In this document: positions 1-64,000 of the stretch, piece after piece
How positions within the stretch are numbered: the stretch's first letter is position 1
Layout: each line of letters begins with the position of its first letter
Assembly (NCBI RefSeq): GCF_011682065.1
Contig: NZ_VUYU01000006.1
Coordinates: 124,001 to 188,000 of the forward strand
Reading direction: 5' to 3'
Length of the DNA: 64,000 nucleotides
Source of the DNA: Massilia rubra
GTDB lineage: Bacteria; Pseudomonadota; Gammaproteobacteria; Burkholderiales; Burkholderiaceae_D
Translations under genes and position numbers: made by a program
The notes under the pieces: generated by a model
Seen by the model: the letters and a program-made list of their open reading frames with translations, nothing else
Databases searched by the model: none
What the model was told of the DNA's origin: nothing

Positions 1-947
1 CAGCAATCCTGGCAGCGCGCCACTGAGTCGAGCCCCTTCATGCGGCCGACAATCTGCGCCAGCGCTTCATCGCGCACATTGCCGACCACCGAATCGATGC
101 GCTCGATGCAGGGCGAGACGTTACCGAGATGGTCGATATTGAATGACTGCTCGCCGGCGTGGCAGGCCGGCATGGGGCCGCGCTCAACAAAGGCGTCCAT
201 GCGTTCGAGGTAGTCGCGGAAGGTGCGCAAGTGCGGGTAGCGCTGCCACAGGTCGAGCATCCTGGCGCTGAGCGAGACGTCCGGCAGTTGGTCCTGGTCG
301 CTCTTGCCGCGCCTGAACCCGTCGGTCGAGAGCAAGGTGACGCAGTGGCCGACGCCGCGCGCCGCGCTCATTTGCAGCAGTTTTTCGACGTCGTCCTGGT
401 TTTCCTTCATCAGGATCGTCATCACATGCACCTGCGCGCCGCCGTGGGGCGCGTGCGCCAGCAAGGTGTCCACGGCGCGCCAGGCCTGGTCGAAAGCGCC
501 GTCGAGCCGGCGTTTCCGGTCGTGCCGCGCGGCGTCGGCAAAGTCGATCGACACGCCCACCTGCGCCACCCCGGCCGCGAACAGCCCTTGCGCTTTGGCG
601 TCATCGACAAACCAGCCGTTGGTGTACAGGACCGGCGCATGGCGCTGCGCAAACGCCCGCACGATCTCGATAATGTCCGGCCGCAGCAGCGGTTCGCCCC
701 CTTCGACCGACACCAGAAAGGTGCCGATCTTCGCCAGTTCGGCCGCCACGCGCTGGTAGTCGGCCACGGTTAGTTCGAGGCGCGGGGCGACGCCATTGGG
801 CCAGAAGCCGCAGAACGAACAGCGCATATTGCAGCGGTTGGTCACCTGCACCAGTACCTGGAACGGATGCTTGCGCAAAATGCCGCCCACGAAGCGCAGG
901 TCGCGGCTGGTGCGGGCCAGGAGGCCCGGGCCTTTCAGAATTGCCAT
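1..947 (-). CDS. Radical SAM/SPASM-type enzyme (3' end cut by window edge)
   Basis: Predicted cytosolic radical SAM enzyme. The protein starts MAILKGPGLL and carries the CX3CX2C cluster motif as Cys39, Cys43 and Cys46 (CNMRCSFC), followed by a GGEP motif typical of SAM binding. Near the left edge a second cysteine set (CHAG..., SPC, then CQDC) looks like the start of a SPASM or twitch domain that would hold an extra Fe-S cluster. The ATG at 947 overlaps the stop of the aminotransferase gene by 13 bp, so it is translationally coupled to the biosynthetic operon. SPASM enzymes usually act on peptides or small carrier-bound substrates; the substrate here is unknown. The C-terminus lies beyond base 1. 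The family call is firm; the role is inferred from context only. Confidence 0.85.
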   Translation of the reverse strand, partial: MAILKGPGLLARTSRDLRFVGGILRKHPFQVLVQVTNRCNMRCSFCGFWPNGVAPRLELTVADYQRVAAELAKIGTFLVSVEGGEPLLRPDIIEIVRAFAQRHAPVLYTNGWFVDDAKAQGLFAAGVAQVGVSIDFADAARHDRKRRLDGAFDQAWRAVDTLLAHAPHGGAQVHVMTILMKENQDDVEKLLQMSAARGVGHCVTLLSTDGFRRGKSDQDQLPDVSLSARMLDLWQRYPHLRTFRDYLERMDAFVERGPMPACHAGEQSFNIDHLGNVSPCIERIDSVVGNVRDEALAQIVGRMKGLDSVARCQDC

Positions 948-2302
948 CCGCCCCTCCATTGCGCGCCCGCGCGGCGCGTGACGTCCGCCACGATGGGCAC
1001 GATTGAGCGATAGTCGTCGAGAATCGCGCCCACCGCATCGACCACCGCATCGATGTCGTCGTCGGCGATGGTCAGCGGCGGTTCGAGCCGCAGCACGTTC
1101 CAGCGCGACGACGCGGGTTGCGCCAGGATGCCCGCTTCCAGCAGCCGGACCGCGACCCACTGGCCGAACATGCCTTCCGAGATCTTGTCCACCAGCGCGG
1201 GCGCCAGCTTGTCGAGCCAGGAACTGCCGGTCGGGCCGAACTCGATCCCGACCAGCAGTCCGCGCCCGCGCACTTCCTTGACCAGCGGGTGCCCGCGCAA
1301 GCGTTGGCGCAGGCCGTCGAGCAGGCGCGCCCCTTGCCGGGCGCTGCGCGCGACCAGGTCTTCTTCGTCGATCAGCTCCAAGGTCCTGAGGGCGGCGGCG
1401 CAAGCGAACGCGTTACCCTGGTAGGTGGAGCTGTGCAGGTCGAAGCGCCCGGCGCCGCCGTAGGCCTTGTCGAACAGCGCGCGCGAGGTCACCGCCACCG
1501 AAATGGCGGCCAGCCCGCCGGACAATGCCTTGGCGAGGCACAGCACATCGGGCACAAAATCTTCAGCCTCGTGCGCGAACAGCGTGCCGGTGCGCCCAAG
1601 GCCAGTCTGGATTTCGTCGAGCACCAGCAGCGTGCCGCGCGACCGGCACAGCTCTTGCGCGGCGCGCAGGTAGCCGGGCGGCGGCAGGACCACGCCGCCT
1701 TCGGCCTGCAGCGGCTCGACCAGGAAGGCGGCCGGCTTGTGGGTCTTGAGGGCGCGATCGAGCGCATCGAGGTCGCCGAAGGGCACGCGATGGCAGCCGG
1801 CCAGCAGCGGCTCGAAAGGCTGGCGCAGGCGTTCGGCGCCCATCACCGACAACGTGCCCAGCGTGGTGCCGTGAAAGCCGCCGTCGCACGAGATAAAGTC
1901 GCTGCGGCCGGTGGCGGCGCGCGCTAGCTTGAGGCCCGCCTCCACCGCCTCGGCCCCGCTGCTGGCGAACAGGCTGATCTCGAGCGGCGCGGCCAGCCGC
2001 TTTGCCAGCGCCTCGGCCAGCGCCGCCGCGCCAGCCGCCGGGCCGGTGTGGCAAAAGTGCAGCACCTGCTCGTCGAGCAGCTGGTGCAGGCGCGCGATCA
2101 GTGCAGGATGATTGTGGCCCAGGTTGACCGAGCCGAAGCCGGCCAGGCAATCGAGATAGCGCCGCCCCTCGCTGTCCCACAGCCACACGTCGCTGGCGCG
2201 CACGAACACGCGCCCGTAGCCTAGCACCCCGAGCAACTGGATGAAGGATGGATTGATGTACTTCGCGTAGGTTTGCGAGACCGGGTGTTCGCTTTGCTTC
2301 AT
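935..2302 (-). CDS. Class III PLP-dependent aminotransferase
   Basis: A 455-residue fold-type I aminotransferase of the class III group (relatives act on ornithine, GABA, putrescine and other omega-amines, or on acyl-derived aldehydes). Visible are the SSGAEAVE phosphate-binding loop near residue 114, LVLDEIQTGLGRTG with the PLP-ring Asp229, and the Schiff-base Lys258 in LCLAKALSGG. The ATG at 2302 overlaps the upstream membrane-protein gene by 4 bp, and the gene overlaps the downstream radical SAM gene, so it belongs to the operon. Within a type II fatty-acid-like cluster it could aminate a chain-derived aldehyde or ketone, giving an amino-lipid or amine. That role is inference; the enzyme class is clear. 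Confidence 0.88.
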   Translation of the reverse strand: MKQSEHPVSQTYAKYINPSFIQLLGVLGYGRVFVRASDVWLWDSEGRRYLDCLAGFGSVNLGHNHPALIARLHQLLDEQVLHFCHTGPAAGAAALAEALAKRLAAPLEISLFASSGAEAVEAGLKLARAATGRSDFISCDGGFHGTTLGTLSVMGAERLRQPFEPLLAGCHRVPFGDLDALDRALKTHKPAAFLVEPLQAEGGVVLPPPGYLRAAQELCRSRGTLLVLDEIQTGLGRTGTLFAHEAEDFVPDVLCLAKALSGGLAAISVAVTSRALFDKAYGGAGRFDLHSSTYQGNAFACAAALRTLELIDEEDLVARSARQGARLLDGLRQRLRGHPLVKEVRGRGLLVGIEFGPTGSSWLDKLAPALVDKISEGMFGQWVAVRLLEAGILAQPASSRWNVLRLEPPLTIADDDIDAVVDAVGAILDDYRSIVPIVADVTRRAGAQWRGGWQF

Positions 2303-3351
2303 GCGGTTCCCAATCCGAGTTCGGCGCGCAGGCGCGCATCCGACGATGGACGCCAGATTTTCTGGTCGAGCCAGAAGTGGTGGCAGAACAGGCCCCAGTA
2401 CAGCGCCAGGAACACCTGGGCCGACGCCGATCCGGGCGCCGGACCGACCGGCGCCCCGCCACGCGCCACGTTAAGTAGCACGTACAGCAGCGACGCCGCC
2501 AGCATGAGGGCATACGCCAGTACCGGCCCCGCCGCCCGCGCCGGCTTGACGCGGCGGCGCTCGGTGGCGATGACGATGCCGATGTACTGCAAGCCGTGCA
2601 GCGTGCCGCCGACGATGGTGGCGGCCATGAACACCTGCTCGGTGGTGAGGGGGTTCGCCAGCAGTGGCTCGCGCATGCCGACCGCGAACAGCGAGAACAG
2701 GGTCGTGCCCACCGCGACCACGAGGCCGAACACGCCGGGCAGCACCGTGCTGCCGCGACGCCAGCGCCGCACCAGCAGCGCAGCCCACGACAGCATGGCC
2801 GCCGCCAGCAGCGCGCCCAACGCGGCAATCGCACCGGCGCCCCAGCTTACGCGCCGCGCCAGGTCCAGGTTGGCCGGATGCGCCAGCGCGAGCAGAGCAA
2901 AGGCGACCCACAAGATGCCGTGCAAGAGGCGCGTATCGGCCTTGCGCGCGGCGGCGTCGGCCTCGCCCAGGCGCTGGTACACCGCCAAAATGCCGTGATG
3001 CTGGCGCACCCCGTGATGAAAAGACCACAGCGCCACGAAGCCGAGGAACAGCAGGAACGGTTCCGGGCGGCCGCTGATCCATGTCGCCCCAAGCAGGACG
3101 GGACCGGGCAGCAGCCATGCGAGGCTGGTCCACAGCAGGCGGCCACGCTCGCGCCTGAAATCGGCATCAAGGTAGGTGCGCTGCCAGGTGGCGCACAGGT
3201 GCGGGCCTTCCACCAGCCAGATCCAGGCGAACCACAGGGGCAGCACGGTGCCCGGTGCGGCCAGCATCAGCAGGCCGGCCGCCAGCGCGACAACGCCGCT
3301 TCCGAAAAAGAAGCAGGCGTCGAACACCGGGCCGCCGATCCAGCGTGTCAT
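2299..3351 (-). CDS. Histidine-rich polytopic membrane protein of unknown function
   Basis: A 350-residue protein with about eight to ten hydrophobic segments across its whole length. I do not recognise a characterised family. Conspicuous histidines sit beside or within the helices: EGPHLCATW near residue 50, SFHHGVRQHHGI near 110, TLHGLQY near 250 and FCHHFWLDQKIW near 325. Clustered membrane histidines of this kind occur in di-metal membrane oxygenases and desaturases, so a lipid-modifying role is possible, but the spacing does not clearly match the desaturase boxes. It lies between the acyl carrier protein (4-bp gap) and the aminotransferase (4-bp overlap), so it is part of the operon. A transporter for the product is the main alternative. 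Confidence 0.7.
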   Translation of the reverse strand: MTRWIGGPVFDACFFFGSGVVALAAGLLMLAAPGTVLPLWFAWIWLVEGPHLCATWQRTYLDADFRRERGRLLWTSLAWLLPGPVLLGATWISGRPEPFLLFLGFVALWSFHHGVRQHHGILAVYQRLGEADAAARKADTRLLHGILWVAFALLALAHPANLDLARRVSWGAGAIAALGALLAAAMLSWAALLVRRWRRGSTVLPGVFGLVVAVGTTLFSLFAVGMREPLLANPLTTEQVFMAATIVGGTLHGLQYIGIVIATERRRVKPARAAGPVLAYALMLAASLLYVLLNVARGGAPVGPAPGSASAQVFLALYWGLFCHHFWLDQKIWRPSSDARLRAELGLGTA

Positions 3352-3355
3352 TGTG

Positions 3356-3769
3356 TCAGGCCACGTTGCTGGTGCGCTGTGCGAGTTTGCCGACGACCAG
3401 GTGCACGAAGGTCTGCACCGTGAACAGGCTGAGAATCTGGCCCGGATGCAGGCCGGGCTTGATCTGCTCGGCCACTTCGGGCATCAGCTCGCGCAGGCGC
3501 GCCAGGCCGGCGTCCGAAATCACGCCGCCAGGCGCGAATTCGTCGTCGGACATGTCGCCGCGCGCGGCGCGTTCCAGCTCGCCGCGCGTGACCTGGATGC
3601 CATAGGTGCGTTCGAGCTTGAACACGATATCGAGAAAATCGAGCGACTCGGCGCCCAGTTCCCCGATCAGGCTGACCGTAGGCGGCACGTCGCCGGCGGG
3701 AATGGCCAGCGATTCGCCGACGATGGCGCGCACGGTGTCTTCGATTTCCTGGGGAGTCGTGGTAGTCAT
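3356..3769 (-). CDS. Acyl carrier protein, with C-terminal extension
   Basis: A 137-residue acyl carrier protein. The phosphopantetheine attachment site is Ser42 in LGAESLDFLDI, followed by the usual helix FKLERTYGI. Typical ACPs are about 80 residues; this one continues for about 55 more residues (ending in a region containing LFTVQTFVHLVVGKL), which could dock onto partner enzymes. It is the only carrier protein seen in the cluster and abuts the nitroreductase stop (adjacent bases 3769/3770). It should carry the growing acyl chain between the ketosynthases, ketoreductase and dehydratase encoded just upstream in the same operon. No phosphopantetheinyl transferase is visible in this window. 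Confidence 0.9.
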   Translation of the reverse strand: MTTTTPQEIEDTVRAIVGESLAIPAGDVPPTVSLIGELGAESLDFLDIVFKLERTYGIQVTRGELERAARGDMSDDEFAPGGVISDAGLARLRELMPEVAEQIKPGLHPGQILSLFTVQTFVHLVVGKLAQRTSNVA

Positions 3770-4444
3770 CTAATTAGTATCCTCGTCGGTATGTTCATCT
3801 TCAAACCAGCGGGCCACGCGGCCCAGCGGTTTGCGCGGTTTTTGTTCGGGTGCGGGACCAAGCGGGTAACCCAGCGCGATCGCGCCGACCATCTGCCACG
3901 GCGCGGCGATGCCGAGCAGCGCGCAGATGCGGTCGCGCGCAATCATCGGCCCCGCCATCCAGCATCCGCCAAGGCCGCTGGCGTGGGCCTGCAGCAGGAG
4001 GTTCATGACGGCGGCGCTGGTGGAGCAGAGTTCGGCCTGCATGGCGCCAGCCGTGTGGTACGCCGACGGATCGGCCCCGCCCGAGGCGAGCAGGTTGGCG
4101 ATCAGGTCGGGGAACTCGCGATACTGCGGGATGATGATCACGGCGGCGCTCATCAACGGCTCGTGGAAAAAGTCGCCGTAGCTGCCGAAGTCCTCGGCGT
4201 GGTGGCCGCGCGCGATGACCGCCTTCATTTCGTCGGCGCGCTCGCGCACCGCTCGGGCGATGGCCGCGCGCAGGCTGCGCGAGCGCACCACGGCAAACTG
4301 CCAGGGCTGGCGGTTGCTGGCCGACGGCGCGCTGGTGGCGGCGAGCAGCAGGCGTTCGATCGTTTCGCGCTCGACCGGGCGATCGGTAAATTCGCGCGTG
4401 CTGCGGCGCGAGAGAAACCAGTCCAGGGTGGCCTGTTCGTTCAT
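3770..4444 (-). CDS. Nitroreductase-family flavoprotein
   Basis: A 224-residue FMN-dependent nitroreductase-superfamily protein. The N-terminus has the family signature FLSRRSTREF, followed by APSASNRQPWQF, and the C-terminal half has GLGGCWMAG and VGAIALGYP. The start at 4444 (MNEQATLDW) overlaps the stop of the ketoreductase by 4 bp; a longer reading upstream gives an unrelated leader and is not used. Members reduce nitro groups, quinones or enones, and some act as oxidases or dehydrogenases in natural-product pathways. In this operon, which has no recognisable enoyl-ACP reductase, it might serve as an FMN-dependent redox tailoring enzyme or surrogate enoyl reductase. That is a guess from context. 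Confidence 0.85.
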   Translation of the reverse strand: MNEQATLDWFLSRRSTREFTDRPVERETIERLLLAATSAPSASNRQPWQFAVVRSRSLRAAIARAVRERADEMKAVIARGHHAEDFGSYGDFFHEPLMSAAVIIIPQYREFPDLIANLLASGGADPSAYHTAGAMQAELCSTSAAVMNLLLQAHASGLGGCWMAGPMIARDRICALLGIAAPWQMVGAIALGYPLGPAPEQKPRKPLGRVARWFEDEHTDEDTN

Positions 4445-5175
4445 TCTGCCTTGAATCCTCCATCCACGTTCCACACCTGCGCGGTGACGTAGCTGGCGTC
4501 GTCGCTGCACAGGAAGGCGACCACGGCGGCCACTTCATGCGCGCTGCCGACGCGCTTGAGCAGGATGCGCTTGTTCAGTTCTTCCGGCGCCAGGGCGCGG
4601 ATATCGCGCGTCATGTCGGTCTCGATCACGCCCGGCGCGACCGCATTGACGCGTATGCCGCGCGGCGCCAGTTCGACCGCGAGCGCCCTTGTGAACGCTT
4701 CGACCGCGCCTTTGGATGCGGCGTAATTGCTCTGGCCACGACCGGGACGCGTCGCCGCCACCGACGACATGTTGACGATCGCCCCGCGCCGGCGCGACAC
4801 CATGCGGCGCGACGCCTGGCGGCAGCAATTGACCACGCCCGAGATATTCACCGAAAAGACATCGTCGAAGTCGGCCGGCTCGCTGGCGCCGAGCAGCGTG
4901 TCGCGCAGCACGCCGGCGTTGCAGACGAGGACATCGAGCTGGCCATGCCTAGCGTCGATGTCGGCGAACAGCGCATCCACCTGCGCAACGTCGGACACGT
5001 CGGCGCGCGCGAGATAGCACACGCCACCGAGCGCCGCGACCTGTCCGGCCACGCTGGCGGCGGCGGCTTCGTCCCTGAGGTAATTGAGGATGACGGTAAA
5101 GCCCTTGCGCGCCAGTGCGAGCACGATGGCGGCGCCGATGCCGCGCGAGCCGCCGGTAACGAGTGCGGTTTTCAT
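4441..5175 (-). CDS. 3-oxoacyl-ACP reductase, FabG-like SDR
   Basis: A 244-residue classical short-chain dehydrogenase. It has the NADP-binding TGGSRGIG motif at residues 8-15, NAG at 86-88, and the catalytic Ser137/138, Tyr151 and Lys155 (NMSS and YAASK). The family reduces 3-ketoacyl-ACP to 3-hydroxyacyl-ACP. The start MKTALVTGG at 5175 overlaps the upstream ketosynthase-like gene by 4 bp, and its own stop overlaps the nitroreductase start by 4 bp. It is the ketoreductase of the cluster; a second FabG-like SDR sits on the opposite arm at 12203-12943, so the pathway may use two reductases with different substrates. Confidence 0.9.
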   Translation of the reverse strand: MKTALVTGGSRGIGAAIVLALARKGFTVILNYLRDEAAAASVAGQVAALGGVCYLARADVSDVAQVDALFADIDARHGQLDVLVCNAGVLRDTLLGASEPADFDDVFSVNISGVVNCCRQASRRMVSRRRGAIVNMSSVAATRPGRGQSNYAASKGAVEAFTRALAVELAPRGIRVNAVAPGVIETDMTRDIRALAPEELNKRILLKRVGSAHEVAAVVAFLCSDDASYVTAQVWNVDGGFKAE

Positions 5176-6317
5176 GGCAGCTCCACGCGGACGATGCCGG
5201 CCAGGCCCGGCGCGCTGGCGGCCAGGCCGATGGCCGAACGGTGATTCGATGATTCGGCTCGCAGGAGCGGGCGCAAGGGGCCGGGCGCGGCGGCGCGCAA
5301 GAGCGCCACCGGCGGCATGCGCTGGCGTTGCAGCAGCTCTGCCAGCGCGATAACTTGAACAACTGAAGTGGCGGCGCCGATTTGTCCCATGGCGCTCATG
5401 ATACAACACAGGGGCGCGCCGGCGCCGGTGATCGCGGCAACTAGCTCGCGCTCGGCCGCATCGAAGCCCGGCAGCGCCAGGCCGCAGCCATCGACCGCGT
5501 CGCCAGGCCGCGCAAGCATGCGTACAAGGCGCGCCAGCAGCGCCGGTTGGGGCTCGCCCTTTTCGCCGTCGGCGCCATCGAGCGCTTCGATGTAGGCACG
5601 CGCGGGTCCGGCTCGCTGCAAGACCAGGGCGGCGGCGGCTTCGCCAGGCACGAAGCCCTGTGCAGCGATGTCGTACGGCGCCGCCAGCACAGTCGATACA
5701 GAGGAGCCGCGCGCGGCCAGTTCGACCAGCGTTTCCGGCTCGACCAGGCTGTCGTAGCCAACCACCAGCGCCACGTCGACGGCGCCGGCGGCCAGCGCGC
5801 GGATCGCACCGGCAAGCGCCTGCGCGCCCGCATTCGCGCCGCCGTAAGTCGCGCCTTCGCCGCGCGCGCCCAGTTCCTGCGCGGCGATGGCGTGCGCATT
5901 GTTCGACAGGTGCTGCAAGATCCAGAACGGGTGCAGCAGCGCCAGGCCGCGCTCCCATGCGGCCGCGCCATCGGCCTGTTGATGCTCGAATGCGGGCATC
6001 AGGTCGTCCCAGTGCGCGCGCAGGCCGCCGTAGCCGAAGAACAGCCCCACGCGCTCGCCGCCGCTCACACCGGCGTCCCGCATCGCCTCGGCCGCCACCT
6101 CCACCGCGTACAAGCCCATACGGCGCAGGAAGCGGGCCTGGCGCGACGGCGCCGGCGGCGCGGCGATGGTGGCGGCCAAGGTGCAGGCGTAGCTGCGCGC
6201 ATCGAAACGCGCATTGGGCCGGGCGGCGCGCTCCCCGGCCAGCAGGCGTTCGATGACCTCGTCGATGCCTGAACCGAGCGGGGTGCGCCATGCGCGGCCG
6301 GTCAGCGCCGCCTTCAT
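5172..6317 (-). CDS. Ketosynthase-like protein lacking the active-site cysteine (chain-length-factor-like)
   Basis: A 381-residue protein with the thiolase/ketosynthase fold. Alignment by eye with the neighbouring intact ketosynthases places Ala161 (GGANAG) where they have the acyl-accepting Cys (ACASG, ACAAG). The HGTGTP and KGAxGH motifs that carry the two catalytic histidines are also not recognisable. Type II polyketide systems pair a catalytic KS with such a partner, the chain-length factor, and aryl polyene systems use a comparable inactive partner. It starts at 6317, overlapping the active KS gene (6314-7582) by 4 bp, which fits one-to-one heterodimer synthesis. Assignment as chain-length factor is inference. 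Confidence 0.8.
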   Translation of the reverse strand: MKAALTGRAWRTPLGSGIDEVIERLLAGERAARPNARFDARSYACTLAATIAAPPAPSRQARFLRRMGLYAVEVAAEAMRDAGVSGGERVGLFFGYGGLRAHWDDLMPAFEHQQADGAAAWERGLALLHPFWILQHLSNNAHAIAAQELGARGEGATYGGANAGAQALAGAIRALAAGAVDVALVVGYDSLVEPETLVELAARGSSVSTVLAAPYDIAAQGFVPGEAAAALVLQRAGPARAYIEALDGADGEKGEPQPALLARLVRMLARPGDAVDGCGLALPGFDAAERELVAAITGAGAPLCCIMSAMGQIGAATSVVQVIALAELLQRQRMPPVALLRAAAPGPLRPLLRAESSNHRSAIGLAASAPGLAGIVRVELP

Positions 6318-7582
6318 GCGGGCCGCCCAAAGATCAGGGACACGTTCTGGCCGCCGAAGCCGAACGAATTGCTCAGCACCGCGTCGACGCTCGCCGCACG
6401 CGGCGCTTTGACGACGTCCACCTCGCATTGCGGGTCCGGGTCGCGATGGTTGGCCGTTCCCGGCAGCAGATTGCGTTCGAATGCGAGCAGGCAGGCGGCC
6501 GCTTCGATCGCTCCCGACGCCGCCATCAGGTGCCCGATGGCGCCCTTGACCGAGCTCACTGGCACCGCGAGCGCGCCGAAGACGGCGGCGATGGCGCGCG
6601 CTTCGGCCACATCGTTGAGCGGCGTGCCGGTGCCGTGTGCATTGATGTAAGCGATATCGGCGGGCGCCAGTTGCGCGCGCCCGAGCGCCGTTTCCATTGC
6701 GCGCCGCGCGGCAGCGCCGTCGGGACGGGGCGCGGTGACGCGGTAGGCATCCTGGGTGCTGCCGTATCCGAGCACGCGCGCGAGCACGCGCGCGCCGCGG
6801 CTGGCGGCCCGCTGCTCCGATTCGATCACGAACATGGCGGCGCCCTCCCCGATCACCAGGCCGTCGCGGCGCAGGTCGAACGGGCGGCAGGCGTCGGGCT
6901 CGTTGCGCGGCGACGGCGCTCCGAGGCGCGACATGCCGCCCAGGCCGAACGGGTTGACCATCGAATCGGCCCCGCCGCACAAGACAATGGAGGCTGCGCC
7001 GCGCTCAATCAACGACGCCGCGTGGGCAATCGCCAGGCCACCGGCGGCGCAGGCCGATGCGTTGACGATGACCTGGCCGTGCAGGCCAAGCACGTCGCCA
7101 ACCAGGCGCGCGCCCAGGTCGACATCGGAGCGAAAGCGAATGCCATCATGCCCGCCGACGGACCAGTCGATCGCCTGGCCACTGAACATGGGGCCAAAAT
7201 CGTCGAGAAAAGCCTGTTCCAGTCCGAGCGCCATCACCAGTGACGCTTCGTCCTCGGCCTCGCCGCAGCCGGCCATGCGCCACGCCTCGACGGCGGCCAG
7301 CAGCGCGAACATGCATTTGCGGTCGCGCCATGCGCCGGCGCGTTCGTACGTGTCGAGCACCGCTTCGGCGTGGCCAAGGTCGCCGAGGTGCGCACGCAGC
7401 CAGTCGCGCCCGATGCCGCCACCGGCCACTTCGCAGGCCACGCGGGTGTCGAAGGCGGAAGCGTCGAAGGAGCGCACCGGCGCGATGCGACTGCGTCCGT
7501 CGGCCAGGCCGTCGAACAAGGCAGGCATGCCGACGCCGAATGCGCTGACCGCGCCCACGCCCGTGATGACCGCGCGCCTCAT
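6314..7582 (-). CDS. Beta-ketoacyl-ACP synthase II-type (active)
   Basis: A 422-residue FabF/KS-alpha type condensing enzyme. Cys178 (SACAAG), His316 (NAHGTGTP), Lys346 and His351 (SVKGAIGHLMA) supply the full Cys-His-His set for decarboxylative Claisen condensation of malonyl-ACP with an acyl chain. The C-terminus has the family NSFGFGGQN loop. The start MRRAVITGVG at 7582 overlaps the preceding gene by 4 bp. It is one of two intact ketosynthases in the operon, each next to a cysteine-less partner, so it probably pairs with the product of 5172-6317 or 7579-8589. Chain length and starter unit cannot be read from the sequence. Confidence 0.9.
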   Translation of the reverse strand: MRRAVITGVGAVSAFGVGMPALFDGLADGRSRIAPVRSFDASAFDTRVACEVAGGGIGRDWLRAHLGDLGHAEAVLDTYERAGAWRDRKCMFALLAAVEAWRMAGCGEAEDEASLVMALGLEQAFLDDFGPMFSGQAIDWSVGGHDGIRFRSDVDLGARLVGDVLGLHGQVIVNASACAAGGLAIAHAASLIERGAASIVLCGGADSMVNPFGLGGMSRLGAPSPRNEPDACRPFDLRRDGLVIGEGAAMFVIESEQRAASRGARVLARVLGYGSTQDAYRVTAPRPDGAAARRAMETALGRAQLAPADIAYINAHGTGTPLNDVAEARAIAAVFGALAVPVSSVKGAIGHLMAASGAIEAAACLLAFERNLLPGTANHRDPDPQCEVDVVKAPRAASVDAVLSNSFGFGGQNVSLIFGRPA

Positions 7583-8589
7583 GCCACGCTCCCGAAACGG
7601 GCGACGCCAAGACCGCCGTCGATACCGGCGCTAAACACAACGGCGCGACGGCAGCGGCCCTGGCGTATCAGGTCGAGCGCCACGCACCAGGCCAGCGCGG
7701 GCGCCGCCGCCAGCGCATCACCAAGACACACGCTGACGTCGAGTGCATTGTCGTGACCAAGCCGCTTGCGCGCCTCGCTACCCCACGGCGCGATGACGAC
7801 ATTGGCATCCTCGCACGCTTCGGTCAAGCCGGGGTGACGCTCCCAGGCGCGCGCGCTGTGGAAACTGACGGCGTCCAGCGTCGCCAGCGCACCGTCGGCG
7901 GACGCGGACAAGGCGAGCAGGCCCGCGCCCTCGGCCGGAACGAAGCCGCGCGCGGGATAGCCGGCGGCATCGAGCTGCGTCCAGGTGACCGGATGCAGGG
8001 CCGAATCGGCGCCGCCGGCGAGCGCGGTATCGCATTCGCCCGAGGCCACCAGCCAGTGCGCTTCGCTCAGTGCGGCCAGCGTGCCCGTACCGCGCGAATA
8101 GAAGGCGCCGTTGGGGCCTTCTGTGCCATTCAGGATCGCGCCGTGGCAAAGCGTGAAGTTGTTCATCAGCTGGAATGCGAACAAGGGATTACAGGCGGCC
8201 AGGCCGGCGCCGCCGAAGCGCTCCAGCGAAAACGCATGATCGACGATGCTGGCCGCCAGCATGCGCGTCAGTTCATCCATGGAGCAGCCGGACGCGCCCA
8301 CGCCCAGGTACAGGGCCGCTTGCTCGCGCTGCGCGCCGGTCCAGCGCGCGTCGGCAAGCGCCAGGCGCAGGGCCACGGCGGCCAGGCGCGCCGGATGCGC
8401 CATCAGCTTGCGGGCGCGCGCATCGACATCGATATCGGAGGGAATTGCCGGCACTTCGGCCGACATGACGCTGCCATGGCTTGCCGAAAGCTGGCCGCTG
8501 GGAGCAAACCCCTTGAAGCCGGCCAGTGTGCGCCAGTCGAAACCGGATGCGCTGACGGCCGCCGCGCCGGATATGTATACCTGTCTCAC
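7579..8589 (-). CDS. Truncated ketosynthase-like protein without active-site cysteine
   Basis: A 336-residue protein related to the beta-ketoacyl synthase fold (it resembles the N-terminal ketosynthase-like domain of chain-length-factor partners). The nucleophile elbow region reads AFYSRGTGTLAALS around residues 162-175 and has no cysteine; the histidine motifs of the C-terminal half are missing. I chose the GTG start at 8589 (reading MRQVYISGAA) because it overlaps the upstream stop by 4 bp, as most junctions in this operon do; an upstream ATG at 8616 would add nine residues that do not look like the family. It is probably a structural or chain-length partner for one of the two active ketosynthases. 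Confidence 0.75.
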   Translation of the reverse strand: MRQVYISGAAAVSASGFDWRTLAGFKGFAPSGQLSASHGSVMSAEVPAIPSDIDVDARARKLMAHPARLAAVALRLALADARWTGAQREQAALYLGVGASGCSMDELTRMLAASIVDHAFSLERFGGAGLAACNPLFAFQLMNNFTLCHGAILNGTEGPNGAFYSRGTGTLAALSEAHWLVASGECDTALAGGADSALHPVTWTQLDAAGYPARGFVPAEGAGLLALSASADGALATLDAVSFHSARAWERHPGLTEACEDANVVIAPWGSEARKRLGHDNALDVSVCLGDALAAAPALAWCVALDLIRQGRCRRAVVFSAGIDGGLGVARFGSVA

Positions 8590-9788
8590 GCGCAGTGCCT
8601 CGCCACCAGGCTGCAATTGGCGCCGCCGAAGGCGAAAGCGTTGACCAGGGCGGCGGCGACGTTCTTGCGGATTGCGCTAGTCAACACATGCGGAAGCGCG
8701 CAGGCCGGATCGGGTTGAACCAGGTTCGCGGTCGGCAGCACGATGCCCTGCTCCAGCGCCGCGTGGGCGCACAGAAAACCCAGCGCACCGGCGCCGGCGA
8801 TCCAGTGGCCAAGCGCCCCTTTGACCGAGCTGACATGGGCGGCGTCGAGGCTCGCGCCCAGCACGCGCCGCAATGCCAGCGCTTCGACCGCGTCGTTCAG
8901 CGGCGTCGAGGTGCCATGCGCCTGGATGTAGTCGACCGCATCGAGGCCGGCAGCGGCGAGCGCGATGCGCATGGCGCGCGTCGCGCCATCGCCCTGCGGG
9001 TCGGGTGCGGTCAGGTGATGGGCGTCGAGGCTGCGGCCTTCGCCGGCCAGTTCGACCGTGGCATTGCCGCGTTCAACCGACAGCACCACCATGGCGGCGC
9101 CCTCGCCGATCACAAAACCGTCGCGCCGCACGTCGAACGGGCACGAGACGCCGCGCGCGCTCAGTGCGCCAACGCGGCCAAAACCGGCCAGCATCATCGG
9201 ATCGACATCGGCGCCGACGCCGCCGCACAGGGCCACGTCGCACACGCCGAGGCGGATCGCCCGCGCCGCCTCGGCAATCGCGCTCGCGCCCGAGGCACAG
9301 GCCAGCGAAATCGTCACCGCCGGGCCATGGGCGCCGTATTCAAGGGCGAGCGCCGAGGTGACGGCGGCGGGCGAGATAATGGAAGCGTCGAATTCGGCCA
9401 CCAGCGCCGCCGCCTTGACGCCGAACTGCGCATGGTCGAAGCGCGCGCCGCCGCCGGCGCCACGGGTCAATCCATGCAAGGTGGCGAACGGCGCACGGCC
9501 CGATTCCGCGCCGAGGAAGATGCCGAGGCGTTCAGGCGCGACATCGACGCCGGCGCCCTGCCACGCTTCACGCGCGGCGACCCGCACCAGCGCCAGGCGG
9601 CGGTCGCCCGTGTGGGTGAAGCCGTCGATCTCCGCGCCGGCCGTGGATGGAAAACCGGTCACGTCAAACCCATGCACCTGCCCGATGGCGCTGCGCCCGG
9701 CAGCGAGCGCTTGCAGCGAGGCGGGCCAGTTGGCGCCCAATGCCGTGATGGCGCCGACGCCTCGCACGAACACGCGCCTTGGCGTCAT
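8586..9788 (-). CDS. Beta-ketoacyl-ACP synthase II-type (active)
   Basis: A 400-residue FabF-type condensing enzyme. Cys164 (LACASG), His291 (QAHGTSTP), Lys323 and His328 (SVKGALGHWIAG) form the complete active site; the C-terminal NAFAFGGANCS loop is also present. The start MTPRRVFVRG at 9788 overlaps the dehydratase gene by 4 bp. Its sequence differs clearly from the other intact ketosynthase in the operon (6314-7582), so the two probably have different acyl preferences or partners rather than being recent duplicates. It is the second gene of the minus-strand operon. Confidence 0.9.
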   Translation of the reverse strand: MTPRRVFVRGVGAITALGANWPASLQALAAGRSAIGQVHGFDVTGFPSTAGAEIDGFTHTGDRRLALVRVAAREAWQGAGVDVAPERLGIFLGAESGRAPFATLHGLTRGAGGGARFDHAQFGVKAAALVAEFDASIISPAAVTSALALEYGAHGPAVTISLACASGASAIAEAARAIRLGVCDVALCGGVGADVDPMMLAGFGRVGALSARGVSCPFDVRRDGFVIGEGAAMVVLSVERGNATVELAGEGRSLDAHHLTAPDPQGDGATRAMRIALAAAGLDAVDYIQAHGTSTPLNDAVEALALRRVLGASLDAAHVSSVKGALGHWIAGAGALGFLCAHAALEQGIVLPTANLVQPDPACALPHVLTSAIRKNVAAALVNAFAFGGANCSLVARHCA

Positions 9789-10258
9789 GGCTCCTCGGCC
9801 GAGCCGGTGAGCCAGATATTGAGCACCTCGCGGCGGCGCGCCAGCAACTTTGGATTGGTCACGCGGGCGAAAGCGAAGGCCAGTTCGGCCTCGGCCACCA
9901 GTTTGCCGTCCACGCGCGCCATGGCGCGCACCTGGCCGCCATCTTCATGCACCACGATGCCGTGGCATTCGAGTTCCATCTTGTCGCCTGCGCGCACCTG
10001 GTGGCGGAACTTGGCGCGGTCCACTGTGACCAGCAGCGCGTGCAGGTCGTGGCGGCCTTGTTCGCGCATGCTCGCTTCGACCAGCACCCCACCCAGCTGC
10101 GCCATCGATTCGATGATCATCGCGCCGGGCATGATGGGGTGTCCAGGAAAATGGTCGGCAAAAATATCATCCGACAGCGACACGCACTTGACTCCCGACG
10201 CCAGTTGCGGCGGCACAAGCGCCGTAATTTTATCGAGAAGTATGTATCGCATCCGCAC
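9785..10258 (-). CDS. Beta-hydroxyacyl-ACP dehydratase, FabZ-like
   Basis: A 157-residue single hot-dog-fold dehydratase. The motif HFPGHPIMPG carries the catalytic His40, and Glu50 follows in MIIESMAQ, as in FabZ. It dehydrates 3-hydroxyacyl-ACP to the trans-2-enoyl form. It is the first gene of the minus-strand operon; the ATG at 10258 follows the divergent promoter region, with a second in-frame ATG two codons later. No enoyl reductase is recognisable in the window, so the double bonds it makes may stay in the product, as in polyene pathways, or be reduced by host FabI or by the nitroreductase-like protein. Confidence 0.88.
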   Translation of the reverse strand: MRMRYILLDKITALVPPQLASGVKCVSLSDDIFADHFPGHPIMPGAMIIESMAQLGGVLVEASMREQGRHDLHALLVTVDRAKFRHQVRAGDKMELECHGIVVHEDGGQVRAMARVDGKLVAEAELAFAFARVTNPKLLARRREVLNIWLTGSAEEP

Positions 10259-10323
10259 TGCCCTTTACGTCTATCGATTGCTACCGGCAGCGCCCAACGG
10301 CCACTCAAGACATGCAATTCAGG

Positions 10324-10337
10324 TTAGGATATCCTAA
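10324..10337. promoter_or_regulatory. Perfect 14-bp palindrome in the divergent promoter region
   Basis: The sequence TTAGGATATCCTAA is a perfect palindrome lying between the dehydratase start (10258, minus) and the Tes-like radical SAM start (10380, plus). Further TTAAC/CTAAC-like elements follow directly (10339-10351). Its central place in a 121-bp divergent region suits an operator for a dimeric regulator controlling both arms. No regulator gene for it is seen in the window. Confidence 0.5.
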
Positions 10338-10379
10338 AGTTAACACCTAACACCAGTAGATCATCGTTGAAAGGTTCAC

Positions 10380-12203
10380 ATGGAATGTACCAGCTGCGAC
10401 ACGAGCACCGTGCGCAAGGATCGCGAGCACACCTTCTTCATGCACGAGATGGCCATCTGCGGCGGCTGCACCGCGCCGATCGAAGCGCGCGTGGTGCTGC
10501 GCGACGATGGCGTGGTGCGCCTGATCCACTGCAAGCAGTGCGGCCCTTCCGAACAGATGGTATCGAGCGACGCCAAGGGATGGATGGCGGGCTTTCTCGC
10601 GCGCGGCCAGGTCGAACCGGGCAAGGTTGGCGACCACTATTTCAAGCACACGACATCGACCTGTCCGGGGTGCCTGGCATTGCTGCCGGCCGATGTGGTG
10701 ATCCGCGACGGCAAAGTCTATTTTGTGAAGAACTGCGAGAAATGCGGCCCGTCCGAGGCGCTGGTGTCGGAAGACGCGGCCTACTACGTGGACGCGTACT
10801 CGTACGCGCGCGCCGGCACCGAGCCGCTGGTGTTCGCCACCGAGGTCGACCAAGGCTGCCCGACCGACTGCGGCACCTGCGGCGACCATGAACAGCACAC
10901 CTGCCTGCCGATTATCGAGATTACCGACTACTGCAACCTGGAATGCCCGGTCTGCATCGTCAACAACACCAATGCGTATCACCTTTCGAACGAGGCGTTC
11001 ACGCGCATGATCGACACGCTGGTGCGCAACGAGGGCCAGGTGGAGTCGATTGCGCTGTCCGGCGGCGAGCCGACCAGCCACCCGCGCCTGATGGAACTGA
11101 TCGCGATCGCCACGCGCGAGGAAATCGGCCGCATCGTGATCATCACGAACGGCTTGCGGCTTGGCCGCGACCGCGCCTTTGCCGAGAAAATCAAGGCCAG
11201 CGGCGCCTACATCGCGCTGCAGTTCGATGGTTTTACGGCCGATACGCACGAAAAAATCCGCGGGCGCGACCTGTGCGACGAAAAGAGCGCCGCACTCAAG
11301 ATGCTCAAGGACCTCAATATCCCGACGCAGCTCATTTTCGTGGCCGCGCGCGGCGTCAACGAGCACCAGATCGGCCAGGTGGTGGAGATGTTCCTCTCGG
11401 AAGACCACTTCTTGTCGCTGAACTTCCAGCCGGTCGCCTTTACCGGCGCGGGCGGCGGGCAGTTCGCGCACGACCCGATGGACCGGCTGACGATTCCGGG
11501 CGTGATCAAGGCGATCGAGGAACAGACCAACGGCAAGCTGAAGGTGAGCGATTTTGCGCCCCTGCCCTGCTCCCACCCGCAGTGCGTCTCGCTCAGCTAC
11601 CTGCTGCGCATGAACGACGGCAGCCACATTCCGTTCGGGCGCTTTGTCGACTTCCGCACGCACGGCACCTTGCTGCGCTCGTCGGCCACGCTGGGCGCGT
11701 CGCCCGAGATTCACGATGCGATGAGCGATGTGGTGCACGACGTGTTCGCGCGCCAGGATGAAATCGAGCGTTCGGCCGACATCCTCGCCGCCCTGCGCCG
11801 CACCATCGACGTGATGTTCCCGAACCGGCCGGTCAGCGCCAAGGAAGCGATTCACCTGGGCGAGCAGCAGGCCAAGTCGATCTTTTTGCACCACTATATG
11901 GACCGCCACGACTTCGACCTGGAACGGCTGCGCAAGTGCTGCCACCATTATCCGCAGGTGGACGGGCGCATCATGCCGGCCTGCGGCTTCAATATGTTCC
12001 ACCGGGGCGCGGCCAAGGGGCCGGAAACCGAACTGGCGGCATGGGGCAAGAAGCCCTGGACCACGGACGCGCCGGTGCAGGTCGTGCAGTTCCACCGCAC
12101 CGACACGCGCCAGGCGCTGACCGGCATCGGGGTCGACGAAACGCCGGCGCGCGCGCCGCATTCGATCGGCCTTGGTGGCGGCAAGCCGGTGGTGCTCAAA
12201 TAA
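10380..12203 (+). CDS. Tes-like radical SAM enzyme (tetraether-synthase-like family)
   Basis: A 607-residue radical SAM protein. The core motif CNLECPVC (Cys185, 189, 192) is followed by SGGEPTSHP. Directly before it is an extra cysteine cluster (GCPTDCGTCGDH, Cys160, 164, 167, plus Cys175). The N-terminus holds two similar Cys-ribbon segments (residues 27-54 and 95-122). The C-terminus has a conserved-looking CC...ACGFN segment (Cys520/521 and 535). This layout matches, as I recall the family, the archaeal GDGT/macrocyclic archaeol synthase (Tes), which joins lipid chain ends by sp3 C-C coupling. An AAAGG ribosome site precedes the ATG. It is divergent from the fatty-acid-like operon and overlaps the SDR by 1 bp. 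The substrate is unknown; chain coupling or methylene-type chemistry on an acyl chain is inference. Confidence 0.82.
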   Translation: MECTSCDTSTVRKDREHTFFMHEMAICGGCTAPIEARVVLRDDGVVRLIHCKQCGPSEQMVSSDAKGWMAGFLARGQVEPGKVGDHYFKHTTSTCPGCLALLPADVVIRDGKVYFVKNCEKCGPSEALVSEDAAYYVDAYSYARAGTEPLVFATEVDQGCPTDCGTCGDHEQHTCLPIIEITDYCNLECPVCIVNNTNAYHLSNEAFTRMIDTLVRNEGQVESIALSGGEPTSHPRLMELIAIATREEIGRIVIITNGLRLGRDRAFAEKIKASGAYIALQFDGFTADTHEKIRGRDLCDEKSAALKMLKDLNIPTQLIFVAARGVNEHQIGQVVEMFLSEDHFLSLNFQPVAFTGAGGGQFAHDPMDRLTIPGVIKAIEEQTNGKLKVSDFAPLPCSHPQCVSLSYLLRMNDGSHIPFGRFVDFRTHGTLLRSSATLGASPEIHDAMSDVVHDVFARQDEIERSADILAALRRTIDVMFPNRPVSAKEAIHLGEQQAKSIFLHHYMDRHDFDLERLRKCCHHYPQVDGRIMPACGFNMFHRGAAKGPETELAAWGKKPWTTDAPVQVVQFHRTDTRQALTGIGVDETPARAPHSIGLGGGKPVVLK

Positions 12204-12943
12204 TGGGGATCCTCGACGGACGGACCGCATTGGTCACCGGCGGCTCGCGCGGCCTGGGACGCGCCCTGTGCATGGCGCTGGCGCGCGAAGGCGCGAACGT
12301 GGCTTTTAACTATTCGCGTTCGGTGGCCGAAGCCGAGGCCGTGCTGGCCGCGCTCAAGGAACTGGGCGTGAAGGCGTGGGCGTTCCAGGTGTCGGTGCTG
12401 GACAAGGCGGGCCTGCAGGGCATGGTGCGCGCGATCGAGCAGGATGCGGGGGCGATCGATATCTTGATCAACAACGCCGGCATCGGCCAGGTGGTGCCGC
12501 TCGCGCTGATGGAAGAAGAGGACTGGGACCGCATGATGAACACCAACGTCAAGGGCGCATTTTTGACCACGCAGGCGGTGTTGCGCGGGATGATCCACCA
12601 GAAGCGCGGGCGCATTTTGAATATCAGTTCGCTGGCGGGCGTGAAGATGATGCAGGCGCCGGTGCACTACAGCGCGGCCAAGGCGGCGCTCAAGGGCATG
12701 ACGGAGGCGCTGGCGAAGGAAGTGGGCCGCTACGGCATTACCGTCAACTGCCTGGCGCCGGGCGTGCTCGATGAAGGCGTGAGCGGCAATGTGCCGGCGG
12801 CGAAGATGACGGAATACGTGCGCCATTGTGCGCTGGGGCGACTGGGAACGGTGGAGGAAGTGGCGGAAGCGGCGGCGTTTTTTGTGTCGGACAAGAACAG
12901 CTATATGAGCGGAGCGACGGTGGTGATCGACGGCGCGGTTTGA
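12203..12943 (+). CDS. FabG-like short-chain dehydrogenase/reductase
   Basis: A 246-residue classical SDR, starting MGILDGRTALVTGGSRGLG, with the NNAG motif and a catalytic Ser-Tyr-Lys set (NISS, then HYSAAK). The ATG shares one base with the stop of the Tes-like gene (TAATG), so the two are translated from one message. It resembles 3-oxoacyl-ACP reductases and is probably a second ketoreductase of the pathway or a tailoring reductase for the product of the radical SAM step. It is distinct from the FabG-like protein at 4441-5175. The gene ends directly against a truncated TonB receptor remnant. Confidence 0.88.
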   Translation: MGILDGRTALVTGGSRGLGRALCMALAREGANVAFNYSRSVAEAEAVLAALKELGVKAWAFQVSVLDKAGLQGMVRAIEQDAGAIDILINNAGIGQVVPLALMEEEDWDRMMNTNVKGAFLTTQAVLRGMIHQKRGRILNISSLAGVKMMQAPVHYSAAKAALKGMTEALAKEVGRYGITVNCLAPGVLDEGVSGNVPAAKMTEYVRHCALGRLGTVEEVAEAAAFFVSDKNSYMSGATVVIDGAV

Positions 12944-13291
12944 GGAGGGCCGGACAACCGCCTGGCCGAGCAAGTGCCCTTGTCGGCCACGGCCGGCGTC
13001 GATTACAAGGCGGGCGCGCTGACCAGCGGGGCCTCGTTCGTGTACAGCAGCGGCGGCCACGTGCGCTTGTCGCTGAATGAATTTACCTATGCTTCCGCCC
13101 GCCGCGACCTGGAAATGTATGGCTTGTGGAAACTGGACAACAAGCTGCAGTTGAGAGTGAGCATCGCCAATGCGCTGCGGCATGACTGGATCAGCGACCG
13201 CGGTTACGCGGGCGCGGCGGGCAGCTCTGGCACCCGCTCCACCCAGCCGGGCAAGACCTGGGTGCGGGCCATGCTGGAGGCGCGCTTCTGA
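12944..13291 (+). pseudogene. C-terminal remnant of a TonB-dependent receptor
   Basis: Directly after the SDR stop, and in the same frame, the translation reads as the last 115 residues or so of an outer-membrane receptor barrel (PDNRLAEQVPLSATAGVDYK, then alternating beta strands, ending VRAMLEARF with a terminal Phe). There is no plug domain, signal peptide or start. A gene of this type normally exceeds 650 residues, so about 85% is missing. The clean join to the biosynthetic cluster suggests the cluster was inserted into, or recombined with, an older receptor gene. Confidence 0.75.
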
Positions 13292-13469
13292 CGGCGCGTG
13301 GCAGACGGCGCGTGCCCTGGCGCAAGGTCGTTTCGCCTTAAGCTGAATCAAGCGCGCGCCCTGTCCGCACGGGCTTGCCAAAGCCGGGATGTGCTTATCA
13401 TTTGCTGACACAGGACGCGGCCGCCAACCTGCCGGCCGCGCATGCTGTGTTTCAAGAAAGAGGCCTATC

Positions 13470-13928
13470 ATGACCAGCCCCCTTACCCTGCTCATGCCAG
13501 TACTTCCCGGCACCAGCGCGGTGACTGTCGTCGCCACCCTGACCACCCTGCTGCCGACCATCGAGGCCGCGCTCGCGTCGATCGGCACCGTCCATTATGC
13601 GCGCCTCGTCTTGCTCGATCGCTCGCAACCGAACCTGCAACCGGACCTGTTCTCGCTGCTGCCATCGGACAACCTCGTCATTGGCATCATCACTTCCTTC
13701 GATGGCGATTTCGGCCCCTACATCCATGACTTCACGGTCCAGCTGAGCGCCGAGTTCGACAAGACTTTGTCGCTGGTGGTCGGCGGCGCGGCGTTGACGC
13801 CGGTGGTCGATCACGAGGCTGAATTCGAAGCATTTATCGCCGAGAACAATGCCTCGCAACATATTCCGAACACCTATTTCTTCGCCGCTTACCAGCATAC
13901 CGTGCAAGACATCCTGGCAGCGATCTGA
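13470..13928 (+). CDS. Conserved-looking hypothetical protein paired with DyP-like peroxidase
   Basis: A 152-residue protein starting MTSPLTLLMPV at 13470 behind an AAGAAAGAGG ribosome site. I do not recognise the family. The sequence is soluble, acidic and has no signal peptide. It contains SIGTVHYARLVLLD and TSFDGDFGPYIHDF, which resemble segments seen in ferredoxin-like halves of DyP-type proteins, so it may be a partner or a detached domain of the peroxidase encoded 65 bp downstream in the same direction. Function is not known; co-transcription with the next gene is likely from spacing. Confidence 0.7.
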   Translation: MTSPLTLLMPVLPGTSAVTVVATLTTLLPTIEAALASIGTVHYARLVLLDRSQPNLQPDLFSLLPSDNLVIGIITSFDGDFGPYIHDFTVQLSAEFDKTLSLVVGGAALTPVVDHEAEFEAFIAENNASQHIPNTYFFAAYQHTVQDILAAI

Positions 13929-13993
13929 TCCGGCGCGCGCACCTGGCCCGCTCCCGGTGCGCTGTTCATACGCGAGGGCGACGGGAGAAGCGA

Positions 13994-15436
13994 ATGAGCG
14001 ATTCTGCGATTGACCTGGACGACGTGCAAGGCGTCATCCTGCATGGCTACCGCGTCAAGCTGGTGCGGCATTTCGTGCTCACGATCACGGATGCGGGCGC
14101 AACCGGCAGGCTGATCGCGGCGCTGGTGCGGGGCGACCATGGCTTGCCCGCGATCACGACGGCCAGGCGCATTGCGCCCAAGCCGGCCCTGTTCATGAAC
14201 ATCTGCTTCAGCGCGTCCGGCCTGGCTGCGCTCGGCATCAGCGCGCAACAGTTGGCCAGCTTCGACGCGGCGTTCCGGCGTGGCGCGACCGATCCGGCCA
14301 GTGCGGCGACGGTGGGCGACGTGGGACCGAGCGCGCCGCAGCACTGGATCGGCGGCTTGCACGATGGCGCGCGGGTGCATATTTTGCTCAGCTTGTGGGC
14401 GACCGATTCGCACGCGGCGCTCGAGGACGCGTCGGCCCGCTTGCGCGCCGCGTTCACGAACGGCGTGACCGAGCTGTACGTGCAGGACGGTGCGGAATTC
14501 CCGGACAGAACCGTCCATTTCGGCTACCGCCACGGCATCGCGCAGCCGACCATCATCGGCGTGCCGCGCAAGCGGGATGCGCCCGATGCCCAGCCGCCGG
14601 TGCCGGCCGGCGAATTTTTGCTCGGCCACCGCAATGCTGGAGGGGGCACCTACCGGGTGTTGCCGGATGAATTGTCGAGCAACAGCAGCTATGCCGTGTT
14701 CCGGATACTGGAACAGGATGTGGCCGGGTTCGAGGCCATGCTGGCGCGTTTTTCCGCACAGACGGGCATCGATATCGAGATGCTTGCGGCAAAACTTCTC
14801 GGGCGCTGGCGCAACGGCAATCCGCTGACCTTGACGCCAACGGCGCAAGGCGCGCCGCTGCCGGATGCGCAGCTGAACAGCTTTGAGTTCGTCGGCAGCG
14901 ATCCTGCCACGAACGATACGCTGGGCCTGAAATGCCCGATCGGCGCCCACATCCGGCGCAACAATCCGCGCGACGCCGCCGTGATCGGCACCGACAGTAC
15001 CCATCACCGGCTCATGCGGCGCTCGATGCCGTATGGTCCGCAGTATGATCCGGACCACCCTGACACGCATGCGCGCGGGCTGATCGGCTTCTTTATCAAC
15101 GCGAGCATCCGCAACCAGTTCGAATTCCTGAGCAGCGAGTGGAACCGGAGGGATGATTTCGTGAAATCGGCGACCGGCCCCGAGGGCGCGGCCGCCGGCA
15201 ATGCCGTCTACAACATCAGCGGCGAGGATTTTCTTGCCGGCGTGAACGATCCGGCCAGCAGCGCGTTCACCCTGCCCGGCAAGGGTCCGAAAGGCAGCGC
15301 CAACCGGACCCTGGACGGCTTTTCACGGCTGGTGACCACGCGCGGCGGGGTGTACTGCTTTTTCCCGAGCATCAAAGGACTGCTGTACCTGGCGCAATTG
15401 ACAGCCGCCGCCGGGGCCGTGCCTTACCAGCGGTAG
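13994..15436 (+). CDS. DyP-type peroxidase-like protein with altered distal motif
   Basis: A 480-residue protein of the dye-decolorising peroxidase family. The proximal haem-ligand region reads CPIGAHIRRNNPRD, as expected. The distal motif, normally GXXDG, reads GYRHGIAQP near residues 176-184, so the catalytic Asp is His. No Tat or Sec signal is visible, so it is probably cytosolic. DyP enzymes oxidise dyes, phenolics or other substrates with hydrogen peroxide; loss of the Asp may change activity or mean a non-peroxidase role. It follows a small unknown gene by 65 bp and overlaps the 3' end of the convergent TonB receptor gene by 13 bp. Confidence 0.82.
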   Translation: MSDSAIDLDDVQGVILHGYRVKLVRHFVLTITDAGATGRLIAALVRGDHGLPAITTARRIAPKPALFMNICFSASGLAALGISAQQLASFDAAFRRGATDPASAATVGDVGPSAPQHWIGGLHDGARVHILLSLWATDSHAALEDASARLRAAFTNGVTELYVQDGAEFPDRTVHFGYRHGIAQPTIIGVPRKRDAPDAQPPVPAGEFLLGHRNAGGGTYRVLPDELSSNSSYAVFRILEQDVAGFEAMLARFSAQTGIDIEMLAAKLLGRWRNGNPLTLTPTAQGAPLPDAQLNSFEFVGSDPATNDTLGLKCPIGAHIRRNNPRDAAVIGTDSTHHRLMRRSMPYGPQYDPDHPDTHARGLIGFFINASIRNQFEFLSSEWNRRDDFVKSATGPEGAAAGNAVYNISGEDFLAGVNDPASSAFTLPGKGPKGSANRTLDGFSRLVTTRGGVYCFFPSIKGLLYLAQLTAAAGAVPYQR

Positions 15437-17922
15437 CTTGCCGTGACGATGATCTTGCGCGCTTCGCCATAAAAGCAACCGTAGGTGCAACTGCCGATAT
15501 AGGTCTTGTCCGCCAGATTGGTGACGTTGAGCGCGAGTTTCCACGGCCCGGTGCTGTAGCTGGCCATGGCATCGATCAGCGTGACGGACGGCACGATCAC
15601 CGGCGTGCCATGCGCCGCGCCATGCGTGCTGCCCACGTAGCGCACGCCCGTGCCTATTCGTAAACCGCGCAAACCGGGCAAGCCGGCCGCGCCGAAGCCC
15701 TCATCGCCCCAGATCGAGAACTGGTTGTACGGCACGCTGTCGACACGCCGCCCTTCGCGTTCGGGATACAGGGGGCTCGCCTTGGTGGTGCGGGCGTCGG
15801 TGTAGGCGTAAGCGGCGATCAGGTTGGCGGTTTTGCCGATCCGGGTGCGCGCTTCCAGTTCCAGGCCGCGCGAACGCACTTCGCCTGCCTGCATGGCAAA
15901 GTTGGCATCCTGCGGGTCTTCCACCTGCACGTTCTGGCGGGTCAGCTGGTACACCGCAGCCGAGAGCAGCATGTCGGCGCCCTTGGGCTGGTAGCGCAGC
16001 CCGGCTTCGAACTGCTTGCCTTCGGACGGCTTGAAGCGCGCGCCGGTGCGGTCGACGCCGGTGGTCGGCTCGAACGATTCGCTGTAGCTGGCAAACGGCG
16101 CCAGGCCGTTGTCGGCCAGGTACACCAGCCCTGCCCTGCCGGTAAAGGCATGGCTTTTTTCATTGTCGGCCCGCACGCCGCCAAAGAATCCGGCTTCGTT
16201 GTAGCGCATCATGTCGTAGCGACCGCCCAGCGAGGCCACCCATTTCTCGCCCACCTTGACCTGGTCCTGCGCGTAGACGCCGATGCGCTTGCCGTCGGCC
16301 TTGTAGGCGAAGGTATTCGGCGCGCGCTCGCTACCCACGGCGCTGCCGTACACCGGTGCGAACAGGTCGAGATTGGCCAGCGTGCGCGTGTAGCGTTCGG
16401 TTTCTTCGCGTCCGCGCGAGTAGTCGATGCCCGCCAGGATGGTCTGCCTGACGGCGCCCTCGCCCAGCTGGTATTGGAGCGACGTGTCCGACACCAGCGA
16501 CGAGGACCGGTCGGCGCGCTCGGTGGCCCAGCGCAGGGCCGTTACGCGGGCGCTGGCGTCAACCCCGCCCCACACCTCGGTGTAGTCGAAGGCGTTGCTC
16601 GCATGGGCATAACGCAGGCTGTTTTTGAGCTTGAGCCGCTCGGTGAACGCATGCTCGAACAGGTATCCGGCGGAATACCGTTCCAGCGCGAACCGATCAA
16701 AGCCCGGCTCGCCCACGAAGCGCTGGCGCGCAATCGGGCCGTTGGCGTTGGGCAGCACCGTCCCTTCGGCGGGCAGGCCGTAGACATTGACTGTGCGGTC
16801 TTTTTGATAGTCTCCCAAAAAAGTGAGCGAGGTTGCCGCGTTCGGTTTCCACGTCAGCGCGGGCGCCACGAAACGGCGGTTGTCGGGTACGTGATCGATG
16901 AAGGTGTCGCTGTCGCGCCAGAGCGCGGTAAGGCGGTACGACCAGACGCCATCGTCGCTCAGCGGGCCGCCAAGATCGGCCGATACCTGTTTGCGCTTGA
17001 ATGAGCCTCCTTCCAGATTGATTTCGTGCACCGGTTCCGCCGTGGGACGCTTGCTGACCGTATTGATGATGCCGCCAGGCCCGCCCGCCCCGAACAGGAC
17101 CGACGCGGCGCCCTTGACTACTTCGACCCGTTCCAGGCCATATAGTTCCTGGCGACCGTCGTAGCGGGTGACGCCGTAGCGGGTGCCGTCGCGGTAGTGG
17201 TTGCCAAGGTCCGAGGTGGCCTGGAAGCCGCGCAGGAAAAACTGGTCGGTGGTGCGGTCGGCCGCTTCGTTACGGGCCACGCCGGCCACGTAGGCGAGCA
17301 CGTCTTGCAAGCTTTGCGACTTAAGGGTATCGATCTCCTCCGCGCCGACCACGCTGACGGACTGCGGCGTTTCAATGATCGGCGTGTCGGTTTTGGTGGC
17401 CGTGGCGCTGCGCCGGGCCACGTAGCCGCGGATGGGACCGCTTGCAGTCTCCGGCTCGGCGTTGTCGAGCACGGTGATCGTCGGCAGCACGGCGGCCTCG
17501 GGCCGGGCGCCCGGACGGGCGGACGGGCGCTCGGCCAGCTTGACCAGGGTGTAGCTGCCGTTGGCCTGGCGCAGCGCTTGCAGGCCGTGTCTGCGCAAGA
17601 CCTCGTCGAAGCCGGCCTGCACGCTCGTGGTGGCGTTCAGGCCGGCGCTGGTCTTGCCGTTCAGTAGCGTTGCATCGGCGGACAGCTCGATCCCGGCGGC
17701 GCTGGCGAAGCTGGTCAAGGTGCGGTCCAGCGGACCGGGCGCGATCTGGTAGCTGCGCGCCGGGGCGCCTTGGGCCTGGGCCTGCGTGGCCAGGCCAAGG
17801 CCGAGGCCAAGGCCAAGCCCGGCCAGCAAGACGGCGCGCACGGCGGCCGCGCCACGGTGGAGCGTCAAGGCCGGTCGACGCGTTGAGGGTGTGAGGGAGG
17901 AATGGCGGTACGGATGGGTCAT
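15424..17922 (-). CDS. TonB-dependent siderophore receptor with signalling (STN) domain
   Basis: An 832-residue outer-membrane receptor of the FecA/FpvA transducer type. A signal peptide ends in QAQAQG near residue 52, then an STN domain (SYQIAPGPLDRTLTSFASAAG to about residue 110), a plug (QSVSVVGAEEIDTLKSQSLQDV) and a 22-strand barrel ending in TASYRW. Transducer receptors import ferric siderophore and pass a signal to FecR. The downstream-oriented FecR and ECF sigma genes lie just upstream in the same direction (FecR stop 18036, 113 bp away), so the three form one iron-response locus. The ligand cannot be told from sequence. Confidence 0.92.
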   Translation of the reverse strand: MTHPYRHSSLTPSTRRPALTLHRGAAAVRAVLLAGLGLGLGLGLATQAQAQGAPARSYQIAPGPLDRTLTSFASAAGIELSADATLLNGKTSAGLNATTSVQAGFDEVLRRHGLQALRQANGSYTLVKLAERPSARPGARPEAAVLPTITVLDNAEPETASGPIRGYVARRSATATKTDTPIIETPQSVSVVGAEEIDTLKSQSLQDVLAYVAGVARNEAADRTTDQFFLRGFQATSDLGNHYRDGTRYGVTRYDGRQELYGLERVEVVKGAASVLFGAGGPGGIINTVSKRPTAEPVHEINLEGGSFKRKQVSADLGGPLSDDGVWSYRLTALWRDSDTFIDHVPDNRRFVAPALTWKPNAATSLTFLGDYQKDRTVNVYGLPAEGTVLPNANGPIARQRFVGEPGFDRFALERYSAGYLFEHAFTERLKLKNSLRYAHASNAFDYTEVWGGVDASARVTALRWATERADRSSSLVSDTSLQYQLGEGAVRQTILAGIDYSRGREETERYTRTLANLDLFAPVYGSAVGSERAPNTFAYKADGKRIGVYAQDQVKVGEKWVASLGGRYDMMRYNEAGFFGGVRADNEKSHAFTGRAGLVYLADNGLAPFASYSESFEPTTGVDRTGARFKPSEGKQFEAGLRYQPKGADMLLSAAVYQLTRQNVQVEDPQDANFAMQAGEVRSRGLELEARTRIGKTANLIAAYAYTDARTTKASPLYPEREGRRVDSVPYNQFSIWGDEGFGAAGLPGLRGLRIGTGVRYVGSTHGAAHGTPVIVPSVTLIDAMASYSTGPWKLALNVTNLADKTYIGSCTYGCFYGEARKIIVTASYRW

Positions 17923-18035
17923 GGTGGGGTCCTGGAGTTCGGAAGAATGCGGGAGTGCTTACTTGTATCCCGAACGAGAACCGGAAACCCTCAAGCCGAA
18001 ACGACGATTTCCACAAAAAATCTTACACGGCGTTA

Positions 18036-19001
18036 TCAACGGGCGCGCACGGTGACCCAGTAGCGGCTGCGATAGGCCACGGCGACCGGCAGCGCCAGCG
18101 CCAGGTTGCGCAGTGCGCGGTCGGTGTCGCGCAGCGAAAACACGCCGGTCACGCGCATGGCGGCAATGGCGGGATCGCAGCGCAGCACACCCGCCCGGTA
18201 GCGCGCCAGTTCGGCGACAAAGTCGGCCACGCGCATGTCTTCGGCCACCAGCAAGCCGTCCGACCAGGCGGCGGCGCTGGCTTGCACCGGCCCGGACGGC
18301 TCGATGCGGTCCTGCGAAAATGCCGCGCCCTGGCCGGCGTCGATGCGCACGGCAGCGTGAAGATGGTTGTGTGCGCGCAGCTCGACAGCCCCGTCGAGCA
18401 CGCCGACACGCGTCAGATCCGCATGCTGGCGCACCAGAAAGCGGGTGCCGAGGGCTTGCACCACGCCATCGCGCGTGCGCACCCGGAAAGGGCGTTGCGC
18501 GGCCATCGGATCGGGCGCGGTCGTGACCAGGATTTCGCCGGCGCGCACGATCACCAGGCGCTCGGCGCCGCCGAAGCGCAGGTCGATCGCCGTGGCGCTG
18601 GCCAGCACCACGTGGCTACCGTCCGGCAAGATGAGCGCGCGCGTGGCGCCGGTGGCGGTACTGTGATCGGAGGCGATGCGGTCCCAGGTTTCGGGGCCGC
18701 GCAACGACCAGGCGGCGCCCGCGCTCACGCCCAGGCCCAGCAGTTGCAGCGCACGGCGGCGCGTGACCCAGGCGCTTGCCGCGGGCTCGCGCAAGGCGTG
18801 CTGGGCAATCTCGCGCGGAACGCTGACCAGCTTGTCTTCGACGGCTTGCAGGCGGCGCCAGGCGCGTTCGTGGTCCGGATGGGCCGCGCGCCACGCGCCG
18901 CACGCAGCCTGGTCGGCCGCGCTGGCCTGGTCCGACCACAGGCGGGCCATCCAGGCGGCGGCCTGGCTGACGGTGGCGGGGTCGAGCGGGGCTGCGCTCA
19001 T
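18036..19001 (-). CDS. FecR-family anti-sigma/sigma regulator
   Basis: A 321-residue FecR-like protein. The cytoplasmic N-terminus (DUF4880 type: AAAWMARLWSDQASAADQAA, WRAAHPDHERAWRRLQ) binds the sigma factor. A membrane segment lies near residues 86-100 (LQLLGLGVSAGAAW), and the periplasmic FecR domain follows (LPDGSHVVLASATAIDLRF, GEILVTTAPD, QALGTRFLVR). The start at 19001 overlaps the sigma-factor stop by 4 bp. It receives the signal from the STN domain of the neighbouring receptor and controls the ECF sigma factor. Confidence 0.9.
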   Translation of the reverse strand: MSAAPLDPATVSQAAAWMARLWSDQASAADQAACGAWRAAHPDHERAWRRLQAVEDKLVSVPREIAQHALREPAASAWVTRRRALQLLGLGVSAGAAWSLRGPETWDRIASDHSTATGATRALILPDGSHVVLASATAIDLRFGGAERLVIVRAGEILVTTAPDPMAAQRPFRVRTRDGVVQALGTRFLVRQHADLTRVGVLDGAVELRAHNHLHAAVRIDAGQGAAFSQDRIEPSGPVQASAAAWSDGLLVAEDMRVADFVAELARYRAGVLRCDPAIAAMRVTGVFSLRDTDRALRNLALALPVAVAYRSRYWVTVRAR

Positions 19002-19528
19002 GACGCGATCGCGCCCTGCTGCGCCGGGGCGTGCAGTGCGCTGGCGCACACCTGCAAGGCCGTGGCGATGTACTTTTCCACCGACGAGACCGACACCTGG
19101 AGGCGCTCGGCGATGTCGCGGTAACTCATGCCTTCCAGCTTGCACAGCAAGAGCGCCGAGCGGGCCTTGGCCGGCACGCAGTGCAGCAGCGCATCGATCT
19201 CGACCAGCGCTTCGAGCGTGATGGCGCGCGCCTCTTCGGACGGAACGTGCGCCGCCGGCAGCAGCGCGATGGCCTCAAGGTAAGCCAGTTCGATCTGGCG
19301 CCGCCGGTACAGGTCGACCACGAGGCCGTTGGCGATCCGGCTCAGGTGGCGGCGCGACTGCCCGGGCGGCGGCACGCGGCCGCTGGTGATGATGCGCAGA
19401 TAGGTGTCATGCGCCAGGTCGGCCGCATCGCAGGCGTTGCCCAGCCGTTTGCGCAGCCAGCCGCGCAACCAGCCGTGATGGTCGGTGTACAGCGTTTCAA
19501 GCGCGAGTGGAGGTGGGGAACTGGACAT
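18998..19528 (-). CDS. FecI-like ECF sigma factor
   Basis: A 176-residue ECF sigma-70 factor of the iron-responsive FecI group. Region 2 includes DAADLAHDTYLRI and RRHLSRIANGLVVDLYRRR; region 4 includes PAKARSALLLCKLEGMSYRDIAERLQVSVSSVEKYI. I used the ATG at 19528 (MSSSPPP); a GTG four codons earlier (19540) is possible. A Fur box lies about 20 bp upstream, so expression should rise under iron starvation. It directs transcription of the receptor gene downstream. Confidence 0.9.
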   Translation of the reverse strand: MSSSPPPLALETLYTDHHGWLRGWLRKRLGNACDAADLAHDTYLRIITSGRVPPPGQSRRHLSRIANGLVVDLYRRRQIELAYLEAIALLPAAHVPSEEARAITLEALVEIDALLHCVPAKARSALLLCKLEGMSYRDIAERLQVSVSSVEKYIATALQVCASALHAPAQQGAIAS

Positions 19529-19545
19529 GCAAGCGATCACTTAAG

Positions 19546-19564
19546 AATGAGAATTATTCTCAAT
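19546..19564 (-). promoter_or_regulatory. Fur box upstream of the FecI-like sigma gene
   Basis: The core TGAGAATTATTCTCA (19548-19562) is a perfect palindrome around a central base and matches the Fur consensus of GATAAT-like hexamers. It lies immediately upstream of the sigma factor start, the standard position for Fur repression of fecIR-type operons. Confidence 0.8.
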
Positions 19565-19668
19565 TGTAATGCTTGCTGGGTGAGCGGGCAATTTAATTGC
19601 GCGATCCAGGGCCTTGCGCGGTCCAGGGCGCCGGACCGGAATGGCGCAACCGTGGCCTGCGCCGCGCT

Positions 19669-20568
19669 CTACTCGACCTGCGAAAAGCGCCCTACCCAGC
19701 CTTGCTCGCCAGTCTCGCCGGGAACGCTGTCGATCTGCTGGGTCAGCCGCACCAGCTCACCATCGCGCCGGCGCAGCCACACAGCGCCGCGCCAGCTGCC
19801 ATGCAGGGCGAGCGAGCGCATGATGTCCTGGTCCAGCCCGGGCGCCTGGTCGGCGCCGCGCAGCAGGTCCTGATGCTGGCCGAGCACTTCCTCGGGGGCG
19901 TAGCCGGTGAGCGCGCTAAAGGCGCTGTTCACGTCGGAAATGACGCCCTGCTGGTCGCTGATGAACATCGCATCGGGCGCGAGCGTGAAGACCTGCGCCT
20001 GGCGCCGCATGCGCCCTTCGGCGGCGCTGCGCGCGCTCACATCGATCACCACCGCGCGGCAGGCTTGGCCATCATTGGACAAGGTGGTGCGCACTTCCAC
20101 AGTGCGCCGGGCGCCGTCCTTGGCAACGAGCACCACTTCGCACTGCGCATCGGACATCGTCGCAAACAGGGACTTGAGGCAGGCCGCGAGGCGGCCACGG
20201 TCGGCTTCGGCGACAAACACGCCGAGGCGCTTGTCGATCACGCGGGCCCGTTCGATACCGAGCAGGCGCGCAGCGGCCAGGTTAAGCTCGGCAATCTTGC
20301 CGACGCGGTCGAGCGTAAAATACGGCACGGGCGCGAAATCGAACAGCTCGGTGTAGCTGGCCAGCGCAGCCTCGATCCAGGCGCGCGCCGCTTCCAGCTG
20401 CTCGTTCTGCAATTCAAGTTCGACCTGGTGCACCTGCAGTTCGTGCAGCAGGCGCTGCGGATTGTCGAGGTGCCGCGCGCCGCCAGTGAGCGCGCGCCCC
20501 TGTTCGGACAGCCGTTCCTGCGCGCGCAGGCGCAGTTCGGCATCGGCTGGCGCCGGTTCATTGCTCAT
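19669..20568 (-). CDS. PAS-domain protein without output domain
   Basis: A 299-residue protein starting MSNEPAPADAEL. After a coiled-coil N-terminus (LHELQVHQVELELQNEQLEAA) there are two PAS domains (about residues 70-190, ASYTELFDFAPVPYFTLD; and 195-290, LAPDAMFISDQQGVISDVNSAFSALTGY). It stops shortly after the second PAS, ending VGRFSQVE, with no histidine kinase, GGDEF or EAL domain. The start overlaps the CheB-CheR fusion stop by 11 bp, so it is a likely sensing partner of that protein. Whether the output domain was lost cannot be decided here; no remnant is seen downstream. Confidence 0.78.
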   Translation of the reverse strand: MSNEPAPADAELRLRAQERLSEQGRALTGGARHLDNPQRLLHELQVHQVELELQNEQLEAARAWIEAALASYTELFDFAPVPYFTLDRVGKIAELNLAAARLLGIERARVIDKRLGVFVAEADRGRLAACLKSLFATMSDAQCEVVLVAKDGARRTVEVRTTLSNDGQACRAVVIDVSARSAAEGRMRRQAQVFTLAPDAMFISDQQGVISDVNSAFSALTGYAPEEVLGQHQDLLRGADQAPGLDQDIMRSLALHGSWRGAVWLRRRDGELVRLTQQIDSVPGETGEQGWVGRFSQVE

Positions 20569-23500
20569 GATGGTTTTCCTGATTGATGCGGCGCTCCAGG
20601 ATGGCCTGCGCCTCTTGCACGATTTGTTGCAGGTCGGCGCCTGGCGCATCGCCTTGCCGCAACACCGACAGCGCCTGGCCGAGCGTGTGCGCCAGTCGCC
20701 TGTGTTCGGTCACATCTTCCTTGACCGAAATGAAGTAGCCGGGCTCGGGGGAATACAGCGCGCAGTTGATCCATTGCGCTCCGCCATTGCAGGAGACATC
20801 CAGGCGCTCCGGCTTGCCGCTGGTCGCCACCCGCACGCAGGCGGCGAACAGGTCCGCGTTGAAGGGATAGATCGCGCCGGCCAGTTCCGACTGGCGCTTG
20901 CCGACCGCATCCTGCAGCCCGGTCAGTTCCTTGAACTTGGGATTGACTTCAAGAACCAGGAAATCGCGCGGAATACCATTGTCCAAGATCAACTGGTGAC
21001 AGGCAACCGCGTTCAGCGAATGTTCCAGCAATTGCCGGAAACGCGCTTCGGCCCGCTTTTGCTCCGTGATTTCCCAGGCCATGCCGGAGACGCCGATAAT
21101 CGCGCCCGCATGGTCGCGCGCCGGCTCGGCAAAAAAATCGTAGTAGTGGACCGCGCCATGCAGGTGCGCACTGGTTTCGGTATGCACGCTGACGCCTTGT
21201 TCGAGCGCCTGGCGTTTGAGCGCGCTCAGGCGCGCGGCGTCGTCCGGCGGCAACAACTCGGCGTCGGTCTTGCCGATGGCGTCGCCCGAGCGCAGTTGCG
21301 GTTGCAAGTTGTGGACCCAGGTGTAGCGCAGGTCGCGGTCCTGGCTGAACACGGTCAGCGGCGCGTGTTCGATGGCAATCCGGAAGCGCTCGTCGCTGAG
21401 CCGCAAGGCGCGTTCCAGCGTTTTCGCGGCGCTGATGTCGATAAACGTGATGACCACGCCGTCGATCCGGTTGTCCTGGGTGCGGTAAGGCATGATGCGC
21501 ACCGTGAACCAGCGGCCGTCGAGCGCGCTGACCTGCACTTCGCGGAACACCAGCGAGCGCAGCACTTCACGGGCGTCCTCGGCCAGCGAGGGGTAGTCGA
21601 GCGTGCTGACCAGGTCGGTGATCGGGCGCCCGGCGTCGCTCGGAATGAGCTTGATGATGGCGGTGATCCGATTGGTGAAGCGCCGCACGCGCATGTCGTC
21701 ATCGAGGAACAAGGTGGCGATGTCGGTGCTGTTGAGCAGGTTTTTCATGTCGTCGCTGGCTTGCGACAATTCGTCGACCTTGGCCGACAATTCATGATTG
21801 ACCGTCTGCAACTCCTCATTCATCGACTGCATCTCTTCCTTGGAGGTGGTCAGTTCCTCGTTGGTGCTTTGCAATTCTTCGTTAGTGCTTTGCAATTCCT
21901 CATTGGTCGATTTCAACTCTTCCTGCGAGGTCTGCATCTCTTCGCGCGCGTGTTGCAGCTCCTCGCGCGATTGGGCGATTTCTTGCGTCATCGCATCCAT
22001 GCGCTCGGCCTCGACGCCGCCCGGCTGGCCCTTGCGCGGCGTTCTGGGGCGCGCGGCCGGCTGGTCCGAGAACACGATCAGGACCATGCCGCGCAGCGGC
22101 GCCGGTTCCTGCAGGCTGTGCACCTCCACATTGACCAGCAGCGCACCGTCGTGGCCGCCCACGCGCAATCCCCTGAGCACCTGGCTGCCCTGCTCGCGCA
22201 CGACGCGGGCGAAGACTTCGTTCAAGGCGCCGGCCAGCCCTTCGCGCGCCATGGCGAAGATGTTCAGGTTGGCCTTGCCGGCGGCCGGTTCGAGGTATTT
22301 ACCGGTCTTGCCGCTGATGTAGATCAGGTCGCCCTTGTCGGTGGTGAGGACGGCCGCCGGCGAAAAGCGTTGTTGCAACAGCGAGTCGATCAGGGTTTGC
22401 ACGCTGGAACCGCCCGGCTGGACCTGGGCGGTGGTCGGAATCGGTTCGACCAGCCCTTTGCGGGCACGGCCGTAAATCGACGCCGGAAAATCGACCGGCT
22501 CGGTGCGCGGACTGCTTTCGCGGCGCTGGTAGATGCGCGTCTTGCCCGGCCAGGCGGTAAACAGGTCGCTGGCCGTGCCCACCGTTTCTGCGCTGCCCAG
22601 CACCAGGATACCGCCCGGGCGCAGGCTGTAGTGAAACAGGGGCAGCAGCTTTTTCTGCAGGTCCGCCTCCAGGTAAATCAGCAGGTTGCGGCAGGTCAGC
22701 AGGTCGAGCTTGGTAAACGGCGGGTCCATTACCAGGTTCTGCGGTGCGAAGGTGACCATCTCGCGGATTTCCTTGCAGACCCGGTAGCCGCCATCGCGCT
22801 CGACGAAATAGCGGCGCAGGCGCGTTTCGCTGACATCGGCCACGATATTGCCGGAAAACTCACCGGCGCGCGCGCGGTCGATCGCGTCGCTGTCGAGATC
22901 GGTGGCAAAAATTTGCAGGGTGAAACGCGCTTCCGGCTTGAGGCGATCGACGGTATCGCGAAACGCCATCGCCAGCGAATACGCTTCTTCGCCGGTGGAA
23001 CAGGCCGGGATCCAGGCGCGCAAGACGGCGCCTTGCGGATGGGCGGCCAGCAGCGCGGGAATGGCCTCGTTCTCGATCTGCTCCCACACGGCGGCGTCGC
23101 GGAAGAAACTGGTTACACCGATCAGCAATTCCTTGAACAGCAACTGGGCTTCCTGGGCATTCTCGCGCACGTAGCGCACATAGTCGGCGATGCTGCCCAG
23201 CTGGTGCAGGCTCATGCGGCGCTCGATGCGGCGGTAGATGGTGCTTTTCTTGTAGAACGAAAAATCATGCCCGCTTTGGGCGCGCAGGATCACCACGATT
23301 TTTTCGAGCGCGCTGCCGTCGGCATCGGAAAAGCTCAGCTCGGGCGGCGTCAGCGGCAACGGCGCGTGGCGATGGTAGGCGAGGATGCGGGCGGCCAGCT
23401 CCTCCGCGGGCGCCACCACATCGGCCAGGCCGGCGTCGATGGCGCTGCGCGGCATGCCGTCGAACTTGGCCGACGCCGGATCTTGCACGAACACGGCTCC

Positions 23501-24016
23501 GGCGCACTCCTTGATCGCCCGCAAACCGAGCGAGCCATCCGCGCCCATGCCCGAGAGAATCACGGCGATGCTGTTGGCTTGCTGGTCGGCGGCGAGCGAG
23601 CGCAGGAAAAAATCGACCGGCAGGCGCAGCCCGCGCGGCGCGGCCGGTTCGAGCAGGTGCAGGACGCCGTGCAGGATCGACAGGTCGCAATCGGGCGCGA
23701 TGATATACAAATGATCCGGCTCGACCCGCAGGCGGTCGGTGATTTCGACGACGGGCATGCTGGTGCTGCGCTGCAAGAGCTCGACCATGATGCTTTTGTG
23801 GATGGGATCGAGGTGCTGCACGACCACAAACGCCAGGCCGCTGTCTTCCGGCACGCCCGAGAGGAACAATTCGAGTGCTTCGAGTCCGCCGGCCGAGGCG
23901 CCGATGCCGACGATGGCGCGCGGCGTGCCGCCCGGATGGGCTGCGCGTGGTTCGGGCAGGGTAGCGGGCGGGTGCGGTGTCGTGCTGGTTTTTCTCATGG
24001 GAAGCTGAAGGTACAT
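20558..24016 (-). CDS. CheB-CheR methylesterase/methyltransferase fusion with PAS domains
   Basis: A protein of about 1152 residues. In order: CheB methylesterase (GIGASAGG, VQHLDP and SGMGADGS carry the Ser-His-Asp set), CheR methyltransferase (YRRIERRM, then IPACSTGEEAYS for SAM binding and DLLTCRNLLIYL), a long coiled coil with near-perfect STNEELQ heptads (about residues 680-750), and two to three PAS domains. There is no CheB receiver domain. The start is uncertain: ATG 24016 (MYLQLPM) or ATG 23998 (MRKTST); neither has a good ribosome site. Such fusions are thought to link chemosensory-type methylation with signalling. It is coupled with the downstream PAS protein. Confidence 0.88.
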   Translation of the reverse strand: MYLQLPMRKTSTTPHPPATLPEPRAAHPGGTPRAIVGIGASAGGLEALELFLSGVPEDSGLAFVVVQHLDPIHKSIMVELLQRSTSMPVVEITDRLRVEPDHLYIIAPDCDLSILHGVLHLLEPAAPRGLRLPVDFFLRSLAADQQANSIAVILSGMGADGSLGLRAIKECAGAVFVQDPASAKFDGMPRSAIDAGLADVVAPAEELAARILAYHRHAPLPLTPPELSFSDADGSALEKIVVILRAQSGHDFSFYKKSTIYRRIERRMSLHQLGSIADYVRYVRENAQEAQLLFKELLIGVTSFFRDAAVWEQIENEAIPALLAAHPQGAVLRAWIPACSTGEEAYSLAMAFRDTVDRLKPEARFTLQIFATDLDSDAIDRARAGEFSGNIVADVSETRLRRYFVERDGGYRVCKEIREMVTFAPQNLVMDPPFTKLDLLTCRNLLIYLEADLQKKLLPLFHYSLRPGGILVLGSAETVGTASDLFTAWPGKTRIYQRRESSPRTEPVDFPASIYGRARKGLVEPIPTTAQVQPGGSSVQTLIDSLLQQRFSPAAVLTTDKGDLIYISGKTGKYLEPAAGKANLNIFAMAREGLAGALNEVFARVVREQGSQVLRGLRVGGHDGALLVNVEVHSLQEPAPLRGMVLIVFSDQPAARPRTPRKGQPGGVEAERMDAMTQEIAQSREELQHAREEMQTSQEELKSTNEELQSTNEELQSTNEELTTSKEEMQSMNEELQTVNHELSAKVDELSQASDDMKNLLNSTDIATLFLDDDMRVRRFTNRITAIIKLIPSDAGRPITDLVSTLDYPSLAEDAREVLRSLVFREVQVSALDGRWFTVRIMPYRTQDNRIDGVVITFIDISAAKTLERALRLSDERFRIAIEHAPLTVFSQDRDLRYTWVHNLQPQLRSGDAIGKTDAELLPPDDAARLSALKRQALEQGVSVHTETSAHLHGAVHYYDFFAEPARDHAGAIIGVSGMAWEITEQKRAEARFRQLLEHSLNAVACHQLILDNGIPRDFLVLEVNPKFKELTGLQDAVGKRQSELAGAIYPFNADLFAACVRVATSGKPERLDVSCNGGAQWINCALYSPEPGYFISVKEDVTEHRRLAHTLGQALSVLRQGDAPGADLQQIVQEAQAILERRINQENHHEQ

Positions 24017-24534
24017 CGTGGGAGTTAAACCGCGTCGCTGGCGGCGGCAGGCGTCGGGACGTACTATAACATTCGGACCTGCGGGCCAGTACCCTTGCTT
24101 GCCTGGGCATCTTACAATTCGACCGGCTTGGGCACAAACTGGCGCGCCGGGCGCCGCTACTGTTGGTCGAGCAGGTGCGGGTCGGCGCTCAGGGCCGGGT
24201 CGATGCTGGCGCCGGCGGCGCTCGAACGCAGCTTGCCTTGGGTCGGGACGGCCGCGCCGGGCAACCATTTACGGGTGGCATCGACCGTGATGGCGGCGCC
24301 GGTTGCACTCACGCGCCAATGCAAGCGGATTATCCGACGGAACTCCGATGTTGTCCAATTCCTGGCATACACGGGGACGAAAAGTCTCGGGTTCAACAGG
24401 CAAACGTCATGGATATTCCATAAGAAACGCTTTGCGGGTGCTGTCGGGTGGGCAGGCACATTTTTGTACCTACTTCACAGCCGCTGGCATCGCGCCTACG
24501 ATGGGCGCACTTCGACATTCACCGATCGGCATCC
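24017..24534. other. Intergenic region with a possible C-terminal gene remnant
   Basis: No complete gene is supported here. On the minus strand, about 24157-24320 reads as a natural-looking protein tail (GAAITVDATRKWLPGAAVP and on to HLLDQQ, then stop), but no start, upstream domain or ribosome site fits it. The remainder probably holds the divergent promoters for the CheB-CheR gene and the flavoprotein gene; no clear consensus hexamers were found. Confidence 0.3.
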
Positions 24535-25092
24535 ATGAAAAAACTCATTATCGCGACTCATCCGGACATCGACGCGTCCACCGTCAACAAGCGCTGGCTG
24601 CGGGAAGCGCAGGAAAGGGACAGCGAATTCACGGTGCACCAGTTGCATCAGGTGTATGGCGCGGGCGACGCGCTCGACGTGGCCATGGAGCAAGCGCGCT
24701 TGCTGGAGCACGAGGCGGTGATCTTCCAGTTTCCCTTGTACTGGTTCAGCACCCCACCCCTCTTGAAACGATGGCTCGATGAGGTGCTGCTGCCCGGATT
24801 TGCCTACGGCCGTGAAGCGAAGCATCGCAAGCTGGAAGGCAAGCGCATCGGCTTCGCGATTTCGGCTGGCATCCGGCAGGAGGACTATTGCCGCGAGGGC
24901 CGTTATCACTTTACGGTGGAGGAATTACTGGCGCCCTTGACGGCGACGTTCTCGTACATTCACGCGAAGAGCGTGCCGCCGTTCGTGTTGTATGGGGCGC
25001 AATACGACCCGACCGATCCGGACATTCCCGCTATCGGGCCGGCGCTGGAACGCAGCGTGCAGGGCTATCTGGCGTATCTGCGCAGAGTCTGA
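24535..25092 (+). CDS. NAD(P)H dehydrogenase (quinone)-like flavoprotein
   Basis: A 185-residue protein of the flavodoxin-like NAD(P)H:quinone oxidoreductase family (KefF/MdaB/NQO type). It starts MKKLIIATHPDIDASTVNKRW, followed by the flavin-binding segment EAVIFQFPLYWFSTPPLLKRWLDEVL and a G-F-A-Y-G segment. It should reduce quinones or electrophiles by two electrons in the cytosol. The upstream in-frame extension to 24448 lacks family similarity, so the ATG at 24535 was chosen. It converges with an HxlR-type regulator 40 bp downstream; such regulators often control quinone reductases, though usually from a divergent position. Confidence 0.85.
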   Translation: MKKLIIATHPDIDASTVNKRWLREAQERDSEFTVHQLHQVYGAGDALDVAMEQARLLEHEAVIFQFPLYWFSTPPLLKRWLDEVLLPGFAYGREAKHRKLEGKRIGFAISAGIRQEDYCREGRYHFTVEELLAPLTATFSYIHAKSVPPFVLYGAQYDPTDPDIPAIGPALERSVQGYLAYLRRV

Positions 25093-25132
25093 TCGCGGCG
25101 TGGCGGCCGCATGGATCGCCGCCGCGCTAGCG

Positions 25133-25495
25133 CTATGGCCACGGCGCCGGCATCGGCGGAGTCAGGCCACGCGTTGCCAGGTAATCCTGGCCCCAATTGC
25201 ACATCGCCTCAATGACCGGCGCAAGCGTGGCACCGACGGGCGTCACCTCATACTCCACCATGGGGACCTTGCCGGGGGTGGACCGCTTTGCAATCAAGCC
25301 ATCGGCTTCCAGGTCCCTCAGTTGCTCGGTCAGCACTTTCTGCGTGATGCCGAACATCATCCGGCGCAGCTCGCCCGAGCGCGTCGTGCCTTCCATCAGA
25401 TGGCACAGGATGGCGCATTTCCATTTTCCGCCGATGAGCATGACAGTCGCATCAATCGGGAAGTTGATCGTTCGTTTTGCCATTGTGTTTTTCAT
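25133..25495 (-). CDS. HxlR-family transcriptional regulator
   Basis: A 120-residue winged-helix regulator of the HxlR type. It carries the family pattern VMLIGGKWKCAILCHLMEGTTRSGELRR, then GITQKVLTEQLRDLEADGL and VPMVEYEVTPVG. The ATG at 25495 (or 25483, MAKRTINF) starts it. HxlR proteins respond to reactive electrophiles, aldehydes or quinones. It converges on the NAD(P)H:quinone-reductase-like gene, so a shared stress response is plausible. No operator was identified. Confidence 0.85.
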   Translation of the reverse strand: MKNTMAKRTINFPIDATVMLIGGKWKCAILCHLMEGTTRSGELRRMMFGITQKVLTEQLRDLEADGLIAKRSTPGKVPMVEYEVTPVGATLAPVIEAMCNWGQDYLATRGLTPPMPAPWP

Positions 25496-25833
25496 AGCCG
25501 CGTGACAGAGGCGCGAATGCGCGTTGATGGATTATATCGGCGCGGGCGGGTATCGGCTTGATCGCCGCCGTGTCGGCCGGCGTGACCCTGGCGGGCTTTG
25601 TACGCAATGGACAATATGCGGGTTATAGCCTCGCGGATCGGGCGGGATGAGCTGCGATTGCGTCGCACCGCGTCGGGTCCGATGCTCGCGCAGCGTGGCG
25701 TGATCTGAACAGACGAACGGCTTTGGCAGGCGTGAAACAGATGTGACGATGAAGACCTGCTCGCCAGGCTGGAGCGCTGGGGGTTGACCGTGTCGATGAC
25801 TGCGTCACTAGCCGTGCCGGCGTTCCGCCAATA
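25496..25833. other. Intergenic region without a supported gene
   Basis: Nothing here could be assigned. A short plus-strand reading at about 25540-25648 (containing IGLIAAVSAGVTLAGFVRNG) has no convincing start and stops after about 40 residues; it may be a degraded fragment. The stretch separates the HxlR gene from the toxin-antitoxin pair and contains no obvious repeat. Confidence 0.3.
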
Positions 25834-26130
25834 TCATTTGACGCGCAATAGCGCCTCCACATCCCGCGCGCCGTGCAAAACGCGGACAAGCTCCACCCCA
25901 CTTTTAGTGGGCAAATAGAAGACAACGTAGCGCTCGAAAGGAAAACTTCTCACACCGTGGCTCAGATCCTCACGCAATCGACCAAGATCGGGCTGCTGGG
26001 CCAACAGCTGTATTGTTGCACTCATCCTGCCGATGAAAGCGTCTGCCTGCGTCACACTGTCCTGCGCGATGAAATCCCATATCTCGTCAAGGTCGATCCG
26101 GGCGCGGGGACGGACAGTAACGGCGCCCAT
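25834..26130 (-). CDS. parE: ParE/RelE-family toxin
   Basis: A 98-residue toxin of the RelE/ParE superfamily. It shows the family pattern RPRARIDLDEIWDFIAQDS, LAQQPDLGRLREDL and RSFPFERYVVFYLP, ending in RVLHGARDVEALL. Its ATG follows the antitoxin stop with no gap, the usual operon arrangement. ParE toxins inhibit gyrase, while RelE toxins cut mRNA; the preceding ParD-like antitoxin favours ParE. The pair could stabilise this chromosomal segment or act in stress or phage response. Confidence 0.85.
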   Translation of the reverse strand: MGAVTVRPRARIDLDEIWDFIAQDSVTQADAFIGRMSATIQLLAQQPDLGRLREDLSHGVRSFPFERYVVFYLPTKSGVELVRVLHGARDVEALLRVK

Positions 26131-26400
26131 TCATGCACCGTTTTCTGCCTTGATGGCGCGCCTTGCGTACCCTGCCCGAGTTATCTCGTCGGCATCCCAA
26201 TGTACAGCAGGTCCGCTGCTCAATCCTTCCTCGATATCCTGACGTAGTTGAAGATGCTTTGCCACTCGCGTCTGGTCGTGCTCTTGCATGAGACGCAGAG
26301 CGTCATGGACCACCTCGCTCGCCGATGCGTACATGCCAGACGCAAGCTTTTCGCGCACCATTTGTTCAAACTGCGGCGCTAACGCTATTTTCATGGTCAT
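26131..26400 (-). CDS. parD: ParD-family antitoxin
   Basis: An 89-residue antitoxin with a ribbon-helix-helix N-terminus (MKIALAPQFEQMVREKLASG, YASASEVVHDALRLMQEHD) typical of ParD, and a charged C-terminus that would bind the toxin. I chose ATG 26400 (MTMKIAL); ATG 26394 is equally possible. It is directly upstream of the toxin gene and should repress the operon by binding its promoter. Confidence 0.85.
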   Translation of the reverse strand: MTMKIALAPQFEQMVREKLASGMYASASEVVHDALRLMQEHDQTRVAKHLQLRQDIEEGLSSGPAVHWDADEITRAGYARRAIKAENGA

Positions 26401-26501
26401 TCTGAACTCCCCGGTCACTGATAGGATACGGCATCAATTGTCATTATTTGACATCTGTACGACGAAAAGGTTCACCCCTTGCCTGCCTGTGTCGCCTGAG
26501 A

Positions 26502-27155
26502 TCAATGTTCGATATACACCTTGTCGCGGATGAATTGCAGATGCGCCTTGAAGACGGCGTTTTCTTTCAACGACAGCGAGGGATCGAAAACCAGTTCGCC
26601 GCCATACGCCATCCCCGGTTCGCCGCCCAACTGCGTCTGTCCGCGCGCGGCGAATTTTTGCGCGCCCTGGCGCATGATCACTTTCAAGGTGCTGGAATCA
26701 ATCCCGCCGCCGCAAAAATATTTGTAGGGAACGGTGACTTCGGCGATGCCGTTTTGGTCGAGGTCGGTGACAGTAATGTACTTGGGGAAAAAATTGGCCG
26801 ATGAATCCACGATGGGACAGTCATTCTCATCCTGGATCAGCCATTCGCGGGCCCAGCGGTTGGCTTTGTGCACGTACAGCGAGGCGAACAATTCGTGGAG
26901 TTCCTCCTTGTCGCCCGGCGTGGCATTTCCCGCGCTCGACGACCCGGTGCGCAAGCTGACCACCAGAATGTGCTCGCCGGCGGCATCGACGATGCGCGCC
27001 GCCTTGACCAGCTTGCCCGGCACGGCGATCCGCTCGGCTTTCAGGAACGCGGACGTGACCGGCGCGTGCTGCACGGCGGCATGCGCCGGCAGCGATGCTG
27101 CGAAAAATAACAGCAGGCACAGAGGCAGCACGGAAACGGCGGATTTGATTGGCAT
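26502..27155 (-). CDS. Exported protein of unknown function
   Basis: A 217-residue protein. The start MPIKSAVSVL at 27155 gives a clean Sec signal peptide with a hydrophobic core (LPLCLLLFFAASL) and cleavage after PAHA. The mature part contains ITVTDLDQNGIAEVTVPYKYFCGG, a pattern of integrin-like or FG-GAP-type proteins and of some surface-polysaccharide-associated proteins. I cannot assign a family. An ATG 13 codons earlier (27194) would disturb the signal peptide. It stands alone between the toxin-antitoxin pair and tRNA-Arg. Confidence 0.7.
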   Translation of the reverse strand: MPIKSAVSVLPLCLLLFFAASLPAHAAVQHAPVTSAFLKAERIAVPGKLVKAARIVDAAGEHILVVSLRTGSSSAGNATPGDKEELHELFASLYVHKANRWAREWLIQDENDCPIVDSSANFFPKYITVTDLDQNGIAEVTVPYKYFCGGGIDSSTLKVIMRQGAQKFAARGQTQLGGEPGMAYGGELVFDPSLSLKENAVFKAHLQFIRDKVYIEH

Positions 27156-27264
27156 GATTGAGGTGATATTCGCGAAACGGTGGGCGATGCGCATTTCACG
27201 GAAGTGGAATGGAGGGGCTTACTCTTTTGCTTGTTCGCTGGAACAGGGATACAAGCCGGGAAGA

Positions 27265-27339
27265 TGGTCCGCCTGGAGGGAATCGAACCCCCATGATCGC
27301 TTTAGAAGAGCGAGGTCCTATCCGTTGAACGACAGGCGG
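27265..27339 (-). tRNA. tRNA-Arg (anticodon TCT)
   Basis: The minus strand folds as a cloverleaf: acceptor stem CCGCCTG/CAGGCGG with discriminator A and an encoded CCA, anticodon stem TCGCT/AGCGA around the loop CTTCTAA (anticodon TCT), and a T arm with GGTTCGATTC. It reads AGA codons, which are rare in a genome of this GC content. Confidence 0.93.
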
Positions 27340-27407
27340 TGTTGATCGTAGCGATATCTTACCCGAGCTGAGGGCAATTTTCCGCAAGGAAGAACCCCTG
27401 CGGAAAT

Positions 27408-27439
27408 GAAAACGGGCTGTCAAATGAATGACAGCCCGT
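27408..27439 (-). terminator. Rho-independent terminator after tRNA-Pro
   Basis: An 11-bp perfect stem, ACGGGCTGTCA paired with TGACAGCCCGT (27412-27422 and 27429-27439), is followed on the minus strand by TTTTC. It lies 8 bp past the 3' end of tRNA-Pro. Confidence 0.75.
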
Positions 27440-27447
27440 CTTTAACT

Positions 27448-27524
27448 TGGTCGGAGTACAAGGATTCGAACCTTGGACCCCCTGGTCCCAAACCAGGTGC
27501 GCTACCGGACTGCGCCACACTCCG
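27448..27524 (-). tRNA. tRNA-Pro (anticodon TGG)
   Basis: The minus strand gives acceptor stem CGGAGTG paired with TACTCCG (one G-T pair), encoded CCA, anticodon loop TTTGGGA within CTGG/CCAG pairing (anticodon TGG) and T arm GGTTCGAATCC. It lies upstream of tRNA-Arg on the same strand, but a strong hairpin separates the two, so they are probably transcribed separately. Confidence 0.93.
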
Positions 27525-27681
27525 AAGACATTATTATACGTCGGGGCAATCGCAAACGTCAACGGCACATCGTGAAGTTTTCTGTGAAATGTTGAAAACA
27601 GGAAAACTAGCTTCAAGCACCACGAATCCGCCTGCCGGCGCGTCCATCGACGGACGCGCCCTCCCCGCCGCTACTGCTCGA

Positions 27682-29019
27682 TTACGCCGGCACCTTGTTG
27701 GCAATCCGGCGCGCGGTCGATTCGGCGACCTGCGCGTTCTTCGCTTCGACCATCACGCGGATCAGCGGCTCGGTACCCGATGCGCGGATCAGCACGCGAC
27801 CCGTATCGCCCAGTTCCGCTTCCACGGCTTCTTTCTCGGCCACCATGTCCGGATGCTTGGTCCAGTCGAAACCGGACGGCACCTTCACGTTAATCAAGGT
27901 CTGCGGATACAAGGTCAGTTCCTTGCAGCACTTGTCCAGGCTCTTGCCGCTGCGCTTGAGCGCCGACAGCACTTGCAGCGCGGAGACAATACCGTCGCCG
28001 GTGGTGTGCTTGTCGAGCGCCAGCAAGTGACCCGAGCCTTCGCCGCCGAACAGCCAGCCGTTCTCTTTCATCACTTCCAGCACATAGCGGTCGCCGACCT
28101 TGGCGCGCGCGAAGCCGACGCCGAGTTCCTTGAACGCCACTTCCAGCGCCATGTTCGTCATCAGGGTCCCGACCGCGCCGGCCACCGGGCCGGTCGTCAT
28201 GCGGTCGCGCACCATCACATACAGCAGTTCGTCGCCGTTGTAGATGCGGCCGGCGCCGTCGCACATGACCAGGCGGTCGGCGTCGCCGTCGAGTGCGATG
28301 CCGAGGTCGGCGCGGTGTTCGAGCACGGCCGCGGCCATGGCTTTCGGCGCGGTCGCGCCGAAGCCGTCGTTGATGTTAAAGCCGTTCGGCTTGTTGCCGA
28401 TGGCGATGACTTCCGCGCCCAGCTCGTGGAACACGTGCGGTGCGATATGGTAGGCGGCGCCGTGCGCGCAATCGAGCACGATGCGCAGGCCGCGCAGGTC
28501 CAGCTCGTTCGGGAAGGTGCTCTTGCAAAATTCGATGTAGCGGCCCTTGGCGTCTTCCAGGCGCTTGGCGCGGCCCAGCTTTTCGGCCGGCACGCATTCC
28601 ATCGGCAAGTCGATCATGGCTTCGATTTCTTGCTCGACCGCGTCCGGCAGCTTGGTGCCGTGCTCGGAGAAGAACTTGATGCCGTTGTCCTGGAACGGGT
28701 TGTGCGAAGCGGAAATGACGACACCGGCGGACAGGCGCAGCGCGCGCGTCAGGTAGGCCACGGCCGGGGTCGGCATCGGGCCGGCCAGCATCACGTCCAC
28801 GCCGGCGGCGTTGAAGCCCGCTTCCAGGGCCGATTCGAGCATGTAACCCGAGATCCGGGTGTCCTTGCCGATCAGGACCGTCGGACGACCCGAGGCGGCG
28901 TTGGTTTTGGCCAGGACTTTACCAGCGGCGTAGCCGAGGCGCATCACGAAATCAGGGGTGATCGGCGCCACGCCCACCAGCCCGCGCACACCGTCCGTAC
29001 CGAAATATTTACGTGCCAT
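27682..29019 (-). CDS. glmM: Phosphoglucosamine mutase
   Basis: A 445-residue alpha-D-phosphohexomutase that converts glucosamine-6-phosphate to glucosamine-1-phosphate for UDP-GlcNAc synthesis. It starts [13 protein letters not shown], has the phosphoserine loop ISASHNP (Ser105), the metal-binding DGDADR, the sugar-binding GEGSGH and the phosphate-binding [12 protein letters not shown]. Length and motifs are standard. It follows folP by 10 bp, a common bacterial pairing (ftsH-folP-glmM). Confidence 0.97.
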
Positions 29020-29029
29020 GTTTTCTCTT

Positions 29030-29893
29030 TTACTCAGTGATTGAATTAGTTAATGAAGAATGCGTGGTGGCGGCTTGCCACACTTTAAGTGCATCGACTG
29101 TTTCAGTAACATCATGCACGCGCACGATGCGCGCGCCCTGCGCCACCGCAGCCAGTGCGCCGGCAAGACTGCCGGCCAGGCGCTGCTCGACCGGCTTGCC
29201 GGTCACGGCCCCGATCATCGACTTGCGCGACACCCCCGCCAGCACCGGCAAGCCGAGTTCGCGCCCCAGCTTGCCGATGTTGCGCAACAAGGCGTAGTTG
29301 TGTTCCACCGTCTTGCCGAAACCAAAACCCGGATCGATGCAGATGCGCTGGCGTTCGATGCCGATGGCCAGCATGGCCTCGATGCGCTCGCGCAAAAAAT
29401 CCGTCACCTCGCGCACCACGTCGGCGTAGCTTGGGGACTGCTGCATGGTCTGCGGCGAACTTTGCATATGCATCACGCACAGCGCGCAGTCGCTGCCCGC
29501 CACCGCTTCCAGGGCGCCGGGCGCCCGGAAGGCGTTGATATCGTTGATCATGTCGACCCCGGCCAGGATCGCCTCGCGCATCACCTCGGGCTTGTAGGTG
29601 TCGATCGACAAAGGCTTGCCGAGATCGCGCAGCGCATACAGCACCGGCATCACACGGCGCAATTCTTCATCGAGGGCCAGCGCGGGCGCGCCCGGACGGC
29701 TCGATTCGCCGCCGATATCGATCAGGTCGACGCCTTCGCTTACCATTTCTTCGGCGCGCGAGAGGGCAAATTCGAGCGAGCCGAAGCGTCCGCCGTCCGA
29801 AAACGAGTCGGGCGTGACGTTGAGAATGCCCATGACCAGGGGTGTGGCCGCCATATCGAAGCCGAAGCGGCCGCATTGAAAATATTGTCGCAT
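29030..29893 (-). CDS. folP: Dihydropteroate synthase
   Basis: A 287-residue TIM-barrel enzyme of folate synthesis, joining p-aminobenzoate with dihydropterin pyrophosphate; it is the sulfonamide target. Motifs include [24 protein letters not shown], the DINAF loop and SRKSMIG. The ATG at 29893 ([12 protein letters not shown]) fits the usual N-terminus of proteobacterial homologues; ATG 29854 is an alternative. It sits between ftsH and glmM on the same strand, but a terminator lies between it and ftsH. Confidence 0.96.
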
Positions 29894-29925
29894 TGCGTTT
29901 ACATCATGATGTTAATCGATCGACC

Positions 29926-29961
29926 ATAAAAAATGCCGCTCAGTCTTGTCTGAACGGCATT
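29926..29961 (-). terminator. Terminator after ftsH
   Basis: Stem AATGCCGTTCAG/CTGAGCGGCATT (one mismatch pair) on the minus strand is followed by a run of six T. It lies about 30 bp past the ftsH stop and 33 bp before the folP start, so folP-glmM may need its own promoter or depend on read-through. Confidence 0.75.
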
Positions 29962-29990
29962 ATATACAAGCTTGCAAGAATCGGAGAGAT

Positions 29991-31880
<1,890 letters not shown>

Positions 31881-32072
31881 GAAAACTCCTTCGATGCAGG
31901 CGCATCTTTTTACCGATTTTAGAACGCCGATTTTACTCGCAATAAGCAGGCGGTGCCACGCACGCCCCGCTGCCGGGCTGAAAAACTACTGAAAAGCCAT
32001 GAAAATCAGGCAACTCTTACCCAATTTCCATGCCTTTTGCGGCTTTCCTTGGCTGATGTGCGGCTAAACCCA

Positions 32073-32759
32073 TCAAATATCAAGGGGAGATTCGTCTTCC
32101 AGTGCGGTATTCTTGTCGGTAGGATTTTTCAGTCCCTTGCCAACAAGGAAAATTTCGGACGATTTATCACGGCTGGCCTTCGGCTTGATCTGCTTGACGA
32201 CCTTGAACTCGGCACGGAACTTCTCCACGACCTGGCTGAAACCCATGTCTTTAAAACACTTGACGACCAGCGCGCCGGACGGTTTCATGTGGAATTGCGA
32301 AAATTCGATGGCGAGGTCGATCAGGTGTTCCATGCGGGCCGAATCGGCCGTGGGGATACCCGACAGGTTGGGCGCCATGTCCGACAGCACCAGGTCGCAT
32401 TTGCGGCCGGCCAGGATGGTGTCGAGCTGGCGCAAAATGCGCGCCTCGCGGAAGTCGCCAAGGATAAAATGCATGTCGGCGATCGGCTCCATCGGCAGCA
32501 TGTCGAGGCCGATGATGGTGCCGTTGATGCCGCCGCCATCCTTGCCGGCCAGCTTGCGCCGCACGTACTGGCCCCAGCTGCCCGGGGTGCAGCCGAGGTC
32601 GACGATGACCTGGCCCGATTTGATCAGCTTTTCGCTCTCGTCGATTTCCTTGAGCTTGTAAGCGGCGCGTGCACGGTAACCCTCTTTCTGCGCTAACTTC
32701 ACGTAGGGGTCGTTTATGTGGTCGTGCAACCAGTTTTTGTTTAATTTGTTCTTTGCCAT
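32073..32759 (-). CDS. rlmE: 23S rRNA 2'-O-ribose methyltransferase RlmE
   Basis: A 228-residue SAM-dependent methyltransferase (FtsJ/RrmJ) that modifies U2552 of 23S rRNA. It starts [14 protein letters not shown], has the [12 protein letters not shown] segment with the catalytic Lys, SAM motif [23 protein letters not shown] with the catalytic Asp, and VVKCFKD with the second Lys. It is slightly longer than the E. coli protein (209) because of an acidic tail. It is divergent from yhbY with a 41-bp promoter region and upstream of ftsH. Confidence 0.95.
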
Positions 32760-32800
32760 TCGCGTAGAATACTGCTTTTAAAGGATTATCTAAAAATATT

Positions 32801-33271
32801 ATGCAAAAACTTACCCCCGTCGAGCGCAGCGCACTGCGCGCTGAAGCGCATGCGCTCAAGCCAGTCGTCATCATCGGCGAAGCGGGTCTGACGCCTGCCG
32901 TGATCAAAGAGATCTCGGCCAGCCTCGACTCGCACGGCCTGATCAAGGTCCGCGTGTTCGGCGACGACCGCGCCATGCGCGCAGAAATCTACGACAACAT
33001 CTGTACCGAGCTCGATGCGGCTCCGGTGCAACACATCGGCAAACTGCTGGTCATTTACCGTCCCAAAGTGGAAGTGGTGAAAGAACGCAGCAGCAAGTCG
33101 GGTAAAGGAATGCGCGAAGTTACCATTGTTAAAGCGAGCGCAAGCGGTACCAAGCGTCCGTCCGTGACCAAGGTCATGATCAAAGGCAATGAGCGTGTGA
33201 CGGAAGGCGGCACCATCAAGCGCGCCAAGCCGCGCCAGACCAGCCCTAAGAAAGGCGCGCTGGGGAAATAA
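32801..33271 (+). CDS. yhbY: CRM-domain RNA-binding protein YhbY
   Basis: A 156-residue protein whose first 95 residues form a CRM domain (MQKLTPVERSALRAEAHALK, VVIIGEAGLTP, HGLIKVRVFGDDR), which associates with pre-50S ribosomal particles. The usual protein is about 97 residues; this one adds about 60 basic residues (Lys/Arg/Ser/Thr-rich) that could bind RNA. It is divergent from rlmE, another ribosome-assembly gene, as is common in proteobacteria. Confidence 0.92.
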   Translation: MQKLTPVERSALRAEAHALKPVVIIGEAGLTPAVIKEISASLDSHGLIKVRVFGDDRAMRAEIYDNICTELDAAPVQHIGKLLVIYRPKVEVVKERSSKSGKGMREVTIVKASASGTKRPSVTKVMIKGNERVTEGGTIKRAKPRQTSPKKGALGK

Positions 33272-33288
33272 TCCCCGCGTTGCCTAAC

Positions 33289-33374
33289 CGTCATTCCCGC
33301 GCAGGCGGGAATCCAAGTCTGTCGAGCCGACGAGTGCCTTGATAACTTGGGTTCCCGCCTCCGCGGGAACGACG
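33289..33374. repeat. Long inverted repeat, dispersed copy 1 of 3
   Basis: Arms CGTCATTCCCGCGCAGGCGG and CCGCCTCCGCGGGAACGACG flank a loop of about 30 bases; the inner arm extensions (AATCCAAG and CTTGGGTT) also pair. The same element recurs at 46604-46695 and 55201-55291. It lies between yhbY and the DUF4149 gene, which converge here, so transcripts from both sides could end in it. This copy is the most diverged. Confidence 0.8.
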
Positions 33375-33425
33375 AGGATAGCGGCCGAAACGACGTGGCT
33401 GTGACGCGACCTGTAGGAATCCAGG

Positions 33426-33875
33426 TTACTGTCTCGGGTTCTTGAACACCAGCACCGCCGCCAGCACGCTCTGTATCAAATACAACACCATCGACACCCC
33501 GTGCAGCATGCCGAACTGCTTGCGCGCGGCCGCTTCCATCACGCCGCCCGGCGCCGCTTCTTTTAACTGAGCCATCATCGGCCCCAGTCCCAGCGTACTG
33601 GCCGCCATCAAGGCCAACATCGACCCCACCACCAGCAACAGCATGCGCCGCCGCTTGGCATCGACGCCCTTGTCCAGCGCCAGCAACACCAGCAGCCCCA
33701 CGCCGCACACCAGCGACACCATCGCTTCGGCCCTGAACATGCTGCCGGCAATGGTCCCCGCCAGCACGCTGTCGGACAGGGTGCGGAACAAGGTCGGGGC
33801 TACCAGGTAGCCCACCGTCCACAAACTGCCCGCCCACGCCGTCACCAGCAGCAGGCGGGCGCGCGCCAGCAGCAT
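33426..33875 (-). CDS. DUF4149-type membrane protein
   Basis: A 149-residue protein with four predicted membrane helices (SLWTVGYLVAPTLF, MVSLVCGVGLLVLLAL, RMLLLVVGSMLALMAAS, MVLYLIQSVLAAVLVF). The pattern of helices and the GYLVAPTLF segment match the DUF4149 family commonly next to greA in betaproteobacteria. Function is unknown. It overlaps the greA stop by 1 bp and is probably co-transcribed with it. Confidence 0.82.
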   Translation of the reverse strand: MLLARARLLLVTAWAGSLWTVGYLVAPTLFRTLSDSVLAGTIAGSMFRAEAMVSLVCGVGLLVLLALDKGVDAKRRRMLLLVVGSMLALMAASTLGLGPMMAQLKEAAPGGVMEAAARKQFGMLHGVSMVLYLIQSVLAAVLVFKNPRQ

Positions 33876-34354
33876 CAGATGTACTTGACTTCGAGGATTT
33901 CGTATTCGCGCGGGCCGGATGGCGCCTGCACTTCCACCACGTCGCCGGCGTACTTGCCGATCAAGGCGCGCGCGATCGGCGAGGTGACCGACACTTTATT
34001 GAGCTTCAAGTCCGCTTCGTCCAGGCCGACGATCTGGTAGGTCACCTTGGTGCCGTTATCCAGGTCTTCCAGGTCGACGGTGGAGGCGAACACCACGCGC
34101 CCTTCGGCGTCCAGGGTGGTCGGATCGATGATCTGCGCGGCGCCCAATTTGCCTTCCAGCTCCGCGATGCGGCCTTCGACGAATGCCTGGCGCTCCTTGG
34201 CGGCGTCGTATTCGGCGTTCTCGGACAAATCGCCATGCGAGCGCGCCTCGGCGATCGCGTCGATCACAATGCGGCGCTCCTTGGTCTTGAGCTGATGCAG
34301 CTCGTCCTTGAGCAGTTCGGCGCCGTATTTGGTAAGTGGAACTGATGTGTTCAT
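33875..34354 (-). CDS. greA: Transcription elongation factor GreA
   Basis: A 159-residue protein of standard length. The N-terminal coiled coil contains GDLSENAEYDAAKERQAFVEGRI, with the acidic tip residues that enter the RNA polymerase channel and promote cleavage of backtracked RNA. The C-terminal FKBP-like domain ends YEILEVKYI. It lies downstream of carAB behind a strong terminator, so it likely has its own promoter in the 34355-34386 stretch. Confidence 0.97.
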   Translation of the reverse strand: MNTSVPLTKYGAELLKDELHQLKTKERRIVIDAIAEARSHGDLSENAEYDAAKERQAFVEGRIAELEGKLGAAQIIDPTTLDAEGRVVFASTVDLEDLDNGTKVTYQIVGLDEADLKLNKVSVTSPIARALIGKYAGDVVEVQAPSGPREYEILEVKYI

Positions 34355-34380
34355 GTCGTATTCGCGTTTCTACTGAAAAG

Positions 34381-34429
34381 TGAAAACCACAGGGCGCGCG
34401 CCGGATGCTTCCCGTCGCGCGCCCTGTGG
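34381..34429 (-). terminator. Strong terminator after carAB
   Basis: A 14-bp stem, CCACAGGGCGCGCG paired with CGCGCGCCCTGTGG (34387-34400 and 34416-34429), is followed on the minus strand by TTTTCACTTTTC. It sits between the carB stop (34450) and the greA start (34354). Confidence 0.85.
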
Positions 34430-34449
34430 TCAGGGGTACTGCGTGCCGC

Positions 34450-37400
34450 TTAGTTTAAGGTTTTATGCAGGCCTTGTAAATCGTAGACCCGCAACTCGTC
34501 GAGATGACGCATGCCTTCGACCGCAGCCTCCGCACCCGCTATTGTAGTGTATGTCGTCACGCGCGCGGCCAAAGCTGAAATCCGGATCTGGCGCGAGTCG
34601 ACAATCGCACTGCGTTTTTCTTCGACCGTGTTGATCACCAGCGCGATCTCGTGGTTCTTGATCATGTCGACGATGTGCGGACGGCCTTCGATCATCTTGT
34701 TGACGGCCTGGCATGGAATGCCCGCCGCGGTGATCACCGCCGCCGTGCCCTTGGTCGCGACGACCTGGAAGCCCATCGACTGCAGGTCGCGCGCCACTTT
34801 CACCGCGCGCGGCTTGTCCGAGCCCTTCACCGACAGGAACACCTTGCCCGATTCGGGCAGCTTGACGCCGGCGCCCATCTGCGACTTGACGAACGCTTCG
34901 CCGAAGGTCATGCCCACGCCCATGACTTCACCGGTGGACTTCATCTCGGGTCCGAGAATGGTGTCCACGCCAGGGAATTTCACGAACGGGAACACGGCTT
35001 CCTTCACGCTGTAGAACGGCGGCACGACTTCGGTGGTGATGCCCTGCGACTCCAAGGTCTGGCCGACCATGCAACGGGCCGCGATCTTGGCCAGTTGCAG
35101 GCCGGTCGCTTTCGACACGAACGGCACCGTGCGCGAAGCACGCGGGTTCACTTCCAGCACGAAGACCGTGTCAGTCATCACGCCATCGACTTCCGTCTTC
35201 TGGATCGCGAACTGCACGTTCATCAGGCCGATCACGTTCAAGCCCTTGGCCATCAGCGAGGTCTGGCGCTTGAGTTCATCGATGGTCTCTTGCGAGAGCG
35301 AATACGGCGGCAGCGAACAGGCCGAGTCGCCCGAGTGCACGCCGGCCTGCTCGATGTGCTCCATCACGCCGCCAATAAAGGTGGTTTCGCCGTCGGAGAT
35401 GCAGTCGACGTCGACCTCAATGGCGTCGTTCAGGAAGCGGTCCAGCAGCACCGGCGAATCGTGCGATACCTTGACCGCTTCGCGCATGTAGCGTTCCAGG
35501 TCGCGCTGTTCGTGCACGATTTCCATGGCCCGCCCGCCCAGCACGTACGATGGACGCACCACCAGCGGATAACCGATTTCCTGCGCCAGCGCCAGTGCTT
35601 CAGGCTCGGTGCGCGCGGTGCGGTTAGGCGGCTGGCGCAAGCCCATTTTTTGCAGCATCTGCTGGAAGCGCTCGCGGTCTTCGGCCGCGTCGATCATGTC
35701 GGGCGAGGTGCCGATGATCGGCACGCCGTTCGCTTCCAGGTCGAGCGCGAGTTTCAATGGCGTCTGGCCGCCGTACTGCACGATCACGCCGACCGGTTTT
35801 TCGATGGCGACGATCTCCAAGACGTCTTCCAGGGTCAGCGACTCGAAATACAGGCGGTCCGAGGTATCGTAGTCGGTCGAGACGGTTTCGGGATTGCAGT
35901 TGACCATGATGGTCTCGTAGCCGTCTTCGCGCATCGCCAGCGCCGCGTGCACGCAGCAGTAATCGAATTCGATACCCTGGCCGATGCGGTTCGGGCCACC
36001 GCCCAGCACCATGATCTTTTTCTTGTCGCTCGGGTTGGACTCGCACTCTTCGTCATACGTCGAGTACATGTACGCGGTGTCGGTCGAAAATTCGGCCGCG
36101 CAGGTATCGACCCGCTTGTACACCGGACGGATGCCCATCGCATGGCGCGTCTCGCGCACCACTTTGTCGCTCGTGTGCAAGAGAAAAGCCAGGCGGCGGT
36201 CCGAGAAGCCTTTTTGCTTCAGTTTGTACAGGGTCGGCTTGTCGATCGATTCGAGCTTTTGATTGTCGAGCCACAGTTCGATGTCGACGATTTCCTTGAT
36301 CTGCACCAGGAACCACGGATCGATGTGGGTCAGCTGATGCACTTCTTCCAGCGTAAAGCCCTGGGCAAAGGCGTCGCCCACGTACCAGATGCGGTCCGGG
36401 CCGGGTTCGCCCAGTTCTTCTTCGATCTTTTCGCGGTCGCGCGTTTTCTCGTTCAGGCCATCGACGCCCACTTCCAGGCCGCGCAGGGCCTTCTGGAACG
36501 ATTCCTGGAAGGTGCGGCCAATCGCCATGACTTCACCGACGGACTTCATCTGGGTGGTCAGGTGATGGTCGGCAGCCGGGAATTTTTCGAACGTGAAGCG
36601 CGGGATCTTGACCACGACGTAGTCGATCGACGGTTCGAACGAGGCTGGCGTGGCGCCGCCGGTGATTTCGTTGCGCAGCTCGTCGAGCGTGAAGCCCACC
36701 GCCAGCTTGGCCGCGATTTTCGCGATCGGGAAACCGGTCGCTTTCGAGGCCAGCGCGGACGAACGCGACACGCGCGGATTCATTTCGATGACGATCATGC
36801 GGCCGTCAGCCGGGTTGATCGCGAACTGCACGTTCGAGCCGCCCGTGTCGACGCCGATCTCGCGCAGCACCGCCAGGGAGGCGTTACGCATGATCTGGTA
36901 TTCCTTGTCGGTCAGGGTCTGGGCCGGCGCCACGGTGATCGAGTCGCCCGTGTGCACGCCCATGGCGTCCAGGTTTTCGATCGAGCAGATGATGATGCAG
37001 TTGTCCGCCTTGTCGCGCACCACTTCCATCTCGTACTCTTTCCAGCCGATCAGGGACTCTTCGATCAGCAGTTCCTTGGTCGGCGACGCTTCCAGGCCGC
37101 GCTTGCAGATGGTCTCGAATTCTTCTTCGTTGTAGGCGATGCCGCCGCCTGTGCCGCCCATGGTGAACGAGGGACGGATAATGGTCGGAAAACCCATCTC
37201 GCGCTGCACGGCCCACGATTCTTCCATCGAGTGCGCCACGCCGGAACGCGCCGAACCGAGACCGATCTTGGTCATCGCTTGCTTGAACTTGGAGCGGTCT
37301 TCGGCCTTGTCGATGGCTTCCGGCGAGGCGCCGATCAGCTCCACGTTGTATTGTTTGAGCACGCCGTTGTTGTGCAGGTCGAGCGCGCAGTTGAGCGCGG

Positions 37401-37680
37401 TCTGGCCGCCCATGGTCGGCAGGATGGCGTCGGGACGCTCCTTGGCGATGATGCGCTCGACGACCTTCCAGGTGATCGGCTCGATGTAGGTCACGTCCGC
37501 CATTTCCGGGTCGGTCATGATGGTCGCCGGGTTGCTGTTGACGAGGATGACTTTATAGCCCTCCTCGCGCAGCGCCTTGCACGCCTGGGCGCCGGAATAA
37601 TCGAACTCGCAAGCCTGGCCGATGATGATCGGGCCTGCGCCAATAATCAGAATACTTTTAATGTCACTACGCTTTGGCAT
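34450..37680 (-). CDS. carB: Carbamoyl-phosphate synthase large subunit
   Basis: A 1076-residue enzyme that makes carbamoyl phosphate for pyrimidine and arginine synthesis from bicarbonate, ATP and the ammonia delivered by CarA. Two homologous ATP-grasp halves are seen (first from [24 protein letters not shown], second from [22 protein letters not shown]), followed by a C-terminal MGS-like allosteric domain. Length is normal. It is separated from carA by 1 bp. Confidence 0.98.
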
Positions 37681-37681
37681 A

Positions 37682-38851
37682 TTATTTAATCTCCGCGGCT
37701 TGCATCATGCTGATGAAGCGGTCAAACAGGTAAGCTACATCGTTCGGGCCCGGCGACGCTTCAGGGTGGCCCTGGAAGCAGAAGGCCGGCTTGTCGGTGC
37801 GGGCAAAGCCCTGCAGCGAGCCGTCGAACAGCGATACGTGGGTCACACGGCAGTTGGCCGGCAGGGTTTGCGCGTCGACCGCGAAACCGTGGTTCTGCGA
37901 GGTGATCATCACCTTGCGCGAATCGAGATCCTGCACCGGGTGGTTGGCGCCGTGGTGGCCGAACTTCATCTTGAGCGTGCGCGCGCCGGAAGCGAGCGCC
38001 ATGATCTGGTGACCGAGGCAGATGCCGAAGGTGGGGATGCCACGCTCGATCAACTCGCGGCTGGCCGCGATCGCGTAGTCGCACGGTTCCGGGTCGCCCG
38101 GGCCGTTGGCCAGGAAAATTCCGTCCGGATTGAGCGCCAGCGCATCGGCGGCGCTGGCCTGGGCCGGCAGCACGGTCACTTTGCAGCCACGTTCGGTCAG
38201 CATGCGCAGGATGTTGCGCTTGACGCCGTAGTCGAAAGCGACGACATGAAACTTGGCATCGGTCAGCTTGCCGTAGCCTTCGCCGAGCTTCCATTCGGTC
38301 TCGGTGAACTCGTAGGCGGCGGTGGTCGAGACCACCTTGGCCAGGTCCATGCCGGCAAGACCCGGGAAGGAGCGCGCCAGTTCCAGCGCCTGCACCTGCG
38401 AAGGCTCGTTGCCCTGCGTGCCGACCAAAATGGCGCCGCCCTGCGCGCCTTTTTCGCGCAACAGGCGGGTCAGCTTGCGGGTGTCGATGCCGGAGATGGC
38501 GACGATGTTTTCGGCCTTGAGGTAGTCCGACAGCGACTGGGTCGAACGGAAGTTCGACGCCAGCAGCGGCAGGTCACGGATGATCAGCCCTGCGGCGTGG
38601 ACCTTGCTTGCCTCGACGTCTTCCGGATTGACGCCCGTATTGCCGATGTGCGGATAGGTCAGCGTGACAAGCTGGCGCGAATAGCTTGGATCGGTCAGGA
38701 TTTCCTGGTAACCGGTCATGGCCGTGTTGAACACGACTTCCCCGGTAGTATGGCCGGCGGCGCCAATGGAAATACCTTTAAATATCGTTCCATCGGCGAG
38801 AGCCAGGATGGCTGGAACGGCGGGGCCAGAAAAAAATGGCGGCAAGGGCAA
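37682..38851 (-). CDS. carA: Carbamoyl-phosphate synthase small subunit
   Basis: A 389-residue glutamine amidotransferase subunit. The C-terminal class I GATase domain has the catalytic Cys in [12 protein letters not shown] and the His/Glu pair in [10 protein letters not shown]. The N-terminal domain ([14 protein letters not shown]...) contacts CarB. It heads the carAB operon. The 287 bp upstream hold the promoter; I could not identify an arginine or pyrimidine operator by eye. Confidence 0.97.
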
Positions 38852-39138
38852 CTCCTGATAAAGTTACCGTAGCTGCGCCACGTCAGACCGACGACCATGG
38901 TTTCCCCGGTGCGCTTAGCGCTGGGGGATGGTGTCATTTTGAATGAGGGATAGTGGGTAGTCGCTACGGTAGGTGTATGAATGGCTAAACCTCCAAATTA
39001 TAGCGCAACGCGGCCTTTCCGGCAATCGCCGGCGGATGCATTTGCATCGCTTTTCGCGCTTTTACTGGACATTGCCAACCGTCCTCTATACATTTGAGAC
39101 AGCATCCTCGGGCAAACCATTTATCAGGAAATGTGATT

Positions 39139-39552
39139 ATGTCTACATTTGGAAGAGATACGCCGATGGAGCGCCCCAACCCGGGCGGGCGGGCAGCGGT
39201 ATTCGTGCCCAAGACTAACGCGGAAGACGCCGTCAAGGAGATGCTGAAAAACGGCTCGGGCATGGTCGGCTTCGGCAACAGCGACGGCTCGGTCACGGTC
39301 TACTTCGAAAACAACCGCTTCAACGATTCGAGCCTGCACAAATGGGAAAGCAAGGTGTGGAAGGCCTACGGAAGAATGGTCGAGCTTTCGCCCACTGTTA
39401 ACAAGCTGGTGTGCGATGCCAGCAACCTGGCGCAGGTGGGATTCGTCCAGGGGCCGGAAATCGAGGTGCGCGACATGGAATTGCTGCTGGGCTGGCTGGA
39501 ACGCACCAACGCGGTCGACTCGGCGCCTGCCGGGCCGCTGATTCACGCCTGA
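39139..39552 (+). CDS. Hypothetical protein, 137 residues
   Basis: A soluble protein with no recognised family. It starts MSTFGRDTPMERPNPGGRAA behind an AGGAA ribosome site at about 39127-39131. Segments NAEDAVKEMLKNGSGMVGFG and SVTVYFENNRFNDSSLHKWESKVWKAYGRM look like a small alpha/beta domain. Neighbours are carA (divergent) and a cytochrome c gene (convergent). An ATG 15 codons upstream (39094) lacks a ribosome site. Nothing in context points to a role. Confidence 0.65.
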   Translation: MSTFGRDTPMERPNPGGRAAVFVPKTNAEDAVKEMLKNGSGMVGFGNSDGSVTVYFENNRFNDSSLHKWESKVWKAYGRMVELSPTVNKLVCDASNLAQVGFVQGPEIEVRDMELLLGWLERTNAVDSAPAGPLIHA

Positions 39553-39601
39553 GGACAAGCCCCCGCCTGGGGCGCATGCCGCGTGCGCGCCCGGCCCGCC
39601 A

Positions 39602-40351
39602 TCACTTCGACCGGCCCGAGCTCATGTAAAACACCGCATCGCGCACCTGGTCGCCCGTCAGGGCCGGCATGCCCCCTTTGGGTGGATGCGCCCTGAAGCC
39701 ATCGATCGCGTGCTTCACCAGCACATCGAAACCTTGCTTGTTACGCAGTTCCCACACCGGCCGGTCGGTCGGGCGCGGGGCGTTGACCAGGCCCTGCGCA
39801 TGACAGACCTGGCACGATTCCTCATACACCTTGCGTCCCCGCACGAGCGCGCCCGCGTGGCCGGCGGCCTCGAGCTTGCTCACGCGCGCCGGAACCATTA
39901 GGTCGAGCTCGTCGCCGGCCATTTGCAAGCCACGCTCCCCGCTTGGCAGTTCAAGTTCAGCCTGGGCATTGACGCTGCCCTGGGCGGCGGCTTTTTCCAG
40001 CAAAGCGGTGGCGTCCGCCGCCGACACAAGGTGCTTGCGCAGGCGATAACCGTACAGCGCGTAGGTCGCGTCGCCATGACCTCGATCGGAGAGCGCGGCG
40101 AGGTAGGCCAGCCCGCGTTGTTCATCAAGGGGAAACTGCCGGCCAGAGATCAGCGCCAGCCCGAGCATGTACTGGGCGCGCAGGTCGCCCGCCCTGGCGG
40201 CCTTGGTCCATGCCCGCTCGGCGGCGACAAATTTCTCCTGGCGAAACAGCTGCTCGCCGGATTCATCGCTCGCTCGCGCCGCGCCGCCGGCACTGCCGAG
40301 GATGCAGAACATGGCAAGCGACACCAGCGAGGCCTTGCATATGGTGTTCAT
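39602..40351 (-). CDS. Sel1-repeat/cytochrome c5-like exported protein
   Basis: A 249-residue periplasmic protein. A signal peptide ends near AARA (about residue 27). Residues 30-135 hold Sel1/TPR-like helical repeats (LFRQEKFVAAERAWTKAARAGD, AQYMLGLALISGRQ, ATALLEKAAAQGSVNAQ). The C-terminal 80 residues form a cytochrome c domain with CQVCH (Cys180, Cys183, His184) and a Met ligand probably in GGMPALTG. The fusion of repeats with a c-type haem is unusual; it may dock a redox module onto a partner. The start MNTICKAS at 40351 gives the better signal peptide; ATG 40366 is possible. Confidence 0.78.
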   Translation of the reverse strand: MNTICKASLVSLAMFCILGSAGGAARASDESGEQLFRQEKFVAAERAWTKAARAGDLRAQYMLGLALISGRQFPLDEQRGLAYLAALSDRGHGDATYALYGYRLRKHLVSAADATALLEKAAAQGSVNAQAELELPSGERGLQMAGDELDLMVPARVSKLEAAGHAGALVRGRKVYEESCQVCHAQGLVNAPRPTDRPVWELRNKQGFDVLVKHAIDGFRAHPPKGGMPALTGDQVRDAVFYMSSGRSK

Positions 40352-40391
40352 AGCGCTCCTTAACATCGTCAGGCGCCGAGGCGGGGCCTGT

Positions 40392-40868
40392 TTACAAACC
40401 CAGCGCGCTCAGCCCCGGATGATCGTCCGGGCGGCGCCCGAGCGGCCAATGGAACTTGCGCTCCTGCTCGCGGATCGGCAGGTCGTTGATGCTGGCGTGG
40501 CGCAGCGCCATCAAGCCGTGCTGGTCGAATTCCCAATTCTCGTTGCCGTAGGAGCGGAACCAGTTGCCGGCGTCGTCGCGCCACTCGTAGGCGAAACGCA
40601 CGGCGATGCGGTTGCCGCCGAAGGCCCACAACTCCTTGATCAAGCGATAGTCGAGTTCGCGCACCCATTTACGCGTCAGCAGGCCGACGATGGCCTCGCG
40701 CCCGGTGACGAATTCGGCGCGGTTGCGCCAGCGGCTGGCGGCGGTGTAGGCCAGCGCCACGCGGGCCGGATCGCGCGAGTTCCAGCCATCTTCGGCCAGG
40801 CGCACCTTGAGCGTGGCCGATTCGTGGGTAAAGGCAGGCAGGGGCGGACGGTTTTCCGATTCAGTCAT
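40392..40868 (-). CDS. DUF1348 (NTF2-like) protein
   Basis: A 158-residue protein of the DUF1348 nuclear-transport-factor-2-like family, seen from [49 protein letters not shown] and [25 protein letters not shown]. The fold usually binds a small ligand in a cone-shaped cavity, but members of this family have no established reaction. It is monocistronic or loosely linked with the cytochrome gene downstream. Confidence 0.85.
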
Positions 40869-40971
40869 GTGGATTCTCCTGGAGGGGGAAGCACAGAATA
40901 AGCGATCGCATCCGAACCGGCCCTGCGCAGAGCCGCCCCGAAAACCGGATCAGGGCGGCCGTCGCCCTTCT

Positions 40972-41379
40972 TTATTGCGCCAGCGCGGCGATACCGGCCT
41001 TGGCGATCTGCGCATCCTGGTCCGATTTCACGCCCGAGACGCCGACGGCGCCGATCACGTGACCGTCCACGATCACCGGCACGCCACCTTCGAGCATGCC
41101 TTCGATGAACGGCACCGTCAGGAACGCTGTGCGGCCGTTGTTGATGATGTCTTCATAGACCTTGCTCTCGCGCCGGCCCAGCGCCGCCGTCTTGGCCTTG
41201 GACGGTGCAATGTGCGACGACAATGGCGCGGCGCCGTCCAGGCGTTGCAAGGACAGCAGATGGCCGCCATCGTCGCAGATGGCGATGGTCACCGCCCAGT
41301 TGTTGGCAACGGCTTCGGCTTGCGCGGCGGCGGCGATTTTCTGGACGTCGGCGAAGTTCAGGTACGGTTTCGATGGCAT
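40972..41379 (-). CDS. GlcG/HbpS-like haem-binding family protein
   Basis: A 135-residue protein of the GlcG/HbpS (DUF336) family. It has ICDDGGHLLSLQRLDGA, SKAKTAALGRRES and the GGVPVIVDGHVIGAVGVSG core. Members bind haem or small organic acids or cofactors and occur in operons for glycolate or diol use. Start MPSKPYLNF at 41379 is preferred over a longer reading. No signal peptide is visible. The specific ligand is unknown. Confidence 0.83.
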   Translation of the reverse strand: MPSKPYLNFADVQKIAAAAQAEAVANNWAVTIAICDDGGHLLSLQRLDGAAPLSSHIAPSKAKTAALGRRESKVYEDIINNGRTAFLTVPFIEGMLEGGVPVIVDGHVIGAVGVSGVKSDQDAQIAKAGIAALAQ

Positions 41380-41456
41380 GTTGATATCCCAAGTGATTAA
41401 TGCGGGCAATTTTACGGCAAGCGCGCGGCCTGCCGATATCGGATTGGCTATAGCCC

Positions 41457-42368
41457 TTATGACTGCTGGCGCGCCTTGAGCTTGGCTTTGATCTGCGGCA
41501 TCACCGCCGCGGCGGCCTGCTCGCCGGCCATGATGGCACGGTTGCGGCCGGCAAAGTCGTTGCTGCCCATTTTCGGCAGGTTCGGCGTAATGACCACATC
41601 CGCATCCTTGAGCTCGTAGTGATTGAGGCGCTGGCCCATGATGGCGAAGGTCTGCATCAGCACTTCGAGCGAGCTGACAGCCGCCTGCGCATCGGTCTGG
41701 CTCGAAATATTGACCGCGATAATGAAATCAGCGCCCATTTCGCGCGCGAAGCGCACTGGCACCGGCGCCACCAGGCCGCCATCGACATACGAGCGGTCAC
41801 CAATGCGCACCGGCTGGAACACGCTCGGCACGGACGAGGAAGCACGCACCGCCTGCCCTGTGTTGCCGCGCCTGAACAGGATCGGCTGACCGTTGTTGAG
41901 GTCGGTCGCAACGGCGCCGAAAGGGATCTTGAGCTTTTCGATCGGCACGTTCTTGACGGCCTTGTTCACGTAATTCTGCAGGGCGTCGCCCTTGAGCACG
42001 CCGGACGACTTGCCGAACAGCGGCATGGCCCAGTCAGAAATTTCGGCCTCATCCATTTCCATGGCGGTCTTTTGCAGGGCGAAGCCATCGTTGCCGGCGG
42101 CATACATGGCGCCGACCACGCTGCCGGCGCTGGTGCCGACCACGACATCGGCAAAGATGCCCTGCGCTTCGAGCGCCTTGATCACGCCAATGTGGGCGAA
42201 GCCGCGCGCGGCGCCGCCACCCAAGGCCAGGCCGATGCGGATTTTCTTGGGCACGGCGGCGGCGGCCGGTTGCAGCACGGCGGCCGGTTTGGTGGCGGGA
42301 GGAGTGGTCGTACCGCAGCCGGCGAGCAACACGGCGAGGGCGATCAGGGAACGGCGTTTGGTGAACAT
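41457..42368 (-). CDS. Patatin-like phospholipase, lipoprotein
   Basis: A 303-residue lipoprotein. The N-terminus MFTKRRSLIALAVLLAGC has a lipobox with Cys18. The patatin domain shows the oxyanion loop LALGGGAARGFAHIGV, the nucleophile Ser80 in GTSAG and the catalytic Asp in YVDGGLVAPVP. Related bacterial proteins (RssA/NTE-like) are acyl hydrolases acting on membrane phospholipids. The start at 42368 was chosen for the lipoprotein signal. It borders the low-GC SEFIR island. Confidence 0.88.
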   Translation of the reverse strand: MFTKRRSLIALAVLLAGCGTTTPPATKPAAVLQPAAAAVPKKIRIGLALGGGAARGFAHIGVIKALEAQGIFADVVVGTSAGSVVGAMYAAGNDGFALQKTAMEMDEAEISDWAMPLFGKSSGVLKGDALQNYVNKAVKNVPIEKLKIPFGAVATDLNNGQPILFRRGNTGQAVRASSSVPSVFQPVRIGDRSYVDGGLVAPVPVRFAREMGADFIIAVNISSQTDAQAAVSSLEVLMQTFAIMGQRLNHYELKDADVVITPNLPKMGSNDFAGRNRAIMAGEQAAAAVMPQIKAKLKARQQS

Positions 42369-43090
42369 AGTGGTCGTCAAAGAAGCGAAGACCACGATTG
42401 TACCTGCTCCCGGGAACGCAAGGCTGTCGGCGGGAGAGCATAGTTTATTGGGTCTGCAATAAAAGGGCATAATTGCTTATGCCAAAAAAACAATGCTGGC
42501 AATGATCCGTAGGGGCAGCGAGCTCATCCACGTTTAAGTTAGTCGAAGCAGTATCCAACAAACTGAGGCCGTTTTTTACGTTGTGCTGGTGTAGTGCATG
42601 AATTCAAAATATGTGTGGGTTTGTTCGGCCCGCGAAGCTTGTAGGTATGACGCAAACAACCGCTCATCGCCTACGGCCTTGGCCAAATTTTTCCAAGGCA
42701 TTCCGCGCTTTGATCATTCAGCGCCAAACGCGCCCAAGGGGACCGGTGGCGCGCGATTGAGCAAGAAAGCGGTACAGACGTCCTTAAGCGACAACGATGT
42801 GCGCGCCTTTCGCAGCGCCTCTGACAACATCGTTTGCGAGGCGATCTGCTCAATCCAGAAGTCAGCAAAGGTCAAACCGGGCGATACAAAGAATCCGACG
42901 CTATAAACCACCCCGCCGCCTGCGCCCGCCTGGCGAAGTCATATTGAGCTTCCTAAGCTAATTTATCGTGTCGTTGACGAACCGCCAAGGTGCGCGTCTA
43001 TTGGAAGGTCTTTCCCATAATCACGTAGCAGCTGACACATTCAAGTAAGGAAATTGAGTCGACACATAGTCAAATATCCGCAGCGGCGCG
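42369..43090. other. Low-GC intergenic stretch at the island's left edge
   Basis: No gene is firmly supported. Two overlapping weak readings exist: 42598-42906 on the plus strand (102 residues) and 42714-42911 on the minus strand (65 residues, beginning MVYSVGFFVSPGLTFADFW). Neither shows a domain or a good ribosome site. Base composition here is clearly lower in GC than the neighbouring patatin gene, matching the SEFIR gene, so this is probably part of the same imported segment. Confidence 0.35.
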
Positions 43091-44548
43091 TCATTTCACT
43101 AATTCGTTGAAGTTGATTGCCTCCAAAAAGTTGAAGTTATCATGGAATCCGCCATTCCGGCCAAGCTCCGGGAATCTTGTTGTTGCGGTTTCCAGTCGAG
43201 CCTGCAAATCGCGACCGGAAGTAACGCCAATTGCGGTGCGAATACCGGTTCGGGTGTCTTCATCTGCGGCGCGAAGGAACATTTTGAACTTATTTCCGTA
43301 GGACGAGTAAATGGTGGTCCGCGCTCTCCAGATCCGTGGCCATTCGCCGGCAGGCGTGGGGGGAAATGACGATGCAACTGAACCCAACATGAGAAAAACG
43401 TCAGCCTCCATGATCTCAGGGAAAGAAGCTTTATCTGTCGAGCAACGCTCCTTCAATATATCTGCGACTACGGAGACTCGCTTCAACGTCAATCGTCTGT
43501 TCCGATGCTCGTCAAGCGAGACCATCTCCTTATCGAAAGCGACAAAGGTTTCCGCTGCGGTAGCGCTTTGACGAGAACTTTGAATTACGTAGACTGCGCT
43601 CATAAGGCGCCGTAGGCACTTCCAACAACTGTGTCGTAGAAGGGCAGCAGCTTGAATTAAGAACGCTTCGTAAGCAAAGAAGTAGTACAGGTCAGCCCAG
43701 CCAGGGTAAAAGCTTCCCTGATTTGTAGGTGGACCGAAATGTGCGCCCAATCCCTCCATCAGCTTAAGAAATGGGGCCAAAGAACTTGTGTCGTCCCCCG
43801 AAAATGCAGCCACGCCTTCTACATACTCAGCCAGTTGGTCCCGCAGCGATTTAGTAGACGAAATAGCTTGAAACACCCCTTCATCATAATCATCTCCTTC
43901 AGGGGTAACATATAGCTTAGTAACTTCCGAGAGCAGGCTTTTGATAAAAAGTGCTTCGAGGCCATGGCGGTTTGGCTTGCCATCTTGAATTGCCCGTAGC
44001 GCGGCACCAAGCTCCTTCACATAGCTTGCTCCTGAGCTTGAGACAAAGTATGGTACGCCGCCGAGTTTCGGTTTTTGATGGAACGGCTGCTCGTAAATCA
44101 ATCGAAGGAGCTCATCCAGTCCAGCGCCATACTGTTCGTCGTTGGATACGTCGATGTAGATCAGTCCTTTCATGAACACAGGAAGGCATGGATGTCCGTC
44201 GTCGTCGTATTCACAGACCACAGGGACGAATTTAGTCTGCTTCACTCGGCCATACAGCTCTTGCGAAATGATTTGGGATTCTGTGCCGACGCCGCCCGCC
44301 CGTGAGTTGGCCTTCTCTTGGTATTTCCGGTCACAGATTACCAGCACCTTATTGACGCTAGGGTCCACTACCATTGATTCCATGAATACGTATTTGTCGT
44401 GTCCCGGCTTAAGGTCCCACTTATCCAGAACTGCGTCAATTCCATGACCGCGCAAAGTTGTCGCAAAGTCAATTACAAATTGCTCATGTTCTGGCGTCGT
44501 CCAGCTATAGGAAATAAAAACTTTGGGGTGCTCAGTGGATGCGCTCAT
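43091..44548 (-). CDS. SEFIR-domain protein, candidate anti-phage effector
   Basis: A 485-residue protein. Residues 8-150 form a SEFIR (TIR-related) domain: KVFISYSWTTPEHEQFVIDF, LRGHGIDAVLDKWDLKPGHDKY, VNKVLVICDRKYQEKA and ESQIISQELYG. The rest (about 150-485) is a helical region I cannot assign, possibly a sensor. A bacterial SEFIR protein has been described as an abortive-infection defence that depletes NAD; a stand-alone gene fits that model. The gene is lower in GC than its surroundings and is flanked by a decayed IS5-type transposase, signs of transfer. Defence activity here is inference. Confidence 0.8.
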   Translation of the reverse strand: MSASTEHPKVFISYSWTTPEHEQFVIDFATTLRGHGIDAVLDKWDLKPGHDKYVFMESMVVDPSVNKVLVICDRKYQEKANSRAGGVGTESQIISQELYGRVKQTKFVPVVCEYDDDGHPCLPVFMKGLIYIDVSNDEQYGAGLDELLRLIYEQPFHQKPKLGGVPYFVSSSGASYVKELGAALRAIQDGKPNRHGLEALFIKSLLSEVTKLYVTPEGDDYDEGVFQAISSTKSLRDQLAEYVEGVAAFSGDDTSSLAPFLKLMEGLGAHFGPPTNQGSFYPGWADLYYFFAYEAFLIQAAALLRHSCWKCLRRLMSAVYVIQSSRQSATAAETFVAFDKEMVSLDEHRNRRLTLKRVSVVADILKERCSTDKASFPEIMEADVFLMLGSVASSFPPTPAGEWPRIWRARTTIYSSYGNKFKMFLRAADEDTRTGIRTAIGVTSGRDLQARLETATTRFPELGRNGGFHDNFNFLEAINFNELVK

Positions 44549-44689
44549 ATGGACAGTCTATTCAGATCAGAACAGTTAGATCCCCGTACCTCAATCGAGG
44601 TCAGTGGGAAATGGGTGCGTAAAGCACTCCTCAGATATTCAGAATTCAAACTTTGTTTAGGCCCCACTTTGCCTGAATAGCTGCGCGAT

Positions 44690-44994
44690 GGCAAGAAGCA
44701 TGACAGCTTGCACCTAATATCGGGCGCGGTTTCCAGGCCCAGATCGATACCGACAAATGCACGAATGGACTGGCTGTCATAGATCGCATCTTCAATGCCT
44801 TCATCAGACAGACCGAAGCACTGCTGTGCCACATACATGTGCAGCATGCGCGCCAGTCCGATTGGCGGACGACCTGCGCCCACCAACTTTGGATAGAACG
44901 GTTCAATCAGCTTGTGCAGCTTCTCCCATGGCGATACGCTGTCGATCTCGGCGAGAAAACGGTCGCGCCGTGTCAGCTTCTTCTTGGAAGCGTA
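44690..44994 (-). pseudogene. IS5-family transposase remnant
   Basis: The minus-strand reading from 44994 (YASKKKLTRRDRFLAEIDSV, SPWEKLHKLIEPFYPK, GRPPIGLARMLHMYVAQQCF, GLSDEGIEDAIYDSQSIRAF) matches the N-terminal dimerisation/DUF772 part of IS5-type transposases. A stop codon lies directly upstream at 44995-44997, the start is missing, and the similarity ends near DLGLETAPD, so the catalytic DDE domain is absent. No terminal inverted repeats were found. It marks an old insertion at the right edge of the SEFIR island. Confidence 0.8.
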
Positions 44995-45098
44995 TTAGAG
45001 GTCAGAAAAACTCTTTTGCATGATCGGTGGCGAGGCGGTTGGATACCTCGATATTGTCTCAGGTCGTCGCCCCGCCGGGGGCATGGGTGGCGGAGTAA

Positions 45099-45314
45099 AT
45101 CAGCGCCTCCCTGGAGGCCGCCATTGGCATACCTGTCGCCAGAAAACATCAGGAAGTATTCCTCATCACGGAACCGGCAGCCAATACCACCGCCGATCAG
45201 GAAGTATTCCTCATCACGGAACCGGCAGCCAATACCACCGCCAAGCTGACCGACTTCATCCAGAACTTCCAGCACGACGGCAAATGGCTTACGCCGCCGG
45301 CAGCGACACGATAA
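45099..45314 (+). pseudogene. Possible gene tail with an internal duplicated 16-codon unit
   Basis: A plus-strand reading between stop codons looks protein-like (ISASLEAAIGIPVARKHQEV, then FLITEPAANTTA twice, then KLTDFIQNFQHDGKWL, stop at 45312-45314). It has no clear start, and its end overlaps the phoR 3' end by 26 bp. It may be the last part of an old gene cut by the island boundary. No family is recognised. Confidence 0.35.
45148..45242. repeat. 48-bp tandem duplication
   Basis: Two adjacent identical copies (45148-45195 and 45196-45242, the last base differing) of a unit starting ATCAGGAAGTATTCCTCATC. The unit is a multiple of three, so reading frames are kept. It lies between the IS5 remnant and phoR and suggests slippage or repair at an insertion site. 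Confidence 0.85.
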
Positions 45315-46569
45315 AACTGCTGCCCTTGCCCGCTTCCGACTTGATGGTCAGGTTGCCGCCGTGGCGCAGCAGCACGTGCTTAACGATCGCCAGGCCCAGT
45401 CCTGTGCCCTGGGTTTCGCGCGAGCGGCTCTTGTCGACCCGGTAAAACCGTTCGGTCAGGCGCGCGATGTGCTTCTGGTCGATGCCGATGCCGGTATCGC
45501 TGGCCACGAACTGCGGTCCATTCGGACCCATTTGCCAGGCCAGGTGTACGGTGCCGCCCGGCGGCGTGTAGCGCACCGCGTTCGAGGCCAGGTTGCCGAA
45601 GGCGCTGCGCAATTCTTCCGCATTGCCCGAAATGCCCGGCCCATTCACGCTCGACGTGATCTGGTGCTTGCCGCCCGACAGCGCCCTCGCCTCCTGCACC
45701 ACCTGCTCCATCAGCGCGGCAATATCGACCGATTCGCTGCGCAAGGGGTAATCCATCGATTCCAGGCGCGACAGGGTCAGCATGTCTTCGATCAGGCGCT
45801 GCATGCGGTGGCCCTGCTCGGTCATCAGTTTCAGGTGCGACATGCGCGTTTCCGGGTCGAGGTTCATTTCGCTCGACGCGATTTCCAAAAAGCCGACGAT
45901 CACCGTCAGCGGCGTGCGCAGTTCGTGCGAGGCGTTGGCGATGAAGTCGCGCCGCATTTCCTCGATGCGCTGGGTTTCGGTGGCGTCGTGCGTGACCAGG
46001 ATCTGGCGGCGGTTTTCGAAAGGGATGATCTGGCAGATCAGCTTGCGGTCGCGAAAACTCAGGGTCAGCGGGTTTTCGTAGCGGCCGAGGATGATGTAGT
46101 CGATGAAATCCGGATGGCGGATCAGGTTGGTGACGCGCATGCCCTTGTCGCGTTCCAGGGTCAGGCCCAGGTGGCGTTCGGCGGCCGGGTTGCACCATTC
46201 GAGGAACAGCACGTCGTCCATGATGGCCACGCCGTCGGGCAGCAGGTGCATGGCCTGGCGAAAACGGGCCAGCCATTCGGTCAGCTCGGCCTGGTTACGT
46301 TCGTCGTCGCGGCGCAGGCGGTACAGGCGCGAGAAGATATTGGTCCAGGAACCCCAGCCGTCGGGCAGCTTGCCGGAATGCGGGTCGTCCAGCCAGTTAC
46401 CGAGCTGGTGCAGGTAAGAGAGCTGGATGAACAGCAGGACGAAGACGGACAAAAAGGCGACGGCCAGGCCGTAGACCAGCCCGAACAGCCACCAGAAGAC
46501 GCCCGCGCCAAGCAGGATGAAGCTCATGCGCAACAGCGCGGGGATCCAGAACAGCAGTTTGGGGTTCAT
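45289..46569 (-). CDS. phoR: Phosphate regulon sensor kinase PhoR
   Basis: A 426-residue histidine kinase. Two N-terminal membrane segments (MSFILLGAGVFWWLFGLVYG, LAVAFLSVFVLLFIQL), a PAS domain (HLLPDGVAIMDDVLFLEWCN), the HisKA box with phospho-acceptor His215 (FIANASHELRTPLTV) and HATPase_c motifs (NLASNAVRYTPPGG, SDTGIGIDQKH, GTGLGLAIVKH) are present. It phosphorylates PhoB when phosphate is low and is restrained by PhoU/Pst. It is the last gene of pstSCAB-phoU-phoB-phoR, separated from phoB by a long inverted repeat. Confidence 0.95.
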   Translation of the reverse strand: MNPKLLFWIPALLRMSFILLGAGVFWWLFGLVYGLAVAFLSVFVLLFIQLSYLHQLGNWLDDPHSGKLPDGWGSWTNIFSRLYRLRRDDERNQAELTEWLARFRQAMHLLPDGVAIMDDVLFLEWCNPAAERHLGLTLERDKGMRVTNLIRHPDFIDYIILGRYENPLTLSFRDRKLICQIIPFENRRQILVTHDATETQRIEEMRRDFIANASHELRTPLTVIVGFLEIASSEMNLDPETRMSHLKLMTEQGHRMQRLIEDMLTLSRLESMDYPLRSESVDIAALMEQVVQEARALSGGKHQITSSVNGPGISGNAEELRSAFGNLASNAVRYTPPGGTVHLAWQMGPNGPQFVASDTGIGIDQKHIARLTERFYRVDKSRSRETQGTGLGLAIVKHVLLRHGGNLTIKSEAGKGSSFIVSLPAA

Positions 46570-46603
46570 GTTGCGGGGGGTGTCCTTTGTTCAAGCTACT
46601 ACC

Positions 46604-46695
46604 CCGTCGTTCCCGAGAAGGCGGGAACCCAAGGTTCCATGAGCAGCCACGAGAAGCGCTGCGAACTTGGGTTCCCGCCTTCGCGGGAACGACGG
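46604..46695. repeat. Long inverted repeat, dispersed copy 2 of 3
   Basis: Arms CCGTCGTTCCCGAGAAGGCG and CGCCTTCGCGGGAACGACGG pair almost perfectly, with GGAACCCAAG and CTTGGGTTCC extending the stem; the loop is about 35 bases. It lies between phoB and phoR, so it could lower phoR expression relative to phoB by ending or processing the transcript. Confidence 0.85.
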
Positions 46696-46736
46696 GCGGA
46701 AAGCGGCGGATTACGCTACTAAATACGAATACAACA

Positions 46737-47426
46737 TCACTTCTCCGACAGCATATACCCCACGCTGCGCACGGTCTTGATCAGCTTTTCCGATTCCTTG
46801 AGCGCCTTGCGCAGCCTGAGCACATGCACGTCGACCGTGCGTTCCTCGATCACCACATGGTCGCCCCACACCTTGTCGAGCAACTGGCTGCGCGAGAACA
46901 CCCGCTCCGGATGCGCCAGCAAGAATTTCAGCAGCTTGAACTCGGCATGCCCCATGTCGATCTTCTGGCTGTCGATCGACACCGTGCAGCTGACCGGGTC
47001 CAGGGTCACCGGTCCGGCGCTCATGACCGCCTGGTCATGCTCCGGGCTCTTGCGGCGCAACAGGGCCTTGGCGCGCGCCAGCAATTCACGCGGCGAAAAT
47101 GGCTTGGTCACGTAATCGTCGGCGCCATTGTTGAGCCCGGCGATCTTGTCCTCTTCCATGCTCTTGGCGGTCAGCATGATTACCGGAATGTCCTGGAAGT
47201 TGCGGTCCGAACGCATGCGCGAGAGCAGGCGCAAGCCTGTCTGGTCGGGCAACATCCAGTCCAGCAACATCAGGTGCGGCGTGCGCTGCTGCATGAATTC
47301 CCAGGCGTCGGCCACATTCTGCACCGAACACACATTCCAGCCCGCTTCACGCAGGGAAAAGGTCACCAGTTCAACAATGGCCGGTTCGTCTTCTACGATT
47401 AATACAGTGGTTTTTTCGGCTGCCAT
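46737..47426 (-). CDS. phoB: Phosphate regulon response regulator PhoB
   Basis: A 229-residue OmpR-type regulator. The receiver domain has the acidic pocket VEDE, the phosphorylation site Asp56 (LLDWMLPD) and Lys in MLTAKSMEED; the C-terminal winged helix includes HAEFKLLKFLLAHPERVFSR and RTVDVHVLRLRKAL. It binds the Pho boxes found upstream of pstS and ppk1. It follows phoU by 5 bp. Confidence 0.97.
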   Translation of the reverse strand: MAAEKTTVLIVEDEPAIVELVTFSLREAGWNVCSVQNVADAWEFMQQRTPHLMLLDWMLPDQTGLRLLSRMRSDRNFQDIPVIMLTAKSMEEDKIAGLNNGADDYVTKPFSPRELLARAKALLRRKSPEHDQAVMSAGPVTLDPVSCTVSIDSQKIDMGHAEFKLLKFLLAHPERVFSRSQLLDKVWGDHVVIEERTVDVHVLRLRKALKESEKLIKTVRSVGYMLSEK

Positions 47427-47431
47427 CGAGA

Positions 47432-48139
47432 TTAGGGTACAGGTTGATCGGGAATCAAAAGGGCCGGCTTGCTATGCCGGATGTCCTTGCCTTCGACGAC
47501 GTAGATGACGTATTCGGCGATGTTCTTGGCATGATCGCCAATGCGCTCGATCGCCTTGGCCACCCACAGCGTGTCCAGCGCCGACGAAATCGTGCGCGGG
47601 TCTTCCATCATGAAGGTAATCAGGTTACGCATGATCGAGCGGAATTCGTGGTCGATCACCGCATCCTGGGCGATCAGCTGCAAAGCCTGCTTGCCGTCCA
47701 GGCGCGCGAAGGCGTCGAGCGCATCGTGCAGCATGTCGGAGGTGGCGGTGGCGATCGTGCGCACCATTTCGTAATGGTTCACGCCAACCGCGCCGCGTCC
47801 ATGCAAGTTCTTGGAAGTGCGCGCGATCTTGGCCGCTTCGTCGCCGATCCGTTCCAGATCGGTGATCACCTTGATGGTCGCCATGACCGTGCGCAGGTCG
47901 TTGGCGGTCGGCTGGCGCCGTACGATCAGGTGGCTGCAGGCGTCGTCGAGCGCCACTTCGAGCTGGTTGACTTCGTCGTCTTCCGCGATTACGCGGTCGG
48001 CGCGTTCGAGGTTACCGATGCGAAAACAGGTCATCGCGTCGAGAAACTGGGTCTCGACAATGCCACCCATCAGCAACACCTTGGAGCGGATGGTTTCTAG
48101 TTCGTGATCGTACTGCTTGGATGAATGCTCGCCTATCAT
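47432..48139 (-). CDS. phoU: Phosphate signalling protein PhoU
   Basis: A 235-residue all-helical protein with two PhoU repeats. It starts MIGEHSSKQYDHELETIRSK behind a good GGAG ribosome site, and shows the metal-binding E/DxxxD motifs (ITDLERIGDEAAKIA, and AIERIGDHAKNIAEYVIY). It links the Pst transporter with PhoR and keeps the regulon off when phosphate is plentiful. It follows pstB by 31 bp. An upstream ATG at 48178 is inside pstB and is not used. Confidence 0.95.
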   Translation of the reverse strand: MIGEHSSKQYDHELETIRSKVLLMGGIVETQFLDAMTCFRIGNLERADRVIAEDDEVNQLEVALDDACSHLIVRRQPTANDLRTVMATIKVITDLERIGDEAAKIARTSKNLHGRGAVGVNHYEMVRTIATATSDMLHDALDAFARLDGKQALQLIAQDAVIDHEFRSIMRNLITFMMEDPRTISSALDTLWVAKAIERIGDHAKNIAEYVIYVVEGKDIRHSKPALLIPDQPVP

Positions 48140-48170
48140 TGCTGCTCTCCGTAATATGTTTTGTCGTGGC

Positions 48171-48965
48171 TCAGCCAAAGCGTCCGGTGATGTAATCCTG
48201 CGTCTCTTTGCGGGCGGGATTCATGAAAATCTGGTCGGTTTCGCCAAACTCGACCAGCTCGCCCAGGTACATATAGGCGGTGTAGTCCGAGCAACGCGCG
48301 GCTTGCTGCATGTTGTGGGTCACGATGGTGATCGTGTAATCCTGTTTCAGTTCGCTGATCAGTTCTTCCACTTTCGCGGTCGAGATCGGGTCCAGCGCCG
48401 AGGTTGGCTCGTCAAGCAAGAGCACGTCCGGTTTCACCGCCACGCCGCGCGCGATGCACAGGCGCTGCTGCTGGCCGCCCGAGAGCGACAGGCCGCTCTT
48501 GGACAGCTTGTCCTTGACCTCGCCCCACAGCGCCGCTTTTTTCAGCGCCCATTCGACCCGTTCATCCATCTCGCCCTTGGACAGGTCTTCGTACAGGCGC
48601 ACGCCGAAGGCGATGTTGTCGTAGATCGACATCGGAAACGGGGTAGGTTTCTGGAACACCATGCCGACCTTGGCGCGCAGCATGTTCACATCCTGGCCCG
48701 GGTCGAGGATGTTCTTGCCGCGGTAAATCACCGAGCCTTCCGCGCGCTGGCCCGGATACAGGTCATACATGCGGTTCAGGGTGCGCAGCAGGGTCGACTT
48801 GCCGCAGCCGGACGGGCCGATGAAGGCCGTCACTTGTTTTTCGTAAATGTTGAGATTGACGTTGGTCAAACTCTGCGTCTTGCCATAAAAGAAGTTCAGG
48901 CCGGAAATCTCGATCGTCTTGTTCTTCGGCGTTACAGTAGGCATCGGTGTAGGCATAGGGCTCAT
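48171..48965 (-). CDS. pstB: Phosphate ABC transporter ATP-binding protein PstB
   Basis: A 264-residue ABC ATPase. Walker [11 protein letters not shown]-loop [15 protein letters not shown], signature [13 protein letters not shown], Walker [17 protein letters not shown] and switch His in IVTHNMQQ are all present. It powers high-affinity phosphate uptake with PstCA. The Met/Pro/Thr-rich start could lie a few codons later, since several in-frame ATGs occur. It follows pstA by 16 bp. Confidence 0.97.
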
Positions 48966-48981
48966 GAGAGGGATCGGTCGA

Positions 48982-49842
48982 TTATTTCGTGGTTTTCTGG
49001 CTGAACATGGTACGCGAGACGATGTTCAACAACAACACGCTGAAGGTCAACAGCAAGGATGCGGCCCAGGCCAGGTTGATCCAGTTGTCCGCCGTGCTGA
49101 GCGCGTAGGTATTGATAATCACCGGCAAGTTGGCGATCGGTGCGTTCATGTTCGAACTGAAGAACTGGTTGGAGAGGGCCGTGTACAGCAGCGGCGCGGT
49201 TTCGCCGGTAATGCGCGCCACCGCCAGCAGGACGCCGGTGACCACGCCCGACTTCACAGCGCGCAGGCGCACGGTGGTGGCCACTTTCCAGCGCGGCGCG
49301 CCCAGGGCGAACGCCGCTTCGAGCAGGTTTTGCGGCACCAGGCGCAGCATGTTGTCGGTGGTGCGCACCACCACCGGGATGGCGATCAGCGACAGCGCGA
49401 CCGACCCGGCGTAGCCGGAATAGTGCCCGGCCACGTTGACGTACATGGTCCACACAAAAATCCCCAGCACGATCGAGGGGGCCGACAGCATGATGTCGGT
49501 CACAAACCGCGTGACCTGGGCAAAGCGGTTTTCTTCGCCGTATTCGGCCAGGTAGACGCCGGCCAGCACGCCGATCGGGGTGCTGATAAACGTGGCCAGG
49601 CCGACGATCATCAGGCTGCCGAGAATGGCGTTGCGCAAACCGCCGCCCTGGGAATCGGGACCGGGCGTATCGGCCAGGAACAGGTCGAGCGACAAGGCCG
49701 AGAAGCCCTTGATCAGCAAGGTCGACAAAATCCACATCAGGAAGATCAGGCCGACCGACATGGCCAGCACCGACAAGGTGATGCCGATCCGGTGCTTCCA
49801 GAGGCGCTTGCGGTAGACAGGGTTAACAATCGTCTGGCTCAT
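48982..49842 (-). CDS. pstA: Phosphate ABC transporter permease PstA
   Basis: A 286-residue inner-membrane permease with six hydrophobic segments (for example [20 protein letters not shown] near the N-terminus). The EAA-type loop that contacts PstB is seen at [20 protein letters not shown]. It overlaps the pstC stop by 4 bp and pairs with PstC as the channel. Confidence 0.96.
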
Positions 49843-50852
49843 TTGACGCCTTCCTTGCGTGACATTCCGGCCAGCATCAGCTTGGCTGCGGACAGGACGA
49901 TAAAAGTAATGATGAACAGGATCAGCGCCGTCGCCAGCAGCGACGAGGTATGCAGCGGATGCTCGGCTTCGGCGAACTGGTTGGCCAGCAGCGAGGCGAT
50001 ACTGTTACCGGCGGAGAACAATGACAAGGACAGGTTGTTGGCGTTGCCGATCACGAAGGTGACCGCCATGGTTTCGCCGAGCGCGCGGCCCAGGCCCAGC
50101 ATGACGCCGCCGACCACACCGGTCTTGGTGTACGGCAGCACGATCTTGCGCACGACTTCCCATTTGGTGCAGCCCAGGCCGTAAGCCGACTCTTTCAGCA
50201 CGGCTGGCACGATTTCGAACACATCGCGGATGACCGAGGCGATGAAGGGGATGATCATGATCGCCAGCACCACGCCGGCGGCCAGGATCGAAAAGCCCAT
50301 CATCGGGCCGCTGAACAGCTTGCCGATAAGCGGCAACTGGCCCAGCGTGCTTTTCAGGAAAGGCTGGACATATTCCGAAAACAGCGGCACCAGCACGAAG
50401 GCGCCCCACATGCCGTAAATAATCGAAGGAATGCCCGCCAGCAGTTCGACGGCGGTGCCCAGCGGGCGGCGCAGCCAGACCGGGCAAATTTCAGTAAGGA
50501 ATAATGCAATGCCGAAGCTGACCGGAAACGCGATCAGCAGGGCGATCACCGAGGTGGCCAGGGTGCCGACGATGGGGATCAGCGCGCCGAATTTCTGGTT
50601 GCCCGGATCCCACTCTTCGCTGACGATAAAGCCGAAGCCGAATTTGCTGAAGGCCGGCGCCGAGCCGATGATCAGCGAGACGATGATGCCGACAAGCACC
50701 AGCAGGACCGTTGCCGCGAACAGCAGGGTCACTTTATGAAAGAAGAAATCTTGCATGCGCTGCTTGCGCATGGTGGAAAGCAAGGCGGCATGTTCGCGCT
50801 CATGCGCTGCGGATTTGCTCATGGCCATTGCGATAGTTGGGTTTGCGCTCAT
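49839..50852 (-). CDS. pstC: Phosphate ABC transporter permease PstC
   Basis: A 337-residue permease. After a hydrophilic N-terminus of about 45 residues, membrane segments begin at [20 protein letters not shown]; the ATPase-contact loop is [20 protein letters not shown]. The start [13 protein letters not shown] at 50852 was chosen; the longer reading to 50942 crosses untranslated sequence. It forms the membrane channel with PstA and is downstream of pstS by 114 bp. Confidence 0.95.
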
Positions 50853-50966
50853 TGATTGACTTCGCCAGGTGTCCACATGATGTTGATCGCCATGATGTTG
50901 ATTGATACCGATAGTGATGCTAAATGGGCAGGCGGGCCGCACACGCGCCCCTCCCGCCCCTTGTTG

Positions 50967-52007
50967 TTACCAGATGGCCTTGCCGGCCGCATCTTTCAGA
51001 TTGGCTTTCCAGGAGTCGCCCACCAGCTTGGTGACGCTGTCCGGCAGCGGCACGTAGTCCAGTTCGACAGCGGCGGCGTCACCATTCTTGAACGACCAGT
51101 CGAAGAACTTGATGACTTCCTTGCCCTTGGCGGCATCGGCCTGGCTCTTGTGCATCAGGATGTACGATACGCCGGTGATCGGCCAGCTGTTCTTGCCTGG
51201 CTGGTCGGTCAGCACCACGCCGAAACCTGGCGCCTTGGCCCAGTCGGCCGAGGCGGCGGCGGCCTTGAAGTTCTCGTCGTCCGGCTGCAGGAACACGCCA
51301 TCCTTGTTCTTGAGTTGGGTGTGCGCGATCTTGTTTTTCTTGGCGAAGGCCCACTCGACGTAGCCAACCGCACCTTTGACGCGCTGCACGGTCGAGGCGA
51401 CGCCATCGTTGCCCTTGCCGCCCACGCCAACCGCCCACTTCACCGATGCATCGGCACCGACTTTGGTCTTGAATTCGGGCGATACTTTCGACAGGTAGTC
51501 GGTGAACAGGAAGGTGGTGCCCGAACCGTCGGCGCGGTGGACGACGGTGATGTCGTCGGCCGGCAGCTTGACACCCGGGTTCAGGGCGGCGATTTCAGGC
51601 GCGTTCCACTTGGTGATCTTGCCCAGGTAGATGTCGGCGATGACCGGACCGGTCAGCTTCATCGCGCCAGGAGCGATGCCTTCCAGGTTGACGATGGTGA
51701 CCACGCCGCCCATGATGGCCGGGAATTGCATCAGGCCTGCCGCGTCCAGTTCTTCGACTGGCAGCGGTTTATCGGAAGCGCCGAAGTCGACGGTTTTCGC
51801 CTTGATCTGTTTGATGCCGGCGCCGGAGCCGACCGATTGATAGTTCATGCCATTGCCGGTTGCCTTCTTGTACGACTCCGCCCATTTCGCATACACAGGG
51901 TAAGGAAAGGTCGCACCCGCGCCGGTCATGTCCGCAGCCATGGAGTTCGCTGCCGCCAATGCGCCAACGCCAACGATGATGGAAGCCAACAACTGTTTCA
52001 TTCGCAT
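50967..52007 (-). CDS. pstS: Phosphate-binding protein PstS
   Basis: A 346-residue periplasmic binding protein. A signal peptide (MKQLLASIIVGVGALAAANS, cleaved after MAA or nearby) precedes the typical TGAGATFPYPVYAKW, YQSVGSGAGIKQI, DFGASDKPL and VHRADGSGTTFLFTDYL phosphate-binding loops. The ATG at 52007 has an AAGGA ribosome site 6 bp upstream; ATG 52001 is possible. A consensus Pho box lies 55 bp upstream, so it is induced by phosphate starvation. Confidence 0.96.
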   Translation of the reverse strand: MRMKQLLASIIVGVGALAAANSMAADMTGAGATFPYPVYAKWAESYKKATGNGMNYQSVGSGAGIKQIKAKTVDFGASDKPLPVEELDAAGLMQFPAIMGGVVTIVNLEGIAPGAMKLTGPVIADIYLGKITKWNAPEIAALNPGVKLPADDITVVHRADGSGTTFLFTDYLSKVSPEFKTKVGADASVKWAVGVGGKGNDGVASTVQRVKGAVGYVEWAFAKKNKIAHTQLKNKDGVFLQPDDENFKAAAASADWAKAPGFGVVLTDQPGKNSWPITGVSYILMHKSQADAAKGKEVIKFFDWSFKNGDAAAVELDYVPLPDSVTKLVGDSWKANLKDAAGKAIW

Positions 52008-52061
52008 ATCAAGTCCTTGTGGGTTATACAACGTGGAATGCTGCGCAGTCTACCGCGCAAA

Positions 52062-52080
52062 TATGACATGTTTATGACAT
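52062..52080 (-). promoter_or_regulatory. Pho box for pstS
   Basis: The minus strand reads ATGTCATAAACATGTCATA: two 7-bp repeats (ATGTCAT) 11 bp apart with an AT-rich spacer, close to the PhoB consensus. It lies about 55 bp upstream of the pstS start codon. Confidence 0.85.
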
Positions 52081-52163
52081 GGTCGAAATCCTGCAAGAAT
52101 CGTTTTGCTGTCTGCATGATACGCTTTGTATGTCATCGAGGCATGTCACACAATTCACACCCC

Positions 52164-52181
52164 GTGTCACCGACTTGTCAT
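52164..52181 (+). promoter_or_regulatory. Pho box for ppk1
   Basis: The plus strand reads GTGTCACCGACTTGTCAT: TGTCA-type repeats 11 bp apart, 58 bp before the ppk1 start. More TGTCA elements occur upstream at 52131 and 52144, so PhoB may bind cooperatively. Polyphosphate synthesis would then be part of the phosphate-starvation regulon. Confidence 0.65.
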
Positions 52182-52238
52182 ATTCATTTATTACACTGGC
52201 GGCGTTTACTATTATCTATCTGACTAGTTAAAGACATA

Positions 52239-54344
52239 ATGAAAACTGCATCGAGCACGGACCCGGCGCGCGCCAACATCTTCCTGGACCGCGAGTTGTC
52301 ACAATTGACGTTCAACCGCCGTGTACTGGCCCAGGCGGAAGACACTTCCCTGCCCTTGCTGGAGCGGCTGCGCTACCTGTGCATTGTCAGCAACAACCTG
52401 GACGAGTTCTTCGAAGTGCGCGTGGCCAGTCTGCTTGCCCAGGGCAACCTTGCTGAAAATCCCGCGCTGATCGCCAACCTGACGCGCATCAGCAACGAAT
52501 GTCACAATCTGGTCAAGGACCAGTACGCGGTGCTCAATACCGAAGTGCTGCCGGAACTGAAGGCCAACGGCATCCACCTGGTGCGCCACACCGACCGCAA
52601 CGAGGCCCAGCGCGCCTGGGTAAAGGAGTATTTCGAGCGCGAAGTGCGCCCCCTGCTCACCCCGATCGGACTCGACCCGGCCCACCCGTTTCCGCAAGTG
52701 GTCAACAAGAGTCTGAACTTCATCATCTCGCTGACCGGCAAGGATGCATTCGGGCGCGGCACCGGGATCGCCATCGTCAAGGCGCCGCGCGTGCTGCCGC
52801 GCGTGATCCGCCTGCCCGATCACCTGTCGAGCAACGGCGCCATGTCGTTCTGCCTGCTGTCCTCGATCATCCACTCGCATATCGAAGACTTGTTTACCGG
52901 GCGCGATGTGATTGCCTATTCCCAGTTCCGGGTCACGCGCGACAGCGACCTGTGGGTCGACGAGGAAGAAGTCAAAAACCTGCGCCAGGCGCTCAAGGGC
53001 GAATTGCAGGGTCGCCAGTTCGGCACCTCGGTGCGGCTGGAAGTGGCCAAGAATTGCGCGCCGGAATTGTCCGAATTCCTGCTCGAACAGTTCGGGCTCG
53101 ACAAGAGCCGCCTGTACGCGGTCGACGGCCCGGTCAACCTGGTGCGCCTGGCCGAGCTGATCGACCATGTGAAGCAGCCGGCGTTGCGCTTCGAGCCCTT
53201 CGTGCCCGGCATGCCGCAAAAGACCGCGCACCACGACATCTTCGAGCAGCTGAAAAAGCACGACATCCTGCTGCACCACCCGTTCCAGTCGTTCCAGACC
53301 GTGGTCGACTTCATCCAGGTGGCCGCGCACGACCCATCGGTGGTGGCGATCAAGCAAACCATCTACCGTACCGGCATGCACTCGGACCTGATGGAAGCGC
53401 TGATGGCGGCCGCCCGCGCCGGCAAGGAAGTGACCGTCATCCTGGAACTGATGGCGCGCTTCGACGAAGAAGCGAACATCAACTGGGCCGACAAGCTCGA
53501 ACAGGCCGGCGCGCAGGTGGTGTACGGCGTGGTCGGCCTGAAAACCCACGCCAAGGTGGCGCTGGTGATCCGGCGCGAGGATGCCGACGCCGACGGCAAT
53601 CCCGGTGGCCTGCGTTTCTACGCCCACCTCGGCACCGGCAACTACCACCTGACCACCACCCGCCTGTACACCGACTTTGGCCTGTTGACCGCGCACGCCG
53701 AGATGGCGCAGGAAGTAAACGAAGTATTCATCCACCTGACCAGCCTGACCAAGCCGCACAAGCTGACCCATTTGTGGCTGGCGCCGTTCGCGCTGCAGAG
53801 CGAAATCATCAAGGCGATCCGCAACGAAGCGAAGATCGCCCGCGCCGGCCGGCCGGGGCGGATCATCGTCAAGATCAATGCGCTGGTGGACGAATCGGTG
53901 ATCCGCGCGCTGTACGCGGCCTCGCACGACGGCGTGAAGATCGACCTGATCGTGCGCGGCGCCTGCACCCTGAAACCCGGCGTGCCGGGGCTGTCGGAGA
54001 ATATCAAGGTGCGCTCGATCATCGGGCGCTTCCTGGAACACAGCCGGATTTACTATTTCCGCAACGACCTGGCGCACGATGTGTACCTGGCCAGCGCCGA
54101 CTGGATGAGCCGCAACCTGTTCCGCCGGATCGAGGTGGCCTTCCCGATCCTCGACAAGGCGCTGAAACGGCGCGTGCTCACGGAAGGATTGAACCCCTAC
54201 CTGAAAGATAACTCGAACGCATGGGAGCTCGACGCGAGCGGGCATTACCAGCGCCGCAAGGTGCGCGGCAAGCAGGTGGAGTTTTCGGCGCAGCGCCATT
54301 TGATGGAATTATTGGGCACGCACCCGGTCGATACCGGAGAGTGA
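52239..54344 (+). CDS. ppk1: Polyphosphate kinase 1
   Basis: A 701-residue enzyme that makes polyphosphate from ATP. It starts with FLDRELSQLTFNRRVLAQA and has LDEFFEVRVA, HHPFQSFQTVVDFI, the phospholipase-D-like segments GLKTHAKVALVIRRE (with the phosphorylated His in the first HKD-like site) and HSRIYYFRNDL. Length is normal for Ppk1. It is divergent from pstS and followed 12 bp later by the sixA-like gene. Confidence 0.97.
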   Translation: MKTASSTDPARANIFLDRELSQLTFNRRVLAQAEDTSLPLLERLRYLCIVSNNLDEFFEVRVASLLAQGNLAENPALIANLTRISNECHNLVKDQYAVLNTEVLPELKANGIHLVRHTDRNEAQRAWVKEYFEREVRPLLTPIGLDPAHPFPQVVNKSLNFIISLTGKDAFGRGTGIAIVKAPRVLPRVIRLPDHLSSNGAMSFCLLSSIIHSHIEDLFTGRDVIAYSQFRVTRDSDLWVDEEEVKNLRQALKGELQGRQFGTSVRLEVAKNCAPELSEFLLEQFGLDKSRLYAVDGPVNLVRLAELIDHVKQPALRFEPFVPGMPQKTAHHDIFEQLKKHDILLHHPFQSFQTVVDFIQVAAHDPSVVAIKQTIYRTGMHSDLMEALMAAARAGKEVTVILELMARFDEEANINWADKLEQAGAQVVYGVVGLKTHAKVALVIRREDADADGNPGGLRFYAHLGTGNYHLTTTRLYTDFGLLTAHAEMAQEVNEVFIHLTSLTKPHKLTHLWLAPFALQSEIIKAIRNEAKIARAGRPGRIIVKINALVDESVIRALYAASHDGVKIDLIVRGACTLKPGVPGLSENIKVRSIIGRFLEHSRIYYFRNDLAHDVYLASADWMSRNLFRRIEVAFPILDKALKRRVLTEGLNPYLKDNSNAWELDASGHYQRRKVRGKQVEFSAQRHLMELLGTHPVDTGE

Positions 54345-54356
54345 CAGGAGAACACG

Positions 54357-54824
54357 ATGGATCTGATTTTATGGCGGCACGCCGAGGCGCACGACGCCGA
54401 TGCGGGCCAGGACGACATGGAGCGCGCACTCACGCCCAAGGGCCAGAAACAGGCGCGCCGCATGGCCGACTGGCTCACCTCGCAGCTGCCCGACAGCACC
54501 CGCATCCTGGTCAGCCCGGCCCTGCGCACCTTGCAGACGGTCGAACCGCTCAAGCGCAAGTTCAAGATCGTGCACGAGCTGGCGCCGGGCGCCGATCCGG
54601 AAGACGTGCTGATGGCGGCCAACTGGCCGAACGGACGCGAGCCGGTGCTGGTGGTCGGGCACCAGCCGACTCTGGGCCAGGTGGCGGCGCTGCTACTGTC
54701 GGGGCATCCGCAGGACTGGCAGATCAAGAAAGCCAACGCCTGGTGGCTGGTGCAGCGCGAGGCGCTCGATCCCTACAGCCTGTATCTGAAAGGCGTGATG
54801 GCGCCCGACCTGATTGTTAAATAA
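54357..54824 (+). CDS. sixA: Phosphohistidine phosphatase SixA-like
   Basis: A 155-residue histidine phosphatase with the RHG-type motif LILWRHAEAHDADA (His8), SPALRTLQT and VGHQPTLGQVA with the second His. SixA removes phosphate from phosphohistidine of signalling proteins. The 12-bp gap to ppk1 suggests one transcript. Linkage with ppk1 in related bacteria hints at a shared phosphate-related role, but its target here is unknown. Confidence 0.88.
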   Translation: MDLILWRHAEAHDADAGQDDMERALTPKGQKQARRMADWLTSQLPDSTRILVSPALRTLQTVEPLKRKFKIVHELAPGADPEDVLMAANWPNGREPVLVVGHQPTLGQVAALLLSGHPQDWQIKKANAWWLVQREALDPYSLYLKGVMAPDLIVK

Positions 54825-54908
54825 GTCGGTCGCAATCCTTGAATTGTTGTATTCACCTGCTAAAGTTTAGGTGTATCAACTAAAGGAGAAATCGCTCAAC
54901 GGCGGTTC

Positions 54909-55031
54909 ATGATCATGTTAAGCATGCTCGTCATGGCCATTTTCGGAGGCATGGTTGGCTTGGTGCTGTATGAACTGGTGGAAGAGGTTCACGGCAGCAA
55001 GCTCGACTTGCAAGACCGCTATCACGAATAG
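54909..55031 (+). CDS. Possible small membrane peptide, 40 residues
   Basis: The reading MIMLSMLVMAIFGGMVGLVL followed by YELVEEVHGSKLDLQDRYHE gives one membrane helix with an acidic cytosolic or periplasmic tail. An AAAGGAG ribosome-site-like sequence lies at 54880-54887, about 20 bp before the ATG, which is too far for standard initiation, so the start is uncertain. A strong terminator follows 25 bp after the stop, suggesting that a short transcript covers this region. No family is recognised. Confidence 0.45.
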   Translation: MIMLSMLVMAIFGGMVGLVLYELVEEVHGSKLDLQDRYHE

Positions 55032-55055
55032 CACCTGGCTCACTAGGGCCGATAC

Positions 55056-55090
55056 AAAAGCGGCAAGGCCCGAGGGCGCTTGCCGCTTTT
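55056..55090 (+). terminator. Strong Rho-independent terminator
   Basis: A 12-bp perfect stem, AAAAGCGGCAAG paired with CTTGCCGCTTTT (55056-55067 and 55079-55090), ends in four T on the plus strand and in four T on the minus strand, so it may work both ways. It closes the ppk1-sixA-small peptide region. Confidence 0.88.
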
Positions 55091-55112
55091 GCCATGCAGC
55101 GTTGCTCACCCA

Positions 55113-55208
55113 TCACGGTTGCGTATCCGCCACCGTCGCTTACCGGCCAACGTCGCTTACCCACCACCGTCGCTCATCTGCCACCGTCGCTCATCTGCCA
55201 CCGTCGCT
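55113..55208. repeat. 17-bp-period minisatellite
   Basis: The core CCACCGTCGCT (or CCAACGTCGCT) begins at 55130, 55147, 55164, 55181 and 55198, exactly every 17 bp; a weaker sixth copy starts near 55113. The spacer is TYATCTG-like in the last units. The final unit runs into the left arm of the inverted repeat at 55201, sharing its CCGTCGCT end. Confidence 0.85.
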
Positions 55209-55291
55209 CCCGCGAAGGCGGGAGCCCAAGTTTTCTGCTCAGTCATGGACTTCGGTGCGAACTTGGGCTCCCGCCTTCGCGGGAGCGACGG
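55201..55291. repeat. Long inverted repeat, dispersed copy 3 of 3
   Basis: Arms CCGTCGCTCCCGCGAAGGCG and CGCCTTCGCGGGAGCGACGG pair perfectly; GGAGCCCAAG and CTTGGGCTCC extend the stem. Compared with copy 2, both arms carry matching changes (T to C on the left, A to G on the right), so pairing is kept. It lies just past the stop of the PotF-like gene and could serve as its terminator. Confidence 0.9.
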
Positions 55292-55303
55292 AGCGAGCGC
55301 CGT

Positions 55304-56443
55304 TTAACGCCCGGTCTTGAACTTCGTATACGTCCTCGTCATCACCCGGCGAATATCCTGCGGCACCGCTTCCGGCGGGATCATCTTCTTCAAGTCTTCC
55401 TCCGACAGGAACACGCTCTTGTTCTCCGCCACATCCTTGCGCACGAACTTCATGCCGGCCTTGTTCGGATTGGCAAAGAACACCTTGTTGGTCAGGCTGG
55501 CCTGCACTTCCGGACGCAGAATATAGTTCATCCACAGATGGGCATTATTCGGATGCGGCGCGTCGGCCGGAATGGCCATGGTGTCGAACACCAGCGGCGC
55601 GCCGTTTTTCGGCACCAGGGCCTCGATCTTGACGCCCTTTTTCGCATCGATGGCGCGCTGGCGGGCGATATTGATATCCCCGGCCCAGCCGAACACCACG
55701 CAAATGGCGCCATTGGCCATGTCGTTGATATACCCGGAAGAACTGAACAGGGTCACGCTCGGACGCACCGCCTGCAGCATCGTGCCCGCAGCCGCATAAT
55801 CGGCCGCGTTCTTCGAATACGCCGGCTTGCCCATGTAATGCAGCGCCGCCGGGAACACCTCGGATGGCGAATCGAGGAACGACACGCCGCACGACTTGAG
55901 CTTGGACGTGTACACCGGATTGAAGATCAGCTCCCACACATTGACCGGCATCGGCGTGGTGCCCAGCGCGGCCTTGACCTTGTCGACATTGATGCCGACC
56001 GTGGTGTAACCCCACATCCAGTCCACCAGGTGCTCATTGTTCGGGTCCAGCGTGGCCAGCTTGGCCTGGATGCCCGGATCGAGATTGGCCAGGTTCGGCA
56101 GCTTGGATTTATCGAGTTTACGCAATAACTTGGCGTCGATCTGCTGGCGCGCCCACGGTGCGGTTGGCACCACGATGTCGTAGCCCGATTTACCGGCCAC
56201 CAGCTTGGCGTTCAAGACTTCGTTACTGTCGAAGACATCGTAGCGCACCGTGATGCCGGTCTCCTTGGTGAAGTTCTTGATCGTGTCGTCGGCGATGTAG
56301 TCGGACCAGTTATATATGTTGAGGACTTTTTCCTCGGGCTGCTGGGCCTGGGCCGGAACGCCCGACCAGAGAACCGCCGCCAGCGCGGCCAAACCCAGGC
56401 CGAGCCGCCGTTTCGCGTGCATGTGCCGATTGACTGCCACCAT
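55304..56443 (-). CDS. Polyamine ABC transporter substrate-binding protein, PotF/PotD-like
   Basis: A 379-residue periplasmic binding protein. A signal peptide (RLGLGLAALAAVLWSGVPAQ, cleaved after AQA) precedes VLNIYNWSDYIADDTIKNFT, typical of putrescine/spermidine binders, with YDVFDSNEVLNAKLVAGKSG, WMWGYTTVGIN and NDMANGAICVVFGWAGD following. The start MVAVNRHMHAK at 56443 has a GGAGG ribosome site. No permease or ATPase genes are adjacent, so it is an orphan binding protein, possibly used by a transporter elsewhere or for sensing. It is divergent from a FadR-type regulator. Confidence 0.9.
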   Translation of the reverse strand: MVAVNRHMHAKRRLGLGLAALAAVLWSGVPAQAQQPEEKVLNIYNWSDYIADDTIKNFTKETGITVRYDVFDSNEVLNAKLVAGKSGYDIVVPTAPWARQQIDAKLLRKLDKSKLPNLANLDPGIQAKLATLDPNNEHLVDWMWGYTTVGINVDKVKAALGTTPMPVNVWELIFNPVYTSKLKSCGVSFLDSPSEVFPAALHYMGKPAYSKNAADYAAAGTMLQAVRPSVTLFSSSGYINDMANGAICVVFGWAGDINIARQRAIDAKKGVKIEALVPKNGAPLVFDTMAIPADAPHPNNAHLWMNYILRPEVQASLTNKVFFANPNKAGMKFVRKDVAENKSVFLSEEDLKKMIPPEAVPQDIRRVMTRTYTKFKTGR

Positions 56444-56633
56444 TGATGCCTCCGAATATAGATATACGCCAGATAAATGCCCCGTGCGGGACGCACTGCT
56501 GGAATGATCCGGCATTGCGGCCCGGTTGGCAAGCGCCGCCGCGCAAGCGCCTTGCATGGGCGCGCATAGCTATCTACAATCTGGCCTGTTGCGGTATCCT
56601 TTCCACTTTCCCCTTCCCGGACGGCTCCAGACG

Positions 56634-57332
56634 ATGAAAACAAGCCCTGCGACGCTCGACGCGAGCACGCCGGAACCACGCATGTACCGGGTGGTGGCCG
56701 ATAGCATCGCCCAACTGATCGTCGCCGAAAGCATGCAGCCCGGCCAGCGCCTGCCCGCCGAGCGCGAACTGTCGGCGCGCCTGGGCGTGAGCCGCGCTTC
56801 GCTGCGCGAGGCATTGATCGCCCTGGAGCTGGGCGGCGTGGTCGAGGTGCGCAGCGGGTCGGGCGTGTACGTCAGCGCGCAGGCGGCGAGCGCCACCCGG
56901 GCGCCGGAGGTCGGCCCCGGCCCGTTCGAAGTGCTGGCCGCGCGCCGCATGATCGAAACCGAGGTGGCCGGCCTGGCCGCCAAAAATGCCACCGATTCGG
57001 CCATCGACGCCATTCTCACCGCCGTGCTGGAAATGGAGCGCGACCACGAAGACCGCGCCAGCAACGAGCAGGCCGACCGCAATTTTCACCTGGCCCTGGC
57101 GCGCGCGACCGGCAACACGGCGCTGGTGGGCGCGATCGACTACCTGTGGAACCAGCGCGGCACCTTGTGGCACAAGCTCAAGGAACACTTCCAGACCGAA
57201 GAACTGCGCAAGCAGACCTTGATCGACCATCGCAATATTCTGGCGGCGATCGCCGCGCACGATGTCGCCGGCGCGCGCCAAGCCATGCGCGTACACCTTG
57301 AACGCGTTACGCGCACCTTCTCCCGTGCGTAG
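56634..57332 (+). CDS. FadR-type GntR family regulator
   Basis: A 232-residue regulator. The N-terminal winged helix reads MYRVVADSIAQLIVAESMQP, GQRLPAERELSARLGVSRAS and LREALIALELGGVVEVRSGS. The all-helical FCD effector domain follows (VLAARRMIETEVAGLAA, NFHLALARATGN, HRNILAAIAAHDVAGARQAM), with His residues that bind a metal and small organic acids. Start MKTSPATL at 56634 is chosen. FadR-type proteins often control use of organic or sugar acids. The gene is divergent from the PotF-like gene and near the pectate lyases, so it could control either; TTGGYC boxes at 60351-60459 resemble operators of this family. Confidence 0.88.
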   Translation: MKTSPATLDASTPEPRMYRVVADSIAQLIVAESMQPGQRLPAERELSARLGVSRASLREALIALELGGVVEVRSGSGVYVSAQAASATRAPEVGPGPFEVLAARRMIETEVAGLAAKNATDSAIDAILTAVLEMERDHEDRASNEQADRNFHLALARATGNTALVGAIDYLWNQRGTLWHKLKEHFQTEELRKQTLIDHRNILAAIAAHDVAGARQAMRVHLERVTRTFSRA

Positions 57333-57828
57333 GCACAGCGCGCCGGGCTTCACCTATGTGGGCCTGATGGTGATGATCGCCGTGATCGGGGTGGCGACGG
57401 CGGCCACTGTGTCGGTGGGCGAGCTGGCGCGCAAGCGCGACGCCGAAACCGAGCTGCTGTTCGTCGGCAAGCAGTACATCCGCGCCTTTCTCGAATACGA
57501 ACTCAATACGCCGGACGGCCATGCCAGCCATGCCCCGTCGCGCCTGGAGGATTTGTTGCAGGACCCACGCCAGCCGGGCATGAAGCGCTACCTGCGCCAG
57601 CTCTACCCCGACCCGATCACCGGCAAGGCCGACTGGCAGCTGGTGCGCGCGCCGGGCGGCGGCGTGATGGGCGTGCGCAGCGCCTCGTGCGCACCAACGA
57701 TCCGGCGCAGCTTCACCGATGGCGACTTCGTTTACCTCGATGGTCAAAAGCGCTACTGCGACTGGCAGTTCGCCTACGCGATGGCGTGCGGCGGCAACTG
57801 CAAGGACACCTTGCGCCCGGAAGACTGA
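57325..57828 (+). CDS. Pseudopilin-like protein lacking Glu5
   Basis: A 167-residue protein. From a GTG start at 57325 it begins MRRHSAPGFTYVGLMVMIAV: a short positive leader, the prepilin-peptidase site after Gly8, then a hydrophobic helix. The mature residue 5 is Gly or Val rather than the near-universal Glu, so assembly into a pilus may differ. The globular part ends in a Cys-containing segment (RYCDWQFAYAMACGGNCKD). It overlaps the FadR-type gene by 8 bp and so may be translationally coupled with it. It resembles the secretion-type pseudopilins at 60483-61314. Confidence 0.72.
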   Translation: MRRHSAPGFTYVGLMVMIAVIGVATAATVSVGELARKRDAETELLFVGKQYIRAFLEYELNTPDGHASHAPSRLEDLLQDPRQPGMKRYLRQLYPDPITGKADWQLVRAPGGGVMGVRSASCAPTIRRSFTDGDFVYLDGQKRYCDWQFAYAMACGGNCKDTLRPED

Positions 57829-57837
57829 CGCTTCGAA

Positions 57838-57879
57838 CGAAAAAAAACCACGCGAACAGGGATCGCCTGTGCGCGTGGT
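57838..57879 (-). terminator. Terminator after the PL3 pectate lyase gene
   Basis: On the minus strand, ACCACGCG and CGCGTGGT pair around an inner ACAGG/CCTGT stem and are followed by a run of eight T. It lies about 50 bp past the stop at 57927 and also just past the convergent pseudopilin stop. Confidence 0.85.
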
Positions 57880-57926
57880 CAAACCGGCTACATAGGCCGT
57901 CTTCTCACCTGAAACCCGATTGCTGA

Positions 57927-58739
57927 TTACTTAAAGACGCATGCGCGAGCGATATTGCCGGCGTTGGTGTCCTTGTTAGGCTCGTTGCCTTTCGAGGTAC
58001 CGACAAAGGTGGCGCAGCGCGACGACGACTTGTTCGACACGAAGTCGCTCATGGTCGCCACATCGTAGGCCTTGGCCAGCGCTGGCAGTTTCGACGCATC
58101 GAAGCTGCTGTTCACGCCCACGCCGGCATTGACGTTATAGATCGTCACGCCGCTGATGGTGACGGTGCGTGCCGACTGGCTCGAGCAATTGCCGCACGAG
58201 CGATACAGCTTGCCGCCTTCTTCCGCATAGAAGTTGGTGATGACGATTTTGCTGTTGGCGCCATTATTCTGGAACATTTTGTCGGCCGCTTTGTAAGCCG
58301 CGCCGCCGCTGACTGTCATGGTGCCTGCGCCTTTGAGCGTGGCCGCGTCTTCGCCTACATCGCCCCAGTACACGTTCTCGATCTTGCAGTTACCGGCGCA
58401 ATGGACGCCGTCGGCGCCGCCGGCGGTCAGGTTGCGGCCCGTGCCCTTGGCCGGATCGCCCAGCACCACGTTCTTGAGGGTCGCGCCGACACCCAGGTTG
58501 AAGTGAGGGATCTGGCTTTCGGACTGGCTGCCGTCCATCTTCTTGGTGTTACCCACCAGGCAAACCATCTTGCCGTATTTGACCAGGCCATCGAAGGTGG
58601 TGTTGGCCGGAACCTCGGTCGTTTGCGTGACCAGCACCTTGGTGCACGACGGGACTGCGCGCTTGCCCGGAGCGGCCGATGCGCTGGTGGCGATGCACAG
58701 TCCGATGACTGCGAAAAGAAGGGCATTGAGACGTTTCAT
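57927..58739 (-). CDS. Secreted pectate lyase, PL3 family
   Basis: A 270-residue exported enzyme. A signal peptide (MKRLNALLFAVIGLCIATSA, cleaved after ASA) precedes a parallel beta-helix. The PL3 signature is clear: KNVVLGDPAKGTGRNLTAGG, ADGVHCAGNCKIENVYWGDV and GEDAATLKGAG. It cleaves polygalacturonate by calcium-dependent beta-elimination, generating unsaturated oligogalacturonides from plant cell walls. Several cysteines suggest disulfides. It is followed by a strong terminator and preceded 77 bp upstream by the PL1 lyase gene on the same strand, so the two may share a promoter. Confidence 0.93.
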   Translation of the reverse strand: MKRLNALLFAVIGLCIATSASAAPGKRAVPSCTKVLVTQTTEVPANTTFDGLVKYGKMVCLVGNTKKMDGSQSESQIPHFNLGVGATLKNVVLGDPAKGTGRNLTAGGADGVHCAGNCKIENVYWGDVGEDAATLKGAGTMTVSGGAAYKAADKMFQNNGANSKIVITNFYAEEGGKLYRSCGNCSSQSARTVTISGVTIYNVNAGVGVNSSFDASKLPALAKAYDVATMSDFVSNKSSSRCATFVGTSKGNEPNKDTNAGNIARACVFK

Positions 58740-58816
58740 GATGACTCCTGGTGGATGAAGGAAGCAGCTATCGCCTTGCGGAGACGGCTGGATTTACAGC
58801 GAAATGCGCAGCGAAA

Positions 58817-59878
58817 TTACTGGGCCAGGTTGGTGCGCGCGCCCGCCGTTGCGATGGCTTTCGCTTTTACGCCGGCAGCGGCGCTGGCGGTGTAGTTGTA
58901 GCCGGTAGGACCGTAGGCTTTGCTGGTTTTCCAGTCGGTGGCGTTGGCGTAGGTGCCGCTGTCCGGGGCGCCCCAGGTAATGCCGCTGCCGACGAAGTTG
59001 CTGCGCAGGTCCCAGTAACCGAGCTTGGTGCTGTCGCGCGAGGTCACAGGATTCCTGACGTTCTCGAAGTAGTTCGCTTCGACCAGCGCCATGGCGCCCA
59101 TGCGCACGTTGATGCCCGACGTATCGACGTTGCCGAAGTAGTTGTTGAAGAGGTGGGCTTTACCGTAACGCAGAAGCGGCAGGCGCGACTTGACGTTCTC
59201 GAAGCGGTTGTTGTGGTAGGTGGTCAGCGAACCGGCGTTGAGCGTGTCTTTGTCGGAAAAGCCATTCAATGCCACTTTCTGGTAGTTGTACACGTAGTTG
59301 TACGACACCGTGATGTGGTTGGCGCCCTTCTTCATGTCAATGCCGCCGTCGAACGACGCGTCGCCGGCGCCAGGGCACGATTTGATCGAGGCGAAGATGG
59401 TGTTGTGGTCGACCCAGATCTTGCTTGGCTTGCCGCTCGAGGTGCCTTCGATCGAGATCGAATCGGCGTCTTCACCGCCCTGCAGCAGGCCGATGGTCAT
59501 GTTCTGCACGATCACATTGCTCGAATCGCCAACCACACGGATGCCGAAGTTGGCCGACGAATCAGCCGCGCCGCGAATCGTGATGTCGCTCTTGTTTTTG
59601 ATTTCCAGCGTCTGCGCCGGTTTTTTCCACTGCGCGCAGACATCCTTGATGCTGGCGAAGTCGAACTTGCCGGTGTAGTTCAGCACCAGGCCACCGCTGC
59701 CCGAATACGCCTTGATTTTCGCCGCCATGTCGGCCAGCGTGGCGACATTGACCGCCGCCTTGGCGCCCCCGCCGGTGGTGGCGGCGCCGTAGCCGATTGG
59801 CCCGGCCATTGCCTGGGTGCCGGCCAAGACGGCTGCGGCAGCCAGTGTCAGTTTCAGTTCCAAAGTCGATACTTTCAT
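58817..59878 (-). CDS. Secreted pectate lyase, PL1 family
   Basis: A 353-residue exported enzyme. Start MKVSTLELKL at 59878 has a GGAG ribosome site and a signal peptide cleaved after QAMA. The PL1 pattern appears as IWVDHNTIFAS (the vWiDH region), DGGIDMKKGANHITVSYNYV with calcium ligands, and RLPLLRYGKAHLFNNYF with the catalytic Arg. It acts on polygalacturonate outside the cell. It lies upstream of the PL3 lyase gene. A 600-bp AT-rich region with repeated operator-like boxes lies before it. Confidence 0.94.
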   Translation of the reverse strand: MKVSTLELKLTLAAAAVLAGTQAMAGPIGYGAATTGGGAKAAVNVATLADMAAKIKAYSGSGGLVLNYTGKFDFASIKDVCAQWKKPAQTLEIKNKSDITIRGAADSSANFGIRVVGDSSNVIVQNMTIGLLQGGEDADSISIEGTSSGKPSKIWVDHNTIFASIKSCPGAGDASFDGGIDMKKGANHITVSYNYVYNYQKVALNGFSDKDTLNAGSLTTYHNNRFENVKSRLPLLRYGKAHLFNNYFGNVDTSGINVRMGAMALVEANYFENVRNPVTSRDSTKLGYWDLRSNFVGSGITWGAPDSGTYANATDWKTSKAYGPTGYNYTASAAAGVKAKAIATAGARTNLAQ

Positions 59879-60482
59879 GCGGGTTACTCCGTAAATATTG
59901 GTATTTTTCGAGCCACCAGGGTTACCGGGGGAAATCCCTCGCTGGCGATGTGGACCGAACGGAGCGCCGCTTTGTTGCCGTATTGCATCCGCAAAAACCA
60001 TGGGTTCATGCGCTCCGCGGGTCGGCCATAATGCAAATAAATCAACGTTCGCTAGGTCTGCTGCGAGGATGCACGTTGTTATATTGTCGTGTCAATATCA
60101 TGTTAAATGACTAAATGCATTATTAAGATACCAATTTTGGCGCAGGTTCCGCAAAACCTGTGATCCTGGTGTGAGATTGTCACGGCGACGATCATTTTTT
60201 GTCGGCTAACATCTTTGTATATGCATGCAATTCATATCAACGTCTGTCTGACATCGTTTTCCATGCCAGCTGGGCAAATGAGCGGCTATTTCAAGACCGA
60301 CAAGACCTCATGCTGATTAAAAATGTAAAATGCAAGATCAAAAAACAACATTTGGCCTGACCGATAGATATTATTGGTCGATTAAATGCAATATTTGGTC
60401 AGTCCAAAACACAGATATTTTGGAAATATATCGTGAAACGCCAGATTTGGCCTGACCAGACGATACTCGTATGGGATGCGAA
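59879..60482 (-). promoter_or_regulatory. AT-rich regulatory region with phased TTGGYC boxes
   Basis: No gene is supported here. TTGG-containing boxes start at 60352 (TTGGCCTGACCGA), 60374 (TTGGTCGATTAA), 60395 (TTGGTCAGTCCAA) and 60447 (TTGGCCTGACCAG): spacings are 22, 21 and 52 bp. The third is a near-perfect palindrome. Such TTGG-Y-C-N-GACCA elements resemble operators of GntR/FadR-family regulators, for example those of pyruvate or sugar-acid regulators. The region is far lower in GC than its surroundings, as expected for complex promoters or nucleoid-protein binding. It probably drives the pectate lyase genes. Confidence 0.55.
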
Positions 60483-60866
60483 TCAGAGTCGGCTGAAAGG
60501 CATGCCGTCGCGCGCGGCGCCCGTGGCGCCGCTGTAGAGGTTGTAGACGCCGGCGCCGTTGTCCGGCGCGACGAGGATCCAGGTCGAGGTACTTTCGGTA
60601 ATCGGATCGAGCGGCAGGGAGCGCAGGTACTTGCGCTCCACCAGTTCGCCGAGCGTCTGCGGATAGCGCCCGTTATCGCCGTAGAATTTGTCGATCACCT
60701 CGCGCGTAATGTGCAGGTTCTCCTTGAGCACCGTCTCCTTCGACTGGTCGATACTGCGGAAAAAACGCGGCGCGGCGATCGTCAGCAGCAGCGCCAGGAT
60801 CGCCAGCACCACCAGCAGTTCGATCAGCGTGAAGCCGCGCTTACCAGCGCCGGTACGCAATGCCAT
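60483..60866 (-). CDS. GspG-like pseudopilin
   Basis: A 127-residue type II secretion or type IV pilus-like pseudopilin. Start [20 protein letters not shown]: the prepilin-peptidase site follows Gly10, with Glu5 in the mature protein. The C-terminal part ([37 protein letters not shown]) matches the major pseudopilin GspG. The ATG at 60866 overlaps the upstream pseudopilin gene by 26 bp; a longer start at 60908 is less likely. Secreted pectate lyases nearby are typical substrates of such systems. Confidence 0.86.
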
Positions 60867-61314
60867 TGAGGCCCACCTGTTCAGAATTGGAATGCACGTC
60901 GTAGACATCCTCGCCGGGCTTGGGGTCGGCCGGATCGCTCTGGTAAGAGCGCAGGAGCCAGGTCTGTTCGGCCGGCACGGTCGGATCGGTGCTGAACGGA
61001 TCGCGCGGCACCGCGCGCAGGAAAAACACTTTGCGCGCCTTTGCGCTGCGCTGGTCCGGCACGCCGTTCACCAGCGCCTGCAGGTTGGGCGGGTAGCCGC
61101 TGCCATCGAGCAGGCTGGCGATACGCCCCTCGCCGGCCGCGCGTTTGTATTCGTCGAGCGCGCTGCGAATCTCGCGCAGGGCCAGGCGCAGCTCCTGCTC
61201 CTTCTGGCGCTGCACCGCCACCTGCGCCAACGGCAAGGCGATGGTGGAGAGCAGCGCCACGATCGCCAGGGTTACCATCAGCTCGATGAGCGTGAATCCG
61301 CGCGCACGGGGCAT
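60841..61314 (-). CDS. Type II secretion/pilus-like pseudopilin
   Basis: A 157-residue pseudopilin. [20 protein letters not shown] shows cleavage after Gly6 and Glu5. The rest contains [29 protein letters not shown] and [13 protein letters not shown], again in the style of GspG-like subunits, so the locus has two GspG-like proteins. The start is 2 bp from the secretin stop. Overlap with the next pseudopilin indicates one operon. Confidence 0.85.
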
Positions 61315-61315
61315 G

Positions 61316-63190
61316 TCAGCCGCCGCTTCGTTCAGGCAGGGGCGCGCTGGCCGGTGGCGCCGCCGGCAGCGGCGGCGCCGGCTCCTGTGGCGCCGCATGC
61401 GCCGACTGGCCCGGCTGGCCGGACTGGCCACGCAGGCTCGCATCGGTCCCGGCGTCGAACTCCACCTCGGCGCCGGCGCCGCGCGCCTGGTTGCGCAGCA
61501 CGCGCGGCGTGATCGACAGCACGATCTCGGTCTTGGTGCGCTCGCTGCCCTTGCTGCCGAACAGGCGGTCAAGCATCGGCAGCTCGCCCAGGCCGGGAAT
61601 GGCGCTTGACGAACGCTTGTCGTTTTCGCTGATCAGCCCCGCCAGCACCTGGTTCTCGCCATCGCGCAGGCGCAGCACCGTGCTGGCATTGCGCGTGCCG
61701 ATCCGGTAGCCGTACGGCTGGTCGTTACTGTCGAAGATCGTGCCGAGGATGCTGCTCACTTCCAGACTGAGTTTGATCGATACTTCATCGTCCATGTACA
61801 CCACCGGCTCGGCTTCGAGCTTGAGGCCCACGTCGAGGTAATTGACCGATTGCGAGGTCACGCCGGTCGAGGTGACATTGGCCGACACGCTCGGCACCCG
61901 CTCGCCGACCCGGATCAGGGCCTTCTCGCGGCTCTTGATGCGAATGCGCGGATTGGCCAGCACGCTGACGTTATCGCGGTTCACCGACGCCGACAGGCGC
62001 ATCGGGTCTACGCTGGCGAGCAAGCCCTTGGAATTGAGGTTCTTCAGGTCGTTGAGGGTGAACGGGTTGGTCGCCACGGTGCCGTCGTACAGCAGGGTGG
62101 AGGCGCCGAGCGGCGTCAGGCTCACATTGCCCGGCCACTTCACGCCCAGCGATTCGAGGTCGCTGCGCTGCACTTCCAGGATCTCCACTTCCAGCATGAC
62201 TTCCGGTTCGGCCACGTCGTGCAGCGCCACCAGCTTGGCCGCCATGAGGATGGTCTCGGGTGTATCGCGCAGCACCAGCATGTTGAGTTTTTCGTCGACG
62301 ACGAGGTCGCGCGTCTTGAGCAGGGTGCGCAGGCTGTTGGCCACGGTTTTAGCTTCGGCGTTGGCAATGCGGAAGCTGCGGATCGTCAGCTTCTGGTAGT
62401 CGCGCTGCTTGGCCGCGTCGTTCGGGTACAGCAGCACGGTGCGCTCGTCGACGATGCGCTGCTCCATCTGCACGCTCATTAACAGATTGCGCAGCGCCTG
62501 TTCGATGGTCGTGTCCTGCAGGTTGAGCGTGACGCGCAGGTCGGCCGGTACGTCTTTATCGAGCGTGAAGCTGATGCCCGAGGTGCGCGACATCGATTCG
62601 AGCACCGCGCGCAGCGGCGCGTCCTGGAAGCGCAGGCTCAGTCGCTTCTGGAATGCCTGCCCCAGCGCCGTGCCGCCGGGCGCCACGGCGGCGTGATCCT
62701 GCAAGGCTTGCAGCATCTTGGCCGCGCGCGCGTTCTTCGGATAGTTGGCCACCAGCGCGCGCAAGGCGTCGCGTGCCTCCGCGCGCTTGCCGGCGGCGAG
62801 CTGCTGCTCGATGCCCGCCAGCGCCAGCGCTTGCGACTGCGCCGCAGCCAGGTTGCGCATGCCGATCATGGCCTGGTCCACGGCCCCCAGCGCGGCGGCG
62901 CGCCGATAAGCCTCCTGCGCCGCGCCCCAGGCGCCGCGTGCCACGTCCTGCGCGGCCTGCGCCAGCACCCGGTTGGTCAGCTCGATGCGCGTGTTGGCCA
63001 GCAGGACGCGCGCTTCGATGTGGCCCGGCGTGGCGGCCAGCATGTGCTCGAGGCGCGCCATGCCCTCTTCCAGCTTGCCGGCGTCGAGCAAGGCGCGGAT
63101 GTCGGGCGCGGTAGGCTGCGGTCCGGTCGCGCATGCGGCCAGCATGGCCAGGCTGCATGCCAACGCCAGGTTGCCTGCTATTTTTCTCAT
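61316..63190 (-). CDS. Secretin (GspD/MshL/PilQ-like) lipoprotein
   Basis: A 624-residue outer-membrane secretin. The N-terminus [20 protein letters not shown] has a lipobox. Residues 30-170 form TPR-like repeats ([31 protein letters not shown]), then an STN-like N0 domain ([20 protein letters not shown]), N1-type domains and the secretin core ([60 protein letters not shown]). The tail is Pro/Ala/Glu-rich. It forms the outer-membrane gate for the secretion or pilus apparatus. The TPR-secretin fusion is like that of MshL-type or Tad-independent systems. It overlaps the preceding gene by 4 bp. Confidence 0.88.
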
Positions 63191-63666
63191 TCTTCTGTCC
63201 CGAAACTGATCCGGTGTTGCTTGCCGGTTTGTTGATCCTGAATGTTCACCGATTCCTGGCGCAGGGCCAGCACGCGATAACGCTTTTCGAACACGCTGCC
63301 GGTGCGCGCCAGCAGCACGGCGTCGTTGCGCAGCAAATACGCTTCGCGCACGCCGTCTTCCACCTTGAACCCGAGCAGGACGAACGGCGCTTGCGGCTTG
63401 TCGCTGGCGTCCGGGGCATCCGTTGGCGGCGGCGCGCCCTGCTCCGCCGCCGCCGACGGGCCACCGGCAAACAGGTCGGGCACCGGGCTGGCCGGATCGA
63501 CCGCAGGCGGCGGCGCGCGCAGCGGCGCAGCGGCGACTTGCGTCGATTGCGGCCGGCGCGGGCGTTCGGCCACGCCCACCACCTCCGGTTCGGACGGACT
63601 GTCGAACAGCATGAGCAGGCCGACGCCCAGCATCACCGCCAGCATGATCTTGAGACGGGTCGACAT
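63187..63666 (-). CDS. Small inner-membrane assembly protein (GspC/PilP-like)
   Basis: A 159-residue protein. One membrane helix (LKIMLAVMLGVGLLMLF) is followed by a Pro/Ala-rich periplasmic linker and a small C-terminal domain (FVLLGFKVEDGVREAYLLRN, YRVLALRQESVNIQDQQTGK). This layout and place next to a secretin fit PilP/GspC-like proteins that connect the inner-membrane platform with the secretin. Sequence similarity is weak, so the call rests on architecture and context. Confidence 0.65.
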   Translation of the reverse strand: MSTRLKIMLAVMLGVGLLMLFDSPSEPEVVGVAERPRRPQSTQVAAAPLRAPPPAVDPASPVPDLFAGGPSAAAEQGAPPPTDAPDASDKPQAPFVLLGFKVEDGVREAYLLRNDAVLLARTGSVFEKRYRVLALRQESVNIQDQQTGKQHRISFGTEE

Positions 63667-64000
63667 CAGGGCGCCTTTTCCGCTGGCGAGTCAAGCGTGA
63701 ACCAGACCGAAAACAGCAGCCGCGCTTCGACGCCGGCGCCGACCGGCGCGCGGTGGATGCCAACTTCGTCAAGCGACAGACCGGGAATGGCCTGGGCCGC
63801 GCGCAGGAAGCGGCGCACCTGCGGATAGGTGCCGGTGGCCGGCATCTGCACTTGCCAGCGGCCGACGTGACCCGTTTCCTGGCGCCGGTAATCGGCCTGC
63901 GCGATCGTCAGTCCGTGTTCCGCCGCGAGCGCGAACAGGCGCTGCAGGGCCGCATCGGCGCGCGCCGCCGGCGGCAGAGCGCTGTGCGGCGCGGCGGCCG
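63666..64000 (-). CDS. PilO/GspM-like protein (5' end cut by window edge)
   Basis: The visible 111 C-terminal residues include DAALQRLFALAAEHGLTIAQ, VGRWQVQMPATGTYPQVRRF, LRAAQAIPGLSLDEVGIHRA and a beta-rich end, as in the ferredoxin-like domain of PilO/GspM. Its stop overlaps the start of the GspC/PilP-like gene by 1 bp. The start and membrane helix should lie beyond base 64000. It probably helps anchor the inner-membrane platform. Confidence 0.7.
   Translation of the reverse strand, partial: AAAPHSALPPAARADAALQRLFALAAEHGLTIAQADYRRQETGHVGRWQVQMPATGTYPQVRRFLRAAQAIPGLSLDEVGIHRAPVGAGVEARLLFSVWFTLDSPAEKAP

Follow-up and report, generated by a model that had tools for sequence, protein, structure and literature searches.

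A candidate amino-lipid gene cluster with Tes-type radical SAM enzymes in Massilia and distant soil myxobacteria

The C-terminal cluster of archaeal tetraether lipid synthase (Tes, or GDGT-MAS; MJ0619, PDB 7tol) holds the coupling intermediate of the enzyme; the ligand named for this cluster is the labile Met439, and the Y459F/L and M439A variants remain active (Lloyd 2022, PMC9433317). Bacterial Tes homologues, of which 456 have been retrieved, are proposed makers of membrane-spanning lipids (Zeng 2022, PMC8941075), and a 2025 study describes their activity as still unconfirmed (PMC11868695). Radical SAM enzymes also occur in the ladderane sets of anammox bacteria, together with type II fatty-acid synthase (FAS) genes and ketosynthase (KS) paralogues without active-site residues, and the gene sets as published include phytoene-desaturase-like genes (Rattray 2009, PMC2649909). 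The prodigiosin cluster, whose pathway includes PigE, is reported in M. frigida, M. aquatica and M. mucilaginosa (PMC10213415). Here, we describe a cluster of about 20 genes from Massilia rubra that is common to some Massilia and distant soil myxobacteria and shares features with each of these systems; no description of it was found in the literature searched.

The window, a stretch of 64,000 nucleotides of the M. rubra genome, begins inside the cluster. Positions 1-12943 carry 13 named genes, all of them open frames, and their assignments in the first-pass annotation hold by Pfam and NCBIfam. That annotation listed eleven coupled minus-strand genes; gene coordinates show that the stretch cuts the cluster: the operon comprises 15 coupled genes and contains KS1/KSL1, KS2/KSL2, KR, DH, NR, ACP, AT1, AT2, RS1, SDRs and membrane proteins. 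RS1 ends at window position -90; beyond it lie four further coupled genes (SDR2, AT2, SDR3 and MP2) and then a convergent block of Tes2, a short ORF, a Zn-PLC-like gene and a flippase-like gene. Owing to Tes2 and AT2, both outside the stretch, the count of radical SAM enzymes rises from the two first given to three (Tes1, Tes2, RS1), and that of class III aminotransferases, by Pfam, from one to two (AT1, AT2). The Tes1-SDR1 pair diverges from the operon across a 127-bp gap (10253-10379), where both promoters are presumed to lie, whereas Tes2 is found past the operon's far end, near the flippase-like gene. With the chosen start codons, seven of the ten junctions among the eleven minus-strand genes are 4-bp overlaps, which supports the proposal of a single unit; of the other three, NR-ACP has no gap, ACP-MP a 4-bp gap and AT1-RS1 a 13-bp overlap.

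The fatty-acid/polyketide module lies on the minus strand. DH (9785-10252) is a FabZ-type dehydratase (FabA-like, 3e-19) that scores 113.9 bits on NF000582 (FabZ; cut-off 113) and 112.3 bits on TIGR01750 (cut-off 155). By Pfam and residue checks, an intact Cys-His-His ketosynthase is followed twice by a partner without the catalytic Cys: KS2 (8586-9788) by the divergent KSL2 (7579-8589), and KS1 (6314-7582) by the chain-length-factor-like KSL1 (5172-6317). The Cys is replaced by Asn, Ser or Ala in KSL1 in 15/15 loci read, a count that omits two KS1 rows (L043, G982) as cross-matches to KS2, and is missing from KSL2 in 16/16, so that the earlier label 'KS-like' is borne out in every locus read. 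KR (4441-5175) is a ketoreductase-type SDR by Pfam, with its YxxxK conserved, NR (3770-4444) is a nitroreductase-family FMN oxidoreductase (Nitroreductase, 1.6e-34), and ACP (3356-3769; PP-binding, 2e-8) has its Ser in 14/14 loci read. In the PDB, KS2 and KSL1 match FabF enzymes best; 6kxd, which we take to be a polyene-type ketosynthase, ranks lower.

A ketosynthase with an intact active site, a Cys-less partner and an ACP make up the KS/chain-length-factor feature of type II polyketide synthases (PKS); each KS may pair with its partner as a heterodimer, and KR and DH extend the likeness. Nevertheless, there are two pairs here, and none of the scanned proteins belongs to a starter ligase, acyltransferase or thioesterase family; Pfam scans of 20 cluster proteins agree with the initial view that the last two are absent, and no release enzyme for a chain on the ACP is evident in the cluster. 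The initial statement that there is no enoyl reductase stands only in part. FabV- and FabK-type families are absent from the same scans, but four proteins, KR and SDR1-3, match PF13561, named 'Enoyl-(Acyl carrier protein) reductase' in Pfam, which makes the statement less certain. The spacing in FabI differs from YxxxK; since KR, SDR1 and SDR2 have YxxxK spacing, we read PF13561 as a general SDR model.

Aryl polyene, prodiginine and ladderane clusters differ from this one in the features tested, and membership in these three types was rejected. Aryl polyene clusters are marked by a starter-loading ligase or ammonia-lyase, neither of which occurs among the 20 proteins in Pfam scans, in line with the first-pass annotation. 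It also held the set not to be prodiginine. In NCBIfam, both AT1 (935-2302, minus strand; Aminotran_3, 3e-90) and AT2 match the PigE model best, at 432 and 293 bits, and the best PDB match of AT1 is 4ppm, presumably PigE; both proteins, however, match in the aminotransferase domain only, lack the N-terminal PigE region and fall below the full-length cut-off of 850 bits, and no other prodiginine gene is seen in the cluster. PigE similarity does not determine the aminotransferase substrate. The ladderane analogy drawn at the outset is weak: type II FAS and radical SAM enzymes are common to both, but Pfam scans of 20 cluster proteins find no phytoene-desaturase-like or SAM methyltransferase gene, while the cluster adds aminotransferases, a nitroreductase and Tes-type enzymes to what the anammox sets, compared by description only, contain. 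Tes is the better analogue.

Tes1 (10380-12203, plus strand) is homologous to Tes 7tol over about 460 residues (E 3e-65) and is coupled to SDR1 (12203-12943, plus strand), a classical SDR (adh_short, 4e-59). On the Tes model NF045702 (cut-off 450 bits) Tes1 and Tes2 score 272 and 243 bits, and on the TrsS model NF045646 (cut-off 490 bits) 288 and 236 bits, so that both lie below either cut-off with about equal scores. The cysteine ligands of the rubredoxin iron, of [Fe4S4]N and of the radical SAM cluster are all there where rows cover them. In M. jannaschii numbers, C338 is kept in 62/62, C455 in 60/60 and C470 in 60/60 cluster-type rows with a residue at the position, rows that outnumber the genomes because a few overlapping loci give one gene twice (for example L090/L120, L099/L128, L101/L129); the same three are missing in 12/12 generic proteobacterial homologues sampled. 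Judged from the alignment, these cysteines would fit the Tes C-terminal cluster as ligands, and the Tes-type proteins appear to carry the iron-sulphur ligand set known from an enzyme of C-C coupling. The tree, a quick one with long branches flagged, and the ligand counts omit near-identical Massilia Tes rows, L073 duplicates, partial frames (e.g. L038/L043 and the Tes2 pieces of L048, L053 and L072) and L065 of genome G907, a remote homologue (27% to Tes2) without several cysteines.

There are also distinguishable differences from the archaeal enzyme, with which the cluster proteins share the rubredoxin, N-terminal, radical SAM and C-terminal cysteines. The position of Met439 is His in 61/61 cluster-type rows; Tyr459, strictly conserved in archaea, is Ile or Met in Tes2 and Asn in Tes3; and Tes1 has Cys in place of His36 in 18/19 rows and a second rubredoxin-like domain. 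The structure model of Tes1 is too poor for use as a whole (mean pLDDT 44.9), but its N-terminal part (residues 21-130, block means 58-80) supports two tandem rubredoxin-like domains. In addition, the cluster tes genes adjoin type II FAS/PKS genes and aminotransferases.

RS1, a SPASM radical SAM protein of 345 aa (1-947, minus strand, its last ~30 codons outside the stretch; L003:13910-14947; Radical_SAM 1.7e-21, SPASM 6e-6), has the CX3CX2C motif and the SPASM-region Cys checked conserved in 10/10 loci read. Residue comparisons of RS1 and the SDRs used rows above 38% identity only; for SDR3, 16 rows correspond to 15 genomes besides that of M. rubra (G1086 twice: L113, L132). Among 249 genomes of the phylum, the sole RS1 relative at E <= 1e-50 is in its own genome, and RS1 was dropped as a route to a known cluster. 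MP (2299-3351, minus strand) is a His-rich membrane protein with no Pfam, NCBIfam or PDB match; H51, H113, H252, H324, H325 and D329 are invariant in five divergent sequences, and its structure model (mean pLDDT 44.4) is too poor to use. As to lipid-related companions, the Massilia cluster has by Pfam the flippase-like protein (PF03706) and the Zn-PLC-like gene. A PF04116 fatty acid hydroxylase occurs in the gammaproteobacterial and Polyangiaceae cluster versions, and ORFs similar to fatty acid hydroxylase were found by BLAST in G1077, G1037 and G1065; Pfam scans of 20 proteins of the Massilia cluster show no such gene, which counts against the lipid argument. Pfam also finds no class I/II alpha-oxoamine synthase, the sphingolipid-synthesis type, in the cluster, both aminotransferases being class III; a class I/II aminotransferase follows Tes2 in a Janthinobacterium MAG.

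The cluster is present in 6/17 genomes of the genus, M. frigida, M. aquatica, M. mucilaginosa and M. atriviolacea being among the carriers, and both flanking regions can be aligned, with gaps, in the five Massilia carriers other than M. rubra. Outside the genus, rearranged versions occur in one gammaproteobacterial MAG and in at least 10 of the myxobacteria sampled. The first-pass annotation had named absence of any conservation of the neighbourhood as telling against it; the set does recur in other genomes. A Tes1 orthologue (57-72% identity) occurs in 14/192 genomes of the GTDB class to which the Polyangiaceae MAG belongs, and it is placed at the FAS module in ten (nine beside DH/KS2, G908 behind ACP); among the remaining carriers, one has divergent KS-like genes only alongside, and three contigs end too early. 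Tes2 orthologues (68-78%) occur in 5/6 distant genomes. G908 has besides Tes1 only a 49% Tes3-like copy, Tes2 of G909 is split at contig ends, and the match in G906 contains one TGA, yet a 480-aa frame is open there. Most non-Massilia cases with a named source are MAGs, many with short contigs. A plasmid search with Tes1 gave eight records (27-33% identity, 54-76% query coverage), and KSL2, the sole query against viral contigs, found no relative there.

For 18/21 cluster genes (the short ORF, PLC-like and flippase-like genes being omitted), dN/dS was 0.035-0.198 in two comparisons, except for MP2 (0.476 and 0.299); both pairs show purifying selection. Owing to these low values and to core blocks recurring across phyla, the gene set is not a chance assembly. 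Ordinary extra fatty-acid genes were ruled out, because the KS-like partners and the Tes genes travel together across phyla.

We give close to an even chance to a biosynthetic cluster for an amino-lipid, with a dedicated type II FAS/PKS for the chains and Tes-type enzymes that join them through C-C bonds. We infer its reactions, their order, the substrates and the product as follows. With malonyl-ACP from housekeeping supply, the two ketosynthase/chain-length-factor pairs KS2/KSL2 and KS1/KSL1, ACP, KR and DH would build an acyl chain of set length, NR perhaps serving as a reductase or oxidase in the module. The PigE-like aminotransferases would place amino groups on chain or head carbonyls, and the SDRs and RS1 would set the oxidation state. 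Tes1 and Tes2 would each abstract an H atom from an sp3 carbon; the resulting carbon radical would be stored on the C-terminal [4Fe-4S] cluster through a C-S bond and then coupled to a second radical, as in archaeal tetraether lipid synthase. The product, a coupled (bola-type or macrocyclic) amino-lipid, may then be moved across the membrane by the flippase-like protein. Cross-phyla conservation, the Tes ligand residues, the lipid-related companions, the PigE matches and purifying selection argue for amino-lipid coupling; the sub-cut-off Tes scores of Tes1 and Tes2, the loss of Tyr459 in Tes2/Tes3 and the lack of an evident release enzyme argue against it.

That loss of Tyr459, together with the about equal TrsS scores, would also suit a secondary-metabolite pathway in which the Tes-like enzymes perform other radical chemistry (methylene insertion, sulphur insertion or dehydrogenation) and the amines and SDRs work on a small head group, with chains never coupled. 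Radical SAM genes adjoin SDR genes (Tes1-SDR1; RS1 or Tes3-SDR2), and oxidation-state work is therefore suggested. However, three cysteines fitting a C-terminal cluster are kept throughout, for which there is no obvious need without a stored intermediate, and the flippase-like and, elsewhere, hydroxylase partners indicate a lipid; we consider this pathway unlikely. A product of ordinary membrane-spanning phospholipids (iso-diabolic acid or brGDGT type) was put forward for bacterial Tes homologues generally (Zeng 2022, PMC8941075) and repeated as unconfirmed in 2025 (PMC11868695). For this cluster it is highly improbable: coupling bulk tails needs no dedicated ACP and two KS pairs, the aminotransferases do not fit, and Tes1 is missing from 11/17 genus genomes.

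Cyclisation within one chain is a further reading that we doubt, in which the radical SAM enzymes would convert a conjugated polyene from the FAS/PKS module into a ladderane-like or polycyclic amino-lipid. The lack of a FabV-/FabK-type enoyl reductase in the Pfam scans points that way, although NR or an SDR could act as the reductase. Having two or three Tes-type enzymes, each cluster could form several C-C bonds, and ladderane sets likewise pair radical SAM enzymes with type II FAS and odd FabF paralogues (Rattray 2009, PMC2649909); still, the 20 proteins scanned lack the phytoene-desaturase-like and SAM methyltransferase genes, and the substrate described for archaeal Tes consists of saturated chains (PMC9433317). 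Returning to coupling between chains, its widest form is a horizontally moving bacterial pathway for bola-type amino-lipids, two amine-bearing chains joined tail to tail by Tes-type enzymes as a counterpart of archaeal tetraether synthesis, which we regard as unlikely.

The cluster splits the bacterial Tes homologues into one kind with all predicted ligand residues, found in a dedicated FAS/aminotransferase cluster, and another without the C-terminal cluster cysteines. It names Massilia strains as candidate hosts and gives a concrete prediction, a tes-dependent coupled amino-lipid. The coupling enzymes of 'two-headed' sphingolipids are called unknown in a 2024 review (PMC11767167); if true, a bola-type amino-lipid pathway would provide candidate chemistry for that coupling step.

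All of the genes named in the first-pass annotation were recovered in the window (G000:C85:124001–188000) from open frames and Pfam/NCBIfam searches, and the operon runs past the left window edge, where a further 14 kb of this 7.57 Mb genome was read (locus L003; window coordinates plus 14 000). The complete minus-strand operon comprises 15 genes in the order dehydratase (DH), ketosynthase KS2, the KS-like KSL2, KS1, KSL1, ketoreductase (KR), a nitroreductase-family flavoprotein (NR), ACP, a His-rich membrane protein (MP), class III aminotransferase AT1, SPASM radical SAM enzyme RS1 (ending at L003:13910), the short-chain dehydrogenase/reductase-type SDR2 (L003:13122–13913), AT2 (L003:11824–13122), SDR3 (L003:11126–11827; window −2874 to −2173) and a second membrane protein, MP2 (L003:10593–11129). 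With the start codons chosen, ten of its 14 junctions are 4 bp overlaps. Convergent to the operon lies a block of Tes2 (L003:7317–8768), a short ORF, a Zn-dependent phospholipase C-like gene (L003:8889–9599) and a flippase-like gene (L003:9596–10600); Tes1 and SDR1 are divergent from DH, with 127 bp between. Tes1 and Tes2 are radical SAM enzymes resembling archaeal tetraether lipid synthase (Tes).

KSL2 and Tes1, each searched in all 17 genomes of the genus, both occur in the same six, as does Tes2; in the family sample, KSL2 is found in seven of 245 genomes, the present one included. Species names attach to four of the other carriers: M. atriviolacea, M. mucilaginosa, M. aquatica and M. frigida. 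Their KSL2 copies, at 85–88% identity, are the close named relatives, and on this basis the present genome is taken as Massilia. The gene order from Tes2 to KS2 is identical in all five other Massilia loci, with DH and Tes1 adjoining. Since both flanks are matched, with gaps, in these five carriers, a single acquisition followed by descent within Massilia is likely. Across 18 genes, compared between the window and genomes G771 and G852, dN/dS is 0.035–0.198 except for MP2 (0.476 and 0.299, respectively), and the whole cluster looks functional by this measure. Directly after SDR1, a short ORF (12974–13291, plus strand) resembles by eye the terminal (3′) part of a gene for a TonB-dependent receptor and may be a relic marking the edge of the cluster; this stretch is matched in three of the five other carriers, with no match in G830 and hardly any in G771. 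Downstream, 13389–15436 (plus strand) holds a small ORF and, by eye, a Dyp-type peroxidase-like gene, and is matched in all five.

Outside the genus, the named scan returned one MAG from Janthinobacterium, one of gammaproteobacterial origin and four from myxobacteria or deltaproteobacteria. On the gammaproteobacterial contig, with cluster proteins at 40–85% identity, DH-KS2-KSL2-KS1-KSL1-KR-NR is separated by an intervening block from ACP-MP-AT1; the contig also holds a split transketolase and a fatty acid hydroxylase, together with RS1-SDR2-AT2-SDR3-MP2, Tes1-SDR1 and Tes2. The block between NR and ACP (L044:15104–20897 and L130:3–2092) contains, by eye, type I restriction-modification-like genes; the split transketolase adjoins AT1 and a 4′-phosphopantetheinyl transferase follows Tes2 (L066:2064–5074 and 17832–18641). 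A two-carbon transfer preceding amination is conceivable in this transketolase-bearing version.

Of 192 genomes from the class to which the Polyangiaceae MAG belongs, 25 have a Tes1 match (E ≤ 1e-100), comprising 14 orthologues at 57–72% identity and 11 matches at 38–44%. Tes1 adjoins DH and/or KS2 in nine of the 14; it lies behind ACP, at the opposite end of the module, in G908, and beside only divergent KS-like genes (37–44%) in G983, and the contigs of G909, G1022 and G1071 are too short to show its neighbours. In some myxobacteria (for example L045, L046 and L048) a third Tes-like gene, Tes3, adjoins SDR2 at the position of RS1 in Massilia; RS1 is present in other myxobacterial versions. 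Elsewhere among myxobacterial genomes (L098–L103, L105 and L106), two differing Tes-type proteins are adjacent, one 38–44% identical to Tes1, and at L129 SDR, AT1-like, RS1-like and KS-like genes stand beside such genes. In a quick tree, Massilia Tes1 groups with the gammaproteobacterial MAG (SH-aLRT 98) and then with a Sorangium MAG (99), nested in myxobacterial sequences, which suggests that the cluster spread from myxobacteria-like donors.

The Cys-His-His triad is kept in KS2 (17/17 loci) and KS1 (15/15, two additional rows being cross-hits to KS2 and outside this count), and the ACP serine in 14/14. The catalytic cysteine is missing from KSL1 in 15/15 loci and from KSL2 in 16/16; the order KS2-KSL2-KS1-KSL1 suggests two KS/chain-length-factor heterodimers. 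No enoyl reductase had been recognized earlier; however, KR and SDR1–SDR3 all match PF13561, which Pfam names as an enoyl reductase, so one of them may be an SDR-type enoyl reductase. YxxxK is kept in SDR1, SDR2 and KR. SDR3 has Gln at the catalytic Lys position in the window and in all 16 other rows above 38% identity (15 genomes), with Phe at the Tyr position in seven of the 16; it is a conserved non-canonical SDR, probably with a role other than ordinary dehydrogenation.

Tes1 aligns with archaeal GDGT-MAS (PDB entry 7tol) in two stretches spanning residues 84–545. The archaeal enzyme is described as holding a rubredoxin iron at C9, C12, C33 and H36, an N-terminal cluster at C73, C77, C80 and a His, the radical SAM cluster, and, at the C-terminus, a further cluster that has the labile Met439 (Lloyd et al., 2022; PMC9433317). 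In our alignment of 75 sequences (M. jannaschii numbering), 62 cluster-type rows (Tes1, Tes2, Tes3 and related myxobacterial sequences) have C338, C455 and C470 wherever covered; being conserved, these are the putative C-terminal cluster ligands. Unlike the archaeal Met439, position 439 is His in 61/61 cluster-type rows. Twelve generic proteobacterial homologues, from 11 other genomes of a 398-genome phylum sample plus a copy in the present genome, have T/Q/S/G, S and E/D at 338, 455 and 470, and V/S/L at 439. That copy, the genome's third Tes homologue (G000:C26:138683–140032; L020, L074), lies outside the cluster, is of the generic kind and lacks the C-terminal cluster cysteines. Tyr459 is kept in 19/19 Tes1, replaced by Asn in 6/6 Tes3, and in Tes2 by Ile (nine) or Met (two), with one gap. 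Tes1 has a second N-terminal unit, whose cysteines (C27, C30, C51 and C54) are invariant in seven of seven aligned orthologues, four from Massilia; 12 of the 14 orthologues from the class of the Polyangiaceae MAG match Tes1 from residue 1.

For the amine step, AT1 and AT2 each have the PigE model as their top NCBIfam match, over its aminotransferase part, and the best PDB match of AT1 is 4ppm, an entry named 'Aminotransferase' that we take to be PigE. The substrate of PigE is a chain aldehyde. PF04116 fatty acid hydroxylases occur in the gammaproteobacterial and Polyangiaceae versions, with similar ORFs in three more; none was found among the 20 Massilia cluster proteins scanned. Together with the flippase-like and phospholipase-like genes, these hydroxylases elsewhere favour a membrane lipid as the product. 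MP matches no known family in Pfam, NCBIfam or the PDB; its H51, H113, H252, H324, H325 and D329, kept across five sequences (one only 34% identical), would fit a membrane metal enzyme. A 34% homologue of MP in another member of the order (L005:1450–2640, minus strand) stands beside DUF2156/MprF-like and flavin monooxygenase-like ORFs identified by eye.

Zeng (2022) proposes a lipid-coupling role for bacterial Tes homologues, which a 2025 study describes as still unconfirmed. An antiSMASH analysis of an M. frigida strain gives 17 clusters, including an aryl polyene match of 36% that may be the present locus or another (PMC10213415); an unidentified aminolipid reported from the relative M. antarctica (PMC9028926) is a lead only. 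The gene set was not found described in the literature searched, judged by titles and abstract openings, with most subscription journals and bioRxiv outside coverage. The observation from which this work started is borne out in that the cluster is real, conserved and biosynthetic; its most likely product would be an amino-lipid with radical-formed C–C bonds, made by a predicted chemistry.
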